In this document: piece after piece, positions 1 to 64,000 of the stretch
Layout: every line of letters begins with the position of its first letter
How positions within the stretch are numbered: the first letter of the stretch is position 1
Origin: an uncultured Faecalibacterium sp.
GTDB lineage: Bacteria > Bacillota > Clostridia > Oscillospirales > Ruminococcaceae
Direction of reading: 5' to 3'
DNA: 64,000 nucleotides
NCBI GenBank assembly: GCA_944385995.1
Contig: CALWZL010000005.1
Coordinates: forward strand, 35,447 to 99,446
Notes under the pieces: model-generated
Seen by the model: the letters and a program-made list of their open reading frames with translations, nothing else
Told to the model about the DNA's origin: nothing
The model's database searches: none
Made by a program: the position numbers and the translations under genes

Positions 1-414
1 ATTGCCACCACCAACGGGCCGGACTTCTACATCCTGTGCTACAATTTCAAAAGGTATTCCTATCAGTTCTATCATGAGGAGGAAAATGAATTTGACCTCC
101 ACTGTTTGAGTGATCTGTTTGTGGATGACTGCGATCTGCAAATCCATTTCACCCTGACGGGCCTGGACGAAAAAGCCCAGTATGCCATCAAGCGGCGCAC
201 GGTCAACCGGGAACACGGCAGCCTGTTGGGAGAGTGGAGTCGGTTTGAGTTCGATACCTCTCTGGATGCGCGGGACGTTCAGTATTTGCGCAACAAGTGC
301 AATCCTGATCTGAGTATGCGCAAGCAGCGGACCGAAAAAGGGGTGTTGGAGTTCAATACCGTCTTGCAGGCGCACGAAATCACCCTGTTCCACATCTTCA
401 AATTGCACACCTGA
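1..414 (+). CDS. GH39-like beta-xylosidase, C-terminal part only
   Basis: The frame is open from base 1 to a TGA at 412-414 and has no start in the window, so only the last 137 residues are seen. The visible part (PDFYILCYNFK..., then LTGLDEKAQYAIKRRTVNREHGSLLGEW, ending in HEITLFHIFKL) resembles the C-terminal beta-sandwich of GH39 xylosidase-like proteins, where a LxxHEIxL strand ends the domain. In clostridia such domains occur alone or fused to an AraC-type DNA-binding domain; which applies here cannot be seen. A strong terminator follows at once, so this gene ends its own transcription unit before the glycoside locus. Confidence 0.6.
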   Translation: MATTNGPDFYILCYNFKRYSYQFYHEEENEFDLHCLSDLFVDDCDLQIHFTLTGLDEKAQYAIKRRTVNREHGSLLGEWSRFEFDTSLDARDVQYLRNKCNPDLSMRKQRTEKGVLEFNTVLQAHEITLFHIFKLHT

Positions 415-460
415 CATCATACTGCACAAAATATTTCTCCAAAAACTGAATAGTTTGACA

Positions 461-503
461 CAAGGCGCAACAAATCCGCATGTTTTGTTGCGCCTTGTTT
501 TTT
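461..503 (+). terminator. Rho-independent terminator after GH39-like gene
   Basis: A 14-bp perfect stem (461-474 with 484-497, CAAGGCGCAACAAA and its complement) with a 9-nt loop is followed by six T residues. It separates the upstream gene from the glycoside locus. Confidence 0.9.
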
Positions 504-665
504 GTGTCGGAAAAGTCTGCAACGAACTGCATCCAGAAAGCAGGGGGCCGGCAACCGCGGCGGTAGCTGGTTTTGGGCAAAAATTTTACAATAGAGTCAG
601 CAAAAGGGAAGCGGCACACAACAAGGTGGGCCGGCCCGAGACAAAAGAAATGGAGGCAAAACATT

Positions 666-1784
666 ATGAAAAACGGAAAACTGCAGGTAGCTGTTGTGGG
701 CTGTGGCGGCATTGCAAATCAGAAGCATTTCCCCGCTCTGAGCAAGCAGAGCGACAAGTGCGAGATCGTCGCTTTCTGTGACATCATCGAGGAGCGGGCC
801 AAGACGGCCGCTGCCAAGTACGGCGCCCCCGGCTGCCAGGTTACCACCGATTACATGGAAGTCATGAAGAACCCCGACGTGGACGTGGTCCATGTCTGCA
901 CCCCCAACGTGGCACACTGCCCCATCACCGTGGCCGCCTTTGAGGCCGGCAAACACGTCATGTGCGAGAAGCCCATGGCCGCCACCACCGCCGACGCTCA
1001 AAAGATGATGGACGCCTGGAAGAAGAGCGGCAAGAAGTTCACCGTCGGCTATCAGAACCGGTTCCGCACCGACTCCCAGGCTCTGAAGCGGGCCTGCGAT
1101 GAGGGCAAGCTGGGCGAGATCTACTTCGCCAAGGCACACGCTGTCCGCCGCCGCGCCGTCCCCACTTGGGGCGTCTTCCCCGACAAGTCCAAGCAGGGCG
1201 GCGGTCCGCTGATCGACATCGGCACCCACGCACTGGACATCACCCTGTGGTGCATGAACAACTACAAGCCCGTTTCGGTCATGGGCTCTGTCTTTGAGAA
1301 GCTGGGCCACCTGCCCGAGGCCACCGAGGGCAACATGTTCGGACCCTGGGACCCCAAGACCTACGAGGTGGAGGACTCCGCCTTCGGCTTCGTCAAGATG
1401 GAGAACGGCGCCACCATCTTCCTGGAGGCATCCTGGGCCCTGAACGTCAAGGATTCCCGCGAGGCAGCCTGTACCCTGTGCGGCACCAAGGCCGGCGCTG
1501 AGCAGGTGGGCGGCATGAGCCAGCAGGGCTACGACCTGGTCTTCAACGAGACCACCGGCGGCATCCTGACCGAGGAGCACATCTCGGACACCGGCGCCAT
1601 TGCCTTCTTCGAGGGCACCAACGGCGGCAGCGACGCAGACAAGGAGTGCAAGCAGTGGCTGGAAGCCATCCTGAACGACACCGAGCCCCTGGTCAAGCCC
1701 GAGCAGGCCTTCACCGTCACCCAGATCCTGGATGCCATCTATCAGTCTGCCCGTGAGGGCCGCGAGATCCGCCTGAACGGCTGA
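666..1784 (+). CDS. Gfo/Idh/MocA-family NAD(P)-dependent oxidoreductase (candidate glycoside 3-oxidase)
   Basis: 372 residues. The N-terminal Rossmann domain starts with VAVVGCGGIANQKHFPAL; the family's catalytic EKP motif is in VMCEKPMA near residue 100; the C-terminal alpha/beta domain carries GGGPLIDIGTHALD with the conserved Asp/His pair. Start chosen at ATG 666 because GGAGG lies at 652-656; the open frame extends upstream without a ribosome site. In C-glycoside-cleaving gut and soil bacteria a homologue of this family oxidises the sugar at C3 to activate the glycosidic bond; given the two deglycosidase-like genes downstream the same role is inferred here. A TACAAT at 587-592 may be its -10 box. 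Family certain, substrate inferred. Confidence 0.88.
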   Translation: MKNGKLQVAVVGCGGIANQKHFPALSKQSDKCEIVAFCDIIEERAKTAAAKYGAPGCQVTTDYMEVMKNPDVDVVHVCTPNVAHCPITVAAFEAGKHVMCEKPMAATTADAQKMMDAWKKSGKKFTVGYQNRFRTDSQALKRACDEGKLGEIYFAKAHAVRRRAVPTWGVFPDKSKQGGGPLIDIGTHALDITLWCMNNYKPVSVMGSVFEKLGHLPEATEGNMFGPWDPKTYEVEDSAFGFVKMENGATIFLEASWALNVKDSREAACTLCGTKAGAEQVGGMSQQGYDLVFNETTGGILTEEHISDTGAIAFFEGTNGGSDADKECKQWLEAILNDTEPLVKPEQAFTVTQILDAIYQSAREGREIRLNG

Positions 1785-1797
1785 GGAGGAATACGTC

Positions 1798-2718
1798 ATG
1801 AAACTCGGATTTGTTTCGGCCATTCTGGACCAAAGCAGCTATGAGGAAATGATGGACATCGCTTCCGGGATGGGTTTCCAGTGCATGGAAGTGGCCTGCT
1901 GGCCCCAGGGCAAGGCAGAGCGCCGGTATGCCGGCGTCAGCCACATCGACGCCGAGCGGGTGCTGGAGGATGACGCCTACGCCGCTCACATCCTGGACTA
2001 CGCCAAGGAAAAGAAGGTCCAGATTTCTTCTCTGGCCTACTATCCCAACACCATGGACGGCAACCTGGAAAAGCGGGCCGCCGCCGTGGAGCACCTGAAA
2101 AACCTCATCAAGGCTTCCGCCAAGCTGGGCGTCAACATGGTTACCACCTTCATCGGCCGTGACCAGACCAAGACCGTCGAGGAGAACCTGGAGCTGGTGA
2201 AGGAGGTCTGGCCTCCCATCATCGCCCTGGCCGAGGAGTGCGGCGTCAAGGTCGCCATCGAGAACTGCCCCATGCTGTTCGGTCCCGATCAGTGGCCCGG
2301 CGGCCAGAACCTGATGACCACCCCGGCCATCTGGAAGAAGGTCTTTGAGATTCTCCCCAGCAAGAACCTGGGCATCAACTACGATCCCTCCCACTTTGTG
2401 TGGCAGATGATCGACTACATCAAGCCCATCTACGAGTTCAAGGACAAGATTTTCCACGTCCACTACAAGGACATCAAGCTCTATCCCGACCGCCTGAATC
2501 AGGTGGGCATCATGGCCTATCCCCTGGACTTCATGTCTCCCAAGCTGCCCGGCCTGGGCGATGTGGATTGGGGCCGCTACGTGTCGGCGCTGACCGATAT
2601 CGGCTATGACGGCTATACCTGCATCGAGGTAGAGGACAAAGCCTTTGAGGGCAGCCAGGAGAAGGTCCTGGACAGCCTGCGCCTGAGCAAACGCTATATG
2701 GAGCAGTTTGTCATCTAA
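1798..2718 (+). CDS. Sugar phosphate isomerase/epimerase-type TIM barrel
   Basis: 306 residues, AP-endonuclease-2-like TIM barrel. The metal ligands expected for the family are visible: Glu in VAIENCPM, Asp/His in NYDPSHFVW, His in HVHYKD and Glu in CIEVEDKAFEGS. It starts 13 bp after the previous stop with a GAGGAA ribosome site, so the two are co-transcribed. Such proteins next to Gfo/Idh/MocA enzymes often act on 3-keto sugars as epimerases, isomerases or lyases. It differs from the next TIM-barrel gene by being shorter and by the WPGGQNLMTTP loop; it is probably an auxiliary 3-keto-sugar enzyme, not the deglycosidase. Its exact reaction cannot be read from sequence. Confidence 0.82.
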   Translation: MKLGFVSAILDQSSYEEMMDIASGMGFQCMEVACWPQGKAERRYAGVSHIDAERVLEDDAYAAHILDYAKEKKVQISSLAYYPNTMDGNLEKRAAAVEHLKNLIKASAKLGVNMVTTFIGRDQTKTVEENLELVKEVWPPIIALAEECGVKVAIENCPMLFGPDQWPGGQNLMTTPAIWKKVFEILPSKNLGINYDPSHFVWQMIDYIKPIYEFKDKIFHVHYKDIKLYPDRLNQVGIMAYPLDFMSPKLPGLGDVDWGRYVSALTDIGYDGYTCIEVEDKAFEGSQEKVLDSLRLSKRYMEQFVI

Positions 2719-2817
2719 ACCGAGCTAACCCGCTGGACGGAAACAGACCACAGTCTTGGAAGAGACAGCCGGGTTTCTGAAGCAGCCGGCCGCCGTTGGC
2801 GAGACTGTCCGTCCTGA

Positions 2818-2861
2818 GCGCTGCGCCGATCACTTGCCTTCAGTCGGCGCAGCGTCTTTTT
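2818..2861 (+). terminator. Terminator-like hairpin inside the glycoside locus
   Basis: An 11-bp GC-rich stem (about 2819-2829 with 2844-2854) is followed by CTTTTT. It lies between the first two genes and the predicted deglycosidase genes and would split the locus into two units, or reduce read-through. No good promoter was found directly after it (an AT-rich TATAAAAT overlaps the T-tract but lacks a spaced -35). Confidence 0.8.
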
Positions 2862-2889
2862 ATAAAATGAGAAACGGAGGAATGATTCC

Positions 2890-3900
2890 ATGTCCCGTAT
2901 TAAAGCTGGTGTCAGCCTGTACAGCCTGCAGGACCAGTACCTGACCAAGAAAATGACCCTGGAAGACATCATCCACTATGTCAAGGAGTGCGGCGCCGAG
3001 GGCATCGAGATCCTGCCCGATCAGATGCTGAAGGGTGCTCCCGACCTGACCGATGAGCAGGTGGCCGACTGGCACCGGATGCTCAAGGAGACCGGCCTGC
3101 AGCCCGTCATCGCAGATGTGTTCCTGAACACCAACCTCTATAAGAACCGCACCCTGACCCACCGGGAGTGCATCGACCTGCTGATCAAGGAAATCAAGCA
3201 GGCCAACCGTCTGGGCATCCACCTGATCCGCCTGGTGTCGATGGTGCCCTACTGGGTCATCGAGCCGCTGCTGCCCTACTGTGAGAAGTACGACGTGACC
3301 ATCGCCATCGAGGTCCACGCCGGCATGGCCTTTGATGTCAAGGCCACCAACGACTTCATCAACGAAGTCAAGCGCCTCAAGACCCCCTATGCGGGCATCG
3401 TCATCGACACCGGCATCTTCTGCCGCAAGTTCCCCCGTGTGGTCAAGAACTACGAGCTGAACAACGGCGCAAGCCCCGAGATGTTCGACTACTGCGACAA
3501 GCTGCTGGACCAGGGCACCGACCTGCACGCCGTCATCCGTCAGAACGGCGGCAAGCTGCCCGAGGACTTCGTCGCCACCTGGAAGACCCACGAGGACGAG
3601 ATCTTTGGACCTCTGTGCGACGGCTACGAGAACTATCCCTATGAGGTGATGGACGACCTGATGCCCTACATCAAGCACTTCCACTTCAAGATGTTCGAGA
3701 TGACCGACGAAGGCCCCGAGTATTCCATTGATTTCAAGGGCCTGCTGCAGTACCTGCACGATCACAACTACGACGGCTATGTCTGCACCGAGTACGAGGG
3801 CAACCGCTTCACCCTGCCCGGCCATCCCACCGTGGAGCGGGAGCAGGTGGCCCGGAACGTCAAGTATGTGCAGGCTTGCCTGAAAGAGATCCAGGGCTAA
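2890..3900 (+). CDS. Candidate C-glycoside deglycosidase alpha subunit (TIM barrel)
   Basis: 336 residues of the sugar phosphate isomerase/epimerase fold. Likely metal ligands are Glu141 (IAIEVHAG), Asp173 (VIDTGIF), His265 (KHFHFKMFEM) and Glu301 (VCTEYEGN); His143 next to Glu141 is a plausible base. The gene is followed 14 bp downstream by a small DUF6379-like gene, an arrangement known for the heterodimeric metal-dependent C-glycoside deglycosidases (DgpC/DgpB, DfgA/DfgB), which cleave the C-C bond of 3-keto C-glycosides. ATG 2890 has GGAGG at 2876-2880. The fold is clear; the deglycosidase role rests on gene pairing and context, and a plain 3-keto-O-glycoside lyase is the alternative. Confidence 0.75.
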   Translation: MSRIKAGVSLYSLQDQYLTKKMTLEDIIHYVKECGAEGIEILPDQMLKGAPDLTDEQVADWHRMLKETGLQPVIADVFLNTNLYKNRTLTHRECIDLLIKEIKQANRLGIHLIRLVSMVPYWVIEPLLPYCEKYDVTIAIEVHAGMAFDVKATNDFINEVKRLKTPYAGIVIDTGIFCRKFPRVVKNYELNNGASPEMFDYCDKLLDQGTDLHAVIRQNGGKLPEDFVATWKTHEDEIFGPLCDGYENYPYEVMDDLMPYIKHFHFKMFEMTDEGPEYSIDFKGLLQYLHDHNYDGYVCTEYEGNRFTLPGHPTVEREQVARNVKYVQACLKEIQG

Positions 3901-3914
3901 GGAGGGGATAGAAA

Positions 3915-4307
3915 ATGTTTGACAACAATGTGTTCCTGCAGGGTACCTGCAAAAATGTGTCGGAAGGCGGCAAAGTGATCGGCTTCGAGATGCAGACCAA
4001 TATCACCTACTACCGCGCTATCCCTCTGTCCATGATGGAGTACGTCCATGTCAGCGTGGACGGCGAGGCCGTGCCGGATGAGGACATCCGGGTTTCCCTG
4101 GATCAGAACGACTGGTTCACCCAGAAGGAAGCCGAGACCGTCACCACCTATAAGTGGGAGTACGGCGACCCGCTGTACATCCGGGTCCTGAAGGACGGCG
4201 GCCTGTCCAAGGGCAGCCACCAGGTCAAGCTGACGGTGGCCGTCCGCACCGCTTACATCCCCGTGCCGCTGGAGGGCACCAAAGAGCGGGAAGTCGTCAT
4301 TGACTGA
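3915..4307 (+). CDS. DUF6379-like small subunit, candidate C-glycoside deglycosidase beta subunit
   Basis: 130 residues, no signal peptide, predicted mostly beta. The start MFDNNVFLQGTCKNV, the central YYRAIPLSMMEYVHVSVDG and the FTQKEAET segment resemble the small beta subunits that pair with the TIM-barrel subunit in C-glycoside deglycosidases. GGAGG at 3901-3905 precedes ATG 3915. It is a stand-alone gene directly after its presumed partner; the beta subunit in known enzymes completes the active-site pocket. The assignment is by recalled family features and neighbourhood, not by a search. Confidence 0.7.
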   Translation: MFDNNVFLQGTCKNVSEGGKVIGFEMQTNITYYRAIPLSMMEYVHVSVDGEAVPDEDIRVSLDQNDWFTQKEAETVTTYKWEYGDPLYIRVLKDGGLSKGSHQVKLTVAVRTAYIPVPLEGTKEREVVID

Positions 4308-4327
4308 GAAGTTAAAGGAGAATCACA

Positions 4328-5290
4328 ATGGCAAAGAACGTACTCGGCATTTCCTTCGGCCGGAAGATGAGCAACACCGAAGTGATGGTCAAGGAAGCCC
4401 TGCTCCAGTGCCAGAATGCGGGCTGCACCGTCCGCTTCCTGCGCGCGGATGAGATGAACATCCACATCTGCACCGGCTGCATCTCCTGCGTGGTGGGAAT
4501 GACCACCGGCCGCGGCAAGGGCGGCTGCCCCATCAAGGACGACCTGCCCATCGTGGAAGAAGCCCTGATGGAGTCGGATGCCGTCATCATCGGTTCTCCG
4601 GTGTATGAGTTCACCCCCACCGGCAACTTCAAGGTCTGGTGCGACCGTCTGGGCCCCTCTCACGACGTGTCCTTCCGAAAGACAGCCTATGATGCAGGCA
4701 TTGCCGCCGGCAAGGACAAGAGCGAGCTGCCCGACGAGCGCAGCTTCAAAAAGCGTGTGGGCGCCCTGATCACGGTGGGCGGCGCCATGACCGAGAACTG
4801 GCTGTCCCTGGCTCTGCCCAGCATGTACGCCATGTGCGTGTCCTCGGGTATTGATGTCATCGACGCCTATAAATACTTCGGGGCCATGGCCCACGAGCAT
4901 GTCCTGGGCAATCAGCCGGTGATGGACCGGATGACCCAGCTGGGCAAGCACATCGTGGAGGCTTTGAACGCCCCCGACGAGGAGACCCGGACCCGCTGGC
5001 GCGGCGACAAGCAGGGCGTCTGCCCGGTCTGCCACAACGAGCTGCTGGAGGTGACCCACCGGGGCACCGAAATCGAGTGCCCGGTCTGTGGCATCTCGGG
5101 CAATCTGGCTGTGGAAGACGGCGAGATCAAGGTCACCTTCCCGGCGGAGCAGATCGCCCGGAGCCGCCTGTACTACGCAGGCAAGCTGGAGCACTCCACC
5201 GAGATCAAGACCAAGGCTGTCGGCCCCGGTCAGATCCCCAACCTGAAAGAGCTCAAGCAGAAATACCTTCACATCGGTGAACAGCAGTAA
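4328..5290 (+). CDS. Flavodoxin-fold FMN reductase with C-terminal zinc ribbon
   Basis: 320 residues. Residues 1-220 form an NADPH-dependent FMN-reductase/flavodoxin domain (LGISFGRKMSNTE phosphate loop, IGSPVYEFTPTG flavin loop) with a Cys-rich turn ICTGCISC typical of clostridial members. A C-terminal four-Cys zinc ribbon (CPVCH ... CPVCG, about residues 236-260) follows. It is clearly paralogous to the product of 25263-26210, the first gene of the second locus. In a glycoside cluster it may reduce a flavonoid-like aglycone (ene-reduction) or supply reduced flavin; the first is my preference and is inference. AAGGAG precedes ATG 4328; its last bases overlap nothing and the next ribosome site starts right after its stop. 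Confidence 0.8.
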   Translation: MAKNVLGISFGRKMSNTEVMVKEALLQCQNAGCTVRFLRADEMNIHICTGCISCVVGMTTGRGKGGCPIKDDLPIVEEALMESDAVIIGSPVYEFTPTGNFKVWCDRLGPSHDVSFRKTAYDAGIAAGKDKSELPDERSFKKRVGALITVGGAMTENWLSLALPSMYAMCVSSGIDVIDAYKYFGAMAHEHVLGNQPVMDRMTQLGKHIVEALNAPDEETRTRWRGDKQGVCPVCHNELLEVTHRGTEIECPVCGISGNLAVEDGEIKVTFPAEQIARSRLYYAGKLEHSTEIKTKAVGPGQIPNLKELKQKYLHIGEQQ

Positions 5291-5303
5291 GGGGGAGCGC
5301 CCT

Positions 5304-6374
5304 ATGGATGAGATTCGCGTTGCCATCATCGGCCATGGCTTCATGGGCCATGAAGACGAGACCATGCTTTTGAAGATGCCCGGCATCAAGCTGGTGGGCT
5401 TTTCGGACATCGATCCCAAACAGCTGGAAGATGTAGCCCCCGGTCTCAAGCGGTACGCCAGCAATGAAGAACTGCTGGCCGACCCGGAAGTCCAGGTGGT
5501 CATCATCGCCGCCAACAACAACCAGCATCACAAGCTGGTCTGCCAGGCCGCCCGCGCCGGCAAGGACATCCTGTGCGAAAAGCCGGTGGCCATGACGGTG
5601 GAAGAGCTGGACGACATGGTGAAGGTGGTCAAGGAGTGCGGCGTCAAATTCACGGTGCATCACCAGCGCCGGTTCGACCCGGATTTCCGCACCATCAAAG
5701 AAGTGTATGACAGCGGCACCCTGGGGGATGTCTACAAGATCAAAACGGGCCTGTATGGGTTCAACGGCAATATGCACGACTGGCACATCTACCGCAGCGA
5801 AGGCGGCGGAATGCTCTATGACTGGGGCGTCCACCTGCTGGATCAGATGCTCTGGATGATGCCGGGGGTCAAGATCAAACAGGTGTTCGCCGACGTGCGG
5901 AACGTCATCAATGCAGAGGTGGACGACTACTTCAAGATTCTGCTGCGGATGGACAACGGCATCACGGCAGAAGTGGAGCTGGGCACCTACCTGCTCACCG
6001 ACAAGCAGCACGACAAATGGTTCGAGCGCCACTGGCTCATCAGCGGCAATAAGGGCAGCGCCTATGTGGACGGCTTTGAGCCGGAAGGCAAGATTGTCCG
6101 CACCACCCATCTGCTGACCAACGTGGGCGGCCACCGCACCATGACGGCGGCCGGGCCCACCCGGTCCTTCGGGCCGCCGCCCGAGGGCACCATCGTTACC
6201 GAGCCGCTGCCCCAGGTGGATACCTGCCACCAGGACTATTTCCGCAACTACATCAAAGCCTGGCACGGCGAGGAAGATTTCCTGGTCAAGATCCCGGAGA
6301 CCCGCCGTGTGCTGGCTCTGATGGAAGCGGCGCGGGAATCTGCCCGCTCCGGCAGATCGGTGGATTTTGAATAA
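5304..6374 (+). CDS. Second Gfo/Idh/MocA-family oxidoreductase
   Basis: 356 residues. Rossmann start VAIIGHGFMGHEDE, catalytic EKPVAM motif, and GGGMLYDWGVHLLDQ in the C-terminal domain. ATG 5304 has GGGGGAGC at 5291-5298. It is only moderately similar to the first oxidoreductase, and two copies in one locus fit a cycle in which one oxidises the glycoside at C3 and the other re-reduces the released 3-keto-glucose. Which does which is not decided by sequence. The gene ends the second co-directional block; a hairpin and then the transporter follow. Confidence 0.86.
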   Translation: MDEIRVAIIGHGFMGHEDETMLLKMPGIKLVGFSDIDPKQLEDVAPGLKRYASNEELLADPEVQVVIIAANNNQHHKLVCQAARAGKDILCEKPVAMTVEELDDMVKVVKECGVKFTVHHQRRFDPDFRTIKEVYDSGTLGDVYKIKTGLYGFNGNMHDWHIYRSEGGGMLYDWGVHLLDQMLWMMPGVKIKQVFADVRNVINAEVDDYFKILLRMDNGITAEVELGTYLLTDKQHDKWFERHWLISGNKGSAYVDGFEPEGKIVRTTHLLTNVGGHRTMTAAGPTRSFGPPPEGTIVTEPLPQVDTCHQDYFRNYIKAWHGEEDFLVKIPETRRVLALMEAARESARSGRSVDFE

Positions 6375-6439
6375 GGTTTATCAGGAGCGTTCCCGTTGTG
6401 TTTCGGCGGGTCGGCCGGTGAAAGGCTGACCTATGGATC

Positions 6440-6480
6440 AAGCGGGGGTGTCGGCTCGTGGATAAATGCGGCCCCCGCTT
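6440..6480 (+). terminator. Weak hairpin before symporter gene
   Basis: A 9-bp stem AAGCGGGGG/CCCCCGCTT (6440-6448 with 6472-6480) is followed by TTATCTTT, not a clean T-run. It probably lowers rather than stops transcription into the symporter gene. Confidence 0.45.
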
Positions 6481-6514
6481 TATCTTTGGCTATACCAAAG
6501 GAGGAATAACGATC

Positions 6515-7900
6515 ATGAACAGCAGCAATACCACCAAGCAGCTGGCCAGCAAAGCGGCTGTCATCTGCTATGGATTCGGCGATTTGGCGTCCCAGTTTGT
6601 CTGGACCTTCGTCGGCTCCTACCTGACCATTTTCTATACCGATATCGTGGGCCTTGCGCCCATCGCCGTCTCGGCCATCATGATGGGCGCCCGCATCTGG
6701 GACGCCATCAACGACCCCATGATGGGCGCCATTGCCGAGCGGACCCGCAGCCGCTGGGGCCGGTTCCGTCCGTACATTGCCTTTGGCTGCCCCTTCCTGG
6801 CGGTGATGTCGGTTCTGACGTTCACCCATCCGTTTGACGGCGGTTCCAGTGCAGGCGTGATCTGGGCGGCGGTTACCTACATCGTTGCAGGCATGCTGTA
6901 CACCCTGGTCAACATTCCCTATGGTGCTTTGGCCGCTGTCATGACCGAGGATACCAACCAGCGCAACCTGATTACCACTTCCCGCAACATCGGCATGAAC
7001 CTGGGCATGGTCATCGTCAACGGCCTGTCTGCGACCCTGATGCTGAAATTCTCCGGCGAGGGCGCAGAAGTGGCCAACGGCAATGGCTATATGATGACCG
7101 CCGTGGTCTACGCCATCATTTCCATCCCGCTGTTCCTGCTGGTGTTTGCCACCTCCAAAGAGGTTGTCAAACCCATCGGCAAAGCCGGCAAGTTCTCCTT
7201 CAGCGAGACCATCGGCAACCTGGTCAAGAATAAGTACCTGATGATCATCACCCTGGTGATGGTGCTCCAGATGACCGCTTTCATGGGCCGCATCGCGGTG
7301 ACTTCCTACTACGTCATTTACTGCCTGGGCTCCTTCACCATGATCGCCACCATCATGACCATCCCTTCCATCGGCGCAATCATTGGTTCCTTCTTTGCCC
7401 CGGCTCTGGCCAAGAAGGTTGGCACCCGGAACGCACTGGCCGGCACCATGGCGGTTCAGGGCATCGGCCTGGTCATCATGTACCTGGCTCCCTTTGACAA
7501 CATGACCATGGTTCTGGTGGGCGACTGGATCTTCGGTATCTTCAACGTCGGTTTTGCCTACTCCCTGTCGATGGTGGCGGACGCCGTCGATTACATGGAC
7601 TGGAAGACCGGTGTCCGTACCGACGGTACTGCCTACGCCACCTACGGCCTGGCCACCAAGTTCGGCAACGCCTTCGGCGGTTCCATCGGCGTTCTGCTGC
7701 TGGCCTCCTTCGGCTATGTGGCCAACGCACAGCAGACCCCCGAGGCTATGGCCGGCATCAACACGGTGGTCAACCTGATCCCTGCCATCATCTTCTTTCT
7801 GGGCGCTGCCGCCTGCCTGCTCTGGGACAAGAGCGATAAGGATATGGAGCAGCTTCGTGAAGAAGTGAAGGCCCGCAACAACACCAAAAAAGAAGACTGA
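6515..7900 (+). CDS. GPH-type (MelB-like) glycoside:cation symporter
   Basis: 461 residues with about twelve hydrophobic segments. The N-terminal part (CYGFGDLASQFVWTF, then FYTDIVGLAPIAVSAIMMGARIWDAINDPMMG) is the hallmark of the glycoside-pentoside-hexuronide symporters, including the Asp pair of the cation site and the R-x-R-WG-R loop (RTRSRWGRFRPYI). Start at ATG 6515 with AAAGGAGG at 6497-6504. Placed after the deglycosidase and oxidoreductase genes, it is the probable importer of the glycoside substrate. Sodium or proton coupling cannot be told. Confidence 0.9.
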   Translation: MNSSNTTKQLASKAAVICYGFGDLASQFVWTFVGSYLTIFYTDIVGLAPIAVSAIMMGARIWDAINDPMMGAIAERTRSRWGRFRPYIAFGCPFLAVMSVLTFTHPFDGGSSAGVIWAAVTYIVAGMLYTLVNIPYGALAAVMTEDTNQRNLITTSRNIGMNLGMVIVNGLSATLMLKFSGEGAEVANGNGYMMTAVVYAIISIPLFLLVFATSKEVVKPIGKAGKFSFSETIGNLVKNKYLMIITLVMVLQMTAFMGRIAVTSYYVIYCLGSFTMIATIMTIPSIGAIIGSFFAPALAKKVGTRNALAGTMAVQGIGLVIMYLAPFDNMTMVLVGDWIFGIFNVGFAYSLSMVADAVDYMDWKTGVRTDGTAYATYGLATKFGNAFGGSIGVLLLASFGYVANAQQTPEAMAGINTVVNLIPAIIFFLGAAACLLWDKSDKDMEQLREEVKARNNTKKED

Positions 7901-8000
7901 TACTTTTTAACATCGGCACTTCATGGGTCAGTAGCCTCCGGCTTTTTTGCCAGAGGCTACTGGCATTGGAGTGGTATGTGGTCAAAAGGAGACATCTAGG

Positions 8001-8945
8001 ATGAAAACATATGCTTTTGGGATTGACCTGGGCGGAACCACCGTCAAGCTGGGTCTGTTCAAAACCAGCGGCGAACTGGTGGAAAAATGGGAGATTTCCA
8101 GCCGCACCGAAAATCATGGCGAGCACCTGCTGCCCGATATTGCCGGGGCTCTGCTGGACAAGCTGGCCGAGCGAAATATCCCGGTCAGCGAAGTGGAAGG
8201 GGCCGGCATGGGCGTCCCCGGGGCCGTGCTGCGGGACAGCTATGTGAAACCCTGCGTGAATCTGGATCAGTGGGGCGGCTTCGACGTGGCAGCAGAGATG
8301 GAAAAACTCTGCGGCTTCCCGGTGAAGATTCTGAACGACGCCAACGCGGCGGCCCTGGGTGAAATGGGCCATGGAAGTGGCAAGGGCTGCAAAAATATGG
8401 TGTTTGTCACCCTGGGCACCGGCGTGGGCGGCGGCATCGTGGTGGATGGCAAACTGCTGGCCGGTGTCCACGGCGCCGGCGGCGAGATCGGACACATCAA
8501 GGTAGTGGAAGGGTCCGACCGGGTCTGCGGCTGCGGCAAAACCGGCTGCCTGGAACAGTATGCCTCTGCCACCGGCATCGTCAAAAGCGCCAAGGAATTG
8601 CTGGCCGACCCGGAGGTGGAGACTGCCCTGCGGCAGTATGACCCTCTGACCTGCAAGGATATTTTTGACTGCGCCGCAAAAGGGGACAAGGCTGCCATCC
8701 AGCTGGCGGACGAAATGTGCCGCCTGCTGGGCAAGGCCCTGGCCAGCGTCTCCTGTGTCTGCGACCCCGAAGTGATCGTGGTGGGCGGCGGCGTGGCCCG
8801 GGCGGGCCAGCCTCTTCTGGATGGCATCCAGAAGGCATTCCGTCAATACGCCTTCCCGGCAGCAGAGGATACCGCCTTTGCCCTGGCTTCCCTGGGCAAC
8901 GATGCGGGCATCTGCGGCGGGGTTCAGATGATTTTGACAAAATAA
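8001..8945 (+). CDS. ROK-family glucokinase-like sugar kinase
   Basis: 314 residues. GIDLGGTTVKLG is the ATP phosphate-binding motif, LNDANAAALGE holds the catalytic Asp, TLGTGVGGGIVVDG is the second phosphate motif, and GEIGHIKV...CGCGKTGCLEQ is the ROK zinc/sugar signature (three Cys plus His). AAAAGGAG lies 10 bp before ATG 8001. It would phosphorylate glucose released by the upstream deglycosylation genes or brought in by the downstream ABC transporter. A 10-bp inverted repeat (7929-7938 with 7953-7962) lies in the gap before it, without a T-run. Confidence 0.92.
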   Translation: MKTYAFGIDLGGTTVKLGLFKTSGELVEKWEISSRTENHGEHLLPDIAGALLDKLAERNIPVSEVEGAGMGVPGAVLRDSYVKPCVNLDQWGGFDVAAEMEKLCGFPVKILNDANAAALGEMGHGSGKGCKNMVFVTLGTGVGGGIVVDGKLLAGVHGAGGEIGHIKVVEGSDRVCGCGKTGCLEQYASATGIVKSAKELLADPEVETALRQYDPLTCKDIFDCAAKGDKAAIQLADEMCRLLGKALASVSCVCDPEVIVVGGGVARAGQPLLDGIQKAFRQYAFPAAEDTAFALASLGNDAGICGGVQMILTK

Positions 8946-8960
8946 GAGAGGAAGATCACT

Positions 8961-10037
8961 ATGAAAAAATTTCTTGCGCTTGCGCTGAGCGCTGCACTGC
9001 TTTTGTCCGGCTGCGGCAGTTCCGCCAGCCAGAATACCGAAACCGCCGCTGAAGGCGGGTCTGGTGCCCATATCTATGTCCTGACCGCCGCCGAGGACCA
9101 CGGCTGGACCGGTTCGGTGGCCACCTTCGCCAAGGAAAAGGCGGAGGAAGTCAACGCTACCGGCACCTACACCGCCGAAGTCATCACGGCAGCTTCCTCG
9201 GCGGACCAGATCACCCAGATCGAGGACATCGTGGCCTCGGGCAAGGACAACATCGCCGTGGTGGTTCAGCCCCAGGACGACACCCTGGAATCGGCCATCC
9301 GCCAGCTGGTGAGCGCCGGGATTCCCTATGTGGCCTTTGACCGGATCATCGAGGGGGTAGCCGATACCGCCGTCACCAACGTCAAGGGCGACAACACCGG
9401 CATCGGTGCAGCCGCCGCGGCCTACTTTGTCAGCCAGGGCCTGACCCCCGGCGAGACGGTGTACGTCTATCAGGGCGATACTTCCTCGGTGACCACCCAG
9501 CGGGACGAAGGCTTCACCCAGTACCTCACCGGTGAGCTGGCCTACAATGGCGCGTACATCGCCGAGGAGTCCAAGTGGACCGAAGCAGACCTGGAAAACA
9601 TCATCTTCTCGGGCGCCATGAACTGGAGCCGCAGCACCACCAAGACCTCCTTTGAATCCCTGATGAGCGACAGCACCAACGCCGGCATTCGGTGGATTTA
9701 CACCGAGGATGACGAGCTGGCCATGGGCGTCCTGGAAGCCCTGGAAGGCGGCGGCATCGACGAGGCCACCAAAGAAGCTTTCCTGGCCAATAAACCGGTG
9801 ATTACCGGCTGCGGCGGCCTGGATGAGCTGTACGAGATTCTCCGGGGCAACACCCATCAGGAGCTGTACAGCCAGCTGGGCGGGCTGATTTCGGTCACTT
9901 ATTCGCCCTCCATGATCCAGACCGCCATCCAGGATATGGTGGACTCTCTGGACGGCAAAGAGGTGGAGCACGACCACGTGATCGCCTGTGAAATTGTTTC
10001 GGCGGAGAATGTCGCCGACTTTGAATCTTTCTCGTAA
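8961..10037 (+). CDS. Ribose/galactose-type sugar-binding lipoprotein of ABC transporter
   Basis: 358 residues. Signal peptide with lipobox LLLSGCGSS (Cys about residue 20), then a Ser-rich linker and a periplasmic-binding-protein type 1 domain (IYVLTAAEDHGWTG...; VVQPQDDTLESAIRQLVSAGIPYVAFDR, the typical sugar-binding Asp-Arg region). It is followed by an RbsA-type ATPase and an RbsC-type permease, completing a CUT2-class importer. Its gene starts 15 bp after the kinase stop. Substrate is probably a monosaccharide or small glycoside; not decidable. Confidence 0.9.
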   Translation: MKKFLALALSAALLLSGCGSSASQNTETAAEGGSGAHIYVLTAAEDHGWTGSVATFAKEKAEEVNATGTYTAEVITAASSADQITQIEDIVASGKDNIAVVVQPQDDTLESAIRQLVSAGIPYVAFDRIIEGVADTAVTNVKGDNTGIGAAAAAYFVSQGLTPGETVYVYQGDTSSVTTQRDEGFTQYLTGELAYNGAYIAEESKWTEADLENIIFSGAMNWSRSTTKTSFESLMSDSTNAGIRWIYTEDDELAMGVLEALEGGGIDEATKEAFLANKPVITGCGGLDELYEILRGNTHQELYSQLGGLISVTYSPSMIQTAIQDMVDSLDGKEVEHDHVIACEIVSAENVADFESFS

Positions 10038-10046
10038 GCCATTCTC

Positions 10047-10087
10047 TGGGGCGGAGCTTCTGCATTTCTCAGCTCCGCCCCTTTTTG
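10047..10087 (+). terminator. Hairpin with T-tract between binding-protein and ATPase genes
   Basis: An 11-bp stem GGGGCGGAGCT/AGCTCCGCCCC is followed by TTTTT. Partial termination here would give more binding protein than ATPase/permease, a usual arrangement in ABC operons. Confidence 0.8.
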
Positions 10088-10104
10088 TTGACAGAGGTGA
10101 TACG

Positions 10105-11604
10105 ATGTCTAAAACATTGCTGCGGATGACCGGCATCAGCAAATCCTTCTCCAGCGTGCGGGTCCTGCGGGAAGTGGATTTCACGGTGAACCGCGGAGAA
10201 ATTCATGCCCTGCTGGGGGAGAACGGCGCGGGCAAATCCACCCTGATGAACATTCTCACCGGGGTGGTGACGCCGGATGCCGGCCGGGTGGAGTTTGATG
10301 GCAAGGTAATTGCCCCGCCCATCACAATTCCCAAAACAGAAGCGGCGGGGATTGCCTTCGTCCACCAGGAGCTGAACTTAATCAACGACCTGAAAGTCTA
10401 CGAAAATATCTTTCTGACCCGGGAGCTGACGGGGCCCCTGGGCCGTCTGCGGAAAGGGGAGATGCGCCGCCAGACGGCGGAACTCTTCCAGCGGCTGGGG
10501 GTACAGATCGACCCGGATGCTCTGGTAAGCGGACTGAAAGCCAGCCAGAAGCAGCTGGTGGAAATCGCCCGTGCCCTGCACCGGAACGCAAAACTCATCA
10601 TCCTGGACGAGCCCACCACCGCCCTGAACAACGAGGAAATTGCCCATCTGTTCGATCTGCTGCGGAATCTGCGGCAGAAAGAGGGGACCTCCTTCATCTT
10701 CATTTCCCACAAGATGCCGGAGATCTTCGCCCTGGCCGACCGGTATACCGTGCTGCGGAATGGCGCGTTTGTGAAGGAAGGTCAAATTGCTGACACCACC
10801 CCTGCCGAGGTGACCAGCGCCATGGTGGGCCGGAGCCTGGCGGAAGGGGAGGCCTACAGCCCCCGGACGCTGGGAGAACCGGTGCTGGAACTGGACCATC
10901 TGTCGGGGCCGGGGTTCCACGACATCAGCCTGACGGTCCGCAAGGGGGAGATTCTGGGCCTGACCGGTTTGCAGGGCAGCGGCAGCACCGAACTGCTGCA
11001 ATGCCTGTTTGGGGACCGGAGCTTCACGGCAGGGAAGGTCCGGGTGAAGGGAAAGGCTCTTCATCCAGGCCAAATCCACGCCGCCATGAAAACGGGACTC
11101 GGGATGCTGCCGGCCGACCGGAAGGAAAACAGCGTGGTGCCCGACCTGAATCTTTTGGAAAATATGGTGCTGGCCGGGTACAATCTGTCGGCCTGGCCGG
11201 TACGGGTCCATGCCAAAGAGGAGCGGGCCAGCTATCAGCAATACCAAAAGGAGCTGAACATCCGGGCGGCCAGTCCGGCCATGCCCATCACAGGGCTGTC
11301 CGGCGGCAACCAGCAGAAGGTTTTTCTGGCCCGATGGCTGGATACCGGCGCGGACATCCTGCTGCTGGACAATCCCACCCAGGGGGTGGATGTGGGGGCC
11401 AAGGAGGAGATTTACCACCTGATTCTCCAGCTGGCCGCCCAGGGAAAGACGGTTTTGGTGAACACCCTGGAAATCCCCGAGCTGCGGCAGGTGGCGGACC
11501 GGTGCGCCGTCTTTTATGAAGGCGGGCTGGCAGCGGTGCTGCCCCACGAGGAAATCGAGGCCAACCGGATTATGCTCTATTCGACCCATGCGATGGAGGA
11601 ATAA
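10105..11604 (+). CDS. CUT2-type sugar ABC transporter ATPase (RbsA/MglA-like)
   Basis: 499 residues with two ABC cassettes. The first has Walker A GENGAGKST, a signature region LKASQKQLVEIARAL and Walker B LIILDEPTTAL. The second has a degenerate Walker A (GLQGSGSTE) but an intact LSGGNQQKVFLARWL signature and LLLDNPTQGVD, as usual in RbsA-type proteins. Start ATG 10105 is preceded by AGAGGTG. The stop is one base before the permease start region, so the two are translationally linked. Confidence 0.94.
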   Translation: MSKTLLRMTGISKSFSSVRVLREVDFTVNRGEIHALLGENGAGKSTLMNILTGVVTPDAGRVEFDGKVIAPPITIPKTEAAGIAFVHQELNLINDLKVYENIFLTRELTGPLGRLRKGEMRRQTAELFQRLGVQIDPDALVSGLKASQKQLVEIARALHRNAKLIILDEPTTALNNEEIAHLFDLLRNLRQKEGTSFIFISHKMPEIFALADRYTVLRNGAFVKEGQIADTTPAEVTSAMVGRSLAEGEAYSPRTLGEPVLELDHLSGPGFHDISLTVRKGEILGLTGLQGSGSTELLQCLFGDRSFTAGKVRVKGKALHPGQIHAAMKTGLGMLPADRKENSVVPDLNLLENMVLAGYNLSAWPVRVHAKEERASYQQYQKELNIRAASPAMPITGLSGGNQQKVFLARWLDTGADILLLDNPTQGVDVGAKEEIYHLILQLAAQGKTVLVNTLEIPELRQVADRCAVFYEGGLAAVLPHEEIEANRIMLYSTHAMEE

Positions 11605-11605
11605 G

Positions 11606-12610
11606 ATGAAAAAGAAATGGACAGCCCTGTGGCGGGGCTATAGCTTTGCGGTCATTTTTCTGGTGATTTTTGTATTTTACTTTGTGGTCAGCAACGGCCT
11701 GACCTGGGCCGGCATGACCAATATCCTGCGGCATTCGGCGGTGATCGGCCTCATCGCCCTGGGCGCCGGCCTGGTCATTCTCACCGGTGAAATCGATTTG
11801 TCGGTGGGATCGATGCTGGCCTTTACGGCGGGCTTTTCGGTGGTGGTCTTCAACGCCAGCCGTTCGGCTCTGGTGACCCTGGTGTTTGCGCTGGCCTGCG
11901 GCCTGGTCTGCGGCCTCATCAACGGCGTGCTGGTGGGCAGCGCCCGGATGCCCAGCTTCATCGTGACCCTGGCCACCATGTTGATTTACCGGTCGCTGGC
12001 CCAGTATTTCTGTCAGCAGCTGGACCCCTCTTTGACGGGCGGCGGCAATTCCCTTTACCGGATGAACCAGGAGATTGCCGGCTATGAGGCTATGTTCAAT
12101 TTCGGCAACAGCAAGTTTTTGACCATCCCCAATGTGGGCTGGGTCCTGCTTGCCGTCACCGCCCTCTGTGTTTATCTGGCCACCTCGACAAGACCGGGCA
12201 AAAAATGGTATGCCATCGGCAGCAACGAGCGGGCCGCCCAGCTGGTGGGCATCCAGGTGCCCCGGGAGCGGACGGCAGTCTTTGGGCTGTGCGGCCTGCT
12301 GGTGGGACTGGCGTCCTTTTTGTGGATCTGCATGAACGGCAGCGCCGACCCCGCCACCAGCGGCAGCAGCTACGAGATGTACGCCATCGCGGCGGTGGTG
12401 CTGGGCGGCATCAGCATGTCGGGCGGCAAGGGCCGGATGATCGGCGTCCTCTTCGGCACCATGAGCTATACCGTTATCGACAAAATCATTGTGGCCCTCA
12501 AGATGGATTCCCTCATCAACGACACCATCAAGGGCGTCATCCTGATCGCCGCCATCCTGGTCCAGACCGCCGGACCCCAGCTGCGGGAAAAATTCCGCCG
12601 CAAAATCTGA
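11606..12610 (+). CDS. CUT2-type sugar ABC transporter permease (RbsC-like)
   Basis: 334 residues, about nine or ten hydrophobic segments. The GLIALGAGLVILTGEIDLSVGSM stretch is the signature of ribose/xylose-type permeases, and AVVLGGISMSGGKGRMIG is the conserved cytoplasmic loop. ATG 11606 follows the ATPase stop by one base and uses GGAGGA within the end of that gene. It ends the locus; terminators follow. Confidence 0.93.
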   Translation: MKKKWTALWRGYSFAVIFLVIFVFYFVVSNGLTWAGMTNILRHSAVIGLIALGAGLVILTGEIDLSVGSMLAFTAGFSVVVFNASRSALVTLVFALACGLVCGLINGVLVGSARMPSFIVTLATMLIYRSLAQYFCQQLDPSLTGGGNSLYRMNQEIAGYEAMFNFGNSKFLTIPNVGWVLLAVTALCVYLATSTRPGKKWYAIGSNERAAQLVGIQVPRERTAVFGLCGLLVGLASFLWICMNGSADPATSGSSYEMYAIAAVVLGGISMSGGKGRMIGVLFGTMSYTVIDKIIVALKMDSLINDTIKGVILIAAILVQTAGPQLREKFRRKI

Positions 12611-12620
12611 CAAAACATCC

Positions 12621-12652
12621 TGCGCAGGCCCTTTGCCGGACCTGCGCATTTT
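12621..12652 (+). terminator. Hairpin after ABC permease
   Basis: An 8-bp stem TGCGCAGG/CCTGCGCA (12621-12628 with 12641-12648) is followed by TTTTG; a moderate terminator. Confidence 0.6.
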
Positions 12653-12704
12653 GTGCATTCAAAGGGAAAAACGCCAATAAAAAGAATCCATGGCAGGCAA
12701 AACA

Positions 12705-12743
12705 AAACATCCGCAAAACCTCAAGGTTTTGCGGATGTTTTTT
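12705..12743. terminator. Bidirectional terminator between ABC locus and tRNA-Ser
   Basis: A 16-bp perfect stem (12705-12720 with 12725-12740) with a TCAA loop has T-runs on both strands. It ends the + strand locus and the minus-strand tRNA-Ser transcript. Confidence 0.9.
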
Positions 12744-12833
12744 GGCGGAAAGATGGGGATTCGAACCCCAGAACGCTTTTACACGTTACACGATTTCCAG
12801 TCGTGCGCCTTAGACCAACTCAGCCATCTTTCC
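12743..12833 (-). tRNA. tRNA-Ser (anticodon GGA)
   Basis: Read on the minus strand: acceptor GGAAAGA/TCTTTCC, a D-arm, anticodon stem CACGA/TCGTG with loop CTGGAAA (anticodon GGA), a long variable arm (AACG...CGTT) as in class II tRNAs, T-arm TGGGGTTCGAATCCCCA, discriminator G and an encoded CCA at 12745-12743. Confidence 0.97.
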
Positions 12834-12889
12834 ACATATTCTTTTTTGTCTGCCGCTCTGTGTTTGCCGTGTCTCGTGAGCGCTCCACT

Positions 12890-12918
12890 ATAATACCTGA
12901 ATTGCCGGGTTTTGTCAA
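12890..12918 (-). promoter_or_regulatory. Sigma-A promoter of tRNA-Ser
   Basis: On the minus strand TTGACA (12918-12913), 17-bp spacer, TATTAT (12895-12890), about 55 bp upstream of the mature tRNA. Confidence 0.85.
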
Positions 12919-12952
12919 GGGTTTTTTGAAAAAATTTTTGGATCTTTTGATC

Positions 12953-12981
12953 TTGACGCAGGGAGGCGCTGGGCGTATCAT
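12953..12981 (+). promoter_or_regulatory. Sigma-A promoter of hydroxy-acid oxidase gene
   Basis: TTGACG (12953-12958), 17-bp spacer, TATCAT (12976-12981); the ATG follows about 60 bp downstream. Confidence 0.8.
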
Positions 12982-13041
12982 GGAATCAGATACAAGACGA
13001 GCGGCCCGGCCGCCCGGAATGGTCATAAAGGAGGATGTTCC

Positions 13042-14067
13042 ATGACGTATACGGATGTTCTGAACAATGCCCGGCAGTGCCTGGGTGAAACCTGCAAAGC
13101 CTGCCCGATCTGCAACGGTGTCGCCTGCAGGAATCGCATTCCCGGCCCGGGCGCCAAAGGGGTGGGAGACACTGCCATTCGCAACTATGAAAAGTGGGCC
13201 GAGATCCGGCTGAATATGGACACGCTGTGCGAAGGAGGCGGGCAGGATACCACCTGTGAACTGTTTGGACGGACATTCCGGTATCCGTTCTTTGCAGGGC
13301 CGGTAGGCGCAGTGAATCTCCACTACTCCGAGGCCTACAACGATATGACCTACAATGATGTGCTGGTCCGTGCCTGCGCGGCCAACGGAATTGCGGCCTT
13401 TACCGGTGACGGCACCGATCCCAACGTCATGGAGATGGCCACCCGTGCCATCGGCGCGGCGGGGGGATGCGGCGTTCCCACCGTCAAGCCCTGGGATATC
13501 AACACCATCCGTGCCAAGATGGAGCTGGCGCGTGCCAGCGATTGCTTTGCGGTGGCCATGGACGTGGATGCTGCCGGTCTGCCCTTTTTGAAAAACCGCA
13601 ATCCGCCGGCTGGCAGCAAGAGTGTAGCAGAGCTGCGGGAGATTGTAGGAATTCTGAACAAGCCCTTCATTGTGAAAGGCGTGATGACCGTCAAAGGCGC
13701 TCTCAAGGCGCAGGAAGCCGGCGCTGCGGCTATTGTTGTGTCCAACCATGGTGGTCGTGTTCTGGACCAGTGCCCCGCAACCGCTGAAGTCCTGCCCGAA
13801 ATCACTGCGGCCCTCCACGGCAGCAATATGGCGGTTCTGGTGGACGGCGGTATCCGCACTGGTACCGATGTCTTTAAGGCGCTGGCGCTGGGCGCCAAGG
13901 GCGTTTTGATTGCCCGTCCCTTTGTCACGGCCGTCTATGGCGGCGGAGAAGAAGGCGTCCGCCTCTATATTGAGAAGCTCGCCGGCGAGCTGGCCGATGC
14001 CATGCAGATGTGCGGCGCTCATACGCTGGCCGACATTACCCCGGATATGGTCCGAATCTGCAAGTAA
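13042..14067 (+). CDS. FMN-dependent alpha-hydroxy-acid oxidase/dehydrogenase
   Basis: 341 residues of the glycolate oxidase/lactate dehydrogenase TIM-barrel family. The catalytic His is in VVSNHGGRVLDQ and the FMN phosphate site in LVDGGIRTGTDVFKALALGA followed by VLIARP. An unusual Cys cluster at the N-terminus (CKACPICNGVACRNR, residues about 17-31) is found in clostridial members and could bind a metal or iron-sulfur centre. AAGGAGG at 13028-13034 supports ATG 13042. It is monocistronic, with its own promoter and terminator. Substrate (lactate, glycolate or another 2-hydroxy acid) is not decidable; in an anaerobe the electron acceptor is unlikely to be oxygen. Confidence 0.9.
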   Translation: MTYTDVLNNARQCLGETCKACPICNGVACRNRIPGPGAKGVGDTAIRNYEKWAEIRLNMDTLCEGGGQDTTCELFGRTFRYPFFAGPVGAVNLHYSEAYNDMTYNDVLVRACAANGIAAFTGDGTDPNVMEMATRAIGAAGGCGVPTVKPWDINTIRAKMELARASDCFAVAMDVDAAGLPFLKNRNPPAGSKSVAELREIVGILNKPFIVKGVMTVKGALKAQEAGAAAIVVSNHGGRVLDQCPATAEVLPEITAALHGSNMAVLVDGGIRTGTDVFKALALGAKGVLIARPFVTAVYGGGEEGVRLYIEKLAGELADAMQMCGAHTLADITPDMVRICK

Positions 14068-14091
14068 CCCCTCAACCAGCTGTATGGATAT

Positions 14092-14127
14092 GGCCGCTGC
14101 ACAGTGCCGACTGTGCAGCGGCCTTTT
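14092..14127 (+). terminator. Rho-independent terminator of hydroxy-acid oxidase gene
   Basis: A 14-bp perfect stem (14092-14105 with 14110-14123), GCCG loop and TTTT. Confidence 0.88.
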
Positions 14128-14175
14128 GATGCAGCATCGGTGGAGCCCCTGCTCACGGCTCAAATCAGGAAAAAG

Positions 14176-14237
14176 CAAAAAAGACCTCCCGGCCCGTTGG
14201 AATTGCGTCTGGATGCAATTCGGTGGAACCGGGAGGT
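14176..14237 (-). terminator. Terminator of alpha-glucoside operon
   Basis: On the minus strand, stem ACCTCCCGG/CCGGGAGGT (14229-14237 with 14184-14192) with an inner GAATTGC/GCAATTC helix, followed by a T-run (14182-14177). Confidence 0.85.
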
Positions 14238-14260
14238 TTTGCGTGGATGGGATAGCCGTG

Positions 14261-14905
14261 TCAGTCAGCTGCAATCTGTTTGATCTCGCAGAAAGAAGAC
14301 ATGTTGTAGTCGCCTGCGCCGGCCTGGGAGGCATCGCCCACACAGGCCACTTCAAATCCGCCCGCGTGGCCGGCCTGTGCACCCGAGACGGCATCCTCGA
14401 CCACCAGACAGTCAGAAGGGGCGAAGCCCAGCATTTCGGCGGCCTTGAGGAAAACTTCCGGGTCAGGCTTGGAGTGGGTGATGTTGTTGCCGTCGCTGAC
14501 CACGTCGAAGTAGCTGCCCAGACCCAGCTGACCCAGGATGAACCGGGTGTTTTTGCTGGAGGACCCAATGGCGAGTTTCAGACCCTCGGCCCGCAGTGCG
14601 TCCAGGGTGTCCTTGACTTCAGACGACAGGTCGGCGGGGGACAGCTGATGGAGGCTTTCCCGGTAGAAATCATTTTTCTGGGTGGCAAGCTCCACCTTCT
14701 TTTCCTCGCTCAGGGCCGGACCGTGGTACTGTTCGAGGATGATCTCCAGACTTTCCATCCGGGAGACACCCCGCAGGCGGTTGTTGATGGTGCGATCAAA
14801 ATAGATTCCCATGCTGTCGGCCATCTTTTTCCATGCCTGGTAGTGGTATTCGTCGGTGGAGCAGATGACACCGTCCAGATCGAAAATAACTGCTTTGTAC
14901 TTCAT
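14261..14905 (-). CDS. pgmB: beta-phosphoglucomutase
   Basis: 214 residues, HAD superfamily. FDLDGVICST holds the nucleophile Asp and the second Asp; the cap domain follows; GSSSKN is motif II, and KPDPEVFL and VVEDAVSGAQAG are motifs III/IV. Converts beta-glucose-1-phosphate to glucose-6-phosphate, the product expected from the GH65 phosphorylase at 19992-22313. It is the last gene of the minus-strand operon, 12 bp after the GH13 gene. Confidence 0.93.
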   Translation of the reverse strand: MKYKAVIFDLDGVICSTDEYHYQAWKKMADSMGIYFDRTINNRLRGVSRMESLEIILEQYHGPALSEEKKVELATQKNDFYRESLHQLSPADLSSEVKDTLDALRAEGLKLAIGSSSKNTRFILGQLGLGSYFDVVSDGNNITHSKPDPEVFLKAAEMLGFAPSDCLVVEDAVSGAQAGHAGGFEVACVGDASQAGAGDYNMSSFCEIKQIAAD

Positions 14906-14917
14906 TGTGGTTTCTCC

Positions 14918-16606
14918 TTATGTTTCATTGGGTTGTGTTTGGAGCAATGCAAAGCCATCCCACGGCCCCAGCGCAACCTGACGGCCCCGGGGAGCCTGCC
15001 CCACAGAAATCAGGGTCTGTGCGCCGTCGAATGCTTCGGGCAGCGTGAAACAAGCCGGGCGGCCGGTCAAATTGCAGGCACACAGCAGCTTCTGACTGCC
15101 CAAAGTGCGGGTGTAAAGATAGAGCTGGGGGTCATCGGGCAGCAGCAGGTCATAGCTGCCGTAGACGATGATCTCGTGGGTGTGGCGGAGCTGGATGAGT
15201 TTCTGGTAGAAATGGAACACCGAATCAGGCCGGGCCAGCTGATCGGCCGCGTTGATGCCGGTATAATTGGGGTTCACCATGATCCAGGGAGTACCGGTGG
15301 TAAAGCCGGCGTTGGGTGTGTCATCCCACTGCATGGGGGTGCGGGCGTTGTCCCGGCTCTTGTAGCGGAGACACTCCAGCATCCGGGCCGGCTCCATGAC
15401 GCCGGTTTCGGTCAGCTCGCGGTAGGCGTTGATGCTCTCGATGTCCCGGAAGTCGGACAGGTCCTGGAAGGGAGCATTGGTCATCCCCAGTTCTTCGCCC
15501 TGGTAGACATAGGGGGTGCCCTGCATCATGTGGAGACAGAGGGCCAGCACCTTGGCGCTCTTTTCCCGCAGGGCCGGGGTGCTGTCATCTCCCATCCGGG
15601 AGACAATCCGGGGCTGATCGTGGTTGCACCAGTACAGACTGTTCCAGGCCCGGCCTTCCAGTCCCTTCTGCCATTTGGTCAACAGGGCTTTTAGCTCCAC
15701 AATGTCGATCTTGCGGGTGTTCCACTTGAAACTCTCGCCGCCGTCCAGATCCATATGCTCAAACTGAAAAGCCATGCTCAGCTCGGTGCCGTCCTCGTTG
15801 GCATAGCGGCAAGCCTGGTCGACGGTCAGGCCGGAGCATTCGCCCACCGTCAGCAGATTGTAGCGGGACAAGACCTCCCGGTTCATCTGCTGCAAATAGC
15901 GGTGGACGTTGGGGCCATTGACCACATAGGGGCCGAAATTGCCGTACTGGCTGCCGGGCTTCAGCTCTCCGTCCGGCATCTCGGGGGTCTTGGAAATCAT
16001 GCTGATGACATCCATGCGGAAGCCGTCCACTCCCTTGTCGCACCACCAGCGCATCATCTGAAAGACTTCCTCCCGAACGGCAGGATTGTCCCAGTTCAGG
16101 TCGGGTTGAAAATCGCCGAAGGTGTGCAGGTAATACTGACCGGTGGTCTGGTCCAGCGTCCAGGCGCTGCCCGAGAAGTTGGAGCCCCAGTTGTTGGGCG
16201 GGCCGCCGTTTTTGCCGTCCCGCCAGATGTAATAGTCCCGTTTGGAGCTGCGGCGGTCCGAGCGGCTTTCGATGAACCAGGGGTGCTGATTGGAGGTGTG
16301 ATTCACCACCAGATCGATGACCACCCGCAGGCCCCGGGCATGGGCTTCGGCCAGCAGACGGTCGAAGTCTGCCATGGTGCCGAATTCGTCCTGGATGGCC
16401 TGATAGTCGCTGATGTCGTAGCCGTTGTCCCGGCCGGGGGATTTGTAAAAGGGTGAGATCCACAGCACGTCCACACCCAGCTCTTTCAGGTAGTCCAGAC
16501 GGCGGATGATGCCCGGCAGGTCGCCGATGCCGTCGCCGTTGGAGTCCTGAAAGCTGCGGGGATAGATCTGGTAGACCACACTTTCTTTCCACCATGCTTT
16601 TTTCAT
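14918..16606 (-). CDS. GH13 alpha-glucosidase, oligo-1,6-glucosidase type
   Basis: 562 residues. Catalytic residues visible: nucleophile Asp199 (GFRMDVIS), acid/base Glu256 (TVGECSG) and Asp330 (CNHDQPR). The residue after the nucleophile is Val200; in GH13 subfamily 31, Val here goes with alpha-1,6 specificity and Thr with alpha-1,4, so isomaltose-type substrates are favoured. No signal peptide, so it acts inside the cell on imported oligosaccharides. Start ATG 16606 with AAGGAGA upstream. Confidence 0.93.
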   Translation of the reverse strand: MKKAWWKESVVYQIYPRSFQDSNGDGIGDLPGIIRRLDYLKELGVDVLWISPFYKSPGRDNGYDISDYQAIQDEFGTMADFDRLLAEAHARGLRVVIDLVVNHTSNQHPWFIESRSDRRSSKRDYYIWRDGKNGGPPNNWGSNFSGSAWTLDQTTGQYYLHTFGDFQPDLNWDNPAVREEVFQMMRWWCDKGVDGFRMDVISMISKTPEMPDGELKPGSQYGNFGPYVVNGPNVHRYLQQMNREVLSRYNLLTVGECSGLTVDQACRYANEDGTELSMAFQFEHMDLDGGESFKWNTRKIDIVELKALLTKWQKGLEGRAWNSLYWCNHDQPRIVSRMGDDSTPALREKSAKVLALCLHMMQGTPYVYQGEELGMTNAPFQDLSDFRDIESINAYRELTETGVMEPARMLECLRYKSRDNARTPMQWDDTPNAGFTTGTPWIMVNPNYTGINAADQLARPDSVFHFYQKLIQLRHTHEIIVYGSYDLLLPDDPQLYLYTRTLGSQKLLCACNLTGRPACFTLPEAFDGAQTLISVGQAPRGRQVALGPWDGFALLQTQPNET

Positions 16607-16628
16607 AGCGTCTCCTTGTAAAAAAGGC

Positions 16629-16681
16629 ATAAAAAGGGGGACCGGCATCGGGAAGATACACCGTATCCGTAACCGGTCCCC
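16629..16681 (-). terminator. Intercistronic hairpin between permease and GH13 genes
   Basis: On the minus strand GGGGACCGG/CCGGTCCCC (16681-16673 with 16645-16637) followed by a short T-run. Located inside the operon, it would lower expression of the two enzymes relative to the transporter. Confidence 0.7.
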
Positions 16682-16687
16682 GTGATT

Positions 16688-17518
16688 TTACTTTTCGCCG
16701 TCCATGCGGAGGCCAACCATAAAGAACTTGTTGAAGATCAGATAGAGGATGATGATGGGCAGCACCGAGATGCAGGCGGCCGCCATGACCTGGTTCCACA
16801 TGGTGCCGGCATTCTGGGACTGGAAGCTCTGCAAGCCGAGGGTCAAGGTGTACTTGGACGCGGTCTTGATGTAGAGCATGGGCGCGGTGAAGGCGTTCCA
16901 GAAGCCCATAAAGCCGAAGATGGCAGTTGTGGCGATGGTGGGCCGGGCCAGCGGCATGGCGATGCGGAAGAAGACGCCGTACCGGCTCAGACCGTCGATT
17001 TCAGCAGCCTCACAGACATCCTTGGGGAAGTTCATGAAGAACTGGCGCATCAGGAAGATGTTGCCGATGTTGGCGGCCGAGGGGAGGATCAGGGCGGTGA
17101 AGGAGTCCAGCATCCCGAAGTCTTTCAGCAGCAGATAGTTGGGGATCAGGAGCACCTGGCCCGGAATCATCATCAGGAGCAGCAGGGCGTGATAAATCTT
17201 GTCCCGGCCGGGGAAGCTCAGGCGGCTCAGGGAATAACCAGCCATCGAGTTGATGTAGACATTGATGACGGTACCGACGGTCGCCACAAACAGCGAATTC
17301 AAAAACCAGCGCGGGAACAAGGAGCTGTGTCCGAAAATGGTGGCGTAATTGTCCAGGGTCATATTTTCAGAGATCAGAGACATATTGCCGCCCACGATCT
17401 CCCGCAGGGGTTTGAACGATGCGGCCACCATCCAGAGGAAGGGATACAGGGTGATGAGTGCGTAGATAATCAGAATCAGATACAGCAGGGCGCGGCCGGC
17501 TGTCATTTTAGGTTTCAT
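16688..17518 (-). CDS. Sugar ABC transporter permease, MalG-type
   Basis: 276 residues, six hydrophobic segments, first one at residues 9-30. The EAA loop EAAEIDGLSRYGVFFRIAMPLARP contacts the ATPase. It pairs with the MalF-type permease 12 bp upstream in the operon. No ATPase is encoded in this operon, so a shared MsmK/UgpC-type ATPase elsewhere in the genome is inferred. Confidence 0.95.
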   Translation of the reverse strand: MKPKMTAGRALLYLILIIYALITLYPFLWMVAASFKPLREIVGGNMSLISENMTLDNYATIFGHSSLFPRWFLNSLFVATVGTVINVYINSMAGYSLSRLSFPGRDKIYHALLLLMMIPGQVLLIPNYLLLKDFGMLDSFTALILPSAANIGNIFLMRQFFMNFPKDVCEAAEIDGLSRYGVFFRIAMPLARPTIATTAIFGFMGFWNAFTAPMLYIKTASKYTLTLGLQSFQSQNAGTMWNQVMAAACISVLPIIILYLIFNKFFMVGLRMDGEK

Positions 17519-17530
17519 GGTTCCGCCTCC

Positions 17531-18487
17531 TTAATACCATCTCTCGGCATTGTTGAGCTTTTCAGCGATCATGGATACAGCCATGATGACGAGAGCCAAA
17601 ATAATCGCGATGCAGGCAGCATAGCCCATGGCGTTGTTGGTGCCGAAAGCGTAACGGTAGACCATCAGGGAAACCGTCAGGGTGCTGTTGGCCGGACCGC
17701 CCGAGCCGTTGGAGAAGATGTAGGCCTGATCGAACATCTGCAAGGTGCCGATGATGCCGGTCAAAAGCACATAGGTGGTGATGGGCTTCAGGTAAGGGAT
17801 GGTAATGTTTGTGAACTTCTGCACCGTGTTGGCACCGTCGATCTCAGCGGCCTCATACAGGGAGACGGGCAGATCCTGCAGGCTGGCCAGGTACATGGTG
17901 GTGTACTGGGGGACGGTCGACCAGATGTTCATGACCATGATGACCTTCAGGGCAAAGGACGGGTCTTCCAGGAAGTTGATTCCGCCGCCCGCCGGCAGAA
18001 TGCCCGCCTGAATCAGCATCATGTTGATGGGGCCGGTGACACTGAACATGAACATAAAGATGATGGTCAGTGCCGAGCTGGAAGTCAGGGTAGGCAGGAA
18101 ATAGACGGTACGGAAGAAATATTTGCCGCGGATCTTGCTGTTCAGGACGCTGGCGATCACCAGCGCGATGACAGTCTGGCAGGGCACCACCACCACCGAG
18201 AAGGACAAGGTGTTGGTCAGCGCTTTGCGGGCTGTTTCATCGGTGAACAGCCGCAGATAGTTCTCCAGTCCCACAAAGGTAAAGCTGTTGGTGAAAAGGT
18301 TGACTTTGTGGAAGGAAAGGTATACCACATAGACGGCGGCGATACCGATAAAGATTCCCAGTGTGATGACGGCGGGCAGCAGGAACAGATACCCCTGCCG
18401 CCACTCCTGCAGCTTCCGCTTGCTGGGGCGGGTGTCGAATTGAATGGTCGCAGCTGAGCCGGCGGCCCCTTTGGTTGGTTTGGGCAT
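17531..18487 (-). CDS. Sugar ABC transporter permease, MalF-type
   Basis: 318 residues. A cytoplasmic N-terminal tail of about 30 residues precedes six hydrophobic segments; the EAA loop is EAAEIDGANTVQKFTNITIPYLKP. Second gene of the alpha-glucoside operon, 48 bp after the binding-protein gene. Confidence 0.95.
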   Translation of the reverse strand: MPKPTKGAAGSAATIQFDTRPSKRKLQEWRQGYLFLLPAVITLGIFIGIAAVYVVYLSFHKVNLFTNSFTFVGLENYLRLFTDETARKALTNTLSFSVVVVPCQTVIALVIASVLNSKIRGKYFFRTVYFLPTLTSSSALTIIFMFMFSVTGPINMMLIQAGILPAGGGINFLEDPSFALKVIMVMNIWSTVPQYTTMYLASLQDLPVSLYEAAEIDGANTVQKFTNITIPYLKPITTYVLLTGIIGTLQMFDQAYIFSNGSGGPANSTLTVSLMVYRYAFGTNNAMGYAACIAIILALVIMAVSMIAEKLNNAERWY

Positions 18488-18535
18488 ACGCGATTCCTCC
18501 GTTCCCTTATGGGTTTAGCGTTGCGGTGTGCAGGC

Positions 18536-19846
18536 TCAGCCGGCGTTGGCGATTTCCTGGTTGGCCTGATCCTGGGCGGCCTGGAGGAATTCTGCGGTGG
18601 TCATTTCACCGCTCACAGCCAGGGGGAAGTAGTTCTGATAGGCGGTGTTGATGATGGAAGCGTTGTTGCCCAGCTGCCAGGGCAGTGCGCACTCCGTCAT
18701 ATCAGAGTGGACCTTCCAGACCGGATCGCTCTCGACATCCATGGCCTCGGCGGCATCGGCACGCGGGGGCAGGCAGCCGGCGCCAGTGCACCAGATGGTC
18801 TCGCCGTCCACGCTGGTCACATACTTGATCCAGGCAGAAGCCATGTCCTTGTTCTGGCTCAGGCTGTAGATGCCATAGCCGACAGTGTAGCTCATGGAAT
18901 ACTGGGTGCCGTTGTACTTGGGCATCGGCTTGACGCCAAAGTTGATGTCGCTGTAGTCGGTCTTGAGGGTGCCGTAGACCCAGTTGCCTTCCTCCATGAT
19001 GGCAGCTTTGCCGGTGCCGAAGGCCTCGCCGTTCCAGCCCAGGCCCAGAGAGCTGGGGGTTCTCCACAGGTCGGCGTCCACGAAGTCCAGAATGAACTGC
19101 ATGTTTTTCACCACGCCGTCGCTGGTCAGGGTGGCATTGCCCTCGCTGTCGATCAGGCTGTTGCCGCCGTCCTGCAGGATGCACAGGTTGCGGGACAGAT
19201 CCTGGTTGTAGGTCATGGCGGCGATCTGGTTGGGCCCGTAGAGCTCATCCAGCTTTGCCTGCAGCTCGGTCAGGAATGCCGTGTAATCATCGTAGTCGTC
19301 GGGGATGTCGTCGGGGGTAAAGCCGCAGGCCTCCAGCAGGTCGATGTTGTAGTAGGTGGCCAGGGTCGAGACATCCTTGGGCACGCAGAGGGTGCCCTCG
19401 TCATTGGTGAAGGCCTCCACCAGGTTGGGATAGAAGGCGTCCAGCTCATACTCGGCGGGGTCCAGCGGGTCCATCACGCCCAGAGAGCCGTAGAACGGGA
19501 ACATGACGCCGTCCACATAGAAGGTGTCAGGGGCCGTCTGGCCGATCAGGTCAGCCTGAAACTGGGTGTTGAAGTCGGTGTAAACCTTCAGCTCAACGGT
19601 GCAGCCGTGGTCAGCCTCAAAATTGTCCTTCAGCTGATTGATGGCGGCGGTCTCCTGGTCATTGCCGCCCCAGATGCCGACGGTCAGGGTGCGGCCGGTG
19701 AAATCACCCGAAGCAGATGCGTCACCCGAAGCTGCGGTGGAAGCAGCCGTCGAGGTGGACGAGGAGCTGCCGCAGGCAGTCAGGGCAGCTGCTGCGGCAG
19801 CAGCGCCGCAGACAGCGAGGAACGAACGACGATTGATCTTTTTCAT
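18536..19846 (-). CDS. Extracellular sugar-binding lipoprotein (family 1)
   Basis: 436 residues. The signal peptide contains a twin-arginine-like NRRSFLAVCG and ends in lipobox ALTACGSS, so the protein is a lipoprotein, possibly Tat-exported. A Ser/Ala-rich linker is followed by a type 1 solute-binding domain (LTVGIWGGNDQETAAINQLKDNFE). It delivers oligosaccharides, probably isomalto- or other alpha-glucosides, to the two downstream permeases. It is the first gene after a promoter with two LacI operators. Confidence 0.94.
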   Translation of the reverse strand: MKKINRRSFLAVCGAAAAAAALTACGSSSSTSTAASTAASGDASASGDFTGRTLTVGIWGGNDQETAAINQLKDNFEADHGCTVELKVYTDFNTQFQADLIGQTAPDTFYVDGVMFPFYGSLGVMDPLDPAEYELDAFYPNLVEAFTNDEGTLCVPKDVSTLATYYNIDLLEACGFTPDDIPDDYDDYTAFLTELQAKLDELYGPNQIAAMTYNQDLSRNLCILQDGGNSLIDSEGNATLTSDGVVKNMQFILDFVDADLWRTPSSLGLGWNGEAFGTGKAAIMEEGNWVYGTLKTDYSDINFGVKPMPKYNGTQYSMSYTVGYGIYSLSQNKDMASAWIKYVTSVDGETIWCTGAGCLPPRADAAEAMDVESDPVWKVHSDMTECALPWQLGNNASIINTAYQNYFPLAVSGEMTTAEFLQAAQDQANQEIANAG

Positions 19847-19887
19847 GGAAAAAAGTCTCCTTCAAACTGTGTGTTTTGCAAGTTGCA

Positions 19888-19897
19888 AAAACGTTTT
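19888..19897. promoter_or_regulatory. LacI-type operator O1 (alpha-glucoside operon)
   Basis: Palindrome AAAACGTTTT with GCA/CGA flanks, centred 31 bp (three helical turns) from operator O2. It lies near the predicted transcription start of the binding-protein operon. Confidence 0.75.
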
Positions 19898-19908
19898 CGA
19901 CTGCATTC

Positions 19909-19937
19909 ATCGTATACGAAAACGTTTTCGCAATCAA
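19909..19937 (-). promoter_or_regulatory. Promoter of alpha-glucoside ABC operon
   Basis: On the minus strand TTGATT (19937-19932), 17-bp spacer, TACGAT (19914-19909). Operator O2 fills the spacer, so a bound repressor would block polymerase directly. Confidence 0.7.
19917..19930. promoter_or_regulatory. LacI-type operator O2
   Basis: A perfect 14-bp palindrome CGAAAACGTTTTCG, the best match of the four local copies; sits between -35 and -10 of the operon promoter. Confidence 0.85.
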
Positions 19938-19991
19938 TTCGCGTTTTCACCAAACCAGAGCTTTTTGTTTTGGACAACTTGTCCGGTTATT

Positions 19992-22313
19992 TTACAGTTC
20001 TACGCGCATCTGGTGCTGTACCTGGCAGGCTTTGCCGTAGACGGTGAGGTCCACCGTTTGGGTGCCGGTCAAATTTTCGATGTCGAGAGAAGAATGGCTC
20101 AGGGTGATGTGGAGTTTCTGGCCGTGCCAATAGAGGTAGAAGTCCAGCTCGGACCAGGCGTCAGGCAGAGAAGGATTGATCCGCAGCTTGCCGTCCAGCA
20201 TCCGCACGCCGCCGAAGCCGTAGACCACCGACTGCCAGATGCCGGCCAGGGAGGCGGCATGGATGCCGGCGTCGCTGGTCTTCATGTTGGGGCCCACGTC
20301 AATGGCGGCAGCGCTGGAGAACAGGCGGTAAGCCATATCCCGGTTGCCCATGTCGTTGGCCAGGATGCAGTGGGTGGACAGGGACAGAGAAGAATCGTGC
20401 AGGGTACGGGGCTCGTAATAATTCCAGTTGGCACGCTTGACATCGGTGCTGAACTGGTTTTCCAGCAGCAGGAACATAATCAGAATGTCAGCCTGCTTGG
20501 AAACCTGCATGTGGGTGATCTGCTCCTGGTTGTAGTCGCGGTAAATGCTGCCCACATTCTGCTGATTCTTGTACTTGGTCAGATCGATGTCCTTCAGGGT
20601 CAGATAGGTGCGGTCCTGCGGAATGACCAGGTCCTCGCGGGGCTGGGGCAGATAGAGCCGGGACAGTTTGGCCTCCCACTGGGGTTCCAGGGCAGCCAGA
20701 CCCAGCTTTTCATCCAGGGTATGGTAAAGCTCAGGCCGCTCCGCCTTGAGCTGGCGGCTGTACTCCAGGGCCTTGCGAATGTTCCAGGCCGCCATATAGT
20801 TGGTGAAAGCGTTGTCGTCCACATGCTCTTTGTACTCGTCGGGACCCACCACGTCGTTGATGTGGAGCAGACCGTCGGCGCCCTCTTCGAGGCGGCTGGC
20901 CCAGAATTTGCCGGTGTCCAAAATCAGCTCATAGCCGCAGCGGTCCATGAAATCCTGGTCGCCGGTGACCTGATAGTATTCCCATGCGCCGTAGGCCACA
21001 TCCGCAGTGATGTGCTGCTCAATGAAGCCGGACCAGATTTTGGTGGGCAGGCCGGTGACGATGTCGGCAGCACCCCACACGGGCGTGACCTCGCCGTCGT
21101 CGATCCAGGCAGATTCCCAGGGGAACTGTGCGCCCTCGTACTGGTTGCCGGCCGCCTTCTTGTGGGCGCCGGGCAGGCTCAGCCAGCGGTACTCCTCCAG
21201 GCTCCGGGCAATCTCGGGAGCGCTGAAAATGAAGTAGGGGAGGATGAACATTTCGGTGTCCCAGAAGGTGTGGCCCTTGTAGCCCTCGCCCGACAGGCCT
21301 TTGGCGCCAATGTTCATCCGGTTGTCGTGCATGGGAGTCATGATGTAGAGGTGATACTGTGCAAAGCGGATGGCCAGCTGATCGAAGGGATTTTCGGACT
21401 GGATGGTCACAGGGACATTGTCCCAGACCCTGGCCGCCCAGGCGCGGGTGCTCTCCTCCAACAGGGCATCATAGCCCAGACCGCAGATTTCCTTCTGACC
21501 GGCCAGAGCCTTTTCCTGCAGGGCAGAGAGCTCCAGACCCTCGCTGTCGCGGTCCCGGGAGGTGTAGACGGTGGAGAGCTTCTGAACGGTCAGCGTCTTG
21601 CCGGCAGGGATGGATACCTTGAATTCCTGCTTGATGATGCGGCGATCCATCACGATGAAGCCCTTTTCCTCCTGGGGCACACCGTCCATGGCAAAAGAGA
21701 AGGTGGTGTGGAACACAAAGTGAATGCCAGACTGCTCGGTGGTCTGGTTGTACTGCATGTGGCGGCCCTCAAAGAGACGCTTGTCGCCCTCCGAGAAGTG
21801 CTGGCTGCCGCCGTTGTTCATCTGGCCATTGATGCCGCCCACCATGTCCAGCTCCATATCGCCGTCCAGCGGGGTGACAGCGAGTTTCTGAGCAATGAGG
21901 TGCAGCCGGTTCAGAGAGACAAAGCGGCTGAAAACCAACTGATACCGCTTGCCGTTGGGGGCAGCCCAGACCACCCGGCGGGTGGTCTCGCCGGTCTTGA
22001 GGTTGAGAGCGCGGTCGTAGGACTCGACCTTGCCGGTCAGCAGGTTGAGCCGGACCCCGTCCAGCCGCAGATCCAGACGGGAAATGTCGGCTGCATTGGG
22101 CAGCTCGGTGACCTCGTTGTCGTCGAATTTGTTGAAGGTGCCCGCCACAAACAGATCCCGCTGCTCGCCCGGATTGAATTCGTCGGTGGCGTTGCGCAGG
22201 CAGAGATAGCCGTTGCCCTGGCACATGATGGATTCACACTTGCCCAGATACTCCGGGTCAAAGCTGTCCTCTGCGACAATCCAGTCGGCAGCGCGCGAGT
22301 AATCCATAGCCAT
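19992..22313 (-). CDS. GH65 disaccharide phosphorylase
   Basis: 773 residues. N-terminal beta-sandwich, then the (alpha/alpha)6 barrel with KGLSGEGYKGHTFWDTE and the catalytic acid Glu493 in GPDEYKEHVDDNAFTN, followed by the C-terminal jelly roll. GH65 phosphorylases split maltose, trehalose, kojibiose or nigerose with phosphate to glucose and beta-glucose-1-phosphate; the downstream pgmB fits. The exact disaccharide cannot be read reliably; its regulon partner with a Val200-type GH13 suggests alpha-1,2/1,3/1,6-linked glucosides. It has its own promoter region with one LacI operator. Confidence 0.93.
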   Translation of the reverse strand: MAMDYSRAADWIVAEDSFDPEYLGKCESIMCQGNGYLCLRNATDEFNPGEQRDLFVAGTFNKFDDNEVTELPNAADISRLDLRLDGVRLNLLTGKVESYDRALNLKTGETTRRVVWAAPNGKRYQLVFSRFVSLNRLHLIAQKLAVTPLDGDMELDMVGGINGQMNNGGSQHFSEGDKRLFEGRHMQYNQTTEQSGIHFVFHTTFSFAMDGVPQEEKGFIVMDRRIIKQEFKVSIPAGKTLTVQKLSTVYTSRDRDSEGLELSALQEKALAGQKEICGLGYDALLEESTRAWAARVWDNVPVTIQSENPFDQLAIRFAQYHLYIMTPMHDNRMNIGAKGLSGEGYKGHTFWDTEMFILPYFIFSAPEIARSLEEYRWLSLPGAHKKAAGNQYEGAQFPWESAWIDDGEVTPVWGAADIVTGLPTKIWSGFIEQHITADVAYGAWEYYQVTGDQDFMDRCGYELILDTGKFWASRLEEGADGLLHINDVVGPDEYKEHVDDNAFTNYMAAWNIRKALEYSRQLKAERPELYHTLDEKLGLAALEPQWEAKLSRLYLPQPREDLVIPQDRTYLTLKDIDLTKYKNQQNVGSIYRDYNQEQITHMQVSKQADILIMFLLLENQFSTDVKRANWNYYEPRTLHDSSLSLSTHCILANDMGNRDMAYRLFSSAAAIDVGPNMKTSDAGIHAASLAGIWQSVVYGFGGVRMLDGKLRINPSLPDAWSELDFYLYWHGQKLHITLSHSSLDIENLTGTQTVDLTVYGKACQVQHQMRVEL

Positions 22314-22350
22314 AAAAAATCCTCCTTATGATACAGTTCCAGCTTAAAAT

Positions 22351-22364
22351 CGAAAACGTTTTTG
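22351..22364. promoter_or_regulatory. LacI-type operator O3 (GH65 gene)
   Basis: CGAAAACGTTTTTG, one mismatch from operator O2, about 40 bp upstream of the GH65 start. A TATCAT at 22333-22328 may be the -10 box, which would put the operator over the -35 region. Confidence 0.78.
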
Positions 22365-22371
22365 ATTTTGA

Positions 22372-22397
22372 GCTAAAAATAGCCCGGTTTCCGGGCA
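22372..22397 (-). terminator. Short terminator before GH65 gene
   Basis: On the minus strand GCCCGG/CCGGGC (22396-22391 with 22387-22382) with a 3-nt loop, then TATTTTT. Ends the transcript of the two small membrane protein genes. Confidence 0.7.
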
Positions 22398-22421
22398 CTT
22401 ACGGAGAGATCCTCCGATAAG

Positions 22422-22712
22422 TCAGTGATAAAAATAATAGTTGGAGATCCACGCCATGACCACCAGCCCGCACAGCTGGGCGCCGGCAGCAAAGAGCAGG
22501 GGAATGCCCAGCAGCCAAAAGACGAGACAGCAGACAACGGCCAGAGGCAGATACAGCCGGATGCTTTTGGCGATGTCGTTGGTGTCGGCATATCTGCGGG
22601 CACAAAACCATCCCAGCAGAATCGCCGCCAGAATGCACCCGCCCAGCAGCAAGGGACTGGTGGCGACCAAAGGGTCGGTAGGTTTCAAATGAAAGATGTC
22701 ATCCAGATTCAT
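22422..22712 (-). CDS. Small membrane protein of unknown function
   Basis: 96 residues with three hydrophobic segments (about 20-37, 53-70 and 72-92). Not recognised. Its start overlaps the stop of the RDD-family gene by 4 bp (22709-22712), so the two are translationally coupled. It lies in the same LacI-operator regulon as the GH65 and ABC genes, but nothing in the sequence says what it does. Confidence 0.7.
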   Translation of the reverse strand: MNLDDIFHLKPTDPLVATSPLLLGGCILAAILLGWFCARRYADTNDIAKSIRLYLPLAVVCCLVFWLLGIPLLFAAGAQLCGLVVMAWISNYYFYH

Positions 22713-23152
22713 GGTTTATCCTCCTGGCCGGGTTCCGGCTGATCTTCCCAGCGGAAGATGACCCGGCTGTTGCCGGCCATATCGTGCAGGGTGGTGCCCG
22801 TTGCAAACAGCATCACGGTACTGACCAGACCAGCCGCCCACCCGACCAGCGGGATCAGATACATGGCGCGGATCAGTTCCCGCAGGCCGGTGTAGAGAAC
22901 CGTGGGCTTGCCGCCGGCCCGGTCTACCACTTTGAGCCGGCCTATCATCTTGCCCAGTGTAGCGCCGTTGTTGTACTCAATCATCAGCACCCCATAGACA
23001 GCAAAGAGAAGGCGGAACAGAAAATCGGCAGACAACGCGTTCGTCTGAATCCAGAACAGCAAAACCAGCTGTACCGGAAGCATCAGAATGAGATAGTCGA
23101 TCAATGCACACAGCAGACGTGTGATGCCGCGCAGAACCTTGGGACTTCTCAT
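22709..23152 (-). CDS. RDD-family membrane protein
   Basis: 147 residues with an N-terminal arginine-rich start (RGITRLLCALIDYLI) followed by three or four hydrophobic segments and the RDD hallmark GATLGKMIGRLKVVDRAG. The Arg-Asp-Asp signature is modified to R..D. RDD proteins are small membrane proteins of mostly unknown role, some linked to sodium or compatible-solute transport. It is directly downstream of a LacI operator (23178-23191). Confidence 0.8.
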   Translation of the reverse strand: MRSPKVLRGITRLLCALIDYLILMLPVQLVLLFWIQTNALSADFLFRLLFAVYGVLMIEYNNGATLGKMIGRLKVVDRAGGKPTVLYTGLRELIRAMYLIPLVGWAAGLVSTVMLFATGTTLHDMAGNSRVIFRWEDQPEPGQEDKP

Positions 23153-23177
23153 GGATCAACTCCTCCTGTATCCATAA

Positions 23178-23191
23178 CGAAAACGTTTTTG
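23178..23191. promoter_or_regulatory. LacI-type operator O4 (RDD operon)
   Basis: CGAAAACGTTTTTG, identical to operator O3 in the core, just downstream of the predicted start of transcription for the RDD operon. Confidence 0.78.
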
Positions 23192-23199
23192 CTGACCAT

Positions 23200-23228
23200 A
23201 GAATAACATACTCCCCGGCATTTGTACA
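23200..23228 (-). promoter_or_regulatory. Candidate promoter of RDD operon
   Basis: On the minus strand TGTACA (23228-23223), 17-bp spacer, TATTCT (23205-23200). Confidence 0.5.
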
Positions 23229-23257
23229 TCCTCAAAATCTACAAATTTGCCGGGGAG
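23211..23257. repeat. Long inverted repeat between lacI and the RDD operon
   Basis: CTCCCCGGCATTTGT (23211-23225) pairs with ACAAATTTGCCGGGGAG (23241-23257) with a small bulge. It probably terminates lacI transcription (minus strand) and overlaps the -35 of the RDD promoter; the flanking T-tract is weak on the minus strand and CTTTT on the plus strand. Confidence 0.65.
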
Positions 23258-23279
23258 CTTTTGTGTACTCTATCCAGTT

Positions 23280-24296
23280 TTATAATTTGCCTCGGGCGCT
23301 GCCCCGGACGACCAGTTCGTACATCATGTGGTCGACGTGGACATCGTGCTGGCCTTCGATTTTCTGATAGATGGCCTTGCCGGCCATATAGCCCATCAGG
23401 TAGAAATCCTGGCGAATGGTGGTCAGGCCGCCGTAAAGATAGCGTGCCACCGGAATGTCATCAAAACCGACGACGGCGATCTGTTCTCCGACGGTCAGAC
23501 CTTTTTCCTCGATGGCACGGCAGGCCCCCAAAGCCATCAGGTCGCTGGCACAAAAGAGCGCATCCACGGCGGGGTCCCGGTCCAGCAATTCCTTGGTTTT
23601 CTGATAGGCCATGCTGGCGTCAAAATTGGCGCTGAGCATCCGGTCGGGGCGGACAGGGAGATGGGCTTCTTCCAGGGCCCAGCGGTAGCCGCTTCCGCGC
23701 AGAATCGAGACATCGGCATCAGGGCCGCCGTTTACCAGGGCGATGTTCTGCCGTCCGTTTTTAATCAGAAAGGACACGGCCTCATAGGCGGCGCGCTCAT
23801 TGTCCATGGTCACGTCCAGCACATCGGGATTGTCGGTGCGGATATCGATAAACGCACAGGGAATGTCGATCTCGTCCAGCTGCTGCAAATAGGGGTCGTG
23901 CAGCCGGAAACCAGCGCAGATCAGCCCTGTGAGCTGCTTGCGCAGACAGAGGACCTTGAGGGTACGCTGGGTCTGCTGCCGGCTGTCGGTGGTCATCAGG
24001 ATGAATTCGATGTTGTTGTCCTGGCAGGCGTGACAGACACCGCTCAGAATGCCGTAAACAGAGCCGGAAGGGTCGATGGGCCGCAGATCGTTGATAAGGA
24101 GTCCAATCACCTTGTCCACCCGGCCTCCCATGCTGCGCCCCGCTACATTGGGCACATAGTTCATTTGCCGGGCAATTTCCTGGATGCGGCTGCGTGTCTC
24201 AGGATTTACATCGGGATAGTCATTCAAGGCCTTGGATACCGTTGTGATGGATACACCGGCCTTTTTGGCGACATCACGGATTGTTGCTCTTTCCAT
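23280..24296 (-). CDS. LacI-family transcriptional repressor
   Basis: 338 residues. Helix-turn-helix at residues 3-25 (ATIRDVAKKAGVSITTVSKALN), hinge helix near 50-58, then a periplasmic-binding-like effector domain (VIGLLINDLRPIDPSGSVYG... VVGFDDIPVARYLYGGLTTIRQDF). ATG 24296 chosen: the HTH begins directly there, with GGGAG upstream. Four copies of an AAAACGTTTT operator in the neighbouring promoters fit its regulon: the ABC operon, GH65 and the RDD pair. The effector is probably an alpha-glucoside or its product. Confidence 0.93.
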   Translation of the reverse strand: MERATIRDVAKKAGVSITTVSKALNDYPDVNPETRSRIQEIARQMNYVPNVAGRSMGGRVDKVIGLLINDLRPIDPSGSVYGILSGVCHACQDNNIEFILMTTDSRQQTQRTLKVLCLRKQLTGLICAGFRLHDPYLQQLDEIDIPCAFIDIRTDNPDVLDVTMDNERAAYEAVSFLIKNGRQNIALVNGGPDADVSILRGSGYRWALEEAHLPVRPDRMLSANFDASMAYQKTKELLDRDPAVDALFCASDLMALGACRAIEEKGLTVGEQIAVVGFDDIPVARYLYGGLTTIRQDFYLMGYMAGKAIYQKIEGQHDVHVDHMMYELVVRGSARGKL

Positions 24297-24314
24297 CCAA
24301 TTACCACTCCCATT

Positions 24315-24357
24315 CTTTCTTAAAAGAAAGCATACCACAGTCTATTCTCTTTTCCAA
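24315..24357 (-). promoter_or_regulatory. lacI promoter with overlapping inverted repeat
   Basis: On the minus strand TTGGAA (24357-24352), 17-bp spacer, TATGCT (24334-24329). An inverted repeat CTTTCTT-AA-AAGAAAG (24315-24330) covers the -10 edge and start point. It differs from the AAAACGTTTT sites, so if it is an operator it is for another protein. Confidence 0.6.
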
Positions 24358-24442
24358 GGGGAAAACAGGTTCTCCCCACATGTTCAGAAGGCAAAATATA
24401 CAGATCAGATAGGCCGTCCATCGGATGCAGATTTGCAAAAAA

Positions 24443-25054
24443 TCAAGGCTGCATCAGTTCCCGGAAAGTGCGGAACGTCCCCTGTTTCATATTGTTGCGC
24501 ATCAGATCCTGTACATCGCGGGCTGTGACCGTGTCTTTGTATTTCATCCACCACCGCACCAGCGTCATCATGTCAGAGGCAAACAGACGGGCATAGAGGT
24601 CAGCGTAGGGAGAGACCTGGAATCTGACTTCTTGGGGATGGCTGCACAGGGTTTCAAGGATGGCGTCATGCACAATGTCAATCATCCGGCTGAAGACGCT
24701 TTCTTCCAGAGGAATCGACCACAGCAGGGTGTATTCTTTCTGGTGCTTGTAGAGGAAGCGGAGGACGTTCTCGAAATTCTTCTGGTAGACCACATCGTGA
24801 ATGTGACTGGGTGAGGCGTTGACAAAAGCCACATCCACCTGACGCCGAAACCCGTCCAGAGCCCGCTGCAAATATCGCTCCATCAGGTCATATTTGCTGG
24901 TGTAATATTTATAGAAAGTCGAGCGGTTGATGAGGGCCGCGCGGCACAGCTGCTCCACCGTAATTTTTTCAAAAGGGGTGTCGGCCAGACATTCCAGCAG
25001 TGCACGATCGATTTGTTTCAGGGTTTTGACCACCCGCAGGTCCGTCTGAGCCAT
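24443..25054 (-). CDS. TetR/AcrR-family transcriptional regulator
   Basis: 203 residues. N-terminal HTH (residues about 8-55: LKQIDRALLECLADTPFEKITVEQLCRAALINRSTFYKYYTSKYDL) and a helical ligand-binding domain of the kind common in clostridial TetR proteins. It is divergent from the redox/hydrolase operon starting at 25263, with 208 bp between starts that hold repeats (see 25075 and 25176), so it is the likely local regulator, perhaps sensing an aromatic substrate. Confidence 0.9.
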   Translation of the reverse strand: MAQTDLRVVKTLKQIDRALLECLADTPFEKITVEQLCRAALINRSTFYKYYTSKYDLMERYLQRALDGFRRQVDVAFVNASPSHIHDVVYQKNFENVLRFLYKHQKEYTLLWSIPLEESVFSRMIDIVHDAILETLCSHPQEVRFQVSPYADLYARLFASDMMTLVRWWMKYKDTVTARDVQDLMRNNMKQGTFRTFRELMQP

Positions 25055-25074
25055 AGAAAAAACTCCTTTTTTGA

Positions 25075-25119
25075 GATAAACAACAGAAAAGACGCCGTGT
25101 GTTGGATAAACAGCAGAAA
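25075..25119. repeat. Direct repeat in divergent regulatory region
   Basis: GATAAACAACAGAAA at 25075-25089 and GATAAACAGCAGAAA at 25105-25119, one mismatch, 30 bp apart (about three helical turns). Located just upstream of the tetR start; candidate regulator-binding pair. Confidence 0.6.
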
Positions 25120-25175
25120 CGAAAAAGTTGGTGATAGTTATTTCACAAACGACTTGATAAAATAAAAATAAGAAA

Positions 25176-25226
25176 GTGCGAGCTCTTCCTTACTGCACCA
25201 TTGTAACATATTTTGAGAGCTCGCAC
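25176..25226. promoter_or_regulatory. Inverted repeat upstream of flavodoxin/redox operon
   Basis: GTGCGAGCTCT (25176-25186) and AGAGCTCGCAC (25216-25226), perfect 11-bp arms separated by 29 bp, each with a GAGCTC palindrome. Either a two-site operator for the TetR protein or a leader hairpin. The -10/-35 of this operon could not be assigned with confidence. Confidence 0.65.
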
Positions 25227-25262
25227 AATGGAGACAAAGCAAACAAAAAAGGAGCGACAAAA

Positions 25263-26210
25263 ATGGCTTACAAAATCATGGGGATTACGGCGGGCCGCAA
25301 AAATGGCAACAGCGAGATTCTGCTGAAGGAAGCGCTGATGGCCTGCGAAGAGGCCGGGGCCGAAGTCACGATGATTAACCTGCGCGATTTTCACCTGATC
25401 GACTGCACCGGCTGCACTGCCTGCACCAAGGCGATGTCGACGGGCAAACACGCCGGCTGCGTCCTGGACGAAAAGGACGACAAGAAAAAGATCATGGATG
25501 TGATGCTGAACCAGGACGCGGTGATCTTCTCGGTTCCCACCTATGACCTGATGCCCGCTTCGGTGTACCTGACCTTTGCACACCGGAGCCTGAGCTACGA
25601 GACCTCCTTCCTGGAGACCATCGGCGCCATCGAGCACAAGGACCGGGTGGCGGGCCTGATTTCGGTAGGCGGTTCCACCCGTTCCTGGCAGTCGATGGCC
25701 CTGGAAGGGCTGCAGGCCACCATGTTCACCACCGATATGAAGGTGGTGGATATGCTGCTGGCCACCCGGGTGCCCGCACCCGGTCAGTGCCTGCTGGATG
25801 ACAAGCTGATGGCCCGGGCCCGGAAGCTGGGCGAGCACATCATGGAGGCCGTCCAGACCCCCGCCGACCAGCGCAAGTGGCTGGGCGAGGAGGATATGGG
25901 CTGGTGCCCCAACTGCCACAGCAATGCCCTGGTCCTGGGCGAAATGCAGTGGGACGGCTTGCACTATCCCGTTGAGTGCCAGGTCTGCGGTGCCGGCGGC
26001 ACCCTGGAAAAGACCGAGGACGGCAAGTGGAAATTTGTCATCCAGAAGGATGGTCTGCTGAAGGACCGCACCACCGTGGCGGGCCGGGCCAAGCACTTGG
26101 AAGAGATTGCCCAGACCCAGGGCGGTTTCTTCTCGGACCCCGTCAAGATCAAGCTGGTGCAGGAAAAGAAAGCCGTTTATGCCCAGAAGAAATTCAAGGG
26201 CATTGAATGA
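25263..26210 (+). CDS. Flavodoxin-fold FMN reductase with C-terminal zinc ribbon (second paralogue)
   Basis: 315 residues. Flavodoxin-like domain (IMGITAGRKNGNSEILLKEAL phosphate loop; IFSVPTYDLMPAS) with a Cys-rich turn CTGCTACTKAMSTGKHAGC, and a four-Cys ribbon WCPNCH ... CQVCG near residues 224-250. Paralogous to 4328-5290 over its whole length. ATG 25263 has AGGAG upstream; the frame runs further up without a ribosome site. As first gene of an operon with a PhlG-like hydrolase, it is a candidate ene-reductase or flavin donor acting on an aromatic substrate. I recall that flavone reductase of gut bacteria is an unusual FMN enzyme, but did not verify homology. Confidence 0.82.
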   Translation: MAYKIMGITAGRKNGNSEILLKEALMACEEAGAEVTMINLRDFHLIDCTGCTACTKAMSTGKHAGCVLDEKDDKKKIMDVMLNQDAVIFSVPTYDLMPASVYLTFAHRSLSYETSFLETIGAIEHKDRVAGLISVGGSTRSWQSMALEGLQATMFTTDMKVVDMLLATRVPAPGQCLLDDKLMARARKLGEHIMEAVQTPADQRKWLGEEDMGWCPNCHSNALVLGEMQWDGLHYPVECQVCGAGGTLEKTEDGKWKFVIQKDGLLKDRTTVAGRAKHLEEIAQTQGGFFSDPVKIKLVQEKKAVYAQKKFKGIE

Positions 26211-26238
26211 TAAACACTTTTAAGAAAGGAGTTTTTCC

Positions 26239-28359
26239 ATGAGCGTCGCCATTGAAATAGACGGCAAACGCCTGCAGGTGGAACCCGGCACCAGCGTGCT
26301 GGAAGCCGCATTGCAGAATGGCATCTACATTCCCCATCTGTGCCATCACCCCGACCTGCCGGACATCGGTTCCTGCCGGCTGTGCATCGTCGAAGTGGAA
26401 GGGGAGGAGGGCGTCCAGCCCGCCTGTAAGCTGACGGTAAAAGAGGGGATGAAGGTCACCACCGACAGCCCCCGAATTGCGCCTTTGCGCAAGCTGGCCA
26501 TGGAGCTTTTGCTGGCAGCCCACCCCGAGGACTGCTCCACCTGCCCCAAGTATGGCCGGTGCGAACTGCAAACCCTGATCCAGTACATGGGGGTGTCGGC
26601 TACCCGGATGCACACCCGGGTGAAAGGCTTTGCCCAGAACAACAAAAACCCCCTCTACATCCACGACATGAACCGGTGTGTCCTGTGCGGCCGGTGCGTC
26701 CGGGCCTGCAATGACTTGCGGGGCGTGGGGGTCCTCCAGTACAACAAGAAAGAGCTGGAAACCTGCGTGGGCACCCTCCACGAAATGCTGCTGAAGGACG
26801 CCGGCTGCCGGTTCTGCGGCGCCTGCGCCGAAGTCTGCCCCACCGGCACCATCCGGGATATCATCGAGTATTCTCCCATCGAGAAGAAGGACACCCTGAT
26901 TCCCTGCCAGGCCACCTGCCCGGTCCACACCGAGGTGCCCCGGTATGTCCGGTATGTGAAGGAAGGCAAATATGCCGAGGCCCTGGCCGTGGTCCACGAA
27001 AAACTGCCCTTCCCCGAGTGCCTGGGCCATGTCTGCGCCCATCCCTGTGAGAAAAAGTGCCGCCGCGGGGATGTGAACGACCCCGTTTCCATCCGCAATA
27101 TCAAGCGGTACGCCGCCGAGCACGGCAGCGACGAGCTGTGGAAGAAGAACAGCAAACACTTGCCCGCCACCGGCAAGAAGGTCTGCGTGGTGGGCGGCGG
27201 CCCCGCCGGCATGACCGCAGCCTACTACCTGGCCAAGCAGGGCCACGACGTGACCCTGAAAGAGGCGTTCCCCACCCTGGGCGGTCAGATGGCCTACGGC
27301 ATTCCGTCCTACCGTCTGCCCCGGGAGGTGGTGGCCAAAGAGGCCGGCTACCTGACCGACGCGGGGGTCCATGTGGAAACCAACTGCCGGGTCACCGACT
27401 TTGTGGGCCTGGCGAAGGAGTACGACGCCGTTCTGCTGGCCCTGGGCACTCATAAGGGAGTCCGGCTGCCCATGCAGGGCAACGACCTGCCCGGGGTGCT
27501 GGTCAACAGCGATTTCCTGTACAACGCCGCCACCGGTCAGGAGACCGGGATGGGCAAGCGGGTGATTGTGCTGGGCGGCGGCAACGTGGCCTTTGACTGT
27601 GCCCGCACCGCCAAGCGTCTGGGGGCCGAGGAAATCCACCTGGCCTGCCTGGAAGCCCGGGAGAAGATGCTGGCCGATGAGGAAGAGATCACCCAGGCCC
27701 AAGAGGAGGGAATCCAGATTCATCCCGCCCACACCTTCGAGGCCATTGTGGGCACCGACCACGCCGAAGGCGTCAAGTTCTGTCGGGTGAAGTCCTTCAC
27801 CTTTGACGAGAACCGCCGCGCCCACATCGAGAAGGAAGAGAATTCCGAATACGTCATCGGGGCGGATACGGTGATTTTCGCCACCGGCCAGCGGACCGAG
27901 ATCACCCCCGAAGCGGGCCTGGAGCTGGGCCGCGCCAATTCCATTGCCGTCAAGCCGGGCAGCCTCCAGACCAGCGTTCCCGGCATCTATGCCTGCGGCG
28001 ACGCCGTCTACGGCACCCGCACCGTGGTGGAGGCCGTGGGCGCAGGCCGTGCCGCCGCCAGTGAAATCGACATCGCCCTGGGCGGCGACGGGGACATCAG
28101 CGAAGTGCTGGCCCCGGTGGAGAAGCTGGACCCCTGGATCGGCAAGGTGGAAGGTTTTGGCGACAAGGCCCGGGCGGAGGAATGCTTCCTCTGCGCCAAG
28201 GACCGCAGCGATAGCTTCACCCCCATCAGCAAGGGCATTGCAGATGGAGAGATCTGCGGCGAGGCGGGCCGGTGCCTCCAGTGCGACCTGCGGTTCCAGA
28301 TCACCGGCCACCGGATTTGGAGCGACTACATTCACGAGGAAAAGGAGGGGGTACAATGA
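26239..28359 (+). CDS. NuoG-like iron-sulfur / GltD-like NAD(P)-binding redox subunit
   Basis: 706 residues. In order: [2Fe-2S] domain with Cys35, Cys46, Cys49, Cys63; the NuoG HxxxCxxCx5C motif (His95, Cys99, Cys102, Cys108); two [4Fe-4S] motifs (CVLCGRCVRACN and CRFCGACAEVC); then a GltD/NfnB-like half with its own Cys cluster (CQATCP...CGHVC region) and two dinucleotide sites, GGGPAGMTAAYYL and VLGGGNVAFDCAR. It should take electrons from NAD(P)H and pass them through iron-sulfur centres to the next gene's product. The stop overlaps the next start (ATGA at 28356-28359), so equimolar subunits of one complex are likely. Flavin-based electron bifurcation is possible but unproven. Confidence 0.88.
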   Translation: MSVAIEIDGKRLQVEPGTSVLEAALQNGIYIPHLCHHPDLPDIGSCRLCIVEVEGEEGVQPACKLTVKEGMKVTTDSPRIAPLRKLAMELLLAAHPEDCSTCPKYGRCELQTLIQYMGVSATRMHTRVKGFAQNNKNPLYIHDMNRCVLCGRCVRACNDLRGVGVLQYNKKELETCVGTLHEMLLKDAGCRFCGACAEVCPTGTIRDIIEYSPIEKKDTLIPCQATCPVHTEVPRYVRYVKEGKYAEALAVVHEKLPFPECLGHVCAHPCEKKCRRGDVNDPVSIRNIKRYAAEHGSDELWKKNSKHLPATGKKVCVVGGGPAGMTAAYYLAKQGHDVTLKEAFPTLGGQMAYGIPSYRLPREVVAKEAGYLTDAGVHVETNCRVTDFVGLAKEYDAVLLALGTHKGVRLPMQGNDLPGVLVNSDFLYNAATGQETGMGKRVIVLGGGNVAFDCARTAKRLGAEEIHLACLEAREKMLADEEEITQAQEEGIQIHPAHTFEAIVGTDHAEGVKFCRVKSFTFDENRRAHIEKEENSEYVIGADTVIFATGQRTEITPEAGLELGRANSIAVKPGSLQTSVPGIYACGDAVYGTRTVVEAVGAGRAAASEIDIALGGDGDISEVLAPVEKLDPWIGKVEGFGDKARAEECFLCAKDRSDSFTPISKGIADGEICGEAGRCLQCDLRFQITGHRIWSDYIHEEKEGVQ

Positions 28360-31091
28360 GCTTGCTGCAAAACAATACCGAGGCTTTGAACCGCCTGCGG
28401 AAGATCACCAAAGCGGAGCTGGAAGGCATGTTCGGCACGATGGCGCCGGTAAATGGCAAGGTGGTGGGTGCCCTTTACAACGCCGACACCGACGGGATGA
28501 AGAACATTCTTCTTCATGCCAACCCCGCCGGCCTGATGGCGGGCCTGAAAATCGCCGCTGTTCTGACCGGTGCATCCGGTGCGGAACTGGTGGTGCGGGA
28601 AGAGCTGGACCCCCAGGAACTGTTGGCAGATGCCGGCATGGTGGACCTGCCCCTCACCGTGACCCGGGCCGCTCTGGTGAACAAGATGCTTTACAAGCAG
28701 GACAAGCTGTTCTGCCTGGATGAGCTGGCCGCGATGGCCGACCGCCTGTTGGGCGGCCAGCCGGGTGTGCTGGTGTCGGTGGACGACGGCGTCCCCGCCG
28801 AGGAACCTGCTTCCCGTCCGGTGACCGAGCTGGTGGGGGAGTGCAAGGGGATTCTGGCAGGTCACAGCCTGTATCCTGCCGCCAAGCTGGCAGGGCTGAC
28901 GGTGGCAGACGTGACCGGCCGCAGCGGTGTGATCCATCGCCTGACCGAAACCAGCTGCCCGGTCCATGAAGCCCAGGCCCAGCTGCTGGCCCTGCGCCAG
29001 CAGAGCTGCGGCAAGTGCACCTTCTGCCGGGAGGGACTGTATCAGCTAAACGCCCTGATGGAGGACGCAGCCAACGGCCGGTCCAAGCCCGCCGATATGG
29101 ATTTGGCCAAAGAAATCGGCCAGGCCATGACCATTTCCTGCAATTGCACCCTGGGCGAAGAAGCTGCCCTGCCGGTGCTGACGGCATTGGACGGCTTTGA
29201 GTCGGAAGTGATGGCCCATGTCCGGCGCAAGGAATGCCCGGCGGGCGCATGCCTGGCTTTGACCCAGTTCTATGTAGACCCCAAGCGCTGCATGGGCAGC
29301 GGCGCCTGCGTGGATGCCTGCCCGGCCCACTGCATCGAAGGCGGCCCCGGCCTGGTGGCGGTGATCGACAGCTTTGACTGCACCCGCTGCGGCAAATGCC
29401 TGGAAGTCTGCGCCAGCGGCGCCATCCAGAAAACTTCCGGCCGCCTGCCCAAGCTCCCCACGGCCCCGGTCCCCGTCAAGGGCGCAAAGCCCGCCGCCGA
29501 GGCTGCACCCGACCAGCCGGCCCGTGCCCCTGTTAAGCGCAAGCGTCTGTTTGCCAATCTGTCCCAGCCCGCCGTCCAAGAATCCGCCCCCGCGGCCAAG
29601 ACCGAGGAGGCCAAACCTGTTGAGGTGAAGATCATGAAAACCATCGAAACCGATGTCGTCATCGTAGCCGGCGGTCCTGCCGGCCTGGCCGCCGCCGTCA
29701 CCGTGGGCGAGCACGGCCTGAAGTCCGTGATTTTGGAGAAGTCCAGCGCCACCGGCGGCGCCGCCAACATGGGCATGGGCCCCCTGGGCATCGACACCAA
29801 GATTCAGCGCGCCGCCTTCAACAACATCAGCGTGGAGCAGGCCCTCAAGATGCACATGGAATACACCCACTACCGTGTGGATGAAGACCTGGTGCAGACC
29901 TACTTCCACAAGAGTGCCGACACCATCGACTGGCTGCAGGAGATGGGCGTGGAGTTTGCCGGCGCCTTCCGTTACTTCAAGGAGTCGGAGGCCACCTGGC
30001 ACATTGTCAAGCCCGAGAACGGAGTGATCGGACCCCGTGCGGCCGGCGCCATGGTCAAGGTCCTGACCGAGCGTGCCCGGGAGCTGGGCTGCGAGATTCT
30101 CACCGAGACCCCCGCCACCTCCCTGATTGCCGAGAACGGCAAAGTCTGCGGCGCCGTGGCCGTGGATAAGGACGGCAACGGCATCGAAGTCCGGGGCAAA
30201 GCGGTCCTGGTGGCCACCGGTGGCTTTGGCAACAACCCCGAGATGATCGAGAAGGAGTTCGGCCTCCACATCGGCAAGGACTACTTCCCGTTCCGCATTC
30301 CCGGCATCACCGGCGACGGCCTGAAGATGATGTGGGCGGTGGGTGCCGAGAAGTTCGGCGCCAACATCGAGGCCATCTACCAGCTGCCCGACAACCTGAA
30401 CTGGTTCCTGCTGGATGCCGTGCTCCGCCAGCCCAACCTGATGATCAACCAGTTCGGCGACCGGTTCATGAACGAGGGCGACCTGGGCAACACCACCTAT
30501 GCGGGCAACGCCCTGGCCCTCCAGCCGGGCAACTACGGCTACTGCATCATGGATGAAGGCATCCTGAAGCAGTACAAGAAGAACGGCCCGGATATTGTGG
30601 ACATCGTCCACCCGGCAGAAGCCTTCCTGAACTTTGACGGCCAGGCCAAGCTGGCGGTGGAGCAGGGCTACGAGGCCTACTTTGAGGCTGAGACGGTGCC
30701 TGAGCTGGCCGAAAAGCTGGGCATCGACCCCGACAAGCTCCAGCAGACCCTGGACGAGTACAATGCCATGTGCCGCTGCGGCGTGGACAGCCAGTTCCAC
30801 AAGGAGCAGAAGTACCTGCACCCCATCACCGGCAAGGGCAAGTATCTGGTGGGCAAGTATTATCTGGGCGCCTACGGCACGGTGGGCGGCGTTCGCGTCA
30901 ACAAGTATTGCGAGGTCCTGAACAAGGATCACCTGCCCATCGAGGGCCTGTACAGCGCCGGTTCCGACGCCAACACCCTCTACGGCGACAGCTACAACTT
31001 CACCCTCCCCGGCAACTCGATGGGCTTTGCGGTGAACTCGGGCCGTATGGCCGGCGAGGCCATGGCCCAGTACATTGCCGACTGCCAGTAA
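28356..31091 (+). CDS. Fusion: NuoF remnant + 2[4Fe-4S] ferredoxin + fumarate-reductase-type flavoprotein
   Basis: 911 residues. Residues about 1-200 are a degenerate NuoF/SLBB-like region with no recognisable NADH/FMN loop. The NuoF [4Fe-4S] motif is intact (SCGKCTFCREG, Cys218/221/224, with Cys264). Residues 305-355 are a two-cluster ferredoxin (CMGSGACVDACP, CTRCGKCLEVC). A Pro/Ala/Lys linker (365-425) leads to an FAD_binding_2 flavoprotein (VVIVAGGPAGLAAAV at 433; RFMNEGD; TVGGVRVN; SMGFAVNSGRMAGE). This makes an electron wire from the partner subunit to an FAD active site. Fumarate itself is unlikely as substrate because the usual catalytic His/Arg pattern is not seen; an unsaturated aromatic acid or flavonoid intermediate is my inference. 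Confidence 0.87.
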   Translation: MSLLQNNTEALNRLRKITKAELEGMFGTMAPVNGKVVGALYNADTDGMKNILLHANPAGLMAGLKIAAVLTGASGAELVVREELDPQELLADAGMVDLPLTVTRAALVNKMLYKQDKLFCLDELAAMADRLLGGQPGVLVSVDDGVPAEEPASRPVTELVGECKGILAGHSLYPAAKLAGLTVADVTGRSGVIHRLTETSCPVHEAQAQLLALRQQSCGKCTFCREGLYQLNALMEDAANGRSKPADMDLAKEIGQAMTISCNCTLGEEAALPVLTALDGFESEVMAHVRRKECPAGACLALTQFYVDPKRCMGSGACVDACPAHCIEGGPGLVAVIDSFDCTRCGKCLEVCASGAIQKTSGRLPKLPTAPVPVKGAKPAAEAAPDQPARAPVKRKRLFANLSQPAVQESAPAAKTEEAKPVEVKIMKTIETDVVIVAGGPAGLAAAVTVGEHGLKSVILEKSSATGGAANMGMGPLGIDTKIQRAAFNNISVEQALKMHMEYTHYRVDEDLVQTYFHKSADTIDWLQEMGVEFAGAFRYFKESEATWHIVKPENGVIGPRAAGAMVKVLTERARELGCEILTETPATSLIAENGKVCGAVAVDKDGNGIEVRGKAVLVATGGFGNNPEMIEKEFGLHIGKDYFPFRIPGITGDGLKMMWAVGAEKFGANIEAIYQLPDNLNWFLLDAVLRQPNLMINQFGDRFMNEGDLGNTTYAGNALALQPGNYGYCIMDEGILKQYKKNGPDIVDIVHPAEAFLNFDGQAKLAVEQGYEAYFEAETVPELAEKLGIDPDKLQQTLDEYNAMCRCGVDSQFHKEQKYLHPITGKGKYLVGKYYLGAYGTVGGVRVNKYCEVLNKDHLPIEGLYSAGSDANTLYGDSYNFTLPGNSMGFAVNSGRMAGEAMAQYIADCQ

Positions 31092-31107
31092 CGGAGGCGG
31101 TCTGGGA

Positions 31108-31638
31108 ATGAGCAAACGAGCTGAAACCTGGACCCTGGCCCTCTGCATCGCCCTGCTGCCGCCCATCTGGGCGGTGCTGGCGCCCTATGTTGGGGTGACC
31201 ACCGGGGCGGTGGCCCTGATCTGTGCCGGTCTGTGCGCCGCCAACGGGGACAAGGCCGCCGACGCGCCCCGGGTCTCCATCGGCTTTCTGCTGGGGGATT
31301 TCTGGGCCTGGCTGGCCCTCTGGATCATGGACCGGATGCCCTGGAACCCGGACGCCGAATTGTTCGGCACCCTGTTTGTGCTGGGCGGTCTGGCGGTGCT
31401 GGTGTCGTCTTTGGCGCCGCGGCTGATTTTCTGCCCGGCCTGGCTCTGCGGCTGGGCCATTGGGCTGACGATTTTGTCCCCGGTGGGGCTGGCCAATCTC
31501 GGCAGCTTGCCGGTCCAGATCGGCGCGGCCATGCTGGCCGGAGTCTGGTATGTAGGCGTATTTCTGAATATTGTGCGGGGCCGGATGCTGCGCTGGTGCA
31601 CAGACCGGGATGCCCGCCGGAAGGAGGATTCCCAATGA
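31108..31638 (+). CDS. Membrane protein of unknown function (DUF1097-like)
   Basis: 176 residues, five or six hydrophobic segments, short basic C-terminus. The arrangement of paired helices with GFLLGDFWAWLALWIMD recalls DUF1097 proteins; not certain. ATG 31108 follows GGAGGCGG at 31093-31100. Its stop overlaps the start of the hydrolase gene (31635-31638). In this operon it might move the substrate or a product across the membrane; there is no direct evidence. Confidence 0.75.
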   Translation: MSKRAETWTLALCIALLPPIWAVLAPYVGVTTGAVALICAGLCAANGDKAADAPRVSIGFLLGDFWAWLALWIMDRMPWNPDAELFGTLFVLGGLAVLVSSLAPRLIFCPAWLCGWAIGLTILSPVGLANLGSLPVQIGAAMLAGVWYVGVFLNIVRGRMLRWCTDRDARRKEDSQ

Positions 31639-32426
31639 AAAAAGTAGGCGTCAGCCGGGAGGAAAAAGAACTCCCTTACTACAAGTATTTCACCAAGCCC
31701 CTGGCCGAAGTGCCGGCCGAAAAGCTGGCGGTTCTGGCCGGCGGTCCCAGCCCGGTCCGGGCGGTGCCCTTTGAGGAACGGAACTTGTTCCTGAAAGGGG
31801 AGGACAAGGCCTATTGCCAGATGGGCTATGGCGTGGCCGAGGACGGCACCGCCTTTGTCTGCAACGAGACCTATATGCCCGGCGTCACCGGCGAAATGAT
31901 GGACTGGTGGTTCCCCTGGCACAGCGTGGGCTCCGACCTGCGGTATAAGATTTGGGACCCCGAAGACCACTACTTCGCCCGGGCCGACCGGGCAGACTAC
32001 GTCTGCGACCCCTCGGTTCCCATGAACCAGAAGACCTGGGGCGTCAACCACTACATCATCGAGGATGTGGGCCCCGGCCCCGCGTTTTTGAAGCTCTGCT
32101 TCAAGAGCCCGGCGGACTTCGGCTATGACGAGGACGCGGTGGGCACCGATGTCTGTCAGTCTCTGGTCTGCGCCATCGGGGAGGGGGGCTGCCCCGCCGC
32201 CATGACCCACAAATGGTACCCCTATCGGGACGGCATCCTGTTTGTCTCCCGGTTCTGGATCGGCTATGCGCTGGTGGATGGGCAGTTCCAAAAGATCCTC
32301 CCCGAGGGCGCCCGGGTGCCGGACATGGTGCCCAAGGGTCTGTTTGCCCACAACATCAAGGAATTCACCAATCTGGCCTCCATCCTGCCCAGCCTGTGGC
32401 AGGAGATGGGCAAGCTGCCTCTGTAA
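31635..32426 (+). CDS. PhlG/phloretin-hydrolase-like C-C hydrolase
   Basis: 263 residues of the DAPG hydrolase family. The four zinc ligands of PhlG (His, Glu 31 residues on, then His-x3-Glu) have clear counterparts: His112 (DPEDHYF), Glu143 (YIIEDVG), His239 and Glu243 (AHNIKEF). WWFPWHSVG, RYKIWDP and HKWYPYRDG are further family features. In gut bacteria the related phloretin hydrolase splits dihydrochalcones into phloroglucinol and an aryl-propionate. ATG 31635 overlaps the previous stop, with AAGGAGG at 31620-31626. The operon thus looks like a polyphenol pathway ending in C-C cleavage. Family strong, substrate inferred. Confidence 0.87.
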   Translation: MKKVGVSREEKELPYYKYFTKPLAEVPAEKLAVLAGGPSPVRAVPFEERNLFLKGEDKAYCQMGYGVAEDGTAFVCNETYMPGVTGEMMDWWFPWHSVGSDLRYKIWDPEDHYFARADRADYVCDPSVPMNQKTWGVNHYIIEDVGPGPAFLKLCFKSPADFGYDEDAVGTDVCQSLVCAIGEGGCPAAMTHKWYPYRDGILFVSRFWIGYALVDGQFQKILPEGARVPDMVPKGLFAHNIKEFTNLASILPSLWQEMGKLPL

Positions 32427-32473
32427 CTTGCCGCGCCAGCAGGGCGCACAACAATATAAGATAAGGTAAATGA

Positions 32474-32517
32474 AAAACCTCCCTTTGCAGACGACCAGTC
32501 CTGCAAGGGGAGGTTTT
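32474..32517. terminator. Bidirectional terminator
   Basis: AAAACCTCCCTTTGCAG (32474-32490) pairs with CTGCAAGGGGAGGTTTT (32501-32517). Ends the redox/hydrolase operon (+) and the Crp-type gene (-). Confidence 0.88.
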
Positions 32518-32530
32518 GGCGTTTCAAACG

Positions 32531-33157
32531 TTATGGCTGGAGCAACCGATAACGGCCTTTGCCGATTTTTTCAATCCGGTTTTCACGACAGAGCTTGCTG
32601 AGGACACGCTGCAATTGCCGGCGGCTGCACCGAAGCTGCAAAAGGGCATTTTCGATGCCGTGCAATTCACCGTCAGGGCAGGCGGTGCCCATATAGAGGA
32701 GAACCCGTTCCTCAATGGTGGATGCGGTGATGTTCATGGCCGAGAACACCTTGAGCTTGGCCGCATAGGAGTGCAGCAAGGTGTGAAGAAAGCGGATATC
32801 CCGGTCCAGCTGGGGGCGATAGAGCGATACAGGCAGAGCAAGACAGATGACCTGTGTGCTGGCCTGGGCATAAAAGGAGGAACGCCCTTCTTCCACAAAT
32901 TCAAGGTCCCCAATGAGTGCCGGCTGTTTGAGCTGATCCACGGGCAGGAGACTGCCGTTTTCATGGATGCCATAGATCCGAATGACGCCCTGAACGATGA
33001 AAAGCAGCCAATCCAGCCGTCGCCCGGGCATGGTGAGATATTCACCTTTTTCATAGCAAAAAGCCTGAAAGGCAAGGCCCGGTGTATCAAATTGGTCGGA
33101 TATGCCGCTGGCCGTCAGCCAGGACTGGACTTGGGTTTGATCGGTGATCTTTTCCAT
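32531..33157 (-). CDS. Crp/Fnr-family transcriptional regulator
   Basis: 208 residues. N-terminal cyclic-nucleotide-binding-like beta-roll (EKGEYLTMPGRRLDWLLFIVQGVIRIY), long helix, and C-terminal winged helix with the recognition helix in LRCSRRQLQRVLSKLCRENRI. No Fnr-type Cys cluster at the N-terminus. Start ATG 33157 with AAGGATG upstream; a longer frame exists but covers the divergent promoter. It is divergent from the MATE gene, and a perfect 16-bp palindrome (33184-33199) lies between them. Confidence 0.9.
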   Translation of the reverse strand: MEKITDQTQVQSWLTASGISDQFDTPGLAFQAFCYEKGEYLTMPGRRLDWLLFIVQGVIRIYGIHENGSLLPVDQLKQPALIGDLEFVEEGRSSFYAQASTQVICLALPVSLYRPQLDRDIRFLHTLLHSYAAKLKVFSAMNITASTIEERVLLYMGTACPDGELHGIENALLQLRCSRRQLQRVLSKLCRENRIEKIGKGRYRLLQP

Positions 33158-33183
33158 GCAATCGTCATCCTTCCTGTGAGGAT

Positions 33184-33226
33184 TGTGCCATATGGCACAG
33201 AAATATTCCTGCTGCCATGCTATACT
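33184..33226 (+). promoter_or_regulatory. Crp-type site and class II promoter of MATE gene
   Basis: TGTGCCATATGGCACA (33184-33199) is a perfect palindrome. A -10 box TATACT is at 33221-33226 with no usable -35 (CAGAAA). With a start near 33233 the palindrome is centred at about -41.5, exactly the class II activator position. Confidence 0.75.
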
Positions 33227-33252
33227 GAGCCCGAAAAGGAGGAATCTATCCA

Positions 33253-34581
33253 ATGGCAAACGATGTTTTCAATGATACCAGGGTGTCGCGGGCCTACTTC
33301 AAACTGGCATTGCCGCTGGTGTGCAGTATGGTGGTCACCCTGATTTATAATCTGGCGGATACTTATTTTGTGGCCCAGACCGGTGATACCAATATTGTGG
33401 CGGGTGTTTCGCTGGGAATGCCGGTTTTTACCCTGTTAATGGCCCTGGGAAATATGTTTGGACAGGGCGGCAGTTCCTTGATTTCTCGTCTGCTGGGGCA
33501 GCAGGACAGTCAAGGGGTACAGCGGGTCAGTTCCTTCTGCTTCTACGGCACGCTTTTGACAGGAGTCGTGGTGGCGGCGGTGATGCTGTTGGCCCGCAAT
33601 CCTTTGGTCTGGCTGTTGGGGGCCAGCGAAGAAACCTTTGTCCATGCCTCTGACTACTATGTTTGGCTGGCAGCCGGCGCACCCATCATCATGGCGTCCT
33701 TCATCCACTCCAATCTGCTGCGGGCTGAGGGGATGTCCCGGGAATCCATGGCGGGTACCATCCTGGGCGCACTGGTCAATATTGTATTGGACCCGATCTT
33801 TATCTCGACCTTGGAGATGGGGGCCGCGGGCGCGGCCATTGCGACCGTCATCGGCTATCTGGTATCCGATGTGGTCTGTGCGGCGGCTGTCATCCAAAAG
33901 AGCCGCGTCCTGTCCGTAGACGTGCGCCGCGTGGTGGTTCCGGCCCGGCATGTGGGGCAGATTTTGAGCATTGGCATTCCGGCAGCAGTGGTTAATGTGA
34001 TGCAGAGTGCGTCTGCTGTTCTGGTGAATCAGTTCCTGCTTCCCTATGGCAACGACAAGATTGCCGCCATGGGAATTGTCCTCAAGGTGAGCATGATTGC
34101 GCTTTTGCTGCTGACAGGTTTTGCCTTTGGCGGGCAGCCCCTCTTTGGCTATTACTATGGTGCGGAGGACAAGAAACGCTTTGCCGCATTGCTTCGGTTC
34201 TGCCTGCTGTTTATCAGCGTTTCGGCGCTGATTCTGACGGCCGGCATCTGCCTGGCGGCGCCTGTGTTGATGCGTGTCTTTATGGATAACGACGGCATCA
34301 TCCAGGACGGCTCCGTGATGCTGCGCTGGCAGGTCATCTCGATGGTTTTTGTGGGCTTTGTCCTGCTGATGTCCATTTTGTTCCAGTCCACCGGCAAGGC
34401 CGCCGCCGCCTTTGTTCTGTCCATCAGCCGGCAGGGCGTGATTTTTGCCGCGGCCCTGATTGTGGCCCGGCAGCTGATGGGCTATACAGGAATCCTGGCG
34501 GCGCAGGCCGTTGCCGATGTCGTGACTGCCGTGATTGCAGCGGGGCTGTTCTACACGCAACTGTACAAGGAGATGCACTGA
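33253..34581 (+). CDS. MATE-family multidrug efflux pump
   Basis: 442 residues with twelve hydrophobic segments in two repeats. Typical MATE features: LVCSMVVTLIYNLADTYFVAQTGD at the N-terminus and GQGGSSLISRLLGQQD in the first loop. Exports drugs or aromatic compounds with sodium or proton coupling. AAAGGAGG ribosome site at 33235-33242. The Crp-type regulator next door is the probable activator. Export of toxic aromatics from the adjacent polyphenol operon is possible but unproven. Confidence 0.93.
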   Translation: MANDVFNDTRVSRAYFKLALPLVCSMVVTLIYNLADTYFVAQTGDTNIVAGVSLGMPVFTLLMALGNMFGQGGSSLISRLLGQQDSQGVQRVSSFCFYGTLLTGVVVAAVMLLARNPLVWLLGASEETFVHASDYYVWLAAGAPIIMASFIHSNLLRAEGMSRESMAGTILGALVNIVLDPIFISTLEMGAAGAAIATVIGYLVSDVVCAAAVIQKSRVLSVDVRRVVVPARHVGQILSIGIPAAVVNVMQSASAVLVNQFLLPYGNDKIAAMGIVLKVSMIALLLLTGFAFGGQPLFGYYYGAEDKKRFAALLRFCLLFISVSALILTAGICLAAPVLMRVFMDNDGIIQDGSVMLRWQVISMVFVGFVLLMSILFQSTGKAAAAFVLSISRQGVIFAAALIVARQLMGYTGILAAQAVADVVTAVIAAGLFYTQLYKEMH

Positions 34582-34614
34582 ACGGCATCGGTGTCGTGCA
34601 TTTGGGAAAAATCG

Positions 34615-34738
34615 CAAGAAAAAACGGCGGCATGGGTCCGTCCAACAGGAAAAATCCAAAAGTTTCCCCATAAAGCGCCCCCGAAAGGGCGTCTGAAACG
34701 TTTGAATTTCTCCGGCATGTAGAAAAATCCGCCGTTTC
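34615..34738 (-). ncRNA. Candidate structured RNA, 6S-like shape
   Basis: Read on the minus strand: a 9-bp closing stem AAACGGCGG/CCGCCGTTT, then an internal loop of about 13 and 15 nt, then a 21-position helix with 19 paired positions (CCGGAGAAATTC... with ...GGATTTTTCCTG), and an apical CGCCC/GGGCG hairpin. A T-run (34624-34619) follows the closing stem, as at the 3' end of an RNA. It lies between convergent genes and codes for nothing. No clear promoter was found. It could be a small RNA or an elaborate 3' untranslated region. Confidence 0.42.
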
Positions 34739-34772
34739 AAGCCGATGGCCGGCAAGAAGCGTGCGGATTTTT
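34723..34772. terminator. Hairpin between MATE and SDR genes
   Basis: AAAAATCCGC (34723-34732) and GCGGATTTTT (34763-34772), perfect 10-bp arms with a 30-nt loop. It overlaps one arm of the candidate RNA's closing stem, so the two folds exclude each other. Confidence 0.6.
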
Positions 34773-34830
34773 GCTGTGGCATTGTTTTTGGAGGGAAACT
34801 GTTCTGTGACGGCTCCTTTGCGGGATCCAT

Positions 34831-35601
34831 TCAGATGCGGCGCAGATCCTCCCAAAAGGCCATCAAAGCACTGGCAGGCAAACACTTGCCGGCAGCCCGG
34901 TGGACTGTGGAGACAGGTCCGGGAGTAGAGACTGCCTTGCCCCGACGGCTGTCGCAAAGGGCACGGGCAGTCACCCGCCGCACCGTGGATGCCAGGGGGA
35001 AATGCCGCACGACTTGTCCGTTGCTCTGTTTTGCTGTCGGAATGAATTCGGTATCCCGAATCCAGTAGGGGCAGACTGCGGTGACGGTAATCCTGCGGGA
35101 TCGCAGCTCCCACCCCAGCGCAAGGCTGTACCGATAAAGGAAAGCTTTGGTGGACGCGTAAACGTTGAGATAGGGAAGGGGCTGGAACGCCGCAGTGGAA
35201 CAGATTTCCAGGATGCGGCTTCCAGGGCCCATGTAAGGAAGGCAGATTTGGGTGACTTCCACGGCAGCCTGACAGTTTAACCGGATCATGGCTGCGCTGT
35301 CCCGGCGGGCAACCGCCTGCCAATTTCCCATCCGGCCGAATCCGGCGGCATTGACCAGGATCTCCACTTCAGGGGCTGCGGTTTTGAGCTCTGCTTCCAG
35401 GGTATCCACGGCACTGGGGTCGGTCAGGTCCAGAGGCAGCACCCGCAGGGGAATCGGACAGAGGGGGCGGAGCGCTTCCAGCCGTTCCCGCCGGCGGGCA
35501 ATGACCCAGATTGCATCCAGCTGCTTTTCTCCACGGCCCAGCTGCAGGACAAATTCCCGCCCTAATCCACTGGACGCACCGGTGACCACCGCGATTTTCA
35601 T
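34831..35601 (-). CDS. Short-chain dehydrogenase/reductase (SDR)
   Basis: 256 residues. Cofactor motif VVTGASSGLGREF, NAAGFG motif, catalytic Ser (ICSTAAFQ) and YASTK tetrad (Tyr-x3-Lys), then VCPYWIRDTEF. The final 40 residues are variable. ATG 35601 with GAGGAG upstream. Substrate is unknown; monocistronic. Confidence 0.9.
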   Translation of the reverse strand: MKIAVVTGASSGLGREFVLQLGRGEKQLDAIWVIARRRERLEALRPLCPIPLRVLPLDLTDPSAVDTLEAELKTAAPEVEILVNAAGFGRMGNWQAVARRDSAAMIRLNCQAAVEVTQICLPYMGPGSRILEICSTAAFQPLPYLNVYASTKAFLYRYSLALGWELRSRRITVTAVCPYWIRDTEFIPTAKQSNGQVVRHFPLASTVRRVTARALCDSRRGKAVSTPGPVSTVHRAAGKCLPASALMAFWEDLRRI

Positions 35602-35707
35602 ACACAGCACTCCTCTCGTGATTGGATGGTTCCATGATACAGCCCGGGGACGGCAATGTCAAGGTAAGGGCAACACAAAGAAGGCGGTTTGTTTCCCCGT
35701 TGTCCGG

Positions 35708-35736
35708 TGGCAAAGCGATTGGTTCTGTGGTACAAT
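35708..35736 (+). promoter_or_regulatory. Candidate sigma-A promoter upstream of sigI
   Basis: TGGCAA (35708-35713), 17-bp spacer, TACAAT (35731-35736). Lies about 170 bp upstream of sigI and could give basal expression. The 35602-35907 gap otherwise holds the SDR ribosome site and the SigI-type promoter; no gene is seen in it. Confidence 0.5.
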
Positions 35737-35826
35737 AAAACCGATTCAGCGGTAGAGAAGAATGAACAGAGTACGGCCGCCGCTGTGCTCTGTTATCCGA
35801 TGTCCATCAAAGAACATCCTTTGCGC

Positions 35827-35853
35827 ACCCCAAAATCCGGCGGGTGGTACGTA
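35827..35853 (+). promoter_or_regulatory. SigI-type promoter of sigI (autoregulation)
   Basis: ACCCC (35827-35831), 18-bp spacer, CGTA (35850-35853), 55 bp before the sigI start. The same pair of boxes recurs twice downstream at 37474 and 37561. Confidence 0.62.
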
Positions 35854-35907
35854 TTCTGTTACAGAGGGTGTATCTGAGAACGAGAACCGGAAGGGAGGTT
35901 CCAGGAG

Positions 35908-36675
35908 ATGCACAGACAGACGCAGATGGAGACGGAACAGCCTGTTCCGCAGACAGACCGCGGCATAGCGGCCCAGGTTTTAATGGCACAGAAGGACCCG
36001 AGGTCGGCTGACGCTCTGATTGGCCAGTACATGCCGTTCATACGCAGTGAAACATTCAAATTTACCCATGCTGTTCCAGAGGCGGGCCATGAAGATGAAC
36101 TGAATATCGCAGCGATGGCTTTTTATGAGGCGGCTTTGTCCTATGATCGGAAAAAGGGCGCATTTTTGCCCTATGCGGCCTGGGCCATCCGCAACCGGCT
36201 GATCGACTACCATCGGGCGGAACGCCGGCACGGTGGGACAATCTCTCTGGAGGTTGTTTCTGGAGAGGATGGCCGCCGGCTGATGGATACGCTGCCCGAT
36301 TCACGAGATGAGATCGGCGCGTACGATCTGCGGGCCGCAAGCCGGGCTGAAATCGAAGCTTTTGGGCGGCAGCTGGCCACATTTGACATTTCCTTTTCGG
36401 AGGTGGCGGACAACTGCCCCCGCCAGGAACGGACACTGGCTGCCTGTTATGCGGTGCTGAATTGTGCCCGGGCAAATCCCGGCCTGCTGGAGCGGCTGGT
36501 CCAGACACACCGTCTGCCGGTACGGGAACTGGCCTTGGGGTCAGGGGTGGACAAAAAAACCATCGAGCGCCATCGGAAGTATCTGGTGGCCATCCTGCTG
36601 GCGTTTACGAATGGATATGAGATCATTCGGGGGCATTTGTGCCAGATGACGCCGAAAGGGGGAAAGCAGGAATGA
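35908..36675 (+). CDS. sigI: RNA polymerase sigma factor SigI
   Basis: 255 residues. Region 2 (DELNIAAMAFYEAALSYDRKKGAFLPYAAWAIRNRLIDYHR) with the SigI-type acidic start, and a C-terminal HTH (LPVRELALGSGVDKKTIERHRKYLVAILLAFTNGYEIIRGHL) characteristic of the family. GGGAGG at 35892-35897. Overlaps rsgI by ATGA, the usual sigI-rsgI layout. SigI factors direct stress or polysaccharide-response genes in Bacillus and clostridia. Confidence 0.92.
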   Translation: MHRQTQMETEQPVPQTDRGIAAQVLMAQKDPRSADALIGQYMPFIRSETFKFTHAVPEAGHEDELNIAAMAFYEAALSYDRKKGAFLPYAAWAIRNRLIDYHRAERRHGGTISLEVVSGEDGRRLMDTLPDSRDEIGAYDLRAASRAEIEAFGRQLATFDISFSEVADNCPRQERTLAACYAVLNCARANPGLLERLVQTHRLPVRELALGSGVDKKTIERHRKYLVAILLAFTNGYEIIRGHLCQMTPKGGKQE

Positions 36676-37445
36676 AATACCTTGTCATGGAAATTCACCC
36701 TGCCTACGCGGTGGTGTTGGATGAAAGCGGCCGGTTCTTGAAGGCTGCCAATTTTCACTACCAGGTAGGGGAGACGGTAGAAGATGTGGTGGAATTGCGT
36801 CTGCCGCCGGCGAGACGATTTCGCCCCTGGATGGCAGGCGGGCTGGTGGCGGTCGCGGCCTGCCTGTGCCTGTTCTTCTTTGGATATTACCGGCCCCGTT
36901 TCATTCCCTACGGTACGCTCCGCATCCAGATCAACCCGGACGTGGAACTGTCGGTCAGCAAGAATGGCCGCGTGCTGGATTTGCAGGGGCTGAACGAGGA
37001 TGGGCAGGCACTGGTGGAAGGGTATGACTTCCGCGGCAAAGATGGCGATGACGCCGTAGAGGATCTGGTGGAGCGCGCCATTGAGATGGGATATCTGTCC
37101 CAGGGCGGCGCAGTATCGATCACAGCCAGCAGCGAGGATGACGATTGGCAAGTCCAGGAAGAACAAGCGCTGGGAGCGATGCTCCAGGAACACTATGGCG
37201 ATGCCATTGCAGTGTATCTGGGGCCTGCTGTACCGGAGCAGGATACGGCTGTGCCGTCTGCCTCTTCGACACCGGCAGCCCCGCCTGCTTCTTCGGTCCC
37301 GGCTGCCTCCTCTCCGGTGCAGCCTGTCTATCCCGATGATGATTGGGATGACGACGATGATGACTGGGACGATGACGACGATGACGACCACGATCACAGC
37401 GGTTGGGAGAACAGAGAGCACCATCGCTACGGAGTGGATGATTGA
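36672..37445 (+). CDS. rsgI: RsgI-type membrane anti-sigma factor with Asp-rich tail
   Basis: 257 residues. N-terminal RsgI domain (residues 1-45: YLVMEIHPAYAVVLDESGRFLKAAN), one transmembrane helix (about 54-70, WMAGGLVAVAACLCLFFFGYY), the conserved extracellular LRIQINPDVELSVSKNGRVLDLQGLN region, a Ser/Pro/Ala linker, and a tail of some 30 residues that is nearly all Asp with a few Trp and His. Typical RsgI proteins carry carbohydrate-binding or sensor domains there; this one has only the acidic tail, which could bind cations or cell-wall charge. Confidence 0.9.
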   Translation: MKYLVMEIHPAYAVVLDESGRFLKAANFHYQVGETVEDVVELRLPPARRFRPWMAGGLVAVAACLCLFFFGYYRPRFIPYGTLRIQINPDVELSVSKNGRVLDLQGLNEDGQALVEGYDFRGKDGDDAVEDLVERAIEMGYLSQGGAVSITASSEDDDWQVQEEQALGAMLQEHYGDAIAVYLGPAVPEQDTAVPSASSTPAAPPASSVPAASSPVQPVYPDDDWDDDDDDWDDDDDDDHDHSGWENREHHRYGVDD

Positions 37446-37473
37446 GAAAGAAATGCCAAAAATTTCTTCCAGG

Positions 37474-37501
37474 ACCCCGGTTTCAGATGGAAAGCTCCGT
37501 A
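37474..37501 (+). promoter_or_regulatory. SigI-type promoter, copy A
   Basis: ACCCC (37474-37478), 19-bp spacer, CGTA (37498-37501), in a segment repeated 87 bp downstream (GACCCCGGTTT...GCTCCGTA). Confidence 0.6.
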
Positions 37502-37560
37502 TCCTGTCCATAGAAGCGGGAGCCGGACAGAAAAAATAAAAAACAAAAATATTTGAAAAG

Positions 37561-37588
37561 ACCCCGGTTTTGGGGCAAAGGCTCCGTA
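37561..37588 (+). promoter_or_regulatory. SigI-type promoter, copy B
   Basis: ACCCC (37561-37565), 19-bp spacer, CGTA (37585-37588), with an A-rich stretch upstream; 57 bp before the PepSY lipoprotein start. Nearest promoter for that gene. Confidence 0.65.
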
Positions 37589-37644
37589 ATCTATCGACAA
37601 AGAAACCGAACAACCGCAAAGAAAGCAATAAAGGAGATACGACC

Positions 37645-37983
37645 ATGAAAAAGACTTCTAAAGTTCGCCTGACCATCGCAGCCGCCCTTGCTCTGATGCT
37701 TCTGACCGCCTGCGGGTCTCTGCCTGCCTCTGCCGCCATCAGTGCCACCGATGCCGAGAAAGTGATTGCCCAGCACCTGGGCCGGGACGATATTCAGTTC
37801 ATCGACCGGGAGTATGACGACGGCAAGTATGAACTGGAGTGCATGGTGGACGGCGTGAAGTACGAGTACGAGATTGACGCCGCCACGGGTCAGATCATTG
37901 ATTTTGACTGTGACAACTGGGACGGCCACCATCACTATCACCACAACACCTACAACCACCACGGGGATTGCTGGTGTGACTGA
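37645..37983 (+). CDS. Small PepSY-like lipoprotein with His-rich tail
   Basis: 112 residues. Signal peptide with lipobox LLTACGS; a single PepSY-type domain (ATDAEKVIAQHL... YELECMVDGVKYEYEIDAATGQIIDFDCDN); then a tail of His, Tyr and Asp ending CWCD, which looks metal-binding. AAGGAG at 37631-37636. Likely a SigI target from the tandem promoters upstream. With the Asp tail of RsgI it suggests a surface metal or cation response; function unknown. Confidence 0.85.
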   Translation: MKKTSKVRLTIAAALALMLLTACGSLPASAAISATDAEKVIAQHLGRDDIQFIDREYDDGKYELECMVDGVKYEYEIDAATGQIIDFDCDNWDGHHHYHHNTYNHHGDCWCD

Positions 37984-38056
37984 GCCGGACAAACAGCAAC
38001 AATCGCCCATCGGATCAAATGGAGCTGTTTGCCGGGCATGGCATAGCATCTGATGA

Positions 38057-38096
38057 GAGAAGGCGTAGCGCTGGATGGCGCTGCGCCTTCTTTTTG
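38057..38096 (+). terminator. Terminator after PepSY lipoprotein gene
   Basis: Stem AGAAGGCGTAGCGC with GGCGCTGCGCCTTC followed by TTTTT. Confidence 0.85.
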
Positions 38097-38149
38097 TGCT
38101 TTCAATCGCATGATTTGTTTTTCGGGCATGTAAAATGCACCTGTAAATA

Positions 38150-38178
38150 TGGACAAACTATGTCTAAAATAGTAAAAT
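38150..38178 (+). promoter_or_regulatory. Promoter of purine permease gene
   Basis: TGGACA (38150-38155), 17-bp spacer, TAAAAT (38173-38178). The leader of about 75 nt contains a hairpin GTTTTCTCTG/CAGAGAGAAC; no purine-riboswitch core sequence is present. Confidence 0.65.
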
Positions 38179-38259
38179 GACTCTTGTGAGTTTTCTCTGC
38201 TTTCCCTGCACCCAATCGGGCACAGAGAGAACATCATCCATTGAAAGAGGAGGAATTTC

Positions 38260-39630
38260 ATGCTCGAACAAGTTTTCAAGCTGCGGGAAAATCATACCAA
38301 CGCCAAAACCGAGATCATGGCAGGCATCACCACCTTCATGACCATGGCGTATATCCTTGCAGTCAACCCCAGTATCCTTTCGGCTGCCGGTATGGACGCC
38401 AATGCAATTCTGATTGCAACCTCACTGTCCGCCTTTATCGGCACGGCCCTGATGGCTCTGCTGGCCAACTACCCCTTTGCGCTGGCCCCCGGCATGGGCC
38501 TGAATGCCTACTTCGCCTATACCGTTGTCCTTGAGATGGGGTATACCTGGCAGCTGGCACTGATGGCCGTCTTTGCAGAGGGTATTATCTTCATTCTGCT
38601 GTCCCTGACCCATGTGCGGGAGGCCATTTTCAACGCCATCCCTGCCACCCTCAAGTCGGCCGTCAGTGTGGGCATCGGCCTGTTCATCGCCTTTGTCGGC
38701 CTCCAGAACGCCAAATTGATCGTCAACAGCGACTCGACCCTTCTGACCTACCAGAGCTTCAAGGGCGAGACCTTCCACAGTGTGGGCATCGGTGCCATTC
38801 TGGCCCTGATCGGCGTGCTGGTGATTGCTGTGATGCTGGTCAAAAAAGTAAAGGGCGCCATCCTATATGGCATTCTGATTACCTGGGTTCTGGGCATCCT
38901 TTGCGAGTTGTGCGGCCTGTATATCCCTGATGCAGAGGCCGGAATGTATTCGGTCATCCCCACCTCGTTTGTCAGCTTTGATTTTTCGGCTCTGGGCCAG
39001 ACCTTTGGTCAGGTGTTCAAGGTGGACTTCACCGGTTTGAATCTGCTGGACTTCTTTGCCGTGATGTTTGCCTTCCTGTTCGTGGACCTGTTTGATACCC
39101 TGGGAACCCTGATCGGTGTGGCCTCCAAAGCCGACATGCTGGATGAAAATGGCCGTCTGCCCCGGATCAAGGGTGCCCTGCTGGCCGACGCCATCGCAAC
39201 CAGCGCCGGCGCCCTGCTGGGCACTTCCACCACCACCACCTACGTCGAGAGCGCTTCCGGCGTCACGGAGGGCGGCCGTACCGGTTTGACCGCCATGACC
39301 ACCGGCGTTCTCTTCCTGCTGGCGGTTGTATTCAGCCCGCTGTTCCTGACCATTCCCTCCTTTGCCACCGCGCCGGCTCTGATTGTGGTTGGCTTCTATA
39401 TGCTGGGTGCCGTGGCCAAGATCGACTTTGACGATCTGTCCGATGCCATTCCTGCCTTCCTGACCATCGTTGCCATGCCGCTGGCTTACAGCATCTCGGA
39501 GGGCATTTCCATTGGCATCATCTCCTGGACGCTGCTGAACCTCATCACCGGCAAGGCCGGCGAAAAGAAGATCAGCCCCCTGATGTATGTGCTGACCGTC
39601 CTGTTCATCCTGAAATACGTTCTGCTGTAA
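38260..39630 (+). CDS. NCS2-family (AzgA-like) purine permease
   Basis: 456 residues, about twelve hydrophobic segments. TEIMAGITTFMTMAYILAVNP at the N-terminus, APGMGLNAYFAY, VDLFDTLGTLIGVASKADM and the ALLGTSTTTTYVESASGV motif are those of AzgA/PbuG-type adenine/guanine/hypoxanthine transporters. GAGGAGG ribosome site. Monocistronic. Confidence 0.94.
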   Translation: MLEQVFKLRENHTNAKTEIMAGITTFMTMAYILAVNPSILSAAGMDANAILIATSLSAFIGTALMALLANYPFALAPGMGLNAYFAYTVVLEMGYTWQLALMAVFAEGIIFILLSLTHVREAIFNAIPATLKSAVSVGIGLFIAFVGLQNAKLIVNSDSTLLTYQSFKGETFHSVGIGAILALIGVLVIAVMLVKKVKGAILYGILITWVLGILCELCGLYIPDAEAGMYSVIPTSFVSFDFSALGQTFGQVFKVDFTGLNLLDFFAVMFAFLFVDLFDTLGTLIGVASKADMLDENGRLPRIKGALLADAIATSAGALLGTSTTTTYVESASGVTEGGRTGLTAMTTGVLFLLAVVFSPLFLTIPSFATAPALIVVGFYMLGAVAKIDFDDLSDAIPAFLTIVAMPLAYSISEGISIGIISWTLLNLITGKAGEKKISPLMYVLTVLFILKYVLL

Positions 39631-39657
39631 CCCCATCCGTAACCGTACAGCATCCAG

Positions 39658-39697
39658 AAAGGCCTCCCTTCATTGGAAAATGAGGGAAGGCCTTTTT
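39658..39697 (+). terminator. Terminator of purine permease gene
   Basis: Inverted repeat AAAGGCCTCCCTTCATT with AATGAGGGAAGGCCTTT and T-run. Confidence 0.87.
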
Positions 39698-39720
39698 CAG
39701 TTGTTTGATCGAGATAATGG

Positions 39721-40797
39721 CTATACGCTGGCTTTCAGTTTTTCCAGAGCGGCCGTGAAAACAGGGTAAGCAAAAAGAGGCCGGTAAGCTGGGTCTTCTC
39801 TGATGGTTTTCAGCAGCAGTTGGCGCATGGATTGGGTTGTAGCCTGGACGCCTTCCAGCTTTTGATAGGTCAGTCCCGGAGAAAACAATGCTTCGTCGGG
39901 ATACGTCACCGGACCGACGGCGATATCCACATACCGGGCGAAACAGTCGGCGGCCTTCTCGGTTTCACCCATCCGCAGATAGGCTTCCATCATGGGAGCG
40001 TCACTCATATCGGCCAAACCAAAGGCTTGGGCCACAGCCCGATAGATGTGACAAATCTTCATCAGCTGCTGGGCCTGGGGCAGCAGTTTGGGATTCATCA
40101 GCGCGACCAAACAGGTTTGGACTTGATGAACCAGCTGATAGAGCCGTTTTTGGATCCGCTTGAGAGCTTCCTCGGGCTGATCTTTTTTGAGGTAATAGAG
40201 TGCCCAGATGGTGGTGGGGTCTCCTGCGTGCTCGGGTAATTCCCGGAGGAGATCCGCACCCTGTTCCAGCTTTCCCTCGCTGATGGAGAGACTTGCCAGC
40301 TGCATGGTGGCGCTCTGCCAATAGGCTGCACTGCCAGAGGCGCGGATTTCCTCCAATAACGCTTTCTTTCGCTCTTTCCACTGCTGCAATGTGTCGGTAT
40401 CGGCATCAGGCGAAAACATCCGAAACGTGTCATAAGCGGCCGCCGCGTTGAATTGCAGGGGAGTACAGCCCGGGTAACGGCGCAGCAGTTCCTGCAGCCG
40501 GGCTTCTGCTTCCAGACACCCCTGCTGCATGGCACTCTGCAGGATAGCGTTGATCTGCTCGACCACTTCCTGGTCCGACAGCGTTTCCTGAAATTGCAGC
40601 AGGGTATCCACATTGGTTCCCAATGCCCGGGCCAGCGGGCAGAGAAGGGTAATGTCGGGATAGGAATTGTCGGTTTCCCATTTGCTGACGGCCGGTGCCG
40701 AGACACCCAGCATGGCCGCCAATTGTTCCTGGGTGAGGCCTTTTGCCTTGCGGAAGGCCGCAATGCCTGCACCAATTTTCATTTGTTTCAGTTCCAT
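39721..40797 (-). CDS. XRE-family regulator with C-terminal helical repeats
   Basis: 358 residues. HTH_3 domain at residues about 8-60 (IAAFRKAKGLTQEQLAAMLGVSAPAVSKWETDNSYPDITLLCPLARAL), followed by about 280 residues of helical, TPR-like sequence. Such clostridial XRE-TPR proteins are regulators of neighbouring or scattered genes. Start ATG 40797; the frame extends upstream but the promoter (40844-40872) lies there. Target unknown. Confidence 0.88.
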   Translation of the reverse strand: MELKQMKIGAGIAAFRKAKGLTQEQLAAMLGVSAPAVSKWETDNSYPDITLLCPLARALGTNVDTLLQFQETLSDQEVVEQINAILQSAMQQGCLEAEARLQELLRRYPGCTPLQFNAAAAYDTFRMFSPDADTDTLQQWKERKKALLEEIRASGSAAYWQSATMQLASLSISEGKLEQGADLLRELPEHAGDPTTIWALYYLKKDQPEEALKRIQKRLYQLVHQVQTCLVALMNPKLLPQAQQLMKICHIYRAVAQAFGLADMSDAPMMEAYLRMGETEKAADCFARYVDIAVGPVTYPDEALFSPGLTYQKLEGVQATTQSMRQLLLKTIREDPAYRPLFAYPVFTAALEKLKASV

Positions 40798-40843
40798 TGT
40801 TTGTAACCTCGCTTTGCTGCGGCGCCGCGTTTGGTGTGGTTTC

Positions 40844-40872
40844 ATTGTACCGCGCCCGGGTTCCCGCTGCAA
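40844..40872 (-). promoter_or_regulatory. Promoter of XRE-TPR regulator gene
   Basis: On the minus strand TTGCAG (40872-40867), 17-bp spacer, TACAAT (40849-40844). Confidence 0.75.
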
Positions 40873-40921
40873 GCGAGGGAACGTTAAACGGAAAACAAGA
40901 TTTTTTAACCGACAGTTAAGA

Positions 40922-40967
40922 CAAAACAAGGCCGGCAGGAAATAAGCTGTCCTTTCACTGCCGGCCT
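40922..40967 (-). terminator. Terminator of exporter ABC operon
   Basis: On the minus strand AAGGCCGGCAG (40967 side) pairs with CTGCCGGCCTT, followed by TGTTTTGT. Confidence 0.78.
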
Positions 40968-40974
40968 TATGCAA

Positions 40975-42837
40975 TTATTCCGTGTAATACTGAGCCTGCG
41001 CCATCCAGAGGGCATAATATTTGCCGTCTGTGTCTGCCAACAGAGCATCGTGGGTGCCCTGCTGAATCACCTGACCGTGGTCAAAGACTGCAATCTCATC
41101 GCAGAACCGGCAGGAGGACAGTCGGTGGCTGATGTAGATGGCGGTTTTGTCCGCTGCAATCTCGTTGAATTTTGCGTAAACCTGGGTTTCGGCGATGGGG
41201 TCCAGGGCTGCGGTGGGTTCATCCAGAATCAGGAAGGGAGCGTCCTTGTAAAGGGTGCGGGCAATGGCAATTTTCTGAGCTTCGCCGCCCGAAATTTCCA
41301 CCCCTTCCGGGTCGAACTCCTTGTACAGCGCCGTATCCAGGCCGTGGGGCAGGGTGTTCAGCCGGTCGCCGAAGGCGGCTTTATTCAGGCAGTCGGCGGC
41401 CCGGTCCGGGTCATACTGCCGTGCGCCGGCCACATTTTGCCCCAGAGGGAAGGCCAGCAGCTGGAAATCCTGAAACACCACGGAGAACAAAGCCAGGTAA
41501 TCCTTGTAGTTGTATTTGCGGATGTCGATGCCGTTCAGGAGGATTTGGCCCTCGGTGGGGTCGTAGAGGCGGCACATCAGCTTGATGAAGGTGGTTTTGC
41601 CGCTGCCGTTCTGGCCCACCACCGCCAGCCGGCTGCCCACTTTGAACTTCATATTGACGTGGCGCAGAGCCCATTGATCCGAGCCAGGGTACTGAAAGGA
41701 GACATCCCGGAACTCGATCTCATACTGGCGGTCGGAGCGCTTTTCGGTGGTGAGGCTGCCCTGGTACATCTTGTTGGGCAGGTCCAGGAACTGGAAAAAC
41801 TGCTCCAAAAAAGGCTGGTTGTTCTTCATCTCCCCCAGACCTTCCAGCAGGTCGGCCACACCCTGGGCCATGCTGGTGATGGCCCCCACATACTGGGTGA
41901 CGGCGCCCACGCCAAAAGCCTTGCCCATGGCTTTCAGGCAGACATAGAGGTAAACCAGGCCGGTGAACAGCCAGGTCAGGGACCGGCCCAGGGCGTTCAG
42001 ACCGCCCATGGGGCCGCGGTAGGCCTTGAAATAGGAGCCATCCAGCCGGAACACATTGTTTTCCGGGGCACGGTTGATGGCGTCGATCAGCTGGTCCTGA
42101 CGGTAGGTGCGGGCGTCCAAAGCCTGTTCAGTACCATCCTTCAAAAGCCGGAAAAAGAAGGAAAACAGCCGGTTGCTGAAGGTAACCTGCTGGACGTTGC
42201 TGGCCCAGATGGCATAGGACCGGGTGCGCAGCCAGCCTGACCCCAGAGCGGACAGCACCAGGGCGGCCAGCAGCAGGATGGTGTACAGGGGACTGTTGAG
42301 CCAGGCAAAAGCGGCGTCTGCTGCTGGCAGCCGGAACAGGTTCACCGACAGCACCACAGCGCCCAGAATCCGGGTGACGGCGCCGCTGAGGCTGGGCAGG
42401 AGTTCGATGGTCCGCAGGAAGCCCCAGCCTGCCGCGTTGCTGCTGGTGAGGATGGCGTCATACAGCTGGGAAGTCTTGGGATCGTCCGCCACTTCGTAGT
42501 CCATCGAGAGCATTTTGTCCGCCAGGCAGCGGGTTTGGCCAAAGCCCCGGGTTTCGTCCAGGCCGGTTTTCCAGTGTTTCAGGAGGGCGTTGGCCCCGCC
42601 GCAGAACAGGGAGGCGGCCAGCAGTCCGGCCAGCAGCCGCCAGAGGGTATCGGCCGGTGCGCCGGCAGCGATGGCGTCCAGCAGGCGGGCGGTGAAATAG
42701 AGGGTGATGTAGGGCAGTACCGCCGTCAGAAAGGGGCTGACGATGCAGGCGGTGACATACCGGGGATTCAGTTTCCACCACAGGCGGAGGGCCCGCAGCT
42801 GGATGCGGAGCGAAGGGGTGGAATCAGCAGCTTTCAT
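40975..42837 (-). CDS. ABC exporter half-transporter (permease-ATPase), second
   Basis: 620 residues. N-terminal membrane domain with about six helices, C-terminal ABC cassette: Walker A GQNGSGKTT, signature EISGGEAQKIAIARTL, Walker B FLILDEPTAALD. The start (ATG 42837) overlaps the upstream half-transporter by 14 bp, so the two form a heterodimeric exporter. Probably exports a peptide or drug. The D-loop and NBDs of both appear intact. Confidence 0.92.
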   Translation of the reverse strand: MKAADSTPSLRIQLRALRLWWKLNPRYVTACIVSPFLTAVLPYITLYFTARLLDAIAAGAPADTLWRLLAGLLAASLFCGGANALLKHWKTGLDETRGFGQTRCLADKMLSMDYEVADDPKTSQLYDAILTSSNAAGWGFLRTIELLPSLSGAVTRILGAVVLSVNLFRLPAADAAFAWLNSPLYTILLLAALVLSALGSGWLRTRSYAIWASNVQQVTFSNRLFSFFFRLLKDGTEQALDARTYRQDQLIDAINRAPENNVFRLDGSYFKAYRGPMGGLNALGRSLTWLFTGLVYLYVCLKAMGKAFGVGAVTQYVGAITSMAQGVADLLEGLGEMKNNQPFLEQFFQFLDLPNKMYQGSLTTEKRSDRQYEIEFRDVSFQYPGSDQWALRHVNMKFKVGSRLAVVGQNGSGKTTFIKLMCRLYDPTEGQILLNGIDIRKYNYKDYLALFSVVFQDFQLLAFPLGQNVAGARQYDPDRAADCLNKAAFGDRLNTLPHGLDTALYKEFDPEGVEISGGEAQKIAIARTLYKDAPFLILDEPTAALDPIAETQVYAKFNEIAADKTAIYISHRLSSCRFCDEIAVFDHGQVIQQGTHDALLADTDGKYYALWMAQAQYYTE

Positions 42838-44662
42838 TCTGGATGGCTCCTTTCTGATAGTAGCGGCTCTGCAGGGCAAAGAGCTGGGCATATTTGCCGC
42901 CCTTGGCCAGCAGCTGGTCATGGGTGCCTTCTTCTGCAATGGACCCGTGGTCCAGCAGGAGAATCCGGTCACAGAACCGGGTGGAGGCCAGCCGGTGGGA
43001 AATGAAAATCGAGGTGTTGCCCGCTGTCATCCCCTTATATTTCTGGTAGATGTCATCCTCCGCGATGGGGTCCAGGGCGGCGGTGGGCTCGTCCAGCACC
43101 AGGACGGGTCCGTTTTTGTAGAGGGCCCGGGCCAGCATCAAGCGCTGGGTCTCACCGCCCGACAGTTCCACGGCGTCCTCGTAGACGGTGCGGACCATCT
43201 TGGTGTCAAGCCCCTGGGGCAGAGAGGCAATTTTGTCGGTGAGGCCTGCCTGCTGGATGCACCACGCCACGCGGTCCCGGTCAATGCCTTCTTCGGTGCG
43301 GCGCTGGGCCACATTTTCCGCAATGGTGCCGGGCAGGATCACAAACTTCTGAAAGACCGCCGAAAAGAGCTTGTAGTAATCCCGGCGGTTGTACTGCCGG
43401 ATGTCCTGGCCGTCCAGCAGCACCTGCCCCTCGGTGGGTTCCAGGAACCCGCAGAGTAGTTTGATGAGGGTGGTTTTGCCGGCGCCGTTGAGGCCCACTA
43501 CGGCCAGTTTCTCACCCGGCGCAATGGTCAGATTCAGATGGGAGATGGTGTCCCGGTCTGCCTCGGGATAGCGGTAGGACACATCCCGCAGTTCCAGCTG
43601 GTAGGGGTGATGGGCCTGGATGTCCAGGGGTTTGCCGCCTTCCAGCGGATAGGGTTCGGGAAGGGAGAGGTATTCCTTCAGGGCCGCCAGGTCCACGCAC
43701 TGCTGGGACAGCCGGACGAAATCCGACAGAATCCCGCTGACCCAGCCCGAAAAGCCGCTGACAGCCGAGAAATACAGAAGAAATTCTGCTGCCGACAGCC
43801 GGCCTTCCACAGTGATATACACCAGATAGCCATAAGCAATGCCGTTGCGGGCAAAGGCCAGCAGCAGGTCCAGACCATCGGCCCAGAGCTGGCGCCGCTC
43901 TTTTTTGAAGCAGAAATCCTGATACGCCGCCAAGCTGCTGTCAAACAGATCCTGAATCCAGCCCTGGAGGCCGAAAATGCGGATATCCTTGGCCAGTTTC
44001 AGGTCCCGGGCCTTGGCGGAGGCATAGCTCAGCTTGTGGAGGGCAGCGTCCTCCTGATCCTTGTGGCGGTAACCCCACTGCCGCAGCCCCCGGCCCAGCC
44101 AGTAGCCCGCCGCCGCAGCAGCGGCGGCCAGCACCGGCACCCAGATGGCCACCCCGGCCAACAGGACCATATAGATGGCAAAGCAGATCAGATTGGTCAA
44201 CAGGCTGACCAGGGTGGGCCAGATCTGCTCCGAGGAAGCCCGGCTGCCGCGGCCTTCCAGTTGGGTGACCCGGCTAGTCCGGGCCAGAAAGGCGGGGTCG
44301 GCCATGTGGCAGTAGGATGTGGAAAAATATTTGTGCTCCACCTGACAGAACAGGTGCTGACGCACCACAATCCAGGGCATCTGCTGGATGGTGTCCAGAT
44401 AATCGATGGCGCAGTAGAGCACCAGTCCTGCCAGCACAAACCCTCCCAGGGTCCGCAGCAGTGCGGGCAGGGGAGCGCCGGTCTCCAGCAGGCCCAGCAG
44501 GGCCGGGCCCATCAGCAGGGCCAGCAGGTTGGCACCCACCGCTGTGGCAGTTTGTCCCAGGCTGACCCACAGCACCAGGCGGCAGGAGGCCCAGGCCTGG
44601 CGGATCATAAAGGCACAGCTGGACAGGATGCTGTACCGGGGGCTTTGTTTTTCTTGATTCAT
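42824..44662 (-). CDS. ABC exporter half-transporter (permease-ATPase), first
   Basis: 612 residues. Membrane domain residues about 15-330; ABC cassette with Walker A GLNGAGKTT, signature ELSGGETQRLMLARAL and Walker B VLVLDEPTAALD. Partner of the next gene. It follows the two-component genes on the same strand after a 48-bp gap, which suggests the exporter is controlled by, or exports a signal for, that system. Confidence 0.92.
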   Translation of the reverse strand: MNQEKQSPRYSILSSCAFMIRQAWASCRLVLWVSLGQTATAVGANLLALLMGPALLGLLETGAPLPALLRTLGGFVLAGLVLYCAIDYLDTIQQMPWIVVRQHLFCQVEHKYFSTSYCHMADPAFLARTSRVTQLEGRGSRASSEQIWPTLVSLLTNLICFAIYMVLLAGVAIWVPVLAAAAAAAGYWLGRGLRQWGYRHKDQEDAALHKLSYASAKARDLKLAKDIRIFGLQGWIQDLFDSSLAAYQDFCFKKERRQLWADGLDLLLAFARNGIAYGYLVYITVEGRLSAAEFLLYFSAVSGFSGWVSGILSDFVRLSQQCVDLAALKEYLSLPEPYPLEGGKPLDIQAHHPYQLELRDVSYRYPEADRDTISHLNLTIAPGEKLAVVGLNGAGKTTLIKLLCGFLEPTEGQVLLDGQDIRQYNRRDYYKLFSAVFQKFVILPGTIAENVAQRRTEEGIDRDRVAWCIQQAGLTDKIASLPQGLDTKMVRTVYEDAVELSGGETQRLMLARALYKNGPVLVLDEPTAALDPIAEDDIYQKYKGMTAGNTSIFISHRLASTRFCDRILLLDHGSIAEEGTHDQLLAKGGKYAQLFALQSRYYQKGAIQNESC

Positions 44663-44710
44663 CTTCTTCACCTCACGCCCACAGTATAGCAAAAGACCCG
44701 CCGGAGCGGG

Positions 44711-45427
44711 TCATTTGGGGGACGAATTGTCGTTTTCGGGGGACGAATTGCAATCCAGCGGCAGCAGGATCTCGGTGGAGAAGGCGCCGTCCTCGCTGTT
44801 GCGGCTCAGATAACCGCCCATCTTTTCTACAATGGCGTCCATCCGCACCAGGCCGAAGCCGTGGCCGGCTTCCCGCTTGGTGGTGGCAAAAATGCCGCCC
44901 AGCTTTTTCTGCTTTTTCCCGGCGGTGAAGTTGGTAAAGGAGATATAGAGCTGATTGCCCTTGGTGTCCATGTAGACCCGAATCAGCCGCTGATCCGGGG
45001 GAAGGGGAAGGCTGGCCTCAATGGCGTTGTCGAACAGGTTGCCCAAAATGACGCACAGATCGATTTCCGAGATGGGCAGGGCGTAGGGAATATGGGCGTC
45101 TGCGTGCACCTGGATGTCCTTGGACTTGGCCAGAGAGATTTTGCTGTTCAGAATGGCGTCGGCCATGGCGTTACCGGTCTTGATGACGGTGTCCACCGTG
45201 TTGAGATCGGTGTCCAAAAGGTCCAGGTAGGTGCGGATGGCATCCAGGTCCCCGGCCGCTGCGTAGGCCTTCATGGTCTGGATGTGGTTGCGGTAATCGT
45301 GCCGCCAGCCCCGCACCTGGCGGTACATATTATTCACTTCGGCATAATGGGTCTCCAGCAGTTCCCGCTGGTAGGCTTCCACCTGGCGGTCCATCCGTCT
45401 CTGGAGCAGCTTGGAAAAGAAAAACAT
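44711..45427 (-). CDS. GHKL-type histidine kinase without membrane sensor
   Basis: 238 residues. A short coiled-coil, the dimerisation/phosphoacceptor segment RGWRHDYRNHIQTMKAYAAAGD (His in HDYRNH) and a GHKL ATPase domain (NLFDNAIEASL; GHGFGLVRMDAIVEKMGGYL). AgrC/BlpH-like kinases carry six or so membrane helices before this; here none is present. ATG 45427 chosen because AGAGGTG, which overlaps the previous gene's stop, is 6 bp upstream; a GTG at 45436 lies inside that site. It may sense through a partner protein, possibly the ABC exporter. Confidence 0.87.
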   Translation of the reverse strand: MFFFSKLLQRRMDRQVEAYQRELLETHYAEVNNMYRQVRGWRHDYRNHIQTMKAYAAAGDLDAIRTYLDLLDTDLNTVDTVIKTGNAMADAILNSKISLAKSKDIQVHADAHIPYALPISEIDLCVILGNLFDNAIEASLPLPPDQRLIRVYMDTKGNQLYISFTNFTAGKKQKKLGGIFATTKREAGHGFGLVRMDAIVEKMGGYLSRNSEDGAFSTEILLPLDCNSSPENDNSSPK

Positions 45428-45429
45428 TT

Positions 45430-46125
45430 TCAGCACCTCTCGATGATAGCCCGGTTCAATTTGTCGTAATAGCCCCGGGGCAGGGGAATCTGGTCTCCGC
45501 TTTGCAAGACGGCCGCCTGACGTGTGACCCGCTGAATGCAGTGCAGATTGACGATGTAGGAGCGCCCCAGCTGAAAAAATCGCTCGTCCAGATCCCCGGC
45601 CAGTTTGGCCAGGGTGCTTTTGAGGGTGTAATCCTGCCCGGCATGAACGGTCACATAGTTTTGCTGCACCTCCAGATATCGAATGTCCCGCAGAGGCAGC
45701 CGAACCATTTCGCCGTCCAGCTTGAGGAACAGAGCCCGTTCCTCCACCCGCAGCCGCTCAGCAGCCCGGTCCAGGACCGCCAACAACTTTTCTTCCTTGA
45801 CCGGTTTCATCAGATAGTGGAGGGCAGAGACCTCGTATCCTTCGGCGATGTAGTCGGAATAACCGGTGATAAAAACAATCTGGACCGGATCTTTGGCCTG
45901 ACGCAGGTGCTTGGCCAGGGCAACGCCGTCCATCCCGCCCATCTCCACATCCAAAAGGAGAATGTCATATTGCTTGTCCTCTGCGTAGTGGAACAAAAAG
46001 GTTTCCGCCGAAGGAAAGGTCTGGGTCTGTATTTCGACCCCGCGTGTGTCAGCCCAGTGCCGCACCATGGAGAGAATCAGCTCCAGATCCGCGGGGGTAT
46101 CGTCGCAAACAGCAAGATGGTACAT
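45430..46125 (-). CDS. LytTR-family response regulator
   Basis: 231 residues. Receiver domain with phospho-acceptor Asp in ILLLDVEMGGMDG, and a LytTR DNA-binding domain (VRLPLRDIRYLEVQQNYVTVHAG ... FFQLGRSYIVNLHCIQ). ATG 46125 gives a 10-bp distance from AAAGG; two earlier ATGs are too close to it. It is the first gene of the unit RR-kinase-ABC-ABC. Confidence 0.92.
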   Translation of the reverse strand: MYHLAVCDDTPADLELILSMVRHWADTRGVEIQTQTFPSAETFLFHYAEDKQYDILLLDVEMGGMDGVALAKHLRQAKDPVQIVFITGYSDYIAEGYEVSALHYLMKPVKEEKLLAVLDRAAERLRVEERALFLKLDGEMVRLPLRDIRYLEVQQNYVTVHAGQDYTLKSTLAKLAGDLDERFFQLGRSYIVNLHCIQRVTRQAAVLQSGDQIPLPRGYYDKLNRAIIERC

Positions 46126-46164
46126 CCATTCCATTCCTTTCCCTGAAGGTGTCAATTTCTTTTT

Positions 46165-46193
46165 ATTGTAGCAGGTCTGCGCCCGGCATGCAA
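46165..46193 (-). promoter_or_regulatory. Promoter of two-component/exporter operon
   Basis: On the minus strand TTGCAT (46193-46188), 17-bp spacer, TACAAT (46170-46165). Confidence 0.75.
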
Positions 46194-46281
46194 GCAAAGC
46201 CGGAAAGGTTGCAGAACAGACCAAACGCCCCTCATCCGAGTCTGCAACTCTGGGGTGAGAGGCGTTGAATCCATGTAATGC

Positions 46282-46878
46282 TCAGTCGGCGAACCGTTCA
46301 CGGGCAATGTGGGCCAGCAGCTTTGCCGAACCCTCTACACCGAAGAAACTGCTGTCCAGCATGATGTCGTGATCGGTGAAGGGGTCTTTGACTTCGGGGC
46401 AATAGTGACGGTGATACAGCTCCCGGGAGCGGTCCACTTCCCGAATCATCTTCTGGGCTGTGGCTTCGTCCATGCCCAGACGCTGGGTGCAGTTTTTGAA
46501 GCGCTCTCTGTAGGGAGCATAGATGTAGACGCCCAGATGGTTGGGGCGGTCGGCCAGGATACTCCCTGCACAGCGTCCCACAATGATGCAGGAGCCCTTG
46601 TTGGCCAGATCTTCGATGATGTTTTTCTGTACCAGGAAGATTTCGTCCTTGAGGCTGGGCAGACCCATTCCCAGGGGGTAAATCCGCCGGAAGTAGACGG
46701 AACGTGCATTTTCTTCTGAATTGCTGATGACCGACACCGGCAGTCCCATTCGTTTGGCGGTCTGCTCCACGATGTCGCGGTCGTAGAAATCCACCCCCAA
46801 TTCCTGGGAGAGGGCCTGCGCAATGGAGCGGCCCAGACTGCCGAACTGGCGGGAAATGGTAATGACATATTGCTTCAT
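46282..46878 (-). CDS. Cytidylate-kinase-like family protein
   Basis: 198 residues. P-loop-like start ITISRQFGSLGRSIAQALSQELG, then YDRDIVEQTAKRMG and GRCAGSILADRPNHLGVYIYAP, features of the AAA_26/cytidylate-kinase-like family common in clostridia. It is not a canonical Cmk (shorter; the usual GxxGSGKS is altered to SRQFGSLGRS). AAAGGAG upstream. It is the last gene after the amino acid ABC genes, 22 bp from the permease; the functional link is unclear. Confidence 0.85.
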   Translation of the reverse strand: MKQYVITISRQFGSLGRSIAQALSQELGVDFYDRDIVEQTAKRMGLPVSVISNSEENARSVYFRRIYPLGMGLPSLKDEIFLVQKNIIEDLANKGSCIIVGRCAGSILADRPNHLGVYIYAPYRERFKNCTQRLGMDEATAQKMIREVDRSRELYHRHYCPEVKDPFTDHDIMLDSSFFGVEGSAKLLAHIARERFAD

Positions 46879-46900
46879 GGGGAGGCTTCTCCTTTCCGGG

Positions 46901-47662
46901 TCAGAGGGCCGCAGGCCGCATTTTGAGCTTTCGCTTCTGGATCGAGCGGACCAGACAGGACAGCGCAAAGTTGATGATAAAATAGATGACGCAGGCAAAG
47001 CCGAACAGGACAAAGACATCGGTGACGTTGGTGACGCCCAGACCGTTGTATTGGCCGGCGGCGCTCATGATCTGCTTGACACGGGCCATCAGCTCGATGA
47101 CGGCCACGTTGGCCAGATAGGACGAATCCTTGATGGTGGTGATGACCTGGCTCAGCAGCGTCGGGATGATGTTGCGGTAAGCCTGGGGAAGAACGATGTA
47201 GATCATAATCTGGACGGTGCTGAAGCCCTGGGAATAACCCGCTTCAAACTGGCCCTGGGGCACCGCATTGAGGCCGCCGCGGACAATTTCCGCGATGACG
47301 GAGGAGGTGAAAAGAATCAGAGCCACCGCTGCCTTGTACATCAGCTTGACTTCCACCGAGGAGAGCCCCAGCATTTTATGAGACATGAAGTCGGGCAGGG
47401 GGAAGAAAACCATACAGATAAAGATCCACAGCAGCAGGGGAGTGTTGCGAAACAGTTCGATATACGCTGTGGACAGCCACTTCAGGATGCGGACCGGACC
47501 GCGGTTGCAGTAATTGCGGGCCAGGGCCAGGACGGAACCCAGTACCAAACCCAGCAGAACAGCTACCACCGAGATCACCAGGGTAAAGGCCACCCCCTTG
47601 AACAGATAACCCAGCACAGCGGGGTTCTGGAGGATGGAAAAACTTGCGTTCCATGTATTCAT
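46901..47662 (-). CDS. Polar amino acid ABC transporter permease, GltK/GlnP type
   Basis: 253 residues, five or so hydrophobic segments. IELFRNTPLLLWIF and the EAA loop EAGYSQGFSTVQIMIYIVLPQAYRN are diagnostic of the HisM/GlnP family. Starts 28 bp after the companion permease stop. Confidence 0.94.
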   Translation of the reverse strand: MNTWNASFSILQNPAVLGYLFKGVAFTLVISVVAVLLGLVLGSVLALARNYCNRGPVRILKWLSTAYIELFRNTPLLLWIFICMVFFPLPDFMSHKMLGLSSVEVKLMYKAAVALILFTSSVIAEIVRGGLNAVPQGQFEAGYSQGFSTVQIMIYIVLPQAYRNIIPTLLSQVITTIKDSSYLANVAVIELMARVKQIMSAAGQYNGLGVTNVTDVFVLFGFACVIYFIINFALSCLVRSIQKRKLKMRPAAL

Positions 47663-47690
47663 CGTTTATACCGCCTCTCTTTTGGGATCA

Positions 47691-48398
47691 TCAGCCTGCC
47701 GCAGCTGTGGTGGTCTGGGCCTCACGCTTTTTCAGAGAGGTTTCCCAGATGCTGGCCAGGGTGGACAGGGGGAAGCAGATGGCGAAGAACAGCACGCCGC
47801 TGACGATGTAAGCGGGCGCGTAGGCGCCGCCGGTGTTGGAGCCGGTGACAAAGTTGTAGGTCACCGAGATCAGGTCTGCGCCGCCCACAATGTACAGACA
47901 AGAGGTGTTTTTGATGAGGTTGACCACCTGGTTGACCATGGGGGGCAGGATCATCTTGATGCTCTGGGGCAGGATGATGTAGTACATCCGGCCCAGGTAG
48001 CCGAAGCCCTGGGCCTGGGCGGCCTCCGACTGGCCTTTGGGAACGGCCTGGATGCCCGCCCGGATGACTTCCGACATGTAGGCGCCGTGGTAGACGCCCA
48101 GTGCAATCATGCCGGTGGGCAAGATGCCGATGCTGTTGCCCGAGAAGGCCAACAGATAATAGAGAAAGCACATCTGCAAAAGCAGGGGAGTATTCTGAAT
48201 CAGCTCCACATAGATGCGGGCCAAAGCAGCCAGCGGTTTTTTGCCGCTGGTGGACAGCAAACCAAACAGCATCCCAAGCACCAGAGAGAGCAGCAGGGCC
48301 ACGACGGCCAGCTCCACTGTGTTGCCCAGCCCGTGCAGGAAGGTGGCCCTGTAGGTCCACACCGTCCGCCAGGCGTCTGCTGAAAACAATCCGCTCAT
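47691..48398 (-). CDS. Polar amino acid ABC transporter permease, GltJ/HisQ type
   Basis: 235 residues. YVELIQNTPLLLQMCF and EAAQAQGFGYLGRMYYIILPQS identify the family. Forms the membrane channel with the next gene's product. A hairpin with a T-run separates it from the binding-protein gene. Confidence 0.94.
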   Translation of the reverse strand: MSGLFSADAWRTVWTYRATFLHGLGNTVELAVVALLLSLVLGMLFGLLSTSGKKPLAALARIYVELIQNTPLLLQMCFLYYLLAFSGNSIGILPTGMIALGVYHGAYMSEVIRAGIQAVPKGQSEAAQAQGFGYLGRMYYIILPQSIKMILPPMVNQVVNLIKNTSCLYIVGGADLISVTYNFVTGSNTGGAYAPAYIVSGVLFFAICFPLSTLASIWETSLKKREAQTTTAAAG

Positions 48399-48429
48399 GA
48401 TGAAAATCCCTCCGTGTTCCTGGGGTGTA

Positions 48430-48480
48430 AAAAATCAAAAAGAAGGCCGGACAGTGCAGCCTCGCGGGGGACTGTCCGGC
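48430..48480 (-). terminator. Intercistronic hairpin after amino-acid-binding protein gene
   Basis: On the minus strand GCCGGACAGT/ACTGTCCGGC (48480-48471 with 48455-48446) followed by a T-rich tract. Probably makes the binding protein more abundant than the permeases. Confidence 0.72.
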
Positions 48481-48492
48481 AGGTGGTGTTAT

Positions 48493-49392
48493 TTACAGTC
48501 CGTACTCAGCGATCAGGCCGTCGATGGTGCCGTCAGACAGCCACTGGGTGACCAGTTCCTCGCACACTTCAGACAGGCCCGAGCCCTTGGTGGTGGCGAT
48601 GCCGTACTCCTGGGGTGCGAACTCGTCCTCAATGTAGGAGCGGCCCTCGGTCTTGTAGATGGCCAGGATGGAACGGTCCACACAGAAGGCGTCCACTTCG
48701 CCGGCGCTCAGAGCGGTGGAGATGGTGGGATAGTCGTCGTACTGATGGAAGGTGACACCCTCGGTCCAGGTGGTGGCATCAAAGGTATCGGGGTCGAAGT
48801 TGTCGCCGCTGATCAGGCCTTTGTCCACCATGGCGCGGACCAGCTCACGGGCGGAGGTGGAGCCGGAGGAGACACCCACCGTCTTGCCCACCAGGTCGCT
48901 CAGGCTGGAAATTCCGGAAGAATCTTCCACCAGAACGGTGACGGCGTCGGTGTAATAGGGCGTGGTGAAGTCCCAGGTTTCCTTGCGCTCATCGGTGATG
49001 GTGAAGGTGGCCAGGACACAGTCGATGTCGCCGGAGTCCAGCAGTTCGCCGCGGGTAGCGGCGGTGACGGTGGTGAACTCTACATCCACACCCAGATACT
49101 CGGCAATCTTGTTGGCCAGGTCAATTTCCAGGCCGCTGTACTCACCGGTCAGCGGGTCCTGATAGCCGAAGCCGGGCACGGCGTTCTTGACGCCGACCCG
49201 CAGGACGCCGCGGTCCACAATCTCCTGCACGTCCTCCGGCCACTCCGTGGTGGACGCGGCGGCGGTGCTGCCGGCTGCGGAGCTGGCAGCGGTGGAAGAT
49301 GCTGCGGTAGAGCTGCTGGTAGACCCGCCACAGGCGGTCAGCATGGCCAGGGACATGAACCCTGCCAGCAGGGCTGCAAATTTCTTTCTCAC
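48493..49392 (-). CDS. Glutamate/glutamine-type amino-acid-binding lipoprotein
   Basis: 299 residues. GTG start (49392) with AGGGGAGG upstream. Signal peptide with lipobox AMLTACGGS, a Ser/Ala/Thr linker, then a family 3 binding domain (VLRVGVKNAVPGFGYQDPLTGEYSGLEIDLANKIAEYLG), typical of polar amino acid uptake. ATTFTITDERKETWDFTTPYYTDA contains the substrate-contact region. Confidence 0.94.
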   Translation of the reverse strand: MRKKFAALLAGFMSLAMLTACGGSTSSSTAASSTAASSAAGSTAAASTTEWPEDVQEIVDRGVLRVGVKNAVPGFGYQDPLTGEYSGLEIDLANKIAEYLGVDVEFTTVTAATRGELLDSGDIDCVLATFTITDERKETWDFTTPYYTDAVTVLVEDSSGISSLSDLVGKTVGVSSGSTSARELVRAMVDKGLISGDNFDPDTFDATTWTEGVTFHQYDDYPTISTALSAGEVDAFCVDRSILAIYKTEGRSYIEDEFAPQEYGIATTKGSGLSEVCEELVTQWLSDGTIDGLIAEYGL

Positions 49393-49428
49393 GATAAATT
49401 TTCCTCCCCTAAATAAATTCTATCTCAA

Positions 49429-49462
49429 AACGCCGGAATGCACAGGTCCGTGGCCCGGCGTT
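49429..49462 (-). terminator. Weak hairpin between glnQ-like and binding-protein genes
   Basis: AACGCCGG (49429-49436) and CCGGCGTT (49455-49462); followed on the minus strand by TTGAG, so termination is partial at best. Confidence 0.4.
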
Positions 49463-49468
49463 CAAAGA

Positions 49469-50194
49469 TCAGCGAATGATCTTGCCCAGGAACTGGCGTA
49501 CCCGCTCGTTCTGGGGATTGGTGAAGAAGTGCTCGGGAGCGCCTTCCTCGATGATCTGACCGTCCGCCATGAAAACCACCCGGTCGGCCACCTGGCGTGC
49601 AAAGCCCATCTCATGGGTGACCACCACCATGGTGATGCTCTTTTCGTGGGCCAGACGAATCATGACATCCAGAACTTCCTGGATGGTCTCAGGGTCCAGG
49701 GCCGAAGTGGGCTCATCGAACAGGATGATCTTGGTCTGCGCGCACAGGGCCCGGGCGATGGCGATGCGCTGTTGCTGACCGCCCGAAAGGGTGGTGGGAT
49801 AGGCGTGTGCCTTGTCCAGCAGTCCCACCACTTCCAGATAGTGATAGGCAGTTTTCTCTGCCTCGGCCTTGCTCTTGTGATGGAGCTTGATGGGGGCAAG
49901 GGTCAAATTTTTCAGCACCGTCATGTGGGGATAGAGGTTGAACTGCTGAAACACCATCGAGGTGGTCTCACGGACCACCTTGGTTTTGTTTTTGTGGGTC
50001 AGTTCCTTGCCGTCAATGTAGACATGACCGCTGGTAGGCTCCTCCAAAAAGTTCATACAGCGGACGGTGGTAGACTTGCCTGAACCGGAAGGCCCGATGA
50101 TGACGAGTTTTTCGCCTTCCTTGACTTCCAGATTGACATCCTTGAGCACATGCAGGTCGCCAAAATACTTGTTGATGTGGTCGAGCTTGATCAT
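49469..50194 (-). CDS. Polar amino acid ABC transporter ATPase, GlnQ-like
   Basis: 241 residues. Walker A IGPSGSGKST, Q-loop VFQQFNLYPHMTVLKN, signature LSGGQQQRIAIARAL, Walker B IILFDEPTSALDPE, His-loop VTHEMGFARQ. ATG 50194 with GGAGGAG upstream. First gene of the operon; a leader with a terminator precedes it. Confidence 0.95.
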   Translation of the reverse strand: MIKLDHINKYFGDLHVLKDVNLEVKEGEKLVIIGPSGSGKSTTVRCMNFLEEPTSGHVYIDGKELTHKNKTKVVRETTSMVFQQFNLYPHMTVLKNLTLAPIKLHHKSKAEAEKTAYHYLEVVGLLDKAHAYPTTLSGGQQQRIAIARALCAQTKIILFDEPTSALDPETIQEVLDVMIRLAHEKSITMVVVTHEMGFARQVADRVVFMADGQIIEEGAPEHFFTNPQNERVRQFLGKIIR

Positions 50195-50240
50195 CGAATC
50201 TCCTCCTGATCCCATTTGCCCGCACAGGCCGACAAAACAG

Positions 50241-50280
50241 AAAAAAGGCGCTCTGCCCCCCCGGGGAGCAAAACGCCTTT
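50241..50280 (-). terminator. Leader hairpin with T-run upstream of glnQ-like gene
   Basis: On the minus strand AAAGGCG/CGCCTTT (50280-50274 with 50250-50244) enclosing a GC-rich GCTCCCC/GGGG core, then TTTTTT. It lies after the promoter at 50298-50325 and 46 bp before the start codon, so it would stop transcripts unless countered: a possible attenuator. Confidence 0.7.
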
Positions 50281-50297
50281 GTTTAAACTTGAGCTTA

Positions 50298-50325
50298 AGT
50301 ATACACACTTTTGCCAGATTGTCAA
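50298..50325 (-). promoter_or_regulatory. Promoter of amino acid ABC operon
   Basis: On the minus strand TTGACA (50325-50320), 16-bp spacer, TATACT (50303-50298). Confidence 0.82.
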
Positions 50326-50483
50326 CCCTTTTTTCGGATAGTTTGACAGGAAAACGGGAAAGAGTCCTTTCAAAAACAAAAAAACAGGGCAGGTTGTTGA
50401 AAATTCACTTTATATATTTAGCCATTCTGACGACTGTTTTGCCTGCCTGCTGACGGAGAGACATACGCGCCCGGCGAAAGCCA

Positions 50484-50522
50484 GGAAAAACAGCAGCAGC
50501 CGGAATTTTTGGCTGCTGCTGT
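50484..50522 (-). terminator. Terminator of RluA-type gene
   Basis: Stem ACAGCAGCAGCC/GGCTGCTGCTGT (50490-50501 with 50511-50522) with a T-run on the minus strand. Confidence 0.82.
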
Positions 50523-50537
50523 TTCATGTGGATGTGA

Positions 50538-51488
50538 TTATTTCAGAGTGCCGTCCAAAATCTGCCCATAGTACCAGGGCCGTGGTGCATGGAAGGTCTT
50601 GCCGCTGAGGTCGGCCAGGACAGACTGGGTGAAAGAGGGAAGCACCAGCTCCCAGGCACAGAGAGCCTGGTATTTGAGACGGAGTTCCCGGTTGGCGGCG
50701 TTGTTGCCGTACTTGCTGTCCCCCAAAATCGGACAGCCGATGCTGGCCATGTGGGCCCGAATCTGATGGGTCCGGCCGGTAACCAGATGCACCTTCAGCA
50801 GAGCCAGCCGGCCGGACACCGCAATGGTCTCGTACTCGGTGCACACTTCTTTGGCGCCGGGCTTTTTCTCGGGCAGAATCTGTACCTTGCCCAGATCGGC
50901 GTCTTTCAGCAGCCAGCCGCCCAACGTTCCCTCAGGAGGAACGGGCCGGCCGAAGGTAACACAAAGATAGGTCTTTTTGATCTTTCGCTCTTTGATGGCT
51001 TCCAGGAGAATCTGTTCGGCCTCAGGGGTCTTGGCGATCAGAACAAGTCCGCTGGTGCCGGTGTCCAGCCGATGGCAGAGGGACGGCTGATAGAGGCTCT
51101 CCTCGCTGTACTCGTTCTGACCGTTCAGATAGAGCAGGGCCCGGTTCAGAAGGGTATCGTTTTCGGGGCCATCGACCGCCAGACCGGCGGGTTTGTTGAC
51201 CACCAAAAGCTGGGGGCCGTTGTAGATGACCTCAGCAGGGCAGCGGGCCTTTTTCCAGGCGGGGCCGGCCTCGTCACGGTTGTCATCCAGCTGGTCATCC
51301 AGAATGAAGAGCTTGATCTCGTCCCCGGCCATGACCCGGGTGGAGAGGGGCTGTTTTTTGCCGTTGAGCTTGATTTTGTTTTCCCGCAGGGCCTTGTTCA
51401 GACGGCCGGGATTGAGGGCGGGATATTGCTGCATCAAATAATGGTCCAGCCGGGTGGGGGCCAGACATTTCACTTTGAGTATCTTCAA
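50538..51488 (-). CDS. RluA-family rRNA/tRNA pseudouridine synthase
   Basis: 316 residues. N-terminal S4-like RNA-binding domain (RLDHYLMQQYPALNPGRLNKALRENKIKLNG) and catalytic domain with the active-site Asp in CHRLDTGTSGLVL; RTHQIRAHMASIG follows. Start is TTG 51488: the ribosome site GGAGGAA is 5 bp upstream and no ATG is near. Isomerises a uridine in rRNA or tRNA; exact site unknown. Confidence 0.92.
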   Translation of the reverse strand: MKILKVKCLAPTRLDHYLMQQYPALNPGRLNKALRENKIKLNGKKQPLSTRVMAGDEIKLFILDDQLDDNRDEAGPAWKKARCPAEVIYNGPQLLVVNKPAGLAVDGPENDTLLNRALLYLNGQNEYSEESLYQPSLCHRLDTGTSGLVLIAKTPEAEQILLEAIKERKIKKTYLCVTFGRPVPPEGTLGGWLLKDADLGKVQILPEKKPGAKEVCTEYETIAVSGRLALLKVHLVTGRTHQIRAHMASIGCPILGDSKYGNNAANRELRLKYQALCAWELVLPSFTQSVLADLSGKTFHAPRPWYYGQILDGTLK

Positions 51489-51531
51489 GAAAATTCCTCC
51501 GTAGCATGGTACAATCAATGATTACGGCATC

Positions 51532-51561
51532 ATTGTAGCCGATGGAGACGCGTTCTGTCAA
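51532..51561 (-). promoter_or_regulatory. Promoter of RluA-type gene
   Basis: On the minus strand TTGACA (51561-51556), 18-bp spacer, TACAAT (51537-51532). It overlaps the 3' end of the helicase gene. Confidence 0.78.
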
Positions 51562-54089
51562 GGCTCTGCACGCCAGAAATCCGCGAGAGCCCGCCGGAGG
51601 GCGTCGGTCCCGGACAGATACTGCATATGACTCCAATGCCGCGGAAAGAGTTTCCGGTAGCCCTCCTGGGTAAACCGGTCGTCCAGCAACAGGACGACGC
51701 CGCGGTCGGCTTCGGTGCGGATGACCCGCCCGGCAGCCTGTAAGACTTTGTTCATCCCCGGAAAGCGATAGGCATAGTCAAACCCGCAGCCGTCCTTTTC
51801 CTCAAAATAGCGGCGCAGCATTTCCTGCCGTGGACTGACCTGGGGCAGCCCCACCCCGACGATGGCACAGCCAATCAACCGGCTGCCCACCAGATCGACG
51901 CCTTCCCCAAAAACGCCTCCCAGAACGCCGAAGCCCAGCAAGGTAGCGGACGGGTCAGGAGAAAACCGCTCCAAAAAAGCGGCCCGCCCGGCATCGTCCA
52001 GACCGCTCTCCTGGGCAATGGTCTGGATTTGGGGATAGCGGGCTTTGAAGTCTGCATACACCTGCCGCAGATAGGCATAGCTGGGGAAGAAGGCCAGATA
52101 GTTGCCCACCTTGCCGGCGGCCAGAGCCGCCAAGGCGTCCGAGATGGGCTGGATGCTGGCTTCCCGCTGCCGGTAGCGGGTAGAGATGCCGGGCAGGCAG
52201 TAAAGCCCCAGATGCTGGTGCGGAAAAGGACTTTCCAGGGCCACCGCCCGGGCCCCGCCGCAGCCCAGGACGTTTTTATAGTAGCCGGGAGGAATCAGGG
52301 TGGCACTGAACAGAACCGATGTCCGTCCACAGGCCAAGCGCTCGTTCACAAAGGCGGAGGGGTCCAGACAGAGCAGGCGGATGGTCAAATCGCTGCCGTG
52401 TGCAGTGAGCTGGGTGACATAATGATCGTCGTAGCGCTCAGCGGTGCGAAGCAGATCGTGGAGGCCGAAAGAAAGGTCCAGCAAAGTCTCGTGCGCAGGG
52501 TCCTCGGGGTTGTGCTCCAGCCAATCCTGTATGGCTGGCAGAAGCCCCTGCAAAGGCCGCACCAGTGCAGGGGGAAGCTCTTTGAAAAAGACCGTTCCGT
52601 CCCGCGCATCCAGAGGTTCCGGCAAGACAGGAGCAGGAGAGACGGCTTTTGTCTCGACGGCAGCAGGTGGATCCCAAAAGCCCAGCTGTTGAACCTGGGG
52701 CGGCATCGTTTCTGTTTCGGTGGGGGAAGTGCCGGTCTGACGGCGGGGCGCAAGCGCCTCACAGGCCCGCCGGAGCGCCAGCAATTCTTTGTCCGCCCGG
52801 ACAAGGCAGCGCTTGAGAGGATGTTTCCCCTTGAGGAGAGCCCGCTTGGCCTCGGTGATATCGCTCTTGGCAAAGGAGGCCGAGTACATTTCGCGGGCCC
52901 GGTCAGGGAGATTGTGGGCCTCGTCGATCAGGAAAATCCAATCTCCCTTCAGTTCAAAGAACCGCCGCAAATGGACGGTGGGATCGAACAGATAGTTATA
53001 GTCCCCGATGATGAGGTCACACCAGTCGCTCAGATCCAGCCCCAGTTCAAAGGGACAGATGGTATGCTGACGGGCAGCCGCTTCGATGGCAGGACGGTCC
53101 AGCTGGCCCCTGCCGTCCAGCAGGGCAGCCAGGGCTGTTTTGAGGCGGTCGTAGTAGCCCTTGGCAAAGGGACAGATTTCAGGTAGACAAACCGGCCGGC
53201 CAGCCTCGTTTTTGCACAGACAGACCTTTTCCTTGGCGGTCAGGGTTACCGACCGAAAAGACAGCCCCGGATTGGCCTGGCGCAGCAGGGAAACAGCAGA
53301 TTCTGCGGCGGTTCGGGCAGTGGCTCTGGCTGTAAAGTAGAATAACTTTTCACCGCTTCCTTCCCCCATGGCCTTCATGGCGGGGAACAGTGCGCTCATG
53401 GTTTTGCCGGTGCCTGTGGGGGCCTGACAGAACAGACGAAAACCGCCTTTTCCGGCCTCCCGGCCGGTCCGGCAGGCACGATACACCTCTCCGGCCAGGG
53501 CCCGCTGTCCCGGCCGGTAGCGCTCATAAGGGAAGCTGAGAGCTGTCAAACTGTCATGCCGCCTGGCATCCCATTCCAGTTGACGGTGGGCCCAGGGGGC
53601 ATACTGGTTCAGCAGTCCGACAAGGAAATCTTCCAGTGCATCGCGCTGAAAATGACGTGTAAAGTAGATGATCTTGTCATCATCAATCTGGTAATAGGTC
53701 AGCCGTACCGCGATGGAATCCAGGCGGTTCTGGGCTGCATAGATGGCAGCGTATACCATTCCTTGAGCCCAGTGGCAGAAATTGAGGTCTTCGGTGATTT
53801 CGGGCAGAGGAACGCCGGTGGTTTTGATCTCATCGATGACGGTCTGCCCTGCATCACCCGCAAAGATGCCGTCGGCCCGGCCCTCGATGGTATAGCGGAT
53901 GCCCTCGACTTCCCGTGTCTCTGAGAGGAACACTTCGGGGCGATAGCTGTCGCCCGCCTGCTTTTGAAGCCGACGGTGAATGCGGGCGCCCTCGATGGCC
54001 CGGTCGAATCCGGCAAAGCGGCTATCGATGTCGCCGGTCTGGAGCAGAAACTCCACCAGCTGGCGGACGGCCAGACGTACCTGCTGCAT
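51558..54089 (-). CDS. XPD/DinG-like Fe-S helicase with Cas4-like N-terminal nuclease region
   Basis: 843 residues. The first ~180 residues resemble a PD-(D/E)XK (Cas4-like) domain: EGRADGIFAG and VIDEIKTT give the Asp and Glu-x-Lys. Then helicase motif I APTGTGKT, an iron-sulfur four-Cys set (CLCKNEAGRPVCLPEICPF...), DEAH motif LIDEAHNLPDRAR, motif III VLFSATL, and the final motif VLQAAGRVIRTEADRG. Architecture matches clostridial DNA repair helicases. GAGGTG before ATG 54089. Its end overlaps the promoter of the next gene. Confidence 0.9.
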   Translation of the reverse strand: MQQVRLAVRQLVEFLLQTGDIDSRFAGFDRAIEGARIHRRLQKQAGDSYRPEVFLSETREVEGIRYTIEGRADGIFAGDAGQTVIDEIKTTGVPLPEITEDLNFCHWAQGMVYAAIYAAQNRLDSIAVRLTYYQIDDDKIIYFTRHFQRDALEDFLVGLLNQYAPWAHRQLEWDARRHDSLTALSFPYERYRPGQRALAGEVYRACRTGREAGKGGFRLFCQAPTGTGKTMSALFPAMKAMGEGSGEKLFYFTARATARTAAESAVSLLRQANPGLSFRSVTLTAKEKVCLCKNEAGRPVCLPEICPFAKGYYDRLKTALAALLDGRGQLDRPAIEAAARQHTICPFELGLDLSDWCDLIIGDYNYLFDPTVHLRRFFELKGDWIFLIDEAHNLPDRAREMYSASFAKSDITEAKRALLKGKHPLKRCLVRADKELLALRRACEALAPRRQTGTSPTETETMPPQVQQLGFWDPPAAVETKAVSPAPVLPEPLDARDGTVFFKELPPALVRPLQGLLPAIQDWLEHNPEDPAHETLLDLSFGLHDLLRTAERYDDHYVTQLTAHGSDLTIRLLCLDPSAFVNERLACGRTSVLFSATLIPPGYYKNVLGCGGARAVALESPFPHQHLGLYCLPGISTRYRQREASIQPISDALAALAAGKVGNYLAFFPSYAYLRQVYADFKARYPQIQTIAQESGLDDAGRAAFLERFSPDPSATLLGFGVLGGVFGEGVDLVGSRLIGCAIVGVGLPQVSPRQEMLRRYFEEKDGCGFDYAYRFPGMNKVLQAAGRVIRTEADRGVVLLLDDRFTQEGYRKLFPRHWSHMQYLSGTDALRRALADFWRAEP

Positions 54090-54174
54090 GGTTTCACCTC
54101 AAATGTTTCCGTTTCACAATCTGTCCGGGCTGTGTGCCGATCCCGGAATCAAGCCGGGAAAAATCAGGAGTCTA

Positions 54175-55275
54175 TCAGGTCTCGTTTTGGGGCTGGATCT
54201 GCTCCAGACCCAGCACGCGGGCACAGTCGCGGGTAATCTGTTCCACCGTGTCAAAATCCACGGCGGCCCGGTAATAGCTTTCCAGTTCATCGTGGCAGCT
54301 CTTGGCGCTGGCCATCAGGGCGGTGGCCTGCTGAATCAGTTCCTGGGCGGCCCGGGAGTTGAACCGGAGCCGTGCCCGGAAGCCGGACAGGTTGCTCCGG
54401 TCCAGAAAACGGGTGCAGCGAACCGCCTGCTGGCCGGGCAGTGCTGCCGGATGCCAGCTGTTGTCGGTGATGAAGGCCAGCCGCAGGGAAGGAATCAGGA
54501 TATGGTCAATTTTGTCTTCGGGGTGGAGAGCGCAGGGGCAGGTGATGATGTCATACCCGCGGGCCAGCGCCTCGGCGTGAATCTGCTCCATCAGGAAGCG
54601 GGACGCCGCGCCGTACTCATCCCGAAAGACGATATAGCGGTCGGCCAGAGACCGGATGGTGTCGGTGTAGAAGATGGGCCCCTGGGGGGTGATGGCCGAG
54701 AGAAGCCGAATCTGTTCGCTTCCGGTGCCGCCCTTGCGGGGAAGAAGCCGGGCAGACAGACGCTTGACATACCGGCGGGCCTTCTCAAAGTCGGTACTGC
54801 ATGCCTCGGCCCGGCGGCTGTCCAGGAGCAGACTGCCGGCCGATGCAATATACCGGGCAGCCCGGCTCCGCAGAGAGGCGTTCCGGGCGAAGAGAGCCTG
54901 GATTTCCTCCCGATGGGGATGCAGTGCCTCCACCGACAAGGTGTGGTAGAGACTCACCACTACCTCATCGGCGCCGGGTGCCAGTGGTTCCATGGTGTGG
55001 GGGGCTGTGGCATCCACAATGGCGGCTTTTCGGTCACAAAAGACGACACCGTCCAGACTGTCAGGGTCACTGGAACAGTGAATCCGCTGGACAGGGCCGG
55101 ACGAAAGCCGGGCCAGCTGTTTCATCATGGTGGACTTGCCGCAGCCGGGCCCGCTCTTGATGAGATAGAGCTGCATCCCGGGTTCCTGACCGAGTTCCTG
55201 AAAATACCCATGGAACCCGGCCGGTGTGGTGGTGCCAAGAAAGAAATCGACGGATTGCGGACATTTTGCATCCAT
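54175..55275 (-). CDS. P-loop ATPase (PRK06851-like)
   Basis: 366 residues. Walker A IKSGPGCGKSTMMKQLA near residue 44; FLGTTTPAGFHGYFQEL precedes it. I recall this layout from a family of uncharacterised clostridial/bacilli ATPases, some in sporulating species; the second P-loop of that family is not seen. Many Cys/His and a RFLDRSNLSGFRARLRF segment. GAGGTG before ATG 55275. Function unknown. Confidence 0.75.
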   Translation of the reverse strand: MDAKCPQSVDFFLGTTTPAGFHGYFQELGQEPGMQLYLIKSGPGCGKSTMMKQLARLSSGPVQRIHCSSDPDSLDGVVFCDRKAAIVDATAPHTMEPLAPGADEVVVSLYHTLSVEALHPHREEIQALFARNASLRSRAARYIASAGSLLLDSRRAEACSTDFEKARRYVKRLSARLLPRKGGTGSEQIRLLSAITPQGPIFYTDTIRSLADRYIVFRDEYGAASRFLMEQIHAEALARGYDIITCPCALHPEDKIDHILIPSLRLAFITDNSWHPAALPGQQAVRCTRFLDRSNLSGFRARLRFNSRAAQELIQQATALMASAKSCHDELESYYRAAVDFDTVEQITRDCARVLGLEQIQPQNET

Positions 55276-55345
55276 AATACAACACCTCGCTTTTGGCACA
55301 AGGTATGCAAAAGCGAGGCAGAATGCCACACAGAAGCCCCGCAGA

Positions 55346-55915
55346 TCAGAGATAGGTGTGCTGGCACACTTCGCCGATCTTGTCCCGCAGGGCGACAAAA
55401 TCCCCAAAAGCGGCGGGTTTATTCTGGGGCTGTCGGAGCAGGGCGGCCGGGTGGAATGTTCCCATAAAGGCGACGCCGCCCTTTTCGATGAAAACGCCGT
55501 GCTCCTTGGTGACCGAGAAACCAGGACGGATCATCCGCTGGGCGGCGATGCGGCCCAGACAGACCACAATCTTGGGCCGCAGAATGCGGAATTGTTCCCG
55601 CAGCCAGGGCATGCAGGCCTCGCTCTCGTCGGGCAAAGGGTCCCGGTTCTGGGGCGGACGGCATTTGACAATGTTGGCGATATAACAGTTTTTGGTGCGG
55701 TCCAGGTCGATGGCGAACAGATATTTGTCCAGCAGCTGGCCGCTGCGGCCTACAAAGGGCAGGCCCTGCTCATCTTCGCTCTGGCCGGGTCCCTCGCCCA
55801 CAAACAGGACCTCGGCGTTTTCCACCCCCTGTCCAAAGACCACATGCTGGCGGGTTTGGCACAGGGGACAGCGGGTGCAGGTCAGGCAGTGGGCCTGCAG
55901 GGTGGAAAGATCCAT
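55346..55915 (-). CDS. Family 4 (Fe-S) uracil-DNA glycosylase
   Basis: 189 residues. N-terminal Cys set CLTCTRCPLC and a later Cys in CRPPQNRDPLPDESEAC bind a [4Fe-4S] cluster; motif A GEGPGQSEDEQGLPFVGRSGQLLD and motif B HPAALLRQP are those of thermophile-type UDG also found in many Firmicutes. Removes uracil from DNA in base-excision repair. ATG 55915 with GAGAGG 12 bp upstream. Confidence 0.92.
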   Translation of the reverse strand: MDLSTLQAHCLTCTRCPLCQTRQHVVFGQGVENAEVLFVGEGPGQSEDEQGLPFVGRSGQLLDKYLFAIDLDRTKNCYIANIVKCRPPQNRDPLPDESEACMPWLREQFRILRPKIVVCLGRIAAQRMIRPGFSVTKEHGVFIEKGGVAFMGTFHPAALLRQPQNKPAAFGDFVALRDKIGEVCQHTYL

Positions 55916-56072
55916 AGAACACGCTTCCTCTCCGTTGAGTTTCTGGATACTACTATAACACAAAAACAAAGGTTTGTCCTGAAAAGTTTTACGCCGGATG
56001 CCTCTGTACAGCCTTCCGCCGGCTGTGGTACAATACAGCCAGCCCAAAACAATAAAAAGGGGGATGAACCGA

Positions 56073-56852
56073 GTGAAATTTCATACCTTTGGGGACGAGC
56101 ATCTGCCCCACATACTGATGATTCACGGCGGCGGAAATGCGTGGTGGAATTACCTGCGGCAGGCCCGGGCCTTATCGCCCCGCTACCATGTAATTCTCCC
56201 CACCCTGGACGGCCACGGGGAGGAGTTCGCCACGCCATATGTCTCCACCGAGAAAACCGCCGACCAGATTCTGGGGTATATAGACAATCATTGCGGCGGG
56301 CATTTATTTGCCCTGTGCGGTGTGTCTCTGGGCGGCCAGATTGTGATAGAGCTTCTGTCCCGCAGGGCTGATCTGGCTCAAAAGGCCATCATCGACGGCA
56401 GTCTTTGCATCCCGCAGCCGGCCCTGGGACGGTTTTGTAGTGCATCGGTGCGCCTGTTTGGACGGTGGATGTTCAGCGAGCGGGCCTGCCGCTGGCAACT
56501 TGCCCTGATGCCCAGAATGCTGCCGGAGAAAATGTGTTATCCCGAGGAAATCCAGGTTCACTACATGGAGGATATGCCCCGCCTGCCGATGGAAACCCTC
56601 TATATCATGTACCGCACCTATATGATGCGCTACCGGCTCAAGGACAGCATCCGGAACACCCGGGCCGAGGTTATGTACTGGTATGGTGAAAAGGAAATGA
56701 AGTGCGTCAAACGGTCAGCGCAGCTGTTCCAGTCCATGGTACCGTCCTGCACCATCCGGGAGGCCAAGGGATATGGTCATGGGTATTTGTCGGTGTACCT
56801 GCCGGATGAGTGGCTCCAGGTGGCGCTTCCGTTTCTGGAAGGGAAAGATTGA
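56073..56852 (+). CDS. Alpha/beta hydrolase
   Basis: 259 residues. Oxyanion motif HGGGNAWW, nucleophile elbow GVSLGG (Ser), and catalytic His in GYGHGY; WYGEKEMKCV holds the usual Asp/Glu position. Start taken as GTG 56073, 9 bp after GGGGG; an in-frame ATG at 56064 directly touches the purine tract. Substrate unknown. A TACAAT at 56029-56034 may be its -10. Confidence 0.85.
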   Translation: MKFHTFGDEHLPHILMIHGGGNAWWNYLRQARALSPRYHVILPTLDGHGEEFATPYVSTEKTADQILGYIDNHCGGHLFALCGVSLGGQIVIELLSRRADLAQKAIIDGSLCIPQPALGRFCSASVRLFGRWMFSERACRWQLALMPRMLPEKMCYPEEIQVHYMEDMPRLPMETLYIMYRTYMMRYRLKDSIRNTRAEVMYWYGEKEMKCVKRSAQLFQSMVPSCTIREAKGYGHGYLSVYLPDEWLQVALPFLEGKD

Positions 56853-56932
56853 AGGCCTGGCAAAGCCCTCAAGGTGTGCTCCAAAGGCCGGAGAAAGCCG
56901 CCATTGTTTAGACAAAAGTTGGATTTGATGTA

Positions 56933-56961
56933 TTGACCTGTGCACCAAATCCGTGCATAAT
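56933..56961 (+). promoter_or_regulatory. Promoter of AI-2E-type gene
   Basis: TTGACC (56933-56938), 17-bp spacer, CATAAT (56956-56961). Confidence 0.75.
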
Positions 56962-57047
56962 GGAAGAAAACCGGCGCGCAGCGGCCAGCTGCAAAGGTTG
57001 CAGCGGCACAAGAACACCCTTCTACGAGAAAGATCAGGAGGAATGGG

Positions 57048-58244
57048 ATGGAAAAACAGAAACAACGCTTTGCGGCAGTCCTTGTCTTTGGAGGCATTGC
57101 CTTTTACTTTGGACTGACCCATTTCAATACAGTGGTCCGCTGGATTTTGGGATTGCTGGGACTGTGCACGCCGGCTCTGGTGGGCGGTGTCATTGCATTC
57201 CTGCTCAATGTGCCGATGTGCGGTATTGAAAATCTGCTGAAAAAGCTCTTTTACCGCCAGAACCCCCAAAAAGCGGGCAAACTCCTGCGGATTCTCAGTC
57301 TGCTCTTGACGTTTGTTTGCATCGTGGTGGTGGTAGCCCTGGTGGTGCTGATGCTGGTCCCCGAGCTGCAAAAGTCTATTTCCAGCGTGATTGTTCAGGT
57401 TCAGAAGCATCTGCCCGGTGCCATTGATTATCTCTACAGCCTGGGCATTGATACCACGATGCTGGAGCAGCAGTTGGCCGCGATTGACCTGAAGGAACTG
57501 GCAGGGCAGATGATCAACGGTGCCACCAGCATGGTGGGAACGGTGGTCGGCGCGGTATCCGCCACCATTTCGGTGGTAGGCACAGCCCTGTTCTCGCTGG
57601 TCATCGCCCTGTATATCCTGATCGACAAGGAAAACCTCTCCCGCCAGAGCAAAAAACTGCTCTATGCCTTTGTCAAGCAGCCTGTGGCCGACAAGATCTA
57701 CCATGTGGGCATTCTGGTTCGGGAGGTCTTCGGCAAGTTTTTGTCGGGCCAGTCCATCGAGGCCGTGGTGCTGGGTGTTCTGATGTTTGTGGCCCTATCT
57801 CTGTTCCGAATTCCCTATGCCAGCCTGATTGCCGTCCTGACAGCAGTTTGTGCCTTTATCCCGTATATCGGCGCCTTTATTTCCTGTGGAATCGGCGTGG
57901 CTCTGATTCTGCTGGTCAACCCCCTGCAGGCCATTCTCTGCCTGGTCGTGTACCAGGTGGTTCAGTTCATCGAGAATCAGTTCATCTACCCCCGCGTGGT
58001 GGGCAGCTCGGTGGGTCTGGAACCCCTGTGGACGGTGATTGCGGTTTTGGTGGGCGGCGAGGCCTTCGGCATTCTGGGCATGATTTTCTTCATTCCGGTG
58101 ATGGCAGTGGTCTATACCCTCCTGAAAGAGACGGTCAACGGCCGGATTGAACGCCAGAAAGCCGCCCGGCAGGCGGAAACCATGGATGAGATTCTGGAAG
58201 AAACCATCCAGGCCATGGACGATGCAGACGAGCAGGAACCATAA
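57048..58244 (+). CDS. AI-2E-family (YdiK/PerM) membrane transporter
   Basis: 398 residues with eight hydrophobic segments: an N-terminal pair, a long loop region (ELQKSISSVIVQVQKHLPG), and a C-terminal bundle containing PYIGAFISCGIG and the family motif IENQFIYPRVVGSSVGLEPLWTVIAVLVGG. Members include putative autoinducer-2 exporters and Na+/H+ antiporters; the name does not prove quorum sensing. AGGAGG at 57036-57041. Confidence 0.93.
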   Translation: MEKQKQRFAAVLVFGGIAFYFGLTHFNTVVRWILGLLGLCTPALVGGVIAFLLNVPMCGIENLLKKLFYRQNPQKAGKLLRILSLLLTFVCIVVVVALVVLMLVPELQKSISSVIVQVQKHLPGAIDYLYSLGIDTTMLEQQLAAIDLKELAGQMINGATSMVGTVVGAVSATISVVGTALFSLVIALYILIDKENLSRQSKKLLYAFVKQPVADKIYHVGILVREVFGKFLSGQSIEAVVLGVLMFVALSLFRIPYASLIAVLTAVCAFIPYIGAFISCGIGVALILLVNPLQAILCLVVYQVVQFIENQFIYPRVVGSSVGLEPLWTVIAVLVGGEAFGILGMIFFIPVMAVVYTLLKETVNGRIERQKAARQAETMDEILEETIQAMDDADEQEP

Positions 58245-58260
58245 CCCCCTGCTTCCAAAT

Positions 58261-58303
58261 AAAAACCGTGCTGCTGACCCGAGAGTCGACGGCACGGTTT
58301 TTC
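58261..58303. terminator. Bidirectional terminator
   Basis: AAAAACCGTGC (58261-58271) pairs with GCACGGTTTTT (58292-58302); serves the AI-2E-type gene (+) and the HD hydrolase gene (-). Confidence 0.87.
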
Positions 58304-58318
58304 TGTTTGGATGAAAAA

Positions 58319-58891
58319 TCAGAGATTGCCTTTCAGTCCGATTTCCTCGGCGTGCGCTTTCATGCCCGCAATGGTTTCACGGATTACGTCGTCCAGAGGC
58401 TGGCCCAGCATCTCGCAGCCGCTGCGAATCACATCCCGGTTGACCCCGGCGGCGAATGCCTTGTCCTTGAACTTCTTTTTAATCGATTTGACTTCCAGGT
58501 CCAGAATGCTTTTGGAGGGGCGAACCAGGCAGGCCGCATGGATGAGTCCGGTCAGTTCGTCGATGGTGTAGAGGGTTTTCTCCATCGGGGATTCGGGCTT
58601 GGTGTCGGTGCAGATGCCGTAGCCGTGGCAGAGCATGGCGCGGATGTACAGCGGGTCGATGCCCTTGTCCTCCATGATCTGCCGGGCCTTGCGGCAATGT
58701 TCCTCGGGAAACTTCTCATAGTCCAGATCGTGCAGCAAACCGGCCACCCACCAGACTTCCGGGTCCTCCCCGGCGAGACCGGCAAAGTGTTCCATGGCGG
58801 CAGCCACCGACAGGGCGTGCTTTTGAAGGGCGGGTGTCTCGGTGTAAGCCGTCAGCAGGTTCCAGGCATCTTCTTTGGATAATTTGTTCAT
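58319..58891 (-). CDS. HD-domain hydrolase
   Basis: 190 residues. HALSVAAAMEHFAG and the metal-binding HD pair in AGLLHDLDYEKFPEEH; a further conserved His in MLCHGYG. Resembles small HDIG-type phosphohydrolases acting on nucleotides. Nothing in context specifies the substrate. Confidence 0.86.
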   Translation of the reverse strand: MNKLSKEDAWNLLTAYTETPALQKHALSVAAAMEHFAGLAGEDPEVWWVAGLLHDLDYEKFPEEHCRKARQIMEDKGIDPLYIRAMLCHGYGICTDTKPESPMEKTLYTIDELTGLIHAACLVRPSKSILDLEVKSIKKKFKDKAFAAGVNRDVIRSGCEMLGQPLDDVIRETIAGMKAHAEEIGLKGNL

Positions 58892-58909
58892 GGTGCAAAC
58901 CTCCCAAAA

Positions 58910-59248
58910 TCAAGTTGTGATTGATACAAAAAAGTTCTGGACCAAAACCATGTACAGAACCGTTCCAGCCGCGATGCTGAGGAGGGTGTTTTTTCGCCAC
59001 TTGTGCAGTACCACGATGAATGCAATGGCGATCAGTTCCGGCAGACCGTGCCAGGCAGTGAACACCGCGTCCTTGAGGCAGTAGACCACCAGCAGACCGA
59101 TGACCGCATAGGGCAGGACGGTCCCCAGATAGGTGACAGGGGCGGGCGGCGTTTTTCCCTCGGGAAAGATCAGGAAGGGAAGAAAGCGTGTCAGCATGGT
59201 GGCCAGAACCACCGCCAAAATGGTGAGGATGCTTTGGGTGGTGGTCAT
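58910..59248 (-). CDS. azlD: Branched-chain amino acid transport protein AzlD
   Basis: 112 residues, four hydrophobic segments; [11 protein letters not shown] and [18 protein letters not shown] match AzlD. ATG 59248 overlaps the azlC stop (59245-59248). Confidence 0.92.
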
Positions 59249-59937
59249 TGATTGGCCTCCTGTTCCAGTTTGCGCCGTCCCAGCAAAAAGCTCAGGACGA
59301 TCAGAGCCATGGACGGAACAATGAATTGACTGCTCCCGAAAACCACCAGACAGAGCAGGGAACAGCCCAGCCCGGCCAGGGCAGGCCGGTGATCTTTGGA
59401 TTCTTCCCACTGATTGATGAACATGACCACAAAGAGAGCCGTCATCACAAACTCGATGCCGGTGGTGTCAAAGTGGATGAAATAGCCCAGCAGAGCCCCC
59501 AAGGTGGCGCCGGTCACCCAGTAAATGTGATTCAGCAAAGTGACAAAGAACATGAACCATCCTTTGTCCACGTCCGGCGGCGGGGTGACGGTGCAGTTGA
59601 TGGAAAAAGACTCGTCGCACATGCCGAAGATGAGATACAGCTTTTTCCAGCCGGTGCCGCGGTATTTCTGCAGCATGGACAGGCCGTAGAACAGATGCCG
59701 GGCGTTGACCATCAGAGCCAATAAAAAGGCGTGCAGAGGATGGAAAGCCGACAATAACAATTCTACCGTGACAAACTCCATCGAACCCGCAAAGATAAAC
59801 AGACTGGTGCACAGCGGATAGACAAACGAAAATCCCTTGCTCCGCATCAGAAAGCCGTAGGAAATGCCCAAAAACAAAAAGCCGACGCAGATCGGCAGCG
59901 TGTAGGGAAAAGCAGCTTTCAGTGCCTTGCGTTTCAT
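59245..59937 (-). CDS. azlC: Branched-chain amino acid exporter AzlC
   Basis: 230 residues, six or seven hydrophobic segments. [21 protein letters not shown] at the start and [13 protein letters not shown] with [10 protein letters not shown] are typical AzlC motifs. ATG 59937 with AAAGAAGG upstream. Forms an efflux unit with AzlD. Confidence 0.94.
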
Positions 59938-60091
59938 CCATATTCCTTCTTTCCCGTGGGCTCCCGGGAAAGCAGCAGACCCGGGGCGATATTGTTTATT
60001 TTGCAACGATTCCGAAAATCTGTCAAGGGTGCAGCGGCAGGCCGACGGACGAAGGAAGCGGTAAAATTTCATAGAAAATCGGAATTGCATA

Positions 60092-60119
60092 TTGAAGTTT
60101 CAGCGCCTTGTGTTAAAAT
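60092..60119 (+). promoter_or_regulatory. Promoter of pta
   Basis: TTGAAG (60092-60097), 16-bp spacer, TAAAAT (60114-60119). Confidence 0.7.
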
Positions 60120-60188
60120 AAAAGGGAAAGAAGCTTCTTGTGTCCAACATGGGAAGAAAATACTGGAACGTTATCGGAGGTAATCAAA

Positions 60189-61214
60189 ATGGCAGATATG
60201 TTTGCGCCGCTGGTAGAGCAGCTGAAGACGAATCCCAAGACCATCGTTTTCACTGAGGGCAGCGATCCCCGCATTCTGGAGGCAGCCAGCAAGCTGCTGG
60301 CCGAGAAGATCCTGAAGGTTGTCATGGTGGGCAACAAGGCGGAGTGTGAGGAAGCGGCAGCCGCAGGCGGCTTTGATATTTCGGGCGCTGAGATTATCGA
60401 CCCCGATACATATGAGGGCTTTGACGAGATGGTCAGCACCATGGTGGAGCTGCGCAAGGGCAAGATGACCCCGGAGGAGTGCCGCGACCTGCTGAAGAAG
60501 TCCAACTACTTTGGCACCATGCTGGTCAAGATGGGCAAGGCCGACTGCCTGCTGGGCGGCGCCACCTACTCCACCGCTGATACCGTCCGTCCTGCTCTGC
60601 AGCTGATCAAGACCAAGAAGGGCGCTCATCTGGTGAGCTCCTGCTTCATTCTGGACCGCGACTGGGGCGATGAGGGCCTGAAGCGGATCGCCATGGGCGA
60701 CTGTGCCATCAACATCGACTATCAGGATACCGTGGACAAGACCACCGGCGAGGTCAAGCTGTCCGCTGCTGATAAGCTGGCCGAGGTGGTGGTTGAGACC
60801 GCCAAGACCGCTGCCATCTTCGGCATTGACCCGAAGGTCGCTGTCCTGAGCTTCTCCACCAAGGGCTCCGGCAAGGGCGGCACGGTGGCTCTGAGCCATG
60901 ACGCCACCATCAAGGCCCAGGCTCTGGCGCCCGATCTGCCCATCGACGGCGAGCTGCAGTTTGATGCAGCTGTTTCGCCCGAGGTTGCCAAGACCAAGTG
61001 CAAGGGCAGCAAGGTGGCAGGCCAGGCCAACACCTTCATCTTCCCCTGCATCGAGGCCGGCAACATCGGCTATAAGATCGCACAGCGTCTGGGCGGCTAT
61101 GCTGCCTATGGCCCCATCCTGCAGGGCCTGAACGCTCCCATCAATGACCTGTCCCGCGGCTGCAATGCCGACGAGGTCTACAAGATGAGCCTGATTACTG
61201 CCTGCCAGTCCTAA
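60189..61214 (+). CDS. pta: Phosphate acetyltransferase
   Basis: 341 residues. TNPKTIVFTEGSDPRILEAA at the start, then MLVKMGKADCLLGGATYSTADTVRPALQ and the C-terminal NTFIFPCIEAGNIGYKIAQRLGG signature. Interconverts acetyl-CoA and acetyl-phosphate in acetate fermentation; no acetate kinase gene is adjacent. GGAGG precedes ATG 60189. Codon use is strongly biased, as for a highly expressed gene. Confidence 0.96.
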   Translation: MADMFAPLVEQLKTNPKTIVFTEGSDPRILEAASKLLAEKILKVVMVGNKAECEEAAAAGGFDISGAEIIDPDTYEGFDEMVSTMVELRKGKMTPEECRDLLKKSNYFGTMLVKMGKADCLLGGATYSTADTVRPALQLIKTKKGAHLVSSCFILDRDWGDEGLKRIAMGDCAINIDYQDTVDKTTGEVKLSAADKLAEVVVETAKTAAIFGIDPKVAVLSFSTKGSGKGGTVALSHDATIKAQALAPDLPIDGELQFDAAVSPEVAKTKCKGSKVAGQANTFIFPCIEAGNIGYKIAQRLGGYAAYGPILQGLNAPINDLSRGCNADEVYKMSLITACQS

Positions 61215-61244
61215 CAGGTTTCCATCTGATTTAAAAGCAACATG

Positions 61245-61286
61245 AAAGCCGCCCGGTTCTCCACAGAGAGAGCCGGGCGGCTTTTT
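61245..61286 (+). terminator. Terminator of pta
   Basis: AAAGCCGCCCGGTTCT pairs with AGAGCCGGGCGGCTTT, then TTTTT. Confidence 0.92.
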
Positions 61287-61332
61287 GCGTCCGTTAAACT
61301 GGAAAATATCCGCAATGGGGGTCTATGCCCTG

Positions 61333-61367
61333 ACAAAAATTCCCCGCACCCACTGGTGCGAGGAATT
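61333..61367 (-). terminator. Terminator of nfnAB operon
   Basis: On the minus strand AATTCCTCGCACC with GGTGCGGGGAATT (arms 61355-61367 and 61338-61350), then TTTTG. Confidence 0.82.
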
Positions 61368-61387
61368 GCGCTGCAAAAGGAAATATT

Positions 61388-62785
61388 TTAGCCCTTGGAC
61401 TTGATGTACTCGTCGATGGCCTTGGCGGCAGCCTTGCCGGCGCCCATGGCCTTGATGACGGTGGCAGCACCGGTGACGGCGTCGCCGCCGGCATAGACGC
61501 CTTCACGGCTGGTGTCGCCGTCATCACCGCCGGTGACGATGCAGCCGTGCTTGTTGGTCTCCAGACCCGGGGTGGTGGTGCGGAGGAGGGGATTGGGACT
61601 GGTGCCCAGGCTCATGATGACCGTATCCATCTCCATCGTGAACTCGCTGCCGGGGATCTCGATGGGGCGGCGGCGGCCGGAGGCGTCGGGTTCACCCAGT
61701 TCCATCTGGATGCAGGTGATGGCCCGGACAAAGCCGTTGTCATCCGACAGAATTTCCACCGGGTTGGTGAGGATCTTGAAGATGATGCCTTCCTCTTCGG
61801 CGTGCTCGATCTCTTCCTTTCGGGCGGGGAGCTCTTCCATGCTGCGGCGGTAGACGATGTAGACCTTTTCGGCGCCCAGACGCAGGGCGCTGCGGGCAGC
61901 ATCCATGGCCACATTGCCGCCGCCCACGACGGCAACCCGCTTGCCCACATAGATGGGAGTCTTGCTGTCAGGCAGGTAAGCCTTCATCAGATTGGAACGG
62001 GTCAGGAATTCGTTGGCGGAGTAGACGCCCTTGAGGCTCTCGCCGGGGATGCCCATAAACCGGGGCAGACCGGCGCCCGAACCGATGAAGACGGCCTCAT
62101 AGCCATACTGGCCCATCAGTTCATCGATGGTCAGGATCTTGCCGATGACCATATTGCACTCAAAGTCCACGCCGATGGCCTTCAGGCCGTCGATTTCCTG
62201 CTGGACGATGGCCTTGGGCAGACGGAATTCGGGGATGCCGTACATCAGAACACCGCCGGCCACATGCAGGGCCTCATAAACGGTGACCTTGTAGCCCATC
62301 TTGGCCAGATCGCCGGCAGCGGTCAGGCCGGCAGGACCAGCGCCGATGACGGCGACCTTGTGGCCGTTGGCAGCGGGAATCACAGGGTCGGTGTGGACGT
62401 TTTCGCGGTGCCAGTCAGCCACAAACCGCTCCAGACGGCCGATGCCCACCGGCTCGTTCTTGATGCCGCGGGTGCAGCGGCCCTCGCACTGGCTCTCCTG
62501 GGGGCAGACACGGCCGCAGACAGCGGGCAGAGAGGAATCCTCGCTGATGATCTGATAGGCGGCCTCAAAATTGCCCTCGGCTACCTGGGCGATGAAATCG
62601 GGAATCTTGATGCCCACGGGGCAGCCCTCCACACAGGGCTTGTTCTTACAGTGAATGCAGCGCTTTGCCTCGTTGACGGCCATCTCGGCGGTATAACCCA
62701 GCGCCACCTCGCTGAAATTCTTGTTGCGGACGTTGGGGTCCTGGGTGGGCATGGGGCACTTTTTGGGGTCCATATTGAAAGCCAT
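61388..62785 (-). CDS. nfnB: NfnB-type subunit of ferredoxin:NADP+ oxidoreductase (GltD-like)
   Basis: 465 residues. N-terminal cysteines CIHCKNKPCVEGCP and CGRVCPQESQCEGRC bind two [4Fe-4S] clusters; FAD site VAVIGAGPAGLTAAGDLAKMG; NADPH site VAVVGGGNVAMDAARSALRLG. Often annotated as glutamate synthase small subunit, but it sits 2 bp after a ferredoxin-NADP reductase gene, the layout of NfnAB, which couples NADH and reduced ferredoxin to NADP+. This links the redox pools used in fermentation and in the reductive operons of this window. Confidence 0.92.
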   Translation of the reverse strand: MAFNMDPKKCPMPTQDPNVRNKNFSEVALGYTAEMAVNEAKRCIHCKNKPCVEGCPVGIKIPDFIAQVAEGNFEAAYQIISEDSSLPAVCGRVCPQESQCEGRCTRGIKNEPVGIGRLERFVADWHRENVHTDPVIPAANGHKVAVIGAGPAGLTAAGDLAKMGYKVTVYEALHVAGGVLMYGIPEFRLPKAIVQQEIDGLKAIGVDFECNMVIGKILTIDELMGQYGYEAVFIGSGAGLPRFMGIPGESLKGVYSANEFLTRSNLMKAYLPDSKTPIYVGKRVAVVGGGNVAMDAARSALRLGAEKVYIVYRRSMEELPARKEEIEHAEEEGIIFKILTNPVEILSDDNGFVRAITCIQMELGEPDASGRRRPIEIPGSEFTMEMDTVIMSLGTSPNPLLRTTTPGLETNKHGCIVTGGDDGDTSREGVYAGGDAVTGAATVIKAMGAGKAAAKAIDEYIKSKG

Positions 62786-62787
62786 GA

Positions 62788-63630
62788 TTACTTTACCTCC
62801 ATCTGCAGCAGGTTGCATTCCTTTTCGCGGGCGCGGGTCTCAAAGGGGCGGTACATGCTGCCGCGGGCCATGGCCTCATCGAAATCCACCAGGTCGCCGT
62901 CAAAGTCGGGGCCGTCCACGCAGGCAAACTTGGTCTTGCCGCCCACAGTCAGACGGCAGCCGCCGCACATGCCGGTGCCGTCGATCATGATGGGGTTCAT
63001 GGAGACGACGCTCTTGATGCCGTACTTCTGGCAGGTCTTGACCACGAACTTCATCATAATCAGCGGGCCAATGGTGATGACCTCGTCGTACTGGTTGCCG
63101 GCGGCAATCAGCTCCTCCAGCGCAGCGGTGACGACGCCCTTGGTGCCGTAGCTGCCGTCGTCGGTCATGACCTTCAGGGTATCGCTGCATGCGGCGAACT
63201 CATCCTCCAGGATCAGCAGGTCCTTGGAGCGGAAGCCGATGACACTGTGGATCACGCAGCCCTGCTCGTGGAGCTTGCGGGCCACCGGCAATGCGATGGC
63301 GCAGCCGACGCCGCCGCCCACAACGCAGACCTTCTTGAGACCCTCGGTCTCGGTGGCGCGGCCCAGAGGGCCGACGAAATCATGGACACAGTCGCCCTCC
63401 TTCAGGGTGTTGAGCTCCATGGTGGTGCCGCCCACAATCTGGAAGATGATATCCACGGTGCCTGCCTGCCGGTCATAGCCGGCGACGGTCAGGGGAATAC
63501 GCTCACTGTCTGCAAAGGGACGGATAATGATAAACTGACCCGGCTGCGCCTTCTGTGCGATCAGAGGCGCCTCGATAACCAGCTTGGTCACCGTGGGGTT
63601 CAGCACAACCTTTTGGATGATCCGGTACAT
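62788..63630 (-). CDS. nfnA: NfnA-type subunit (ferredoxin-NADP+ reductase alpha)
   Basis: 280 residues. Ferredoxin-reductase-like FAD domain (GQFIIIRPFADSERIPLTVAGY), NAD-binding domain (VCVVGGGVGCAIALPVARKL) and a C-terminal [2Fe-2S] motif GTGMCGGCRLTVGGKTKFACVDGP. Also similar to sulfide dehydrogenase beta subunits; pairing with NfnB decides. AAGGAG before ATG 63630. Confidence 0.93.
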   Translation of the reverse strand: MYRIIQKVVLNPTVTKLVIEAPLIAQKAQPGQFIIIRPFADSERIPLTVAGYDRQAGTVDIIFQIVGGTTMELNTLKEGDCVHDFVGPLGRATETEGLKKVCVVGGGVGCAIALPVARKLHEQGCVIHSVIGFRSKDLLILEDEFAACSDTLKVMTDDGSYGTKGVVTAALEELIAAGNQYDEVITIGPLIMMKFVVKTCQKYGIKSVVSMNPIMIDGTGMCGGCRLTVGGKTKFACVDGPDFDGDLVDFDEAMARGSMYRPFETRAREKECNLLQMEVK

Positions 63631-63706
63631 GGCGATAACTCCTTTATATACTGATTGTTCCATTCCCGCAGCGGGAGGCAGAGCTTCCGCTGCCATAACG
63701 ATATTT

Positions 63707-63735
63707 ATTATACAGTTTTTAGCAAAATAATGCAA
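63707..63735 (-). promoter_or_regulatory. Promoter of nfnAB
   Basis: On the minus strand TTGCAT (63735-63730), 17-bp spacer, TATAAT (63712-63707). Confidence 0.83.
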
Positions 63736-63772
63736 TGCAAACTGTATTTTACCAAAAAACCAAAATTAGTGG

Positions 63773-63801
63773 TTGACAAGCGGGCAGAATTTGAGTATAA
63801 T
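63773..63801 (+). promoter_or_regulatory. Promoter of tRNA-Gly/tRNA-Val operon
   Basis: TTGACA (63773-63778), 17-bp spacer, TATAAT (63796-63801): a consensus sigma-A promoter. Confidence 0.92.
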
Positions 63802-63844
63802 ACTGTTCGTCGCCGGTCGAAAGCCGGCGCACCACATGAAATGT

Positions 63845-63920
63845 GCGGCCGTAGCTCATCTGGTAGAGCGCCACCTTGCCAAGGTGGAGGTAGCGAGTTC
63901 GAGCCTCGTCGGCCGCTCCA
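63845..63920 (+). tRNA. tRNA-Gly (anticodon GCC)
   Basis: Acceptor GCGGCCG/CGGCCGC, anticodon loop TTGCCAA, T-arm with GTTCGAGCC, discriminator T and encoded CCA (63918-63920). Confidence 0.97.
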
Positions 63921-63924
63921 TTCT

Positions 63925-64000
63925 GTGGAAGTTTAGCTCAGCTGGGAGAGCATCTGCCTTACAAGCAGAGGGTCAGCGGTTCGAGCCCGTTAACTTCCAC
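63925..64000 (+). tRNA. tRNA-Val (anticodon TAC), cut at the window end
   Basis: Acceptor GTGGAAG/CTTCCAC, anticodon stem TCTGC/GCAGA with loop CTTACAA (TAC). The window stops after the last acceptor base, so discriminator and CCA are not seen. Starts 4 bp after tRNA-Gly. Confidence 0.95.

Follow-up and report, generated by a model that had tools for sequence, protein, structure and literature searches.

A predicted flavonoid-breakdown operon joining flavone reductase and phloretin hydrolase homologues to an NADPH/Fe-S/FrdA-type complex

Gene content of the locus

The window analysed here, a 64,000-nucleotide stretch of DNA from an uncultured Faecalibacterium sp., carries five same-strand genes at positions 25263-32426, opposite a divergent TetR gene:

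24443..25054, reverse strand: TetR-family regulator, divergent from the operon (Pfam TetR_N 4.9e-7)
25075..25112, no strand assigned: putative operator, GATAAACAACA ... TGTTGGATAAACA, read by eye in the TetR/operon gap
25263..26210, forward strand: FLR-like flavone reductase (gene 1), 315 aa; FMN_red family, with a C-terminal Cys motif and tail
26239..28359, forward strand: StnC-like electron input (gene 2), 706 aa; NuoG-type Fe-S N-terminus and GltD-type FAD/NADPH domain
28356-31091, forward strand: NuoF-like/FrdA fusion (gene 3); Pfam NADH_4Fe-4S and FAD_binding_2
28356..29435, forward strand: gene 3 residues 1-360, NuoF/HydB-like bridge; NADH_4Fe-4S, two predicted [4Fe-4S], without FMN-binding loop
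29652..31091, forward strand: gene 3 residues 433-911, FrdA-type FAD domain (FAD_binding_2 5.3e-52)
31108..31638, forward strand: DUF1097 membrane protein (gene 4; PF06496 3e-18)
31635..32426, forward strand: predicted phloretin hydrolase (Phy) orthologue (gene 5), 263 aa; PF18089 (DAPG_hydrolase) 3.7e-70

These coordinates confirmed the five-gene operon with overlapping starts and stops and a linked TetR gene that a preliminary description had proposed. Genes 1 and 2 are separated by 28 bp and genes 3 and 4 by 16 bp, while genes 2 and 3, and likewise genes 4 and 5, join through ATGA overlaps. The electron-input subunit, Fe-S/FAD reductase, membrane protein and PhlG/phloretin-hydrolase-like enzyme named in that description were all found, each with Pfam support. 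Gene set, orthology, cofactor motifs and linkage are established by the sequence, and we infer from them each of the reactions discussed below; this applies most strongly to the reaction of the FrdA complex. The candidate operator was read by eye in eight stretches, with both halves present in five, one half in two and neither in one (L029); it is a putative operator, at which binding is presumed.

Gene 1 was assigned to FMN_red (4.5e-10) and matched PDB 7d38 (E 4e-31) over query residues 4-291, that is, the flavodoxin domain and the C-terminal tail. We equate the 7d38 structure with FLR since its residue numbering agrees with that of the published FLR study. The FLR homologue of E. ramulus (locus L129) shares 65% identity with gene 1. 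Among the residues whose mutation that study describes as lowering FLR activity (G106, W149, H271 and I275), the equivalents of W149, H271 and I275 are kept in gene 1; D103 and G106 are unconserved, G106 falling in a gap, as it does in the E. ramulus homologue. The earlier label "FMN reductase" therefore holds for the family but is too narrow for a homologue of the ene-reductase FLR (7d38). Reportedly, C. ljungdahlii with FLR deleted no longer used the four flavones/flavonols tested.

Gene 5 scored 236 bits against PF18089 (curated cut-off 22.7 bits) and matched PDB 5xe5 (E 1e-20). Its candidate Zn ligands H112, E143, H239 and E243, at positions that we take to be Zn ligands in PhlG/Phy, were kept in all 67 sequences compared, out of 81 Phy sequences (14 were omitted, being fragments below 230 aa or having dropped out when ORFs were chosen). 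Gene 5 is 73% identical to the E. ramulus L056 protein, and both fall inside one 37-row clade (support 95/91). L056 (274 aa, 30.9 kDa) carries H123, E154, H251 and E255, which presumably agree with the published Phy mutants. A Dialister succinatiphilus homologue, whose published identity to Phy is about 60%, was 63% identical to L056, whereas its identity to the second E. ramulus homologue was 43%. L056 thus fits E. ramulus Phy, identified indirectly through this identity benchmark and the residue numbers, not by accession, and gene 5 is assigned as a Phy orthologue by sequence. Of the 80 loci, 21 place the DUF1097 gene next to PHL, and five of these 21 have no reductive module in the locus DNA examined; the DUF1097 protein is tied to Phy by this linkage and is possibly a phenolic transporter.

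The predicted NADPH/Fe-S/FrdA complex

Gene 2 contains Fer2_4, NADH-G_4Fe-4S_3, Fer4_20 and Pyr_redox_2 domains, and its best PDB match was 9bov_A (E 4e-129), followed by 8oh5_C (StnC) and 9n5u_A. In an alignment counted by hand, the equivalents of the StnC-type residues K170 and R239 are kept. Gene 3 matched NADH_4Fe-4S (4.2e-20) in addition to FAD_binding_2; PDB entries 8a6t_B and 9bov_B aligned well at residues 185-359 only, and residues 1-184 were barely matched by sequence. The N-terminal part of its AlphaFold model resembles 9bp5_B, 9n5v_B and 8oh5_B; mean pLDDT was 64.6 overall with a poor FrdA half, and the N-terminal part alone was used.

The two proteins resemble the Stn/NfnABC transhydrogenases, both in the NuoG and GltD parts of gene 2, suited to NADPH input, and in the StnB/HydB fold predicted for the gene 3 N-terminus. 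They differ from these in that the operon has no FMN loop and no StnA-like gene, and in the added FrdA domain; gene 2 further differs from StnC in its domain order, NuoG then GltD, and in a C114 to Val replacement. The FMN-loop motif was missing from all 25 gene 3-type proteins searched, and no NuoE-like (StnA) gene was found among the five operon genes. An unfused E. ramulus homologue matched the FMN-domain model PF01512 at 8e-4, under its cut-off, which we read as a remnant of an FMN domain. The retention of K170 rather than the Glu of NfnB, the missing FMN loop and the lack of a NuoE-like gene within the operon all speak against a bifurcation of electrons at the GltD FAD or NuoF.

The FrdA-type FAD domain, strongly conserved across 17 fused homologues, is the predicted catalytic site. 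It shares FAD_binding_2 with ene-reductases such as flavocytochrome c fumarate reductase, urocanate reductase and VprA, and differs from them in its fusion to an Fe-S bridge and in lacking the fumarate-site Arg and His. Since the aligned positions differ from residues of the Arg402, His505 and Arg544 class, which belong to the active site of fumarate reductase, identity as a fumarate reductase was rejected. The best curated model was the VprA vinylphenol reductase, at 314.7 bits against an NCBIfam equivalog cut-off of 600, so that the substrate is not fixed by sequence. A search at E 0.001 detected no OYE barrel (PF00724) in gene 2 or gene 3.

Recurrence and genomic neighbours

The window's family was represented by 396 genomes. 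PF18089 was detected in 10 of them, and 8 of these 10 carry a window-type Phy: besides the window's own copy there are seven at 77-85% identity, one of the seven interrupted and one partial. The FrdA domain (at least 85%) was present in seven family genomes, all within these eight, and was not found in the remaining 388 (Fisher p 2.8e-14, genomes counted as independent); the eighth carrier, G364, is without it. Seven family genomes have FLR homologues at 63-65% and no Phy or FrdA matches. Of 85 relatives, 80 yielded Phy loci, and an FrdA subunit of at least 45% identity was found in 24 of these loci, in five gene arrangements; the search for the gene order in other genomes that had been suggested recovered the module with Phy repeatedly. 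Its restriction in the family to genomes with window-type Phy, together with this recurrence, indicates that the association is not due to chance. A TetR homologue directly adjoins the operon in 12 of the 24 module loci. Named strains display natural variants, with an intact operon, an interrupted Phy, or the operon together with phloroglucinol genes. Cultured carriers include Butyricicoccus pullicaecorum DSM 23266, Fournierella massiliensis DSM 100451, with an interruption of Phy in its assembly, and [Clostridium] aerotolerans DSM 5434.

In all six Lacrimispora-type loci, the module genes are unfused and lie beside Phy, after genes for TfD, PGR, DPGC, TAL, thiolase and CoA-transferase (Pfam support is given for locus L044). 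This set corresponds to the phloroglucinol-degradation pathway of C. scatologenes as outlined in PMC10470551. The gene for the key enzyme of that cluster, the ring-cleaving DPGC, was not found in the window's genome in a search of 51 genomes, so that any phloroglucinol formed would be released.

The window also contains a C-glycoside deglycosidase cluster, recognised by Pfam and PDB matches 17 kb upstream of the operon:

663..7900, forward strand: C-glycoside deglycosidase cluster
663-1784, forward strand: DgpA-like gene (Pfam family alone)
1798-2718, forward strand: TIM barrel gene
2890-3900, forward strand: DgpC
3915-4307, forward strand: DgpB
4328-5290, forward strand: FLR paralogue
5298-6374, forward strand: GFO/IDH
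6512-7900, forward strand: sugar transporter

Two PDB matches, 9m3b_A (E 1.2e-122) and 9m3b_B (E 8.8e-42), support its DgpB and DgpC homologues. The cluster resembles known DgpABC clusters in these two genes and differs in carrying its own FLR-like gene, at a site separate from the operon. Five other genomes were searched, three of them picked for an FLR paralogue on the module's contig. The cluster was near the module in those three, all Mediterraneibacter genomes of another family than the window's, with six of its genes at 65-85% identity within about 10 kb (L229, L230 and L231); it was not found near the module in the other two, where about 17 kb was read. Its participation in the operon's pathway is our suggestion.

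Proposed pathway and competing explanations

The operon is very probably a plant-flavonoid breakdown set of a gut bacterium. The flavonoid aglycone pathway first proposed for it is strengthened by the Phy orthologue, the FLR homologue, the phloroglucinol genes at six related loci, and the C-glycoside cluster, which is present in the window and lies close to the operon in three of five other genomes. On balance, we think it probable that TetR governs an operon for a cytosolic pathway running from FLR through the FrdA complex to Phy. FLR would saturate the C2=C3 bond of flavones and flavonols. In a two-subunit complex, electrons would pass from NADPH to the GltD-type FAD, the NuoG-type Fe-S clusters, the flavin-less NuoF-like bridge and finally the FrdA-type FAD, where the flavanone C-ring would be opened reductively (or the ring-opened chalcone reduced), either way giving a dihydrochalcone, for example phloretin. 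Phy would then convert the dihydrochalcone into a 3-(hydroxyphenyl)propionate and phloroglucinol, and the DUF1097 protein is probably a membrane carrier for a phenolic.

A close described counterpart is the FLR, Fcr (OYE type) and Phy set of C. butyricum, C. ljungdahlii and E. ramulus, which is reported to be operon-like in C. butyricum. As there, FLR-family and Phy genes share one operon here, whereas the NADPH/Fe-S/FrdA complex occupies the place that a linked OYE-type Fcr would have, and DUF1097 and TetR genes are added. A chalcone isomerase, which had gone unseen before, was also absent among the genes annotated here; C. butyricum is reported to cleave flavanones with no CHI gene detectable.

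The idea of an electron-wired flavoprotein substituting for the old-yellow-type enoate reductase survived in part. The OYE query was the FLR-linked E. ramulus L129 protein, and L128 or L129 may be the characterised Fcr. Genome-wide OYE, FrdA and FLR tests covered 50 of the 80 loci. At a threshold of at least 45%, this Fcr-like OYE was found in none of the 24 genomes in which the module adjoins Phy (best 39%). That Fcr and FrdA strictly exclude each other (11/26 versus 0/24, p 2.7e-4) looked likely at first but did not hold, because FrdA is present in every one of the 11 genomes that have the E. ramulus-type OYE, at 65-73% and away from Phy in 10 and at 48% in the eleventh. This is not a clean swap, and the separate FrdA copy may do something else in those genomes. 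OYE proteins at 26-39% are present in 21 of the 24 module genomes, with matches also in the window's genome, making an unlinked Fcr possible; a C. butyricum Fcr candidate is itself reported to be just 32% identical to E. ramulus Fcr.

These diverged OYE proteins bear on an alternative in which they perform C-ring cleavage, with the FrdA complex serving FLR-type reductases as their physiological electron donor or partner. The FLR assays reportedly contained added NADH:FMN oxidoreductase, and FLR (at least 45%) occurred in 27 of 37 FrdA-positive and 0 of 13 FrdA-negative Phy genomes (p 3e-6, genomes counted as independent). In favour of the proposed pathway, five loci (L028, L037, L038, L040 and L101) have a Phy-adjacent module without FLR, and FLR of at least 45% was not found genome-wide in their genomes; in three (L037, L038 and L040), a diverged FLR paralogue lies in a C-glycoside cluster about 10 kb off. 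However, two of the five, L028 and L101, have the module next to Phy in genomes where a search at E 1e-25 detected no FLR, a mere donor needs no highly conserved FrdA domain, and FLR homologues occur without FrdA in the seven family genomes noted above. We regard this alternative as unlikely.

Another substrate for the complex is similarly improbable. It might reduce a different phenolic double bond, in an isoflavone or in a hydroxycinnamate or vinylphenol freed when Phy cuts unreduced chalcone, and be merely co-regulated with flavone reduction. The VprA match points this way, as does E. ramulus, where Fcr-like OYEs are present and the complex is kept as a separate operon; against it stand the linkage with FLR, Phy and phloroglucinol genes across different arrangements, the VprA score below cut-off and, weakly against an acid substrate, the loss of the fumarate-reductase carboxylate-site Arg and His. 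A different C-acylated phenol, for example of the diacetylphloroglucinol type, as the natural substrate of the operon instead of flavonoids is very improbable even though PF18089 covers PhlG as well as Phy, given the identity of gene 5 to L056 against 77 bits on the PhlG equivalog model (cut-off 600), the FLR gene within the operon and the C-glycoside deglycosidase genes in the window.

FLR and Phy are known kinds of enzyme; what appears to be new is their joining to an NADPH-powered Fe-S flavoprotein complex, since no description tying such a complex to flavonoids was found in a search of open-access papers. The literature cited in this analysis comprises PMC8398226, PMC11170127, PMC7862272, PMC11868195, PMC10470551, PMC12940152 and PMC10482914. 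If the FrdA complex carries out the Fcr step, screens would overlook degraders equipped with FLR, the complex and Phy yet lacking a close Fcr. We tentatively suggest, with a little less than even confidence, that it represents a second, non-OYE class of flavonoid-cleaving reductase, in which a Stn-type transhydrogenase without its NADH/FMN site has gained an FrdA-type domain that opens the C-ring or reduces the chalcone. Dietary flavonoids may then serve many Firmicutes of the gut and rumen as a soluble electron sink.

Gene content of the operon and its two outer enzymes

Positions 25263-32426 of the window hold five genes on one strand, with intergenic gaps below 30 bp and two ATGA overlaps, and a TetR gene lies divergent from them. 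The domain search bore out the domain content given in the preliminary description and sharpened the names.

Pfam domains of the operon at 25263-32426, all on one strand
Gene 1: FMN_red
Gene 2: NuoG-type Fe-S domain and GltD-type FAD/NAD(P)H domain
Gene 3: NuoF-type Fe-S region and FrdA-type FAD domain
Gene 4: DUF1097
Gene 5: DAPG hydrolase

The operon leader (25176-25226) contains a perfect 11-bp inverted repeat, GTGCGAGCTCT/AGAGCTCGCAC, that was not evident in aligned relatives.

Gene 1 is, as judged from sequence, a flavone reductase (FLR) homologue. Its sole strong PDB match was FLR 7d38 (4e-31, identity 31%), which residue numbers in PMC7862272 point to as the F. plautii enzyme; the equivalents of W149, H271 and I275 are conserved, and those of D103 and G106 are not. 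At the E. ramulus locus L129, an FLR homologue at 65% to gene 1 is followed directly by an old-yellow-type (OYE) reductase gene. PMC12940152 describes one E. ramulus FLR homologue at 66.6% to C. ljungdahlii FLR, and either of the two E. ramulus candidates above 50% to the window FLR could be this protein. In C. ljungdahlii itself, deletion of FLR reportedly abolished growth-relevant use of all four flavones or flavonols tried.

Gene 5 is the predicted orthologue of phloretin hydrolase (Phy), matching 5xe5, the phloretin hydrolase of M. abscessus (1e-20), as well as PhlG 3hwp (1e-19). E. ramulus has two strong family members, at 73% (L056/L120) and 44% (L107) to gene 5, and a weak third. A screen in PMC8398226 gave Dialister succinatiphilus roughly 60% identity with the Phy of E. 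ramulus. The D. succinatiphilus protein shares 63% with L056 and 43% with L107. The L056 product has 274 aa (30.9 kDa). Its H123, E154, H251 and E255 presumably correspond to published Phy mutants. The identity benchmark, the size and these residues would together make L056 the characterised E. ramulus Phy. The four Phy ligands were conserved in all 67 sequences, and a 37-row clade (support 95/91) holds the window protein and L056 and excludes L107.

The predicted wired reductase encoded by genes 2 and 3

The nearest matches of gene 2 are StnC-type subunits from Stn/NfnABC transhydrogenases (9bov_A, 4e-129; 8oh5_C; 9n5u_A). PMC10482914 describes StnC, with its Lys170 and Arg239, as a wire that passes electrons from NADPH to Fe-S clusters without bifurcation. 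Counted by hand on the alignment, both residues have conserved equivalents in gene 2, and Cys114 of StnC is replaced by Val. Residues 1-360 of gene 3 matched the HydB/StnB fold in the confident part of the model, with good sequence similarity limited to residues 185-359. The FMN-loop motif was missing in 25/25 proteins searched, and the unfused E. ramulus homologue retains a sub-threshold FMN-domain trace (PF01512, 8e-4). The FrdA domain is highly conserved across 17 fused homologues, and alignment found no fumarate-site residues in it. Judged from this anatomy, the electron path probably leads from NADPH through FAD, the Fe-S chain and the bridge to the FrdA FAD and the substrate, without bifurcation.

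Gene arrangements and the deglycosidase cluster

Among the 80 Phy loci kept of 85 found, 24 carried the FrdA subunit (at least 45%), which marks the reductive module of genes 2-3.

Arrangements of module loci
FLR-2-3-4-Phy: includes L099 and L106, gene 4 not detected
2-3-4-Phy, no FLR: L037, L038, L040, L101; L028, also without gene 4
4-Phy-2-3-FLR: L043
4-Phy-FLR-2-3: L098, L100
Unfused FLR-FrdA-2-NuoF, across an antisense PucR gene adjoining Phy: L044, L046, L047, L061, L069, L072
Cut or incomplete: L030, L035

Phloroglucinol pathway genes precede Phy in all six unfused-form loci (Pfam checked for L044); in E. ramulus and its kin, the complex forms its own operon with a PucR gene. In Fournierella massiliensis (L033, 6470-7267) and Gemmiger An194 (L106, 10022-10384), Phy is interrupted or truncated and FLR and genes 2-3 are intact. 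These natural Phy-less variants suggest that reduction may be worthwhile alone, as an electron sink or detoxification.

Further loci differ in content. L027/L018 (G364:C5) keeps FLR, a NuoG fragment, DUF1097 and Phy and lacks the GltD part and gene 3, through either an internal deletion or an assembly error. At L073 (12423-18353), where another Phy orthologue lies, distant FrdA-, NuoF- (618 aa) and NuoG-like genes accompany a 174-aa gene that by eye resembles NuoE; the set may be an NADH-type form of the complex. E. ramulus L107 and E. oxidoreducens L108 have a second PhlG-like gene flanked by 2-nitropropane-dioxygenase-like and FrdA-like flavoprotein genes (named by eye), possibly another acylphenol pathway.

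A C-glycoside deglycosidase cluster lies 17 kb upstream of the operon.

Genes of the cluster at 663-7900
DgpC: PDB 9m3b_A, 1.2e-122
DgpB: PF19906; PDB 9m3b_B, 8.8e-42
Second FLR-like gene: paralogue, 32% to the operon FLR
Others: two GFO/IDH oxidoreductases (one DgpA-like), a TIM-barrel protein and a sugar transporter

Apart from the transporter, all six genes were found again, with 65-85% identity, in three Mediterraneibacter genomes of another family, those of L037 (M. glycyrrhizinilyticus), L038 (M. catenae) and L040. There the cluster (loci L229, L230, L231) lies some 8-10 kb from the TetR-module-Phy operon. It was absent from about 17 kb upstream in genomes G421 and G402. Its position by the operon fits a supply of flavonoid aglycones from glycosides.

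Co-occurrence and assignment of the reductive step

We compared 50 Phy genomes, 24 with the module adjoining Phy and 26 without, in counts that ignore kinship. FrdA (at least 45%) occurred in 24/24 and 13/26 genomes, respectively, FLR (at least 45%) in 18/24 and 9/26, and DPGC, the key enzyme of phloroglucinol ring cleavage (at least 72%), in 6/24 and 11/26; a search of the window's genome found no DPGC. By FrdA status, FLR was present in 27 of the 37 positive and none of the 13 negative genomes. These counts tie FLR, FrdA and Phy to one another. The preliminary description had the electron-wired flavoprotein replacing the usual OYE-type enoate reductase. The L129-type OYE (at least 73%, one as fragments) was found in 0/24 module genomes and in 11/26 of the others, but all 11 carriers also have FrdA, and the counts do not demonstrate replacement of the OYE-type Fcr by FrdA.

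The substrate of Phy has to be of the dihydrochalcone type. The complex adjoins Phy in L028 and L101, and searches of both genomes found no FLR, so the simplest assignment is that the complex would convert naringenin (or its chalcone) to phloretin. L037, L038 and L040, whose operons lack FLR, have an FLR paralogue nearby. Against the phloretin-forming assignment stand the genomes carrying both OYE and FrdA. So do seven genomes of the window's family that gave no Phy or FrdA hits yet have FLR homologues at 63-65% (six of the loci, L220-L225, were read; in L224 the choice of ORF masked the FLR gene). The flavonoid pathway reading itself is well supported by orthology and linkage, and the reductase class of the wired complex is a putative new variant.
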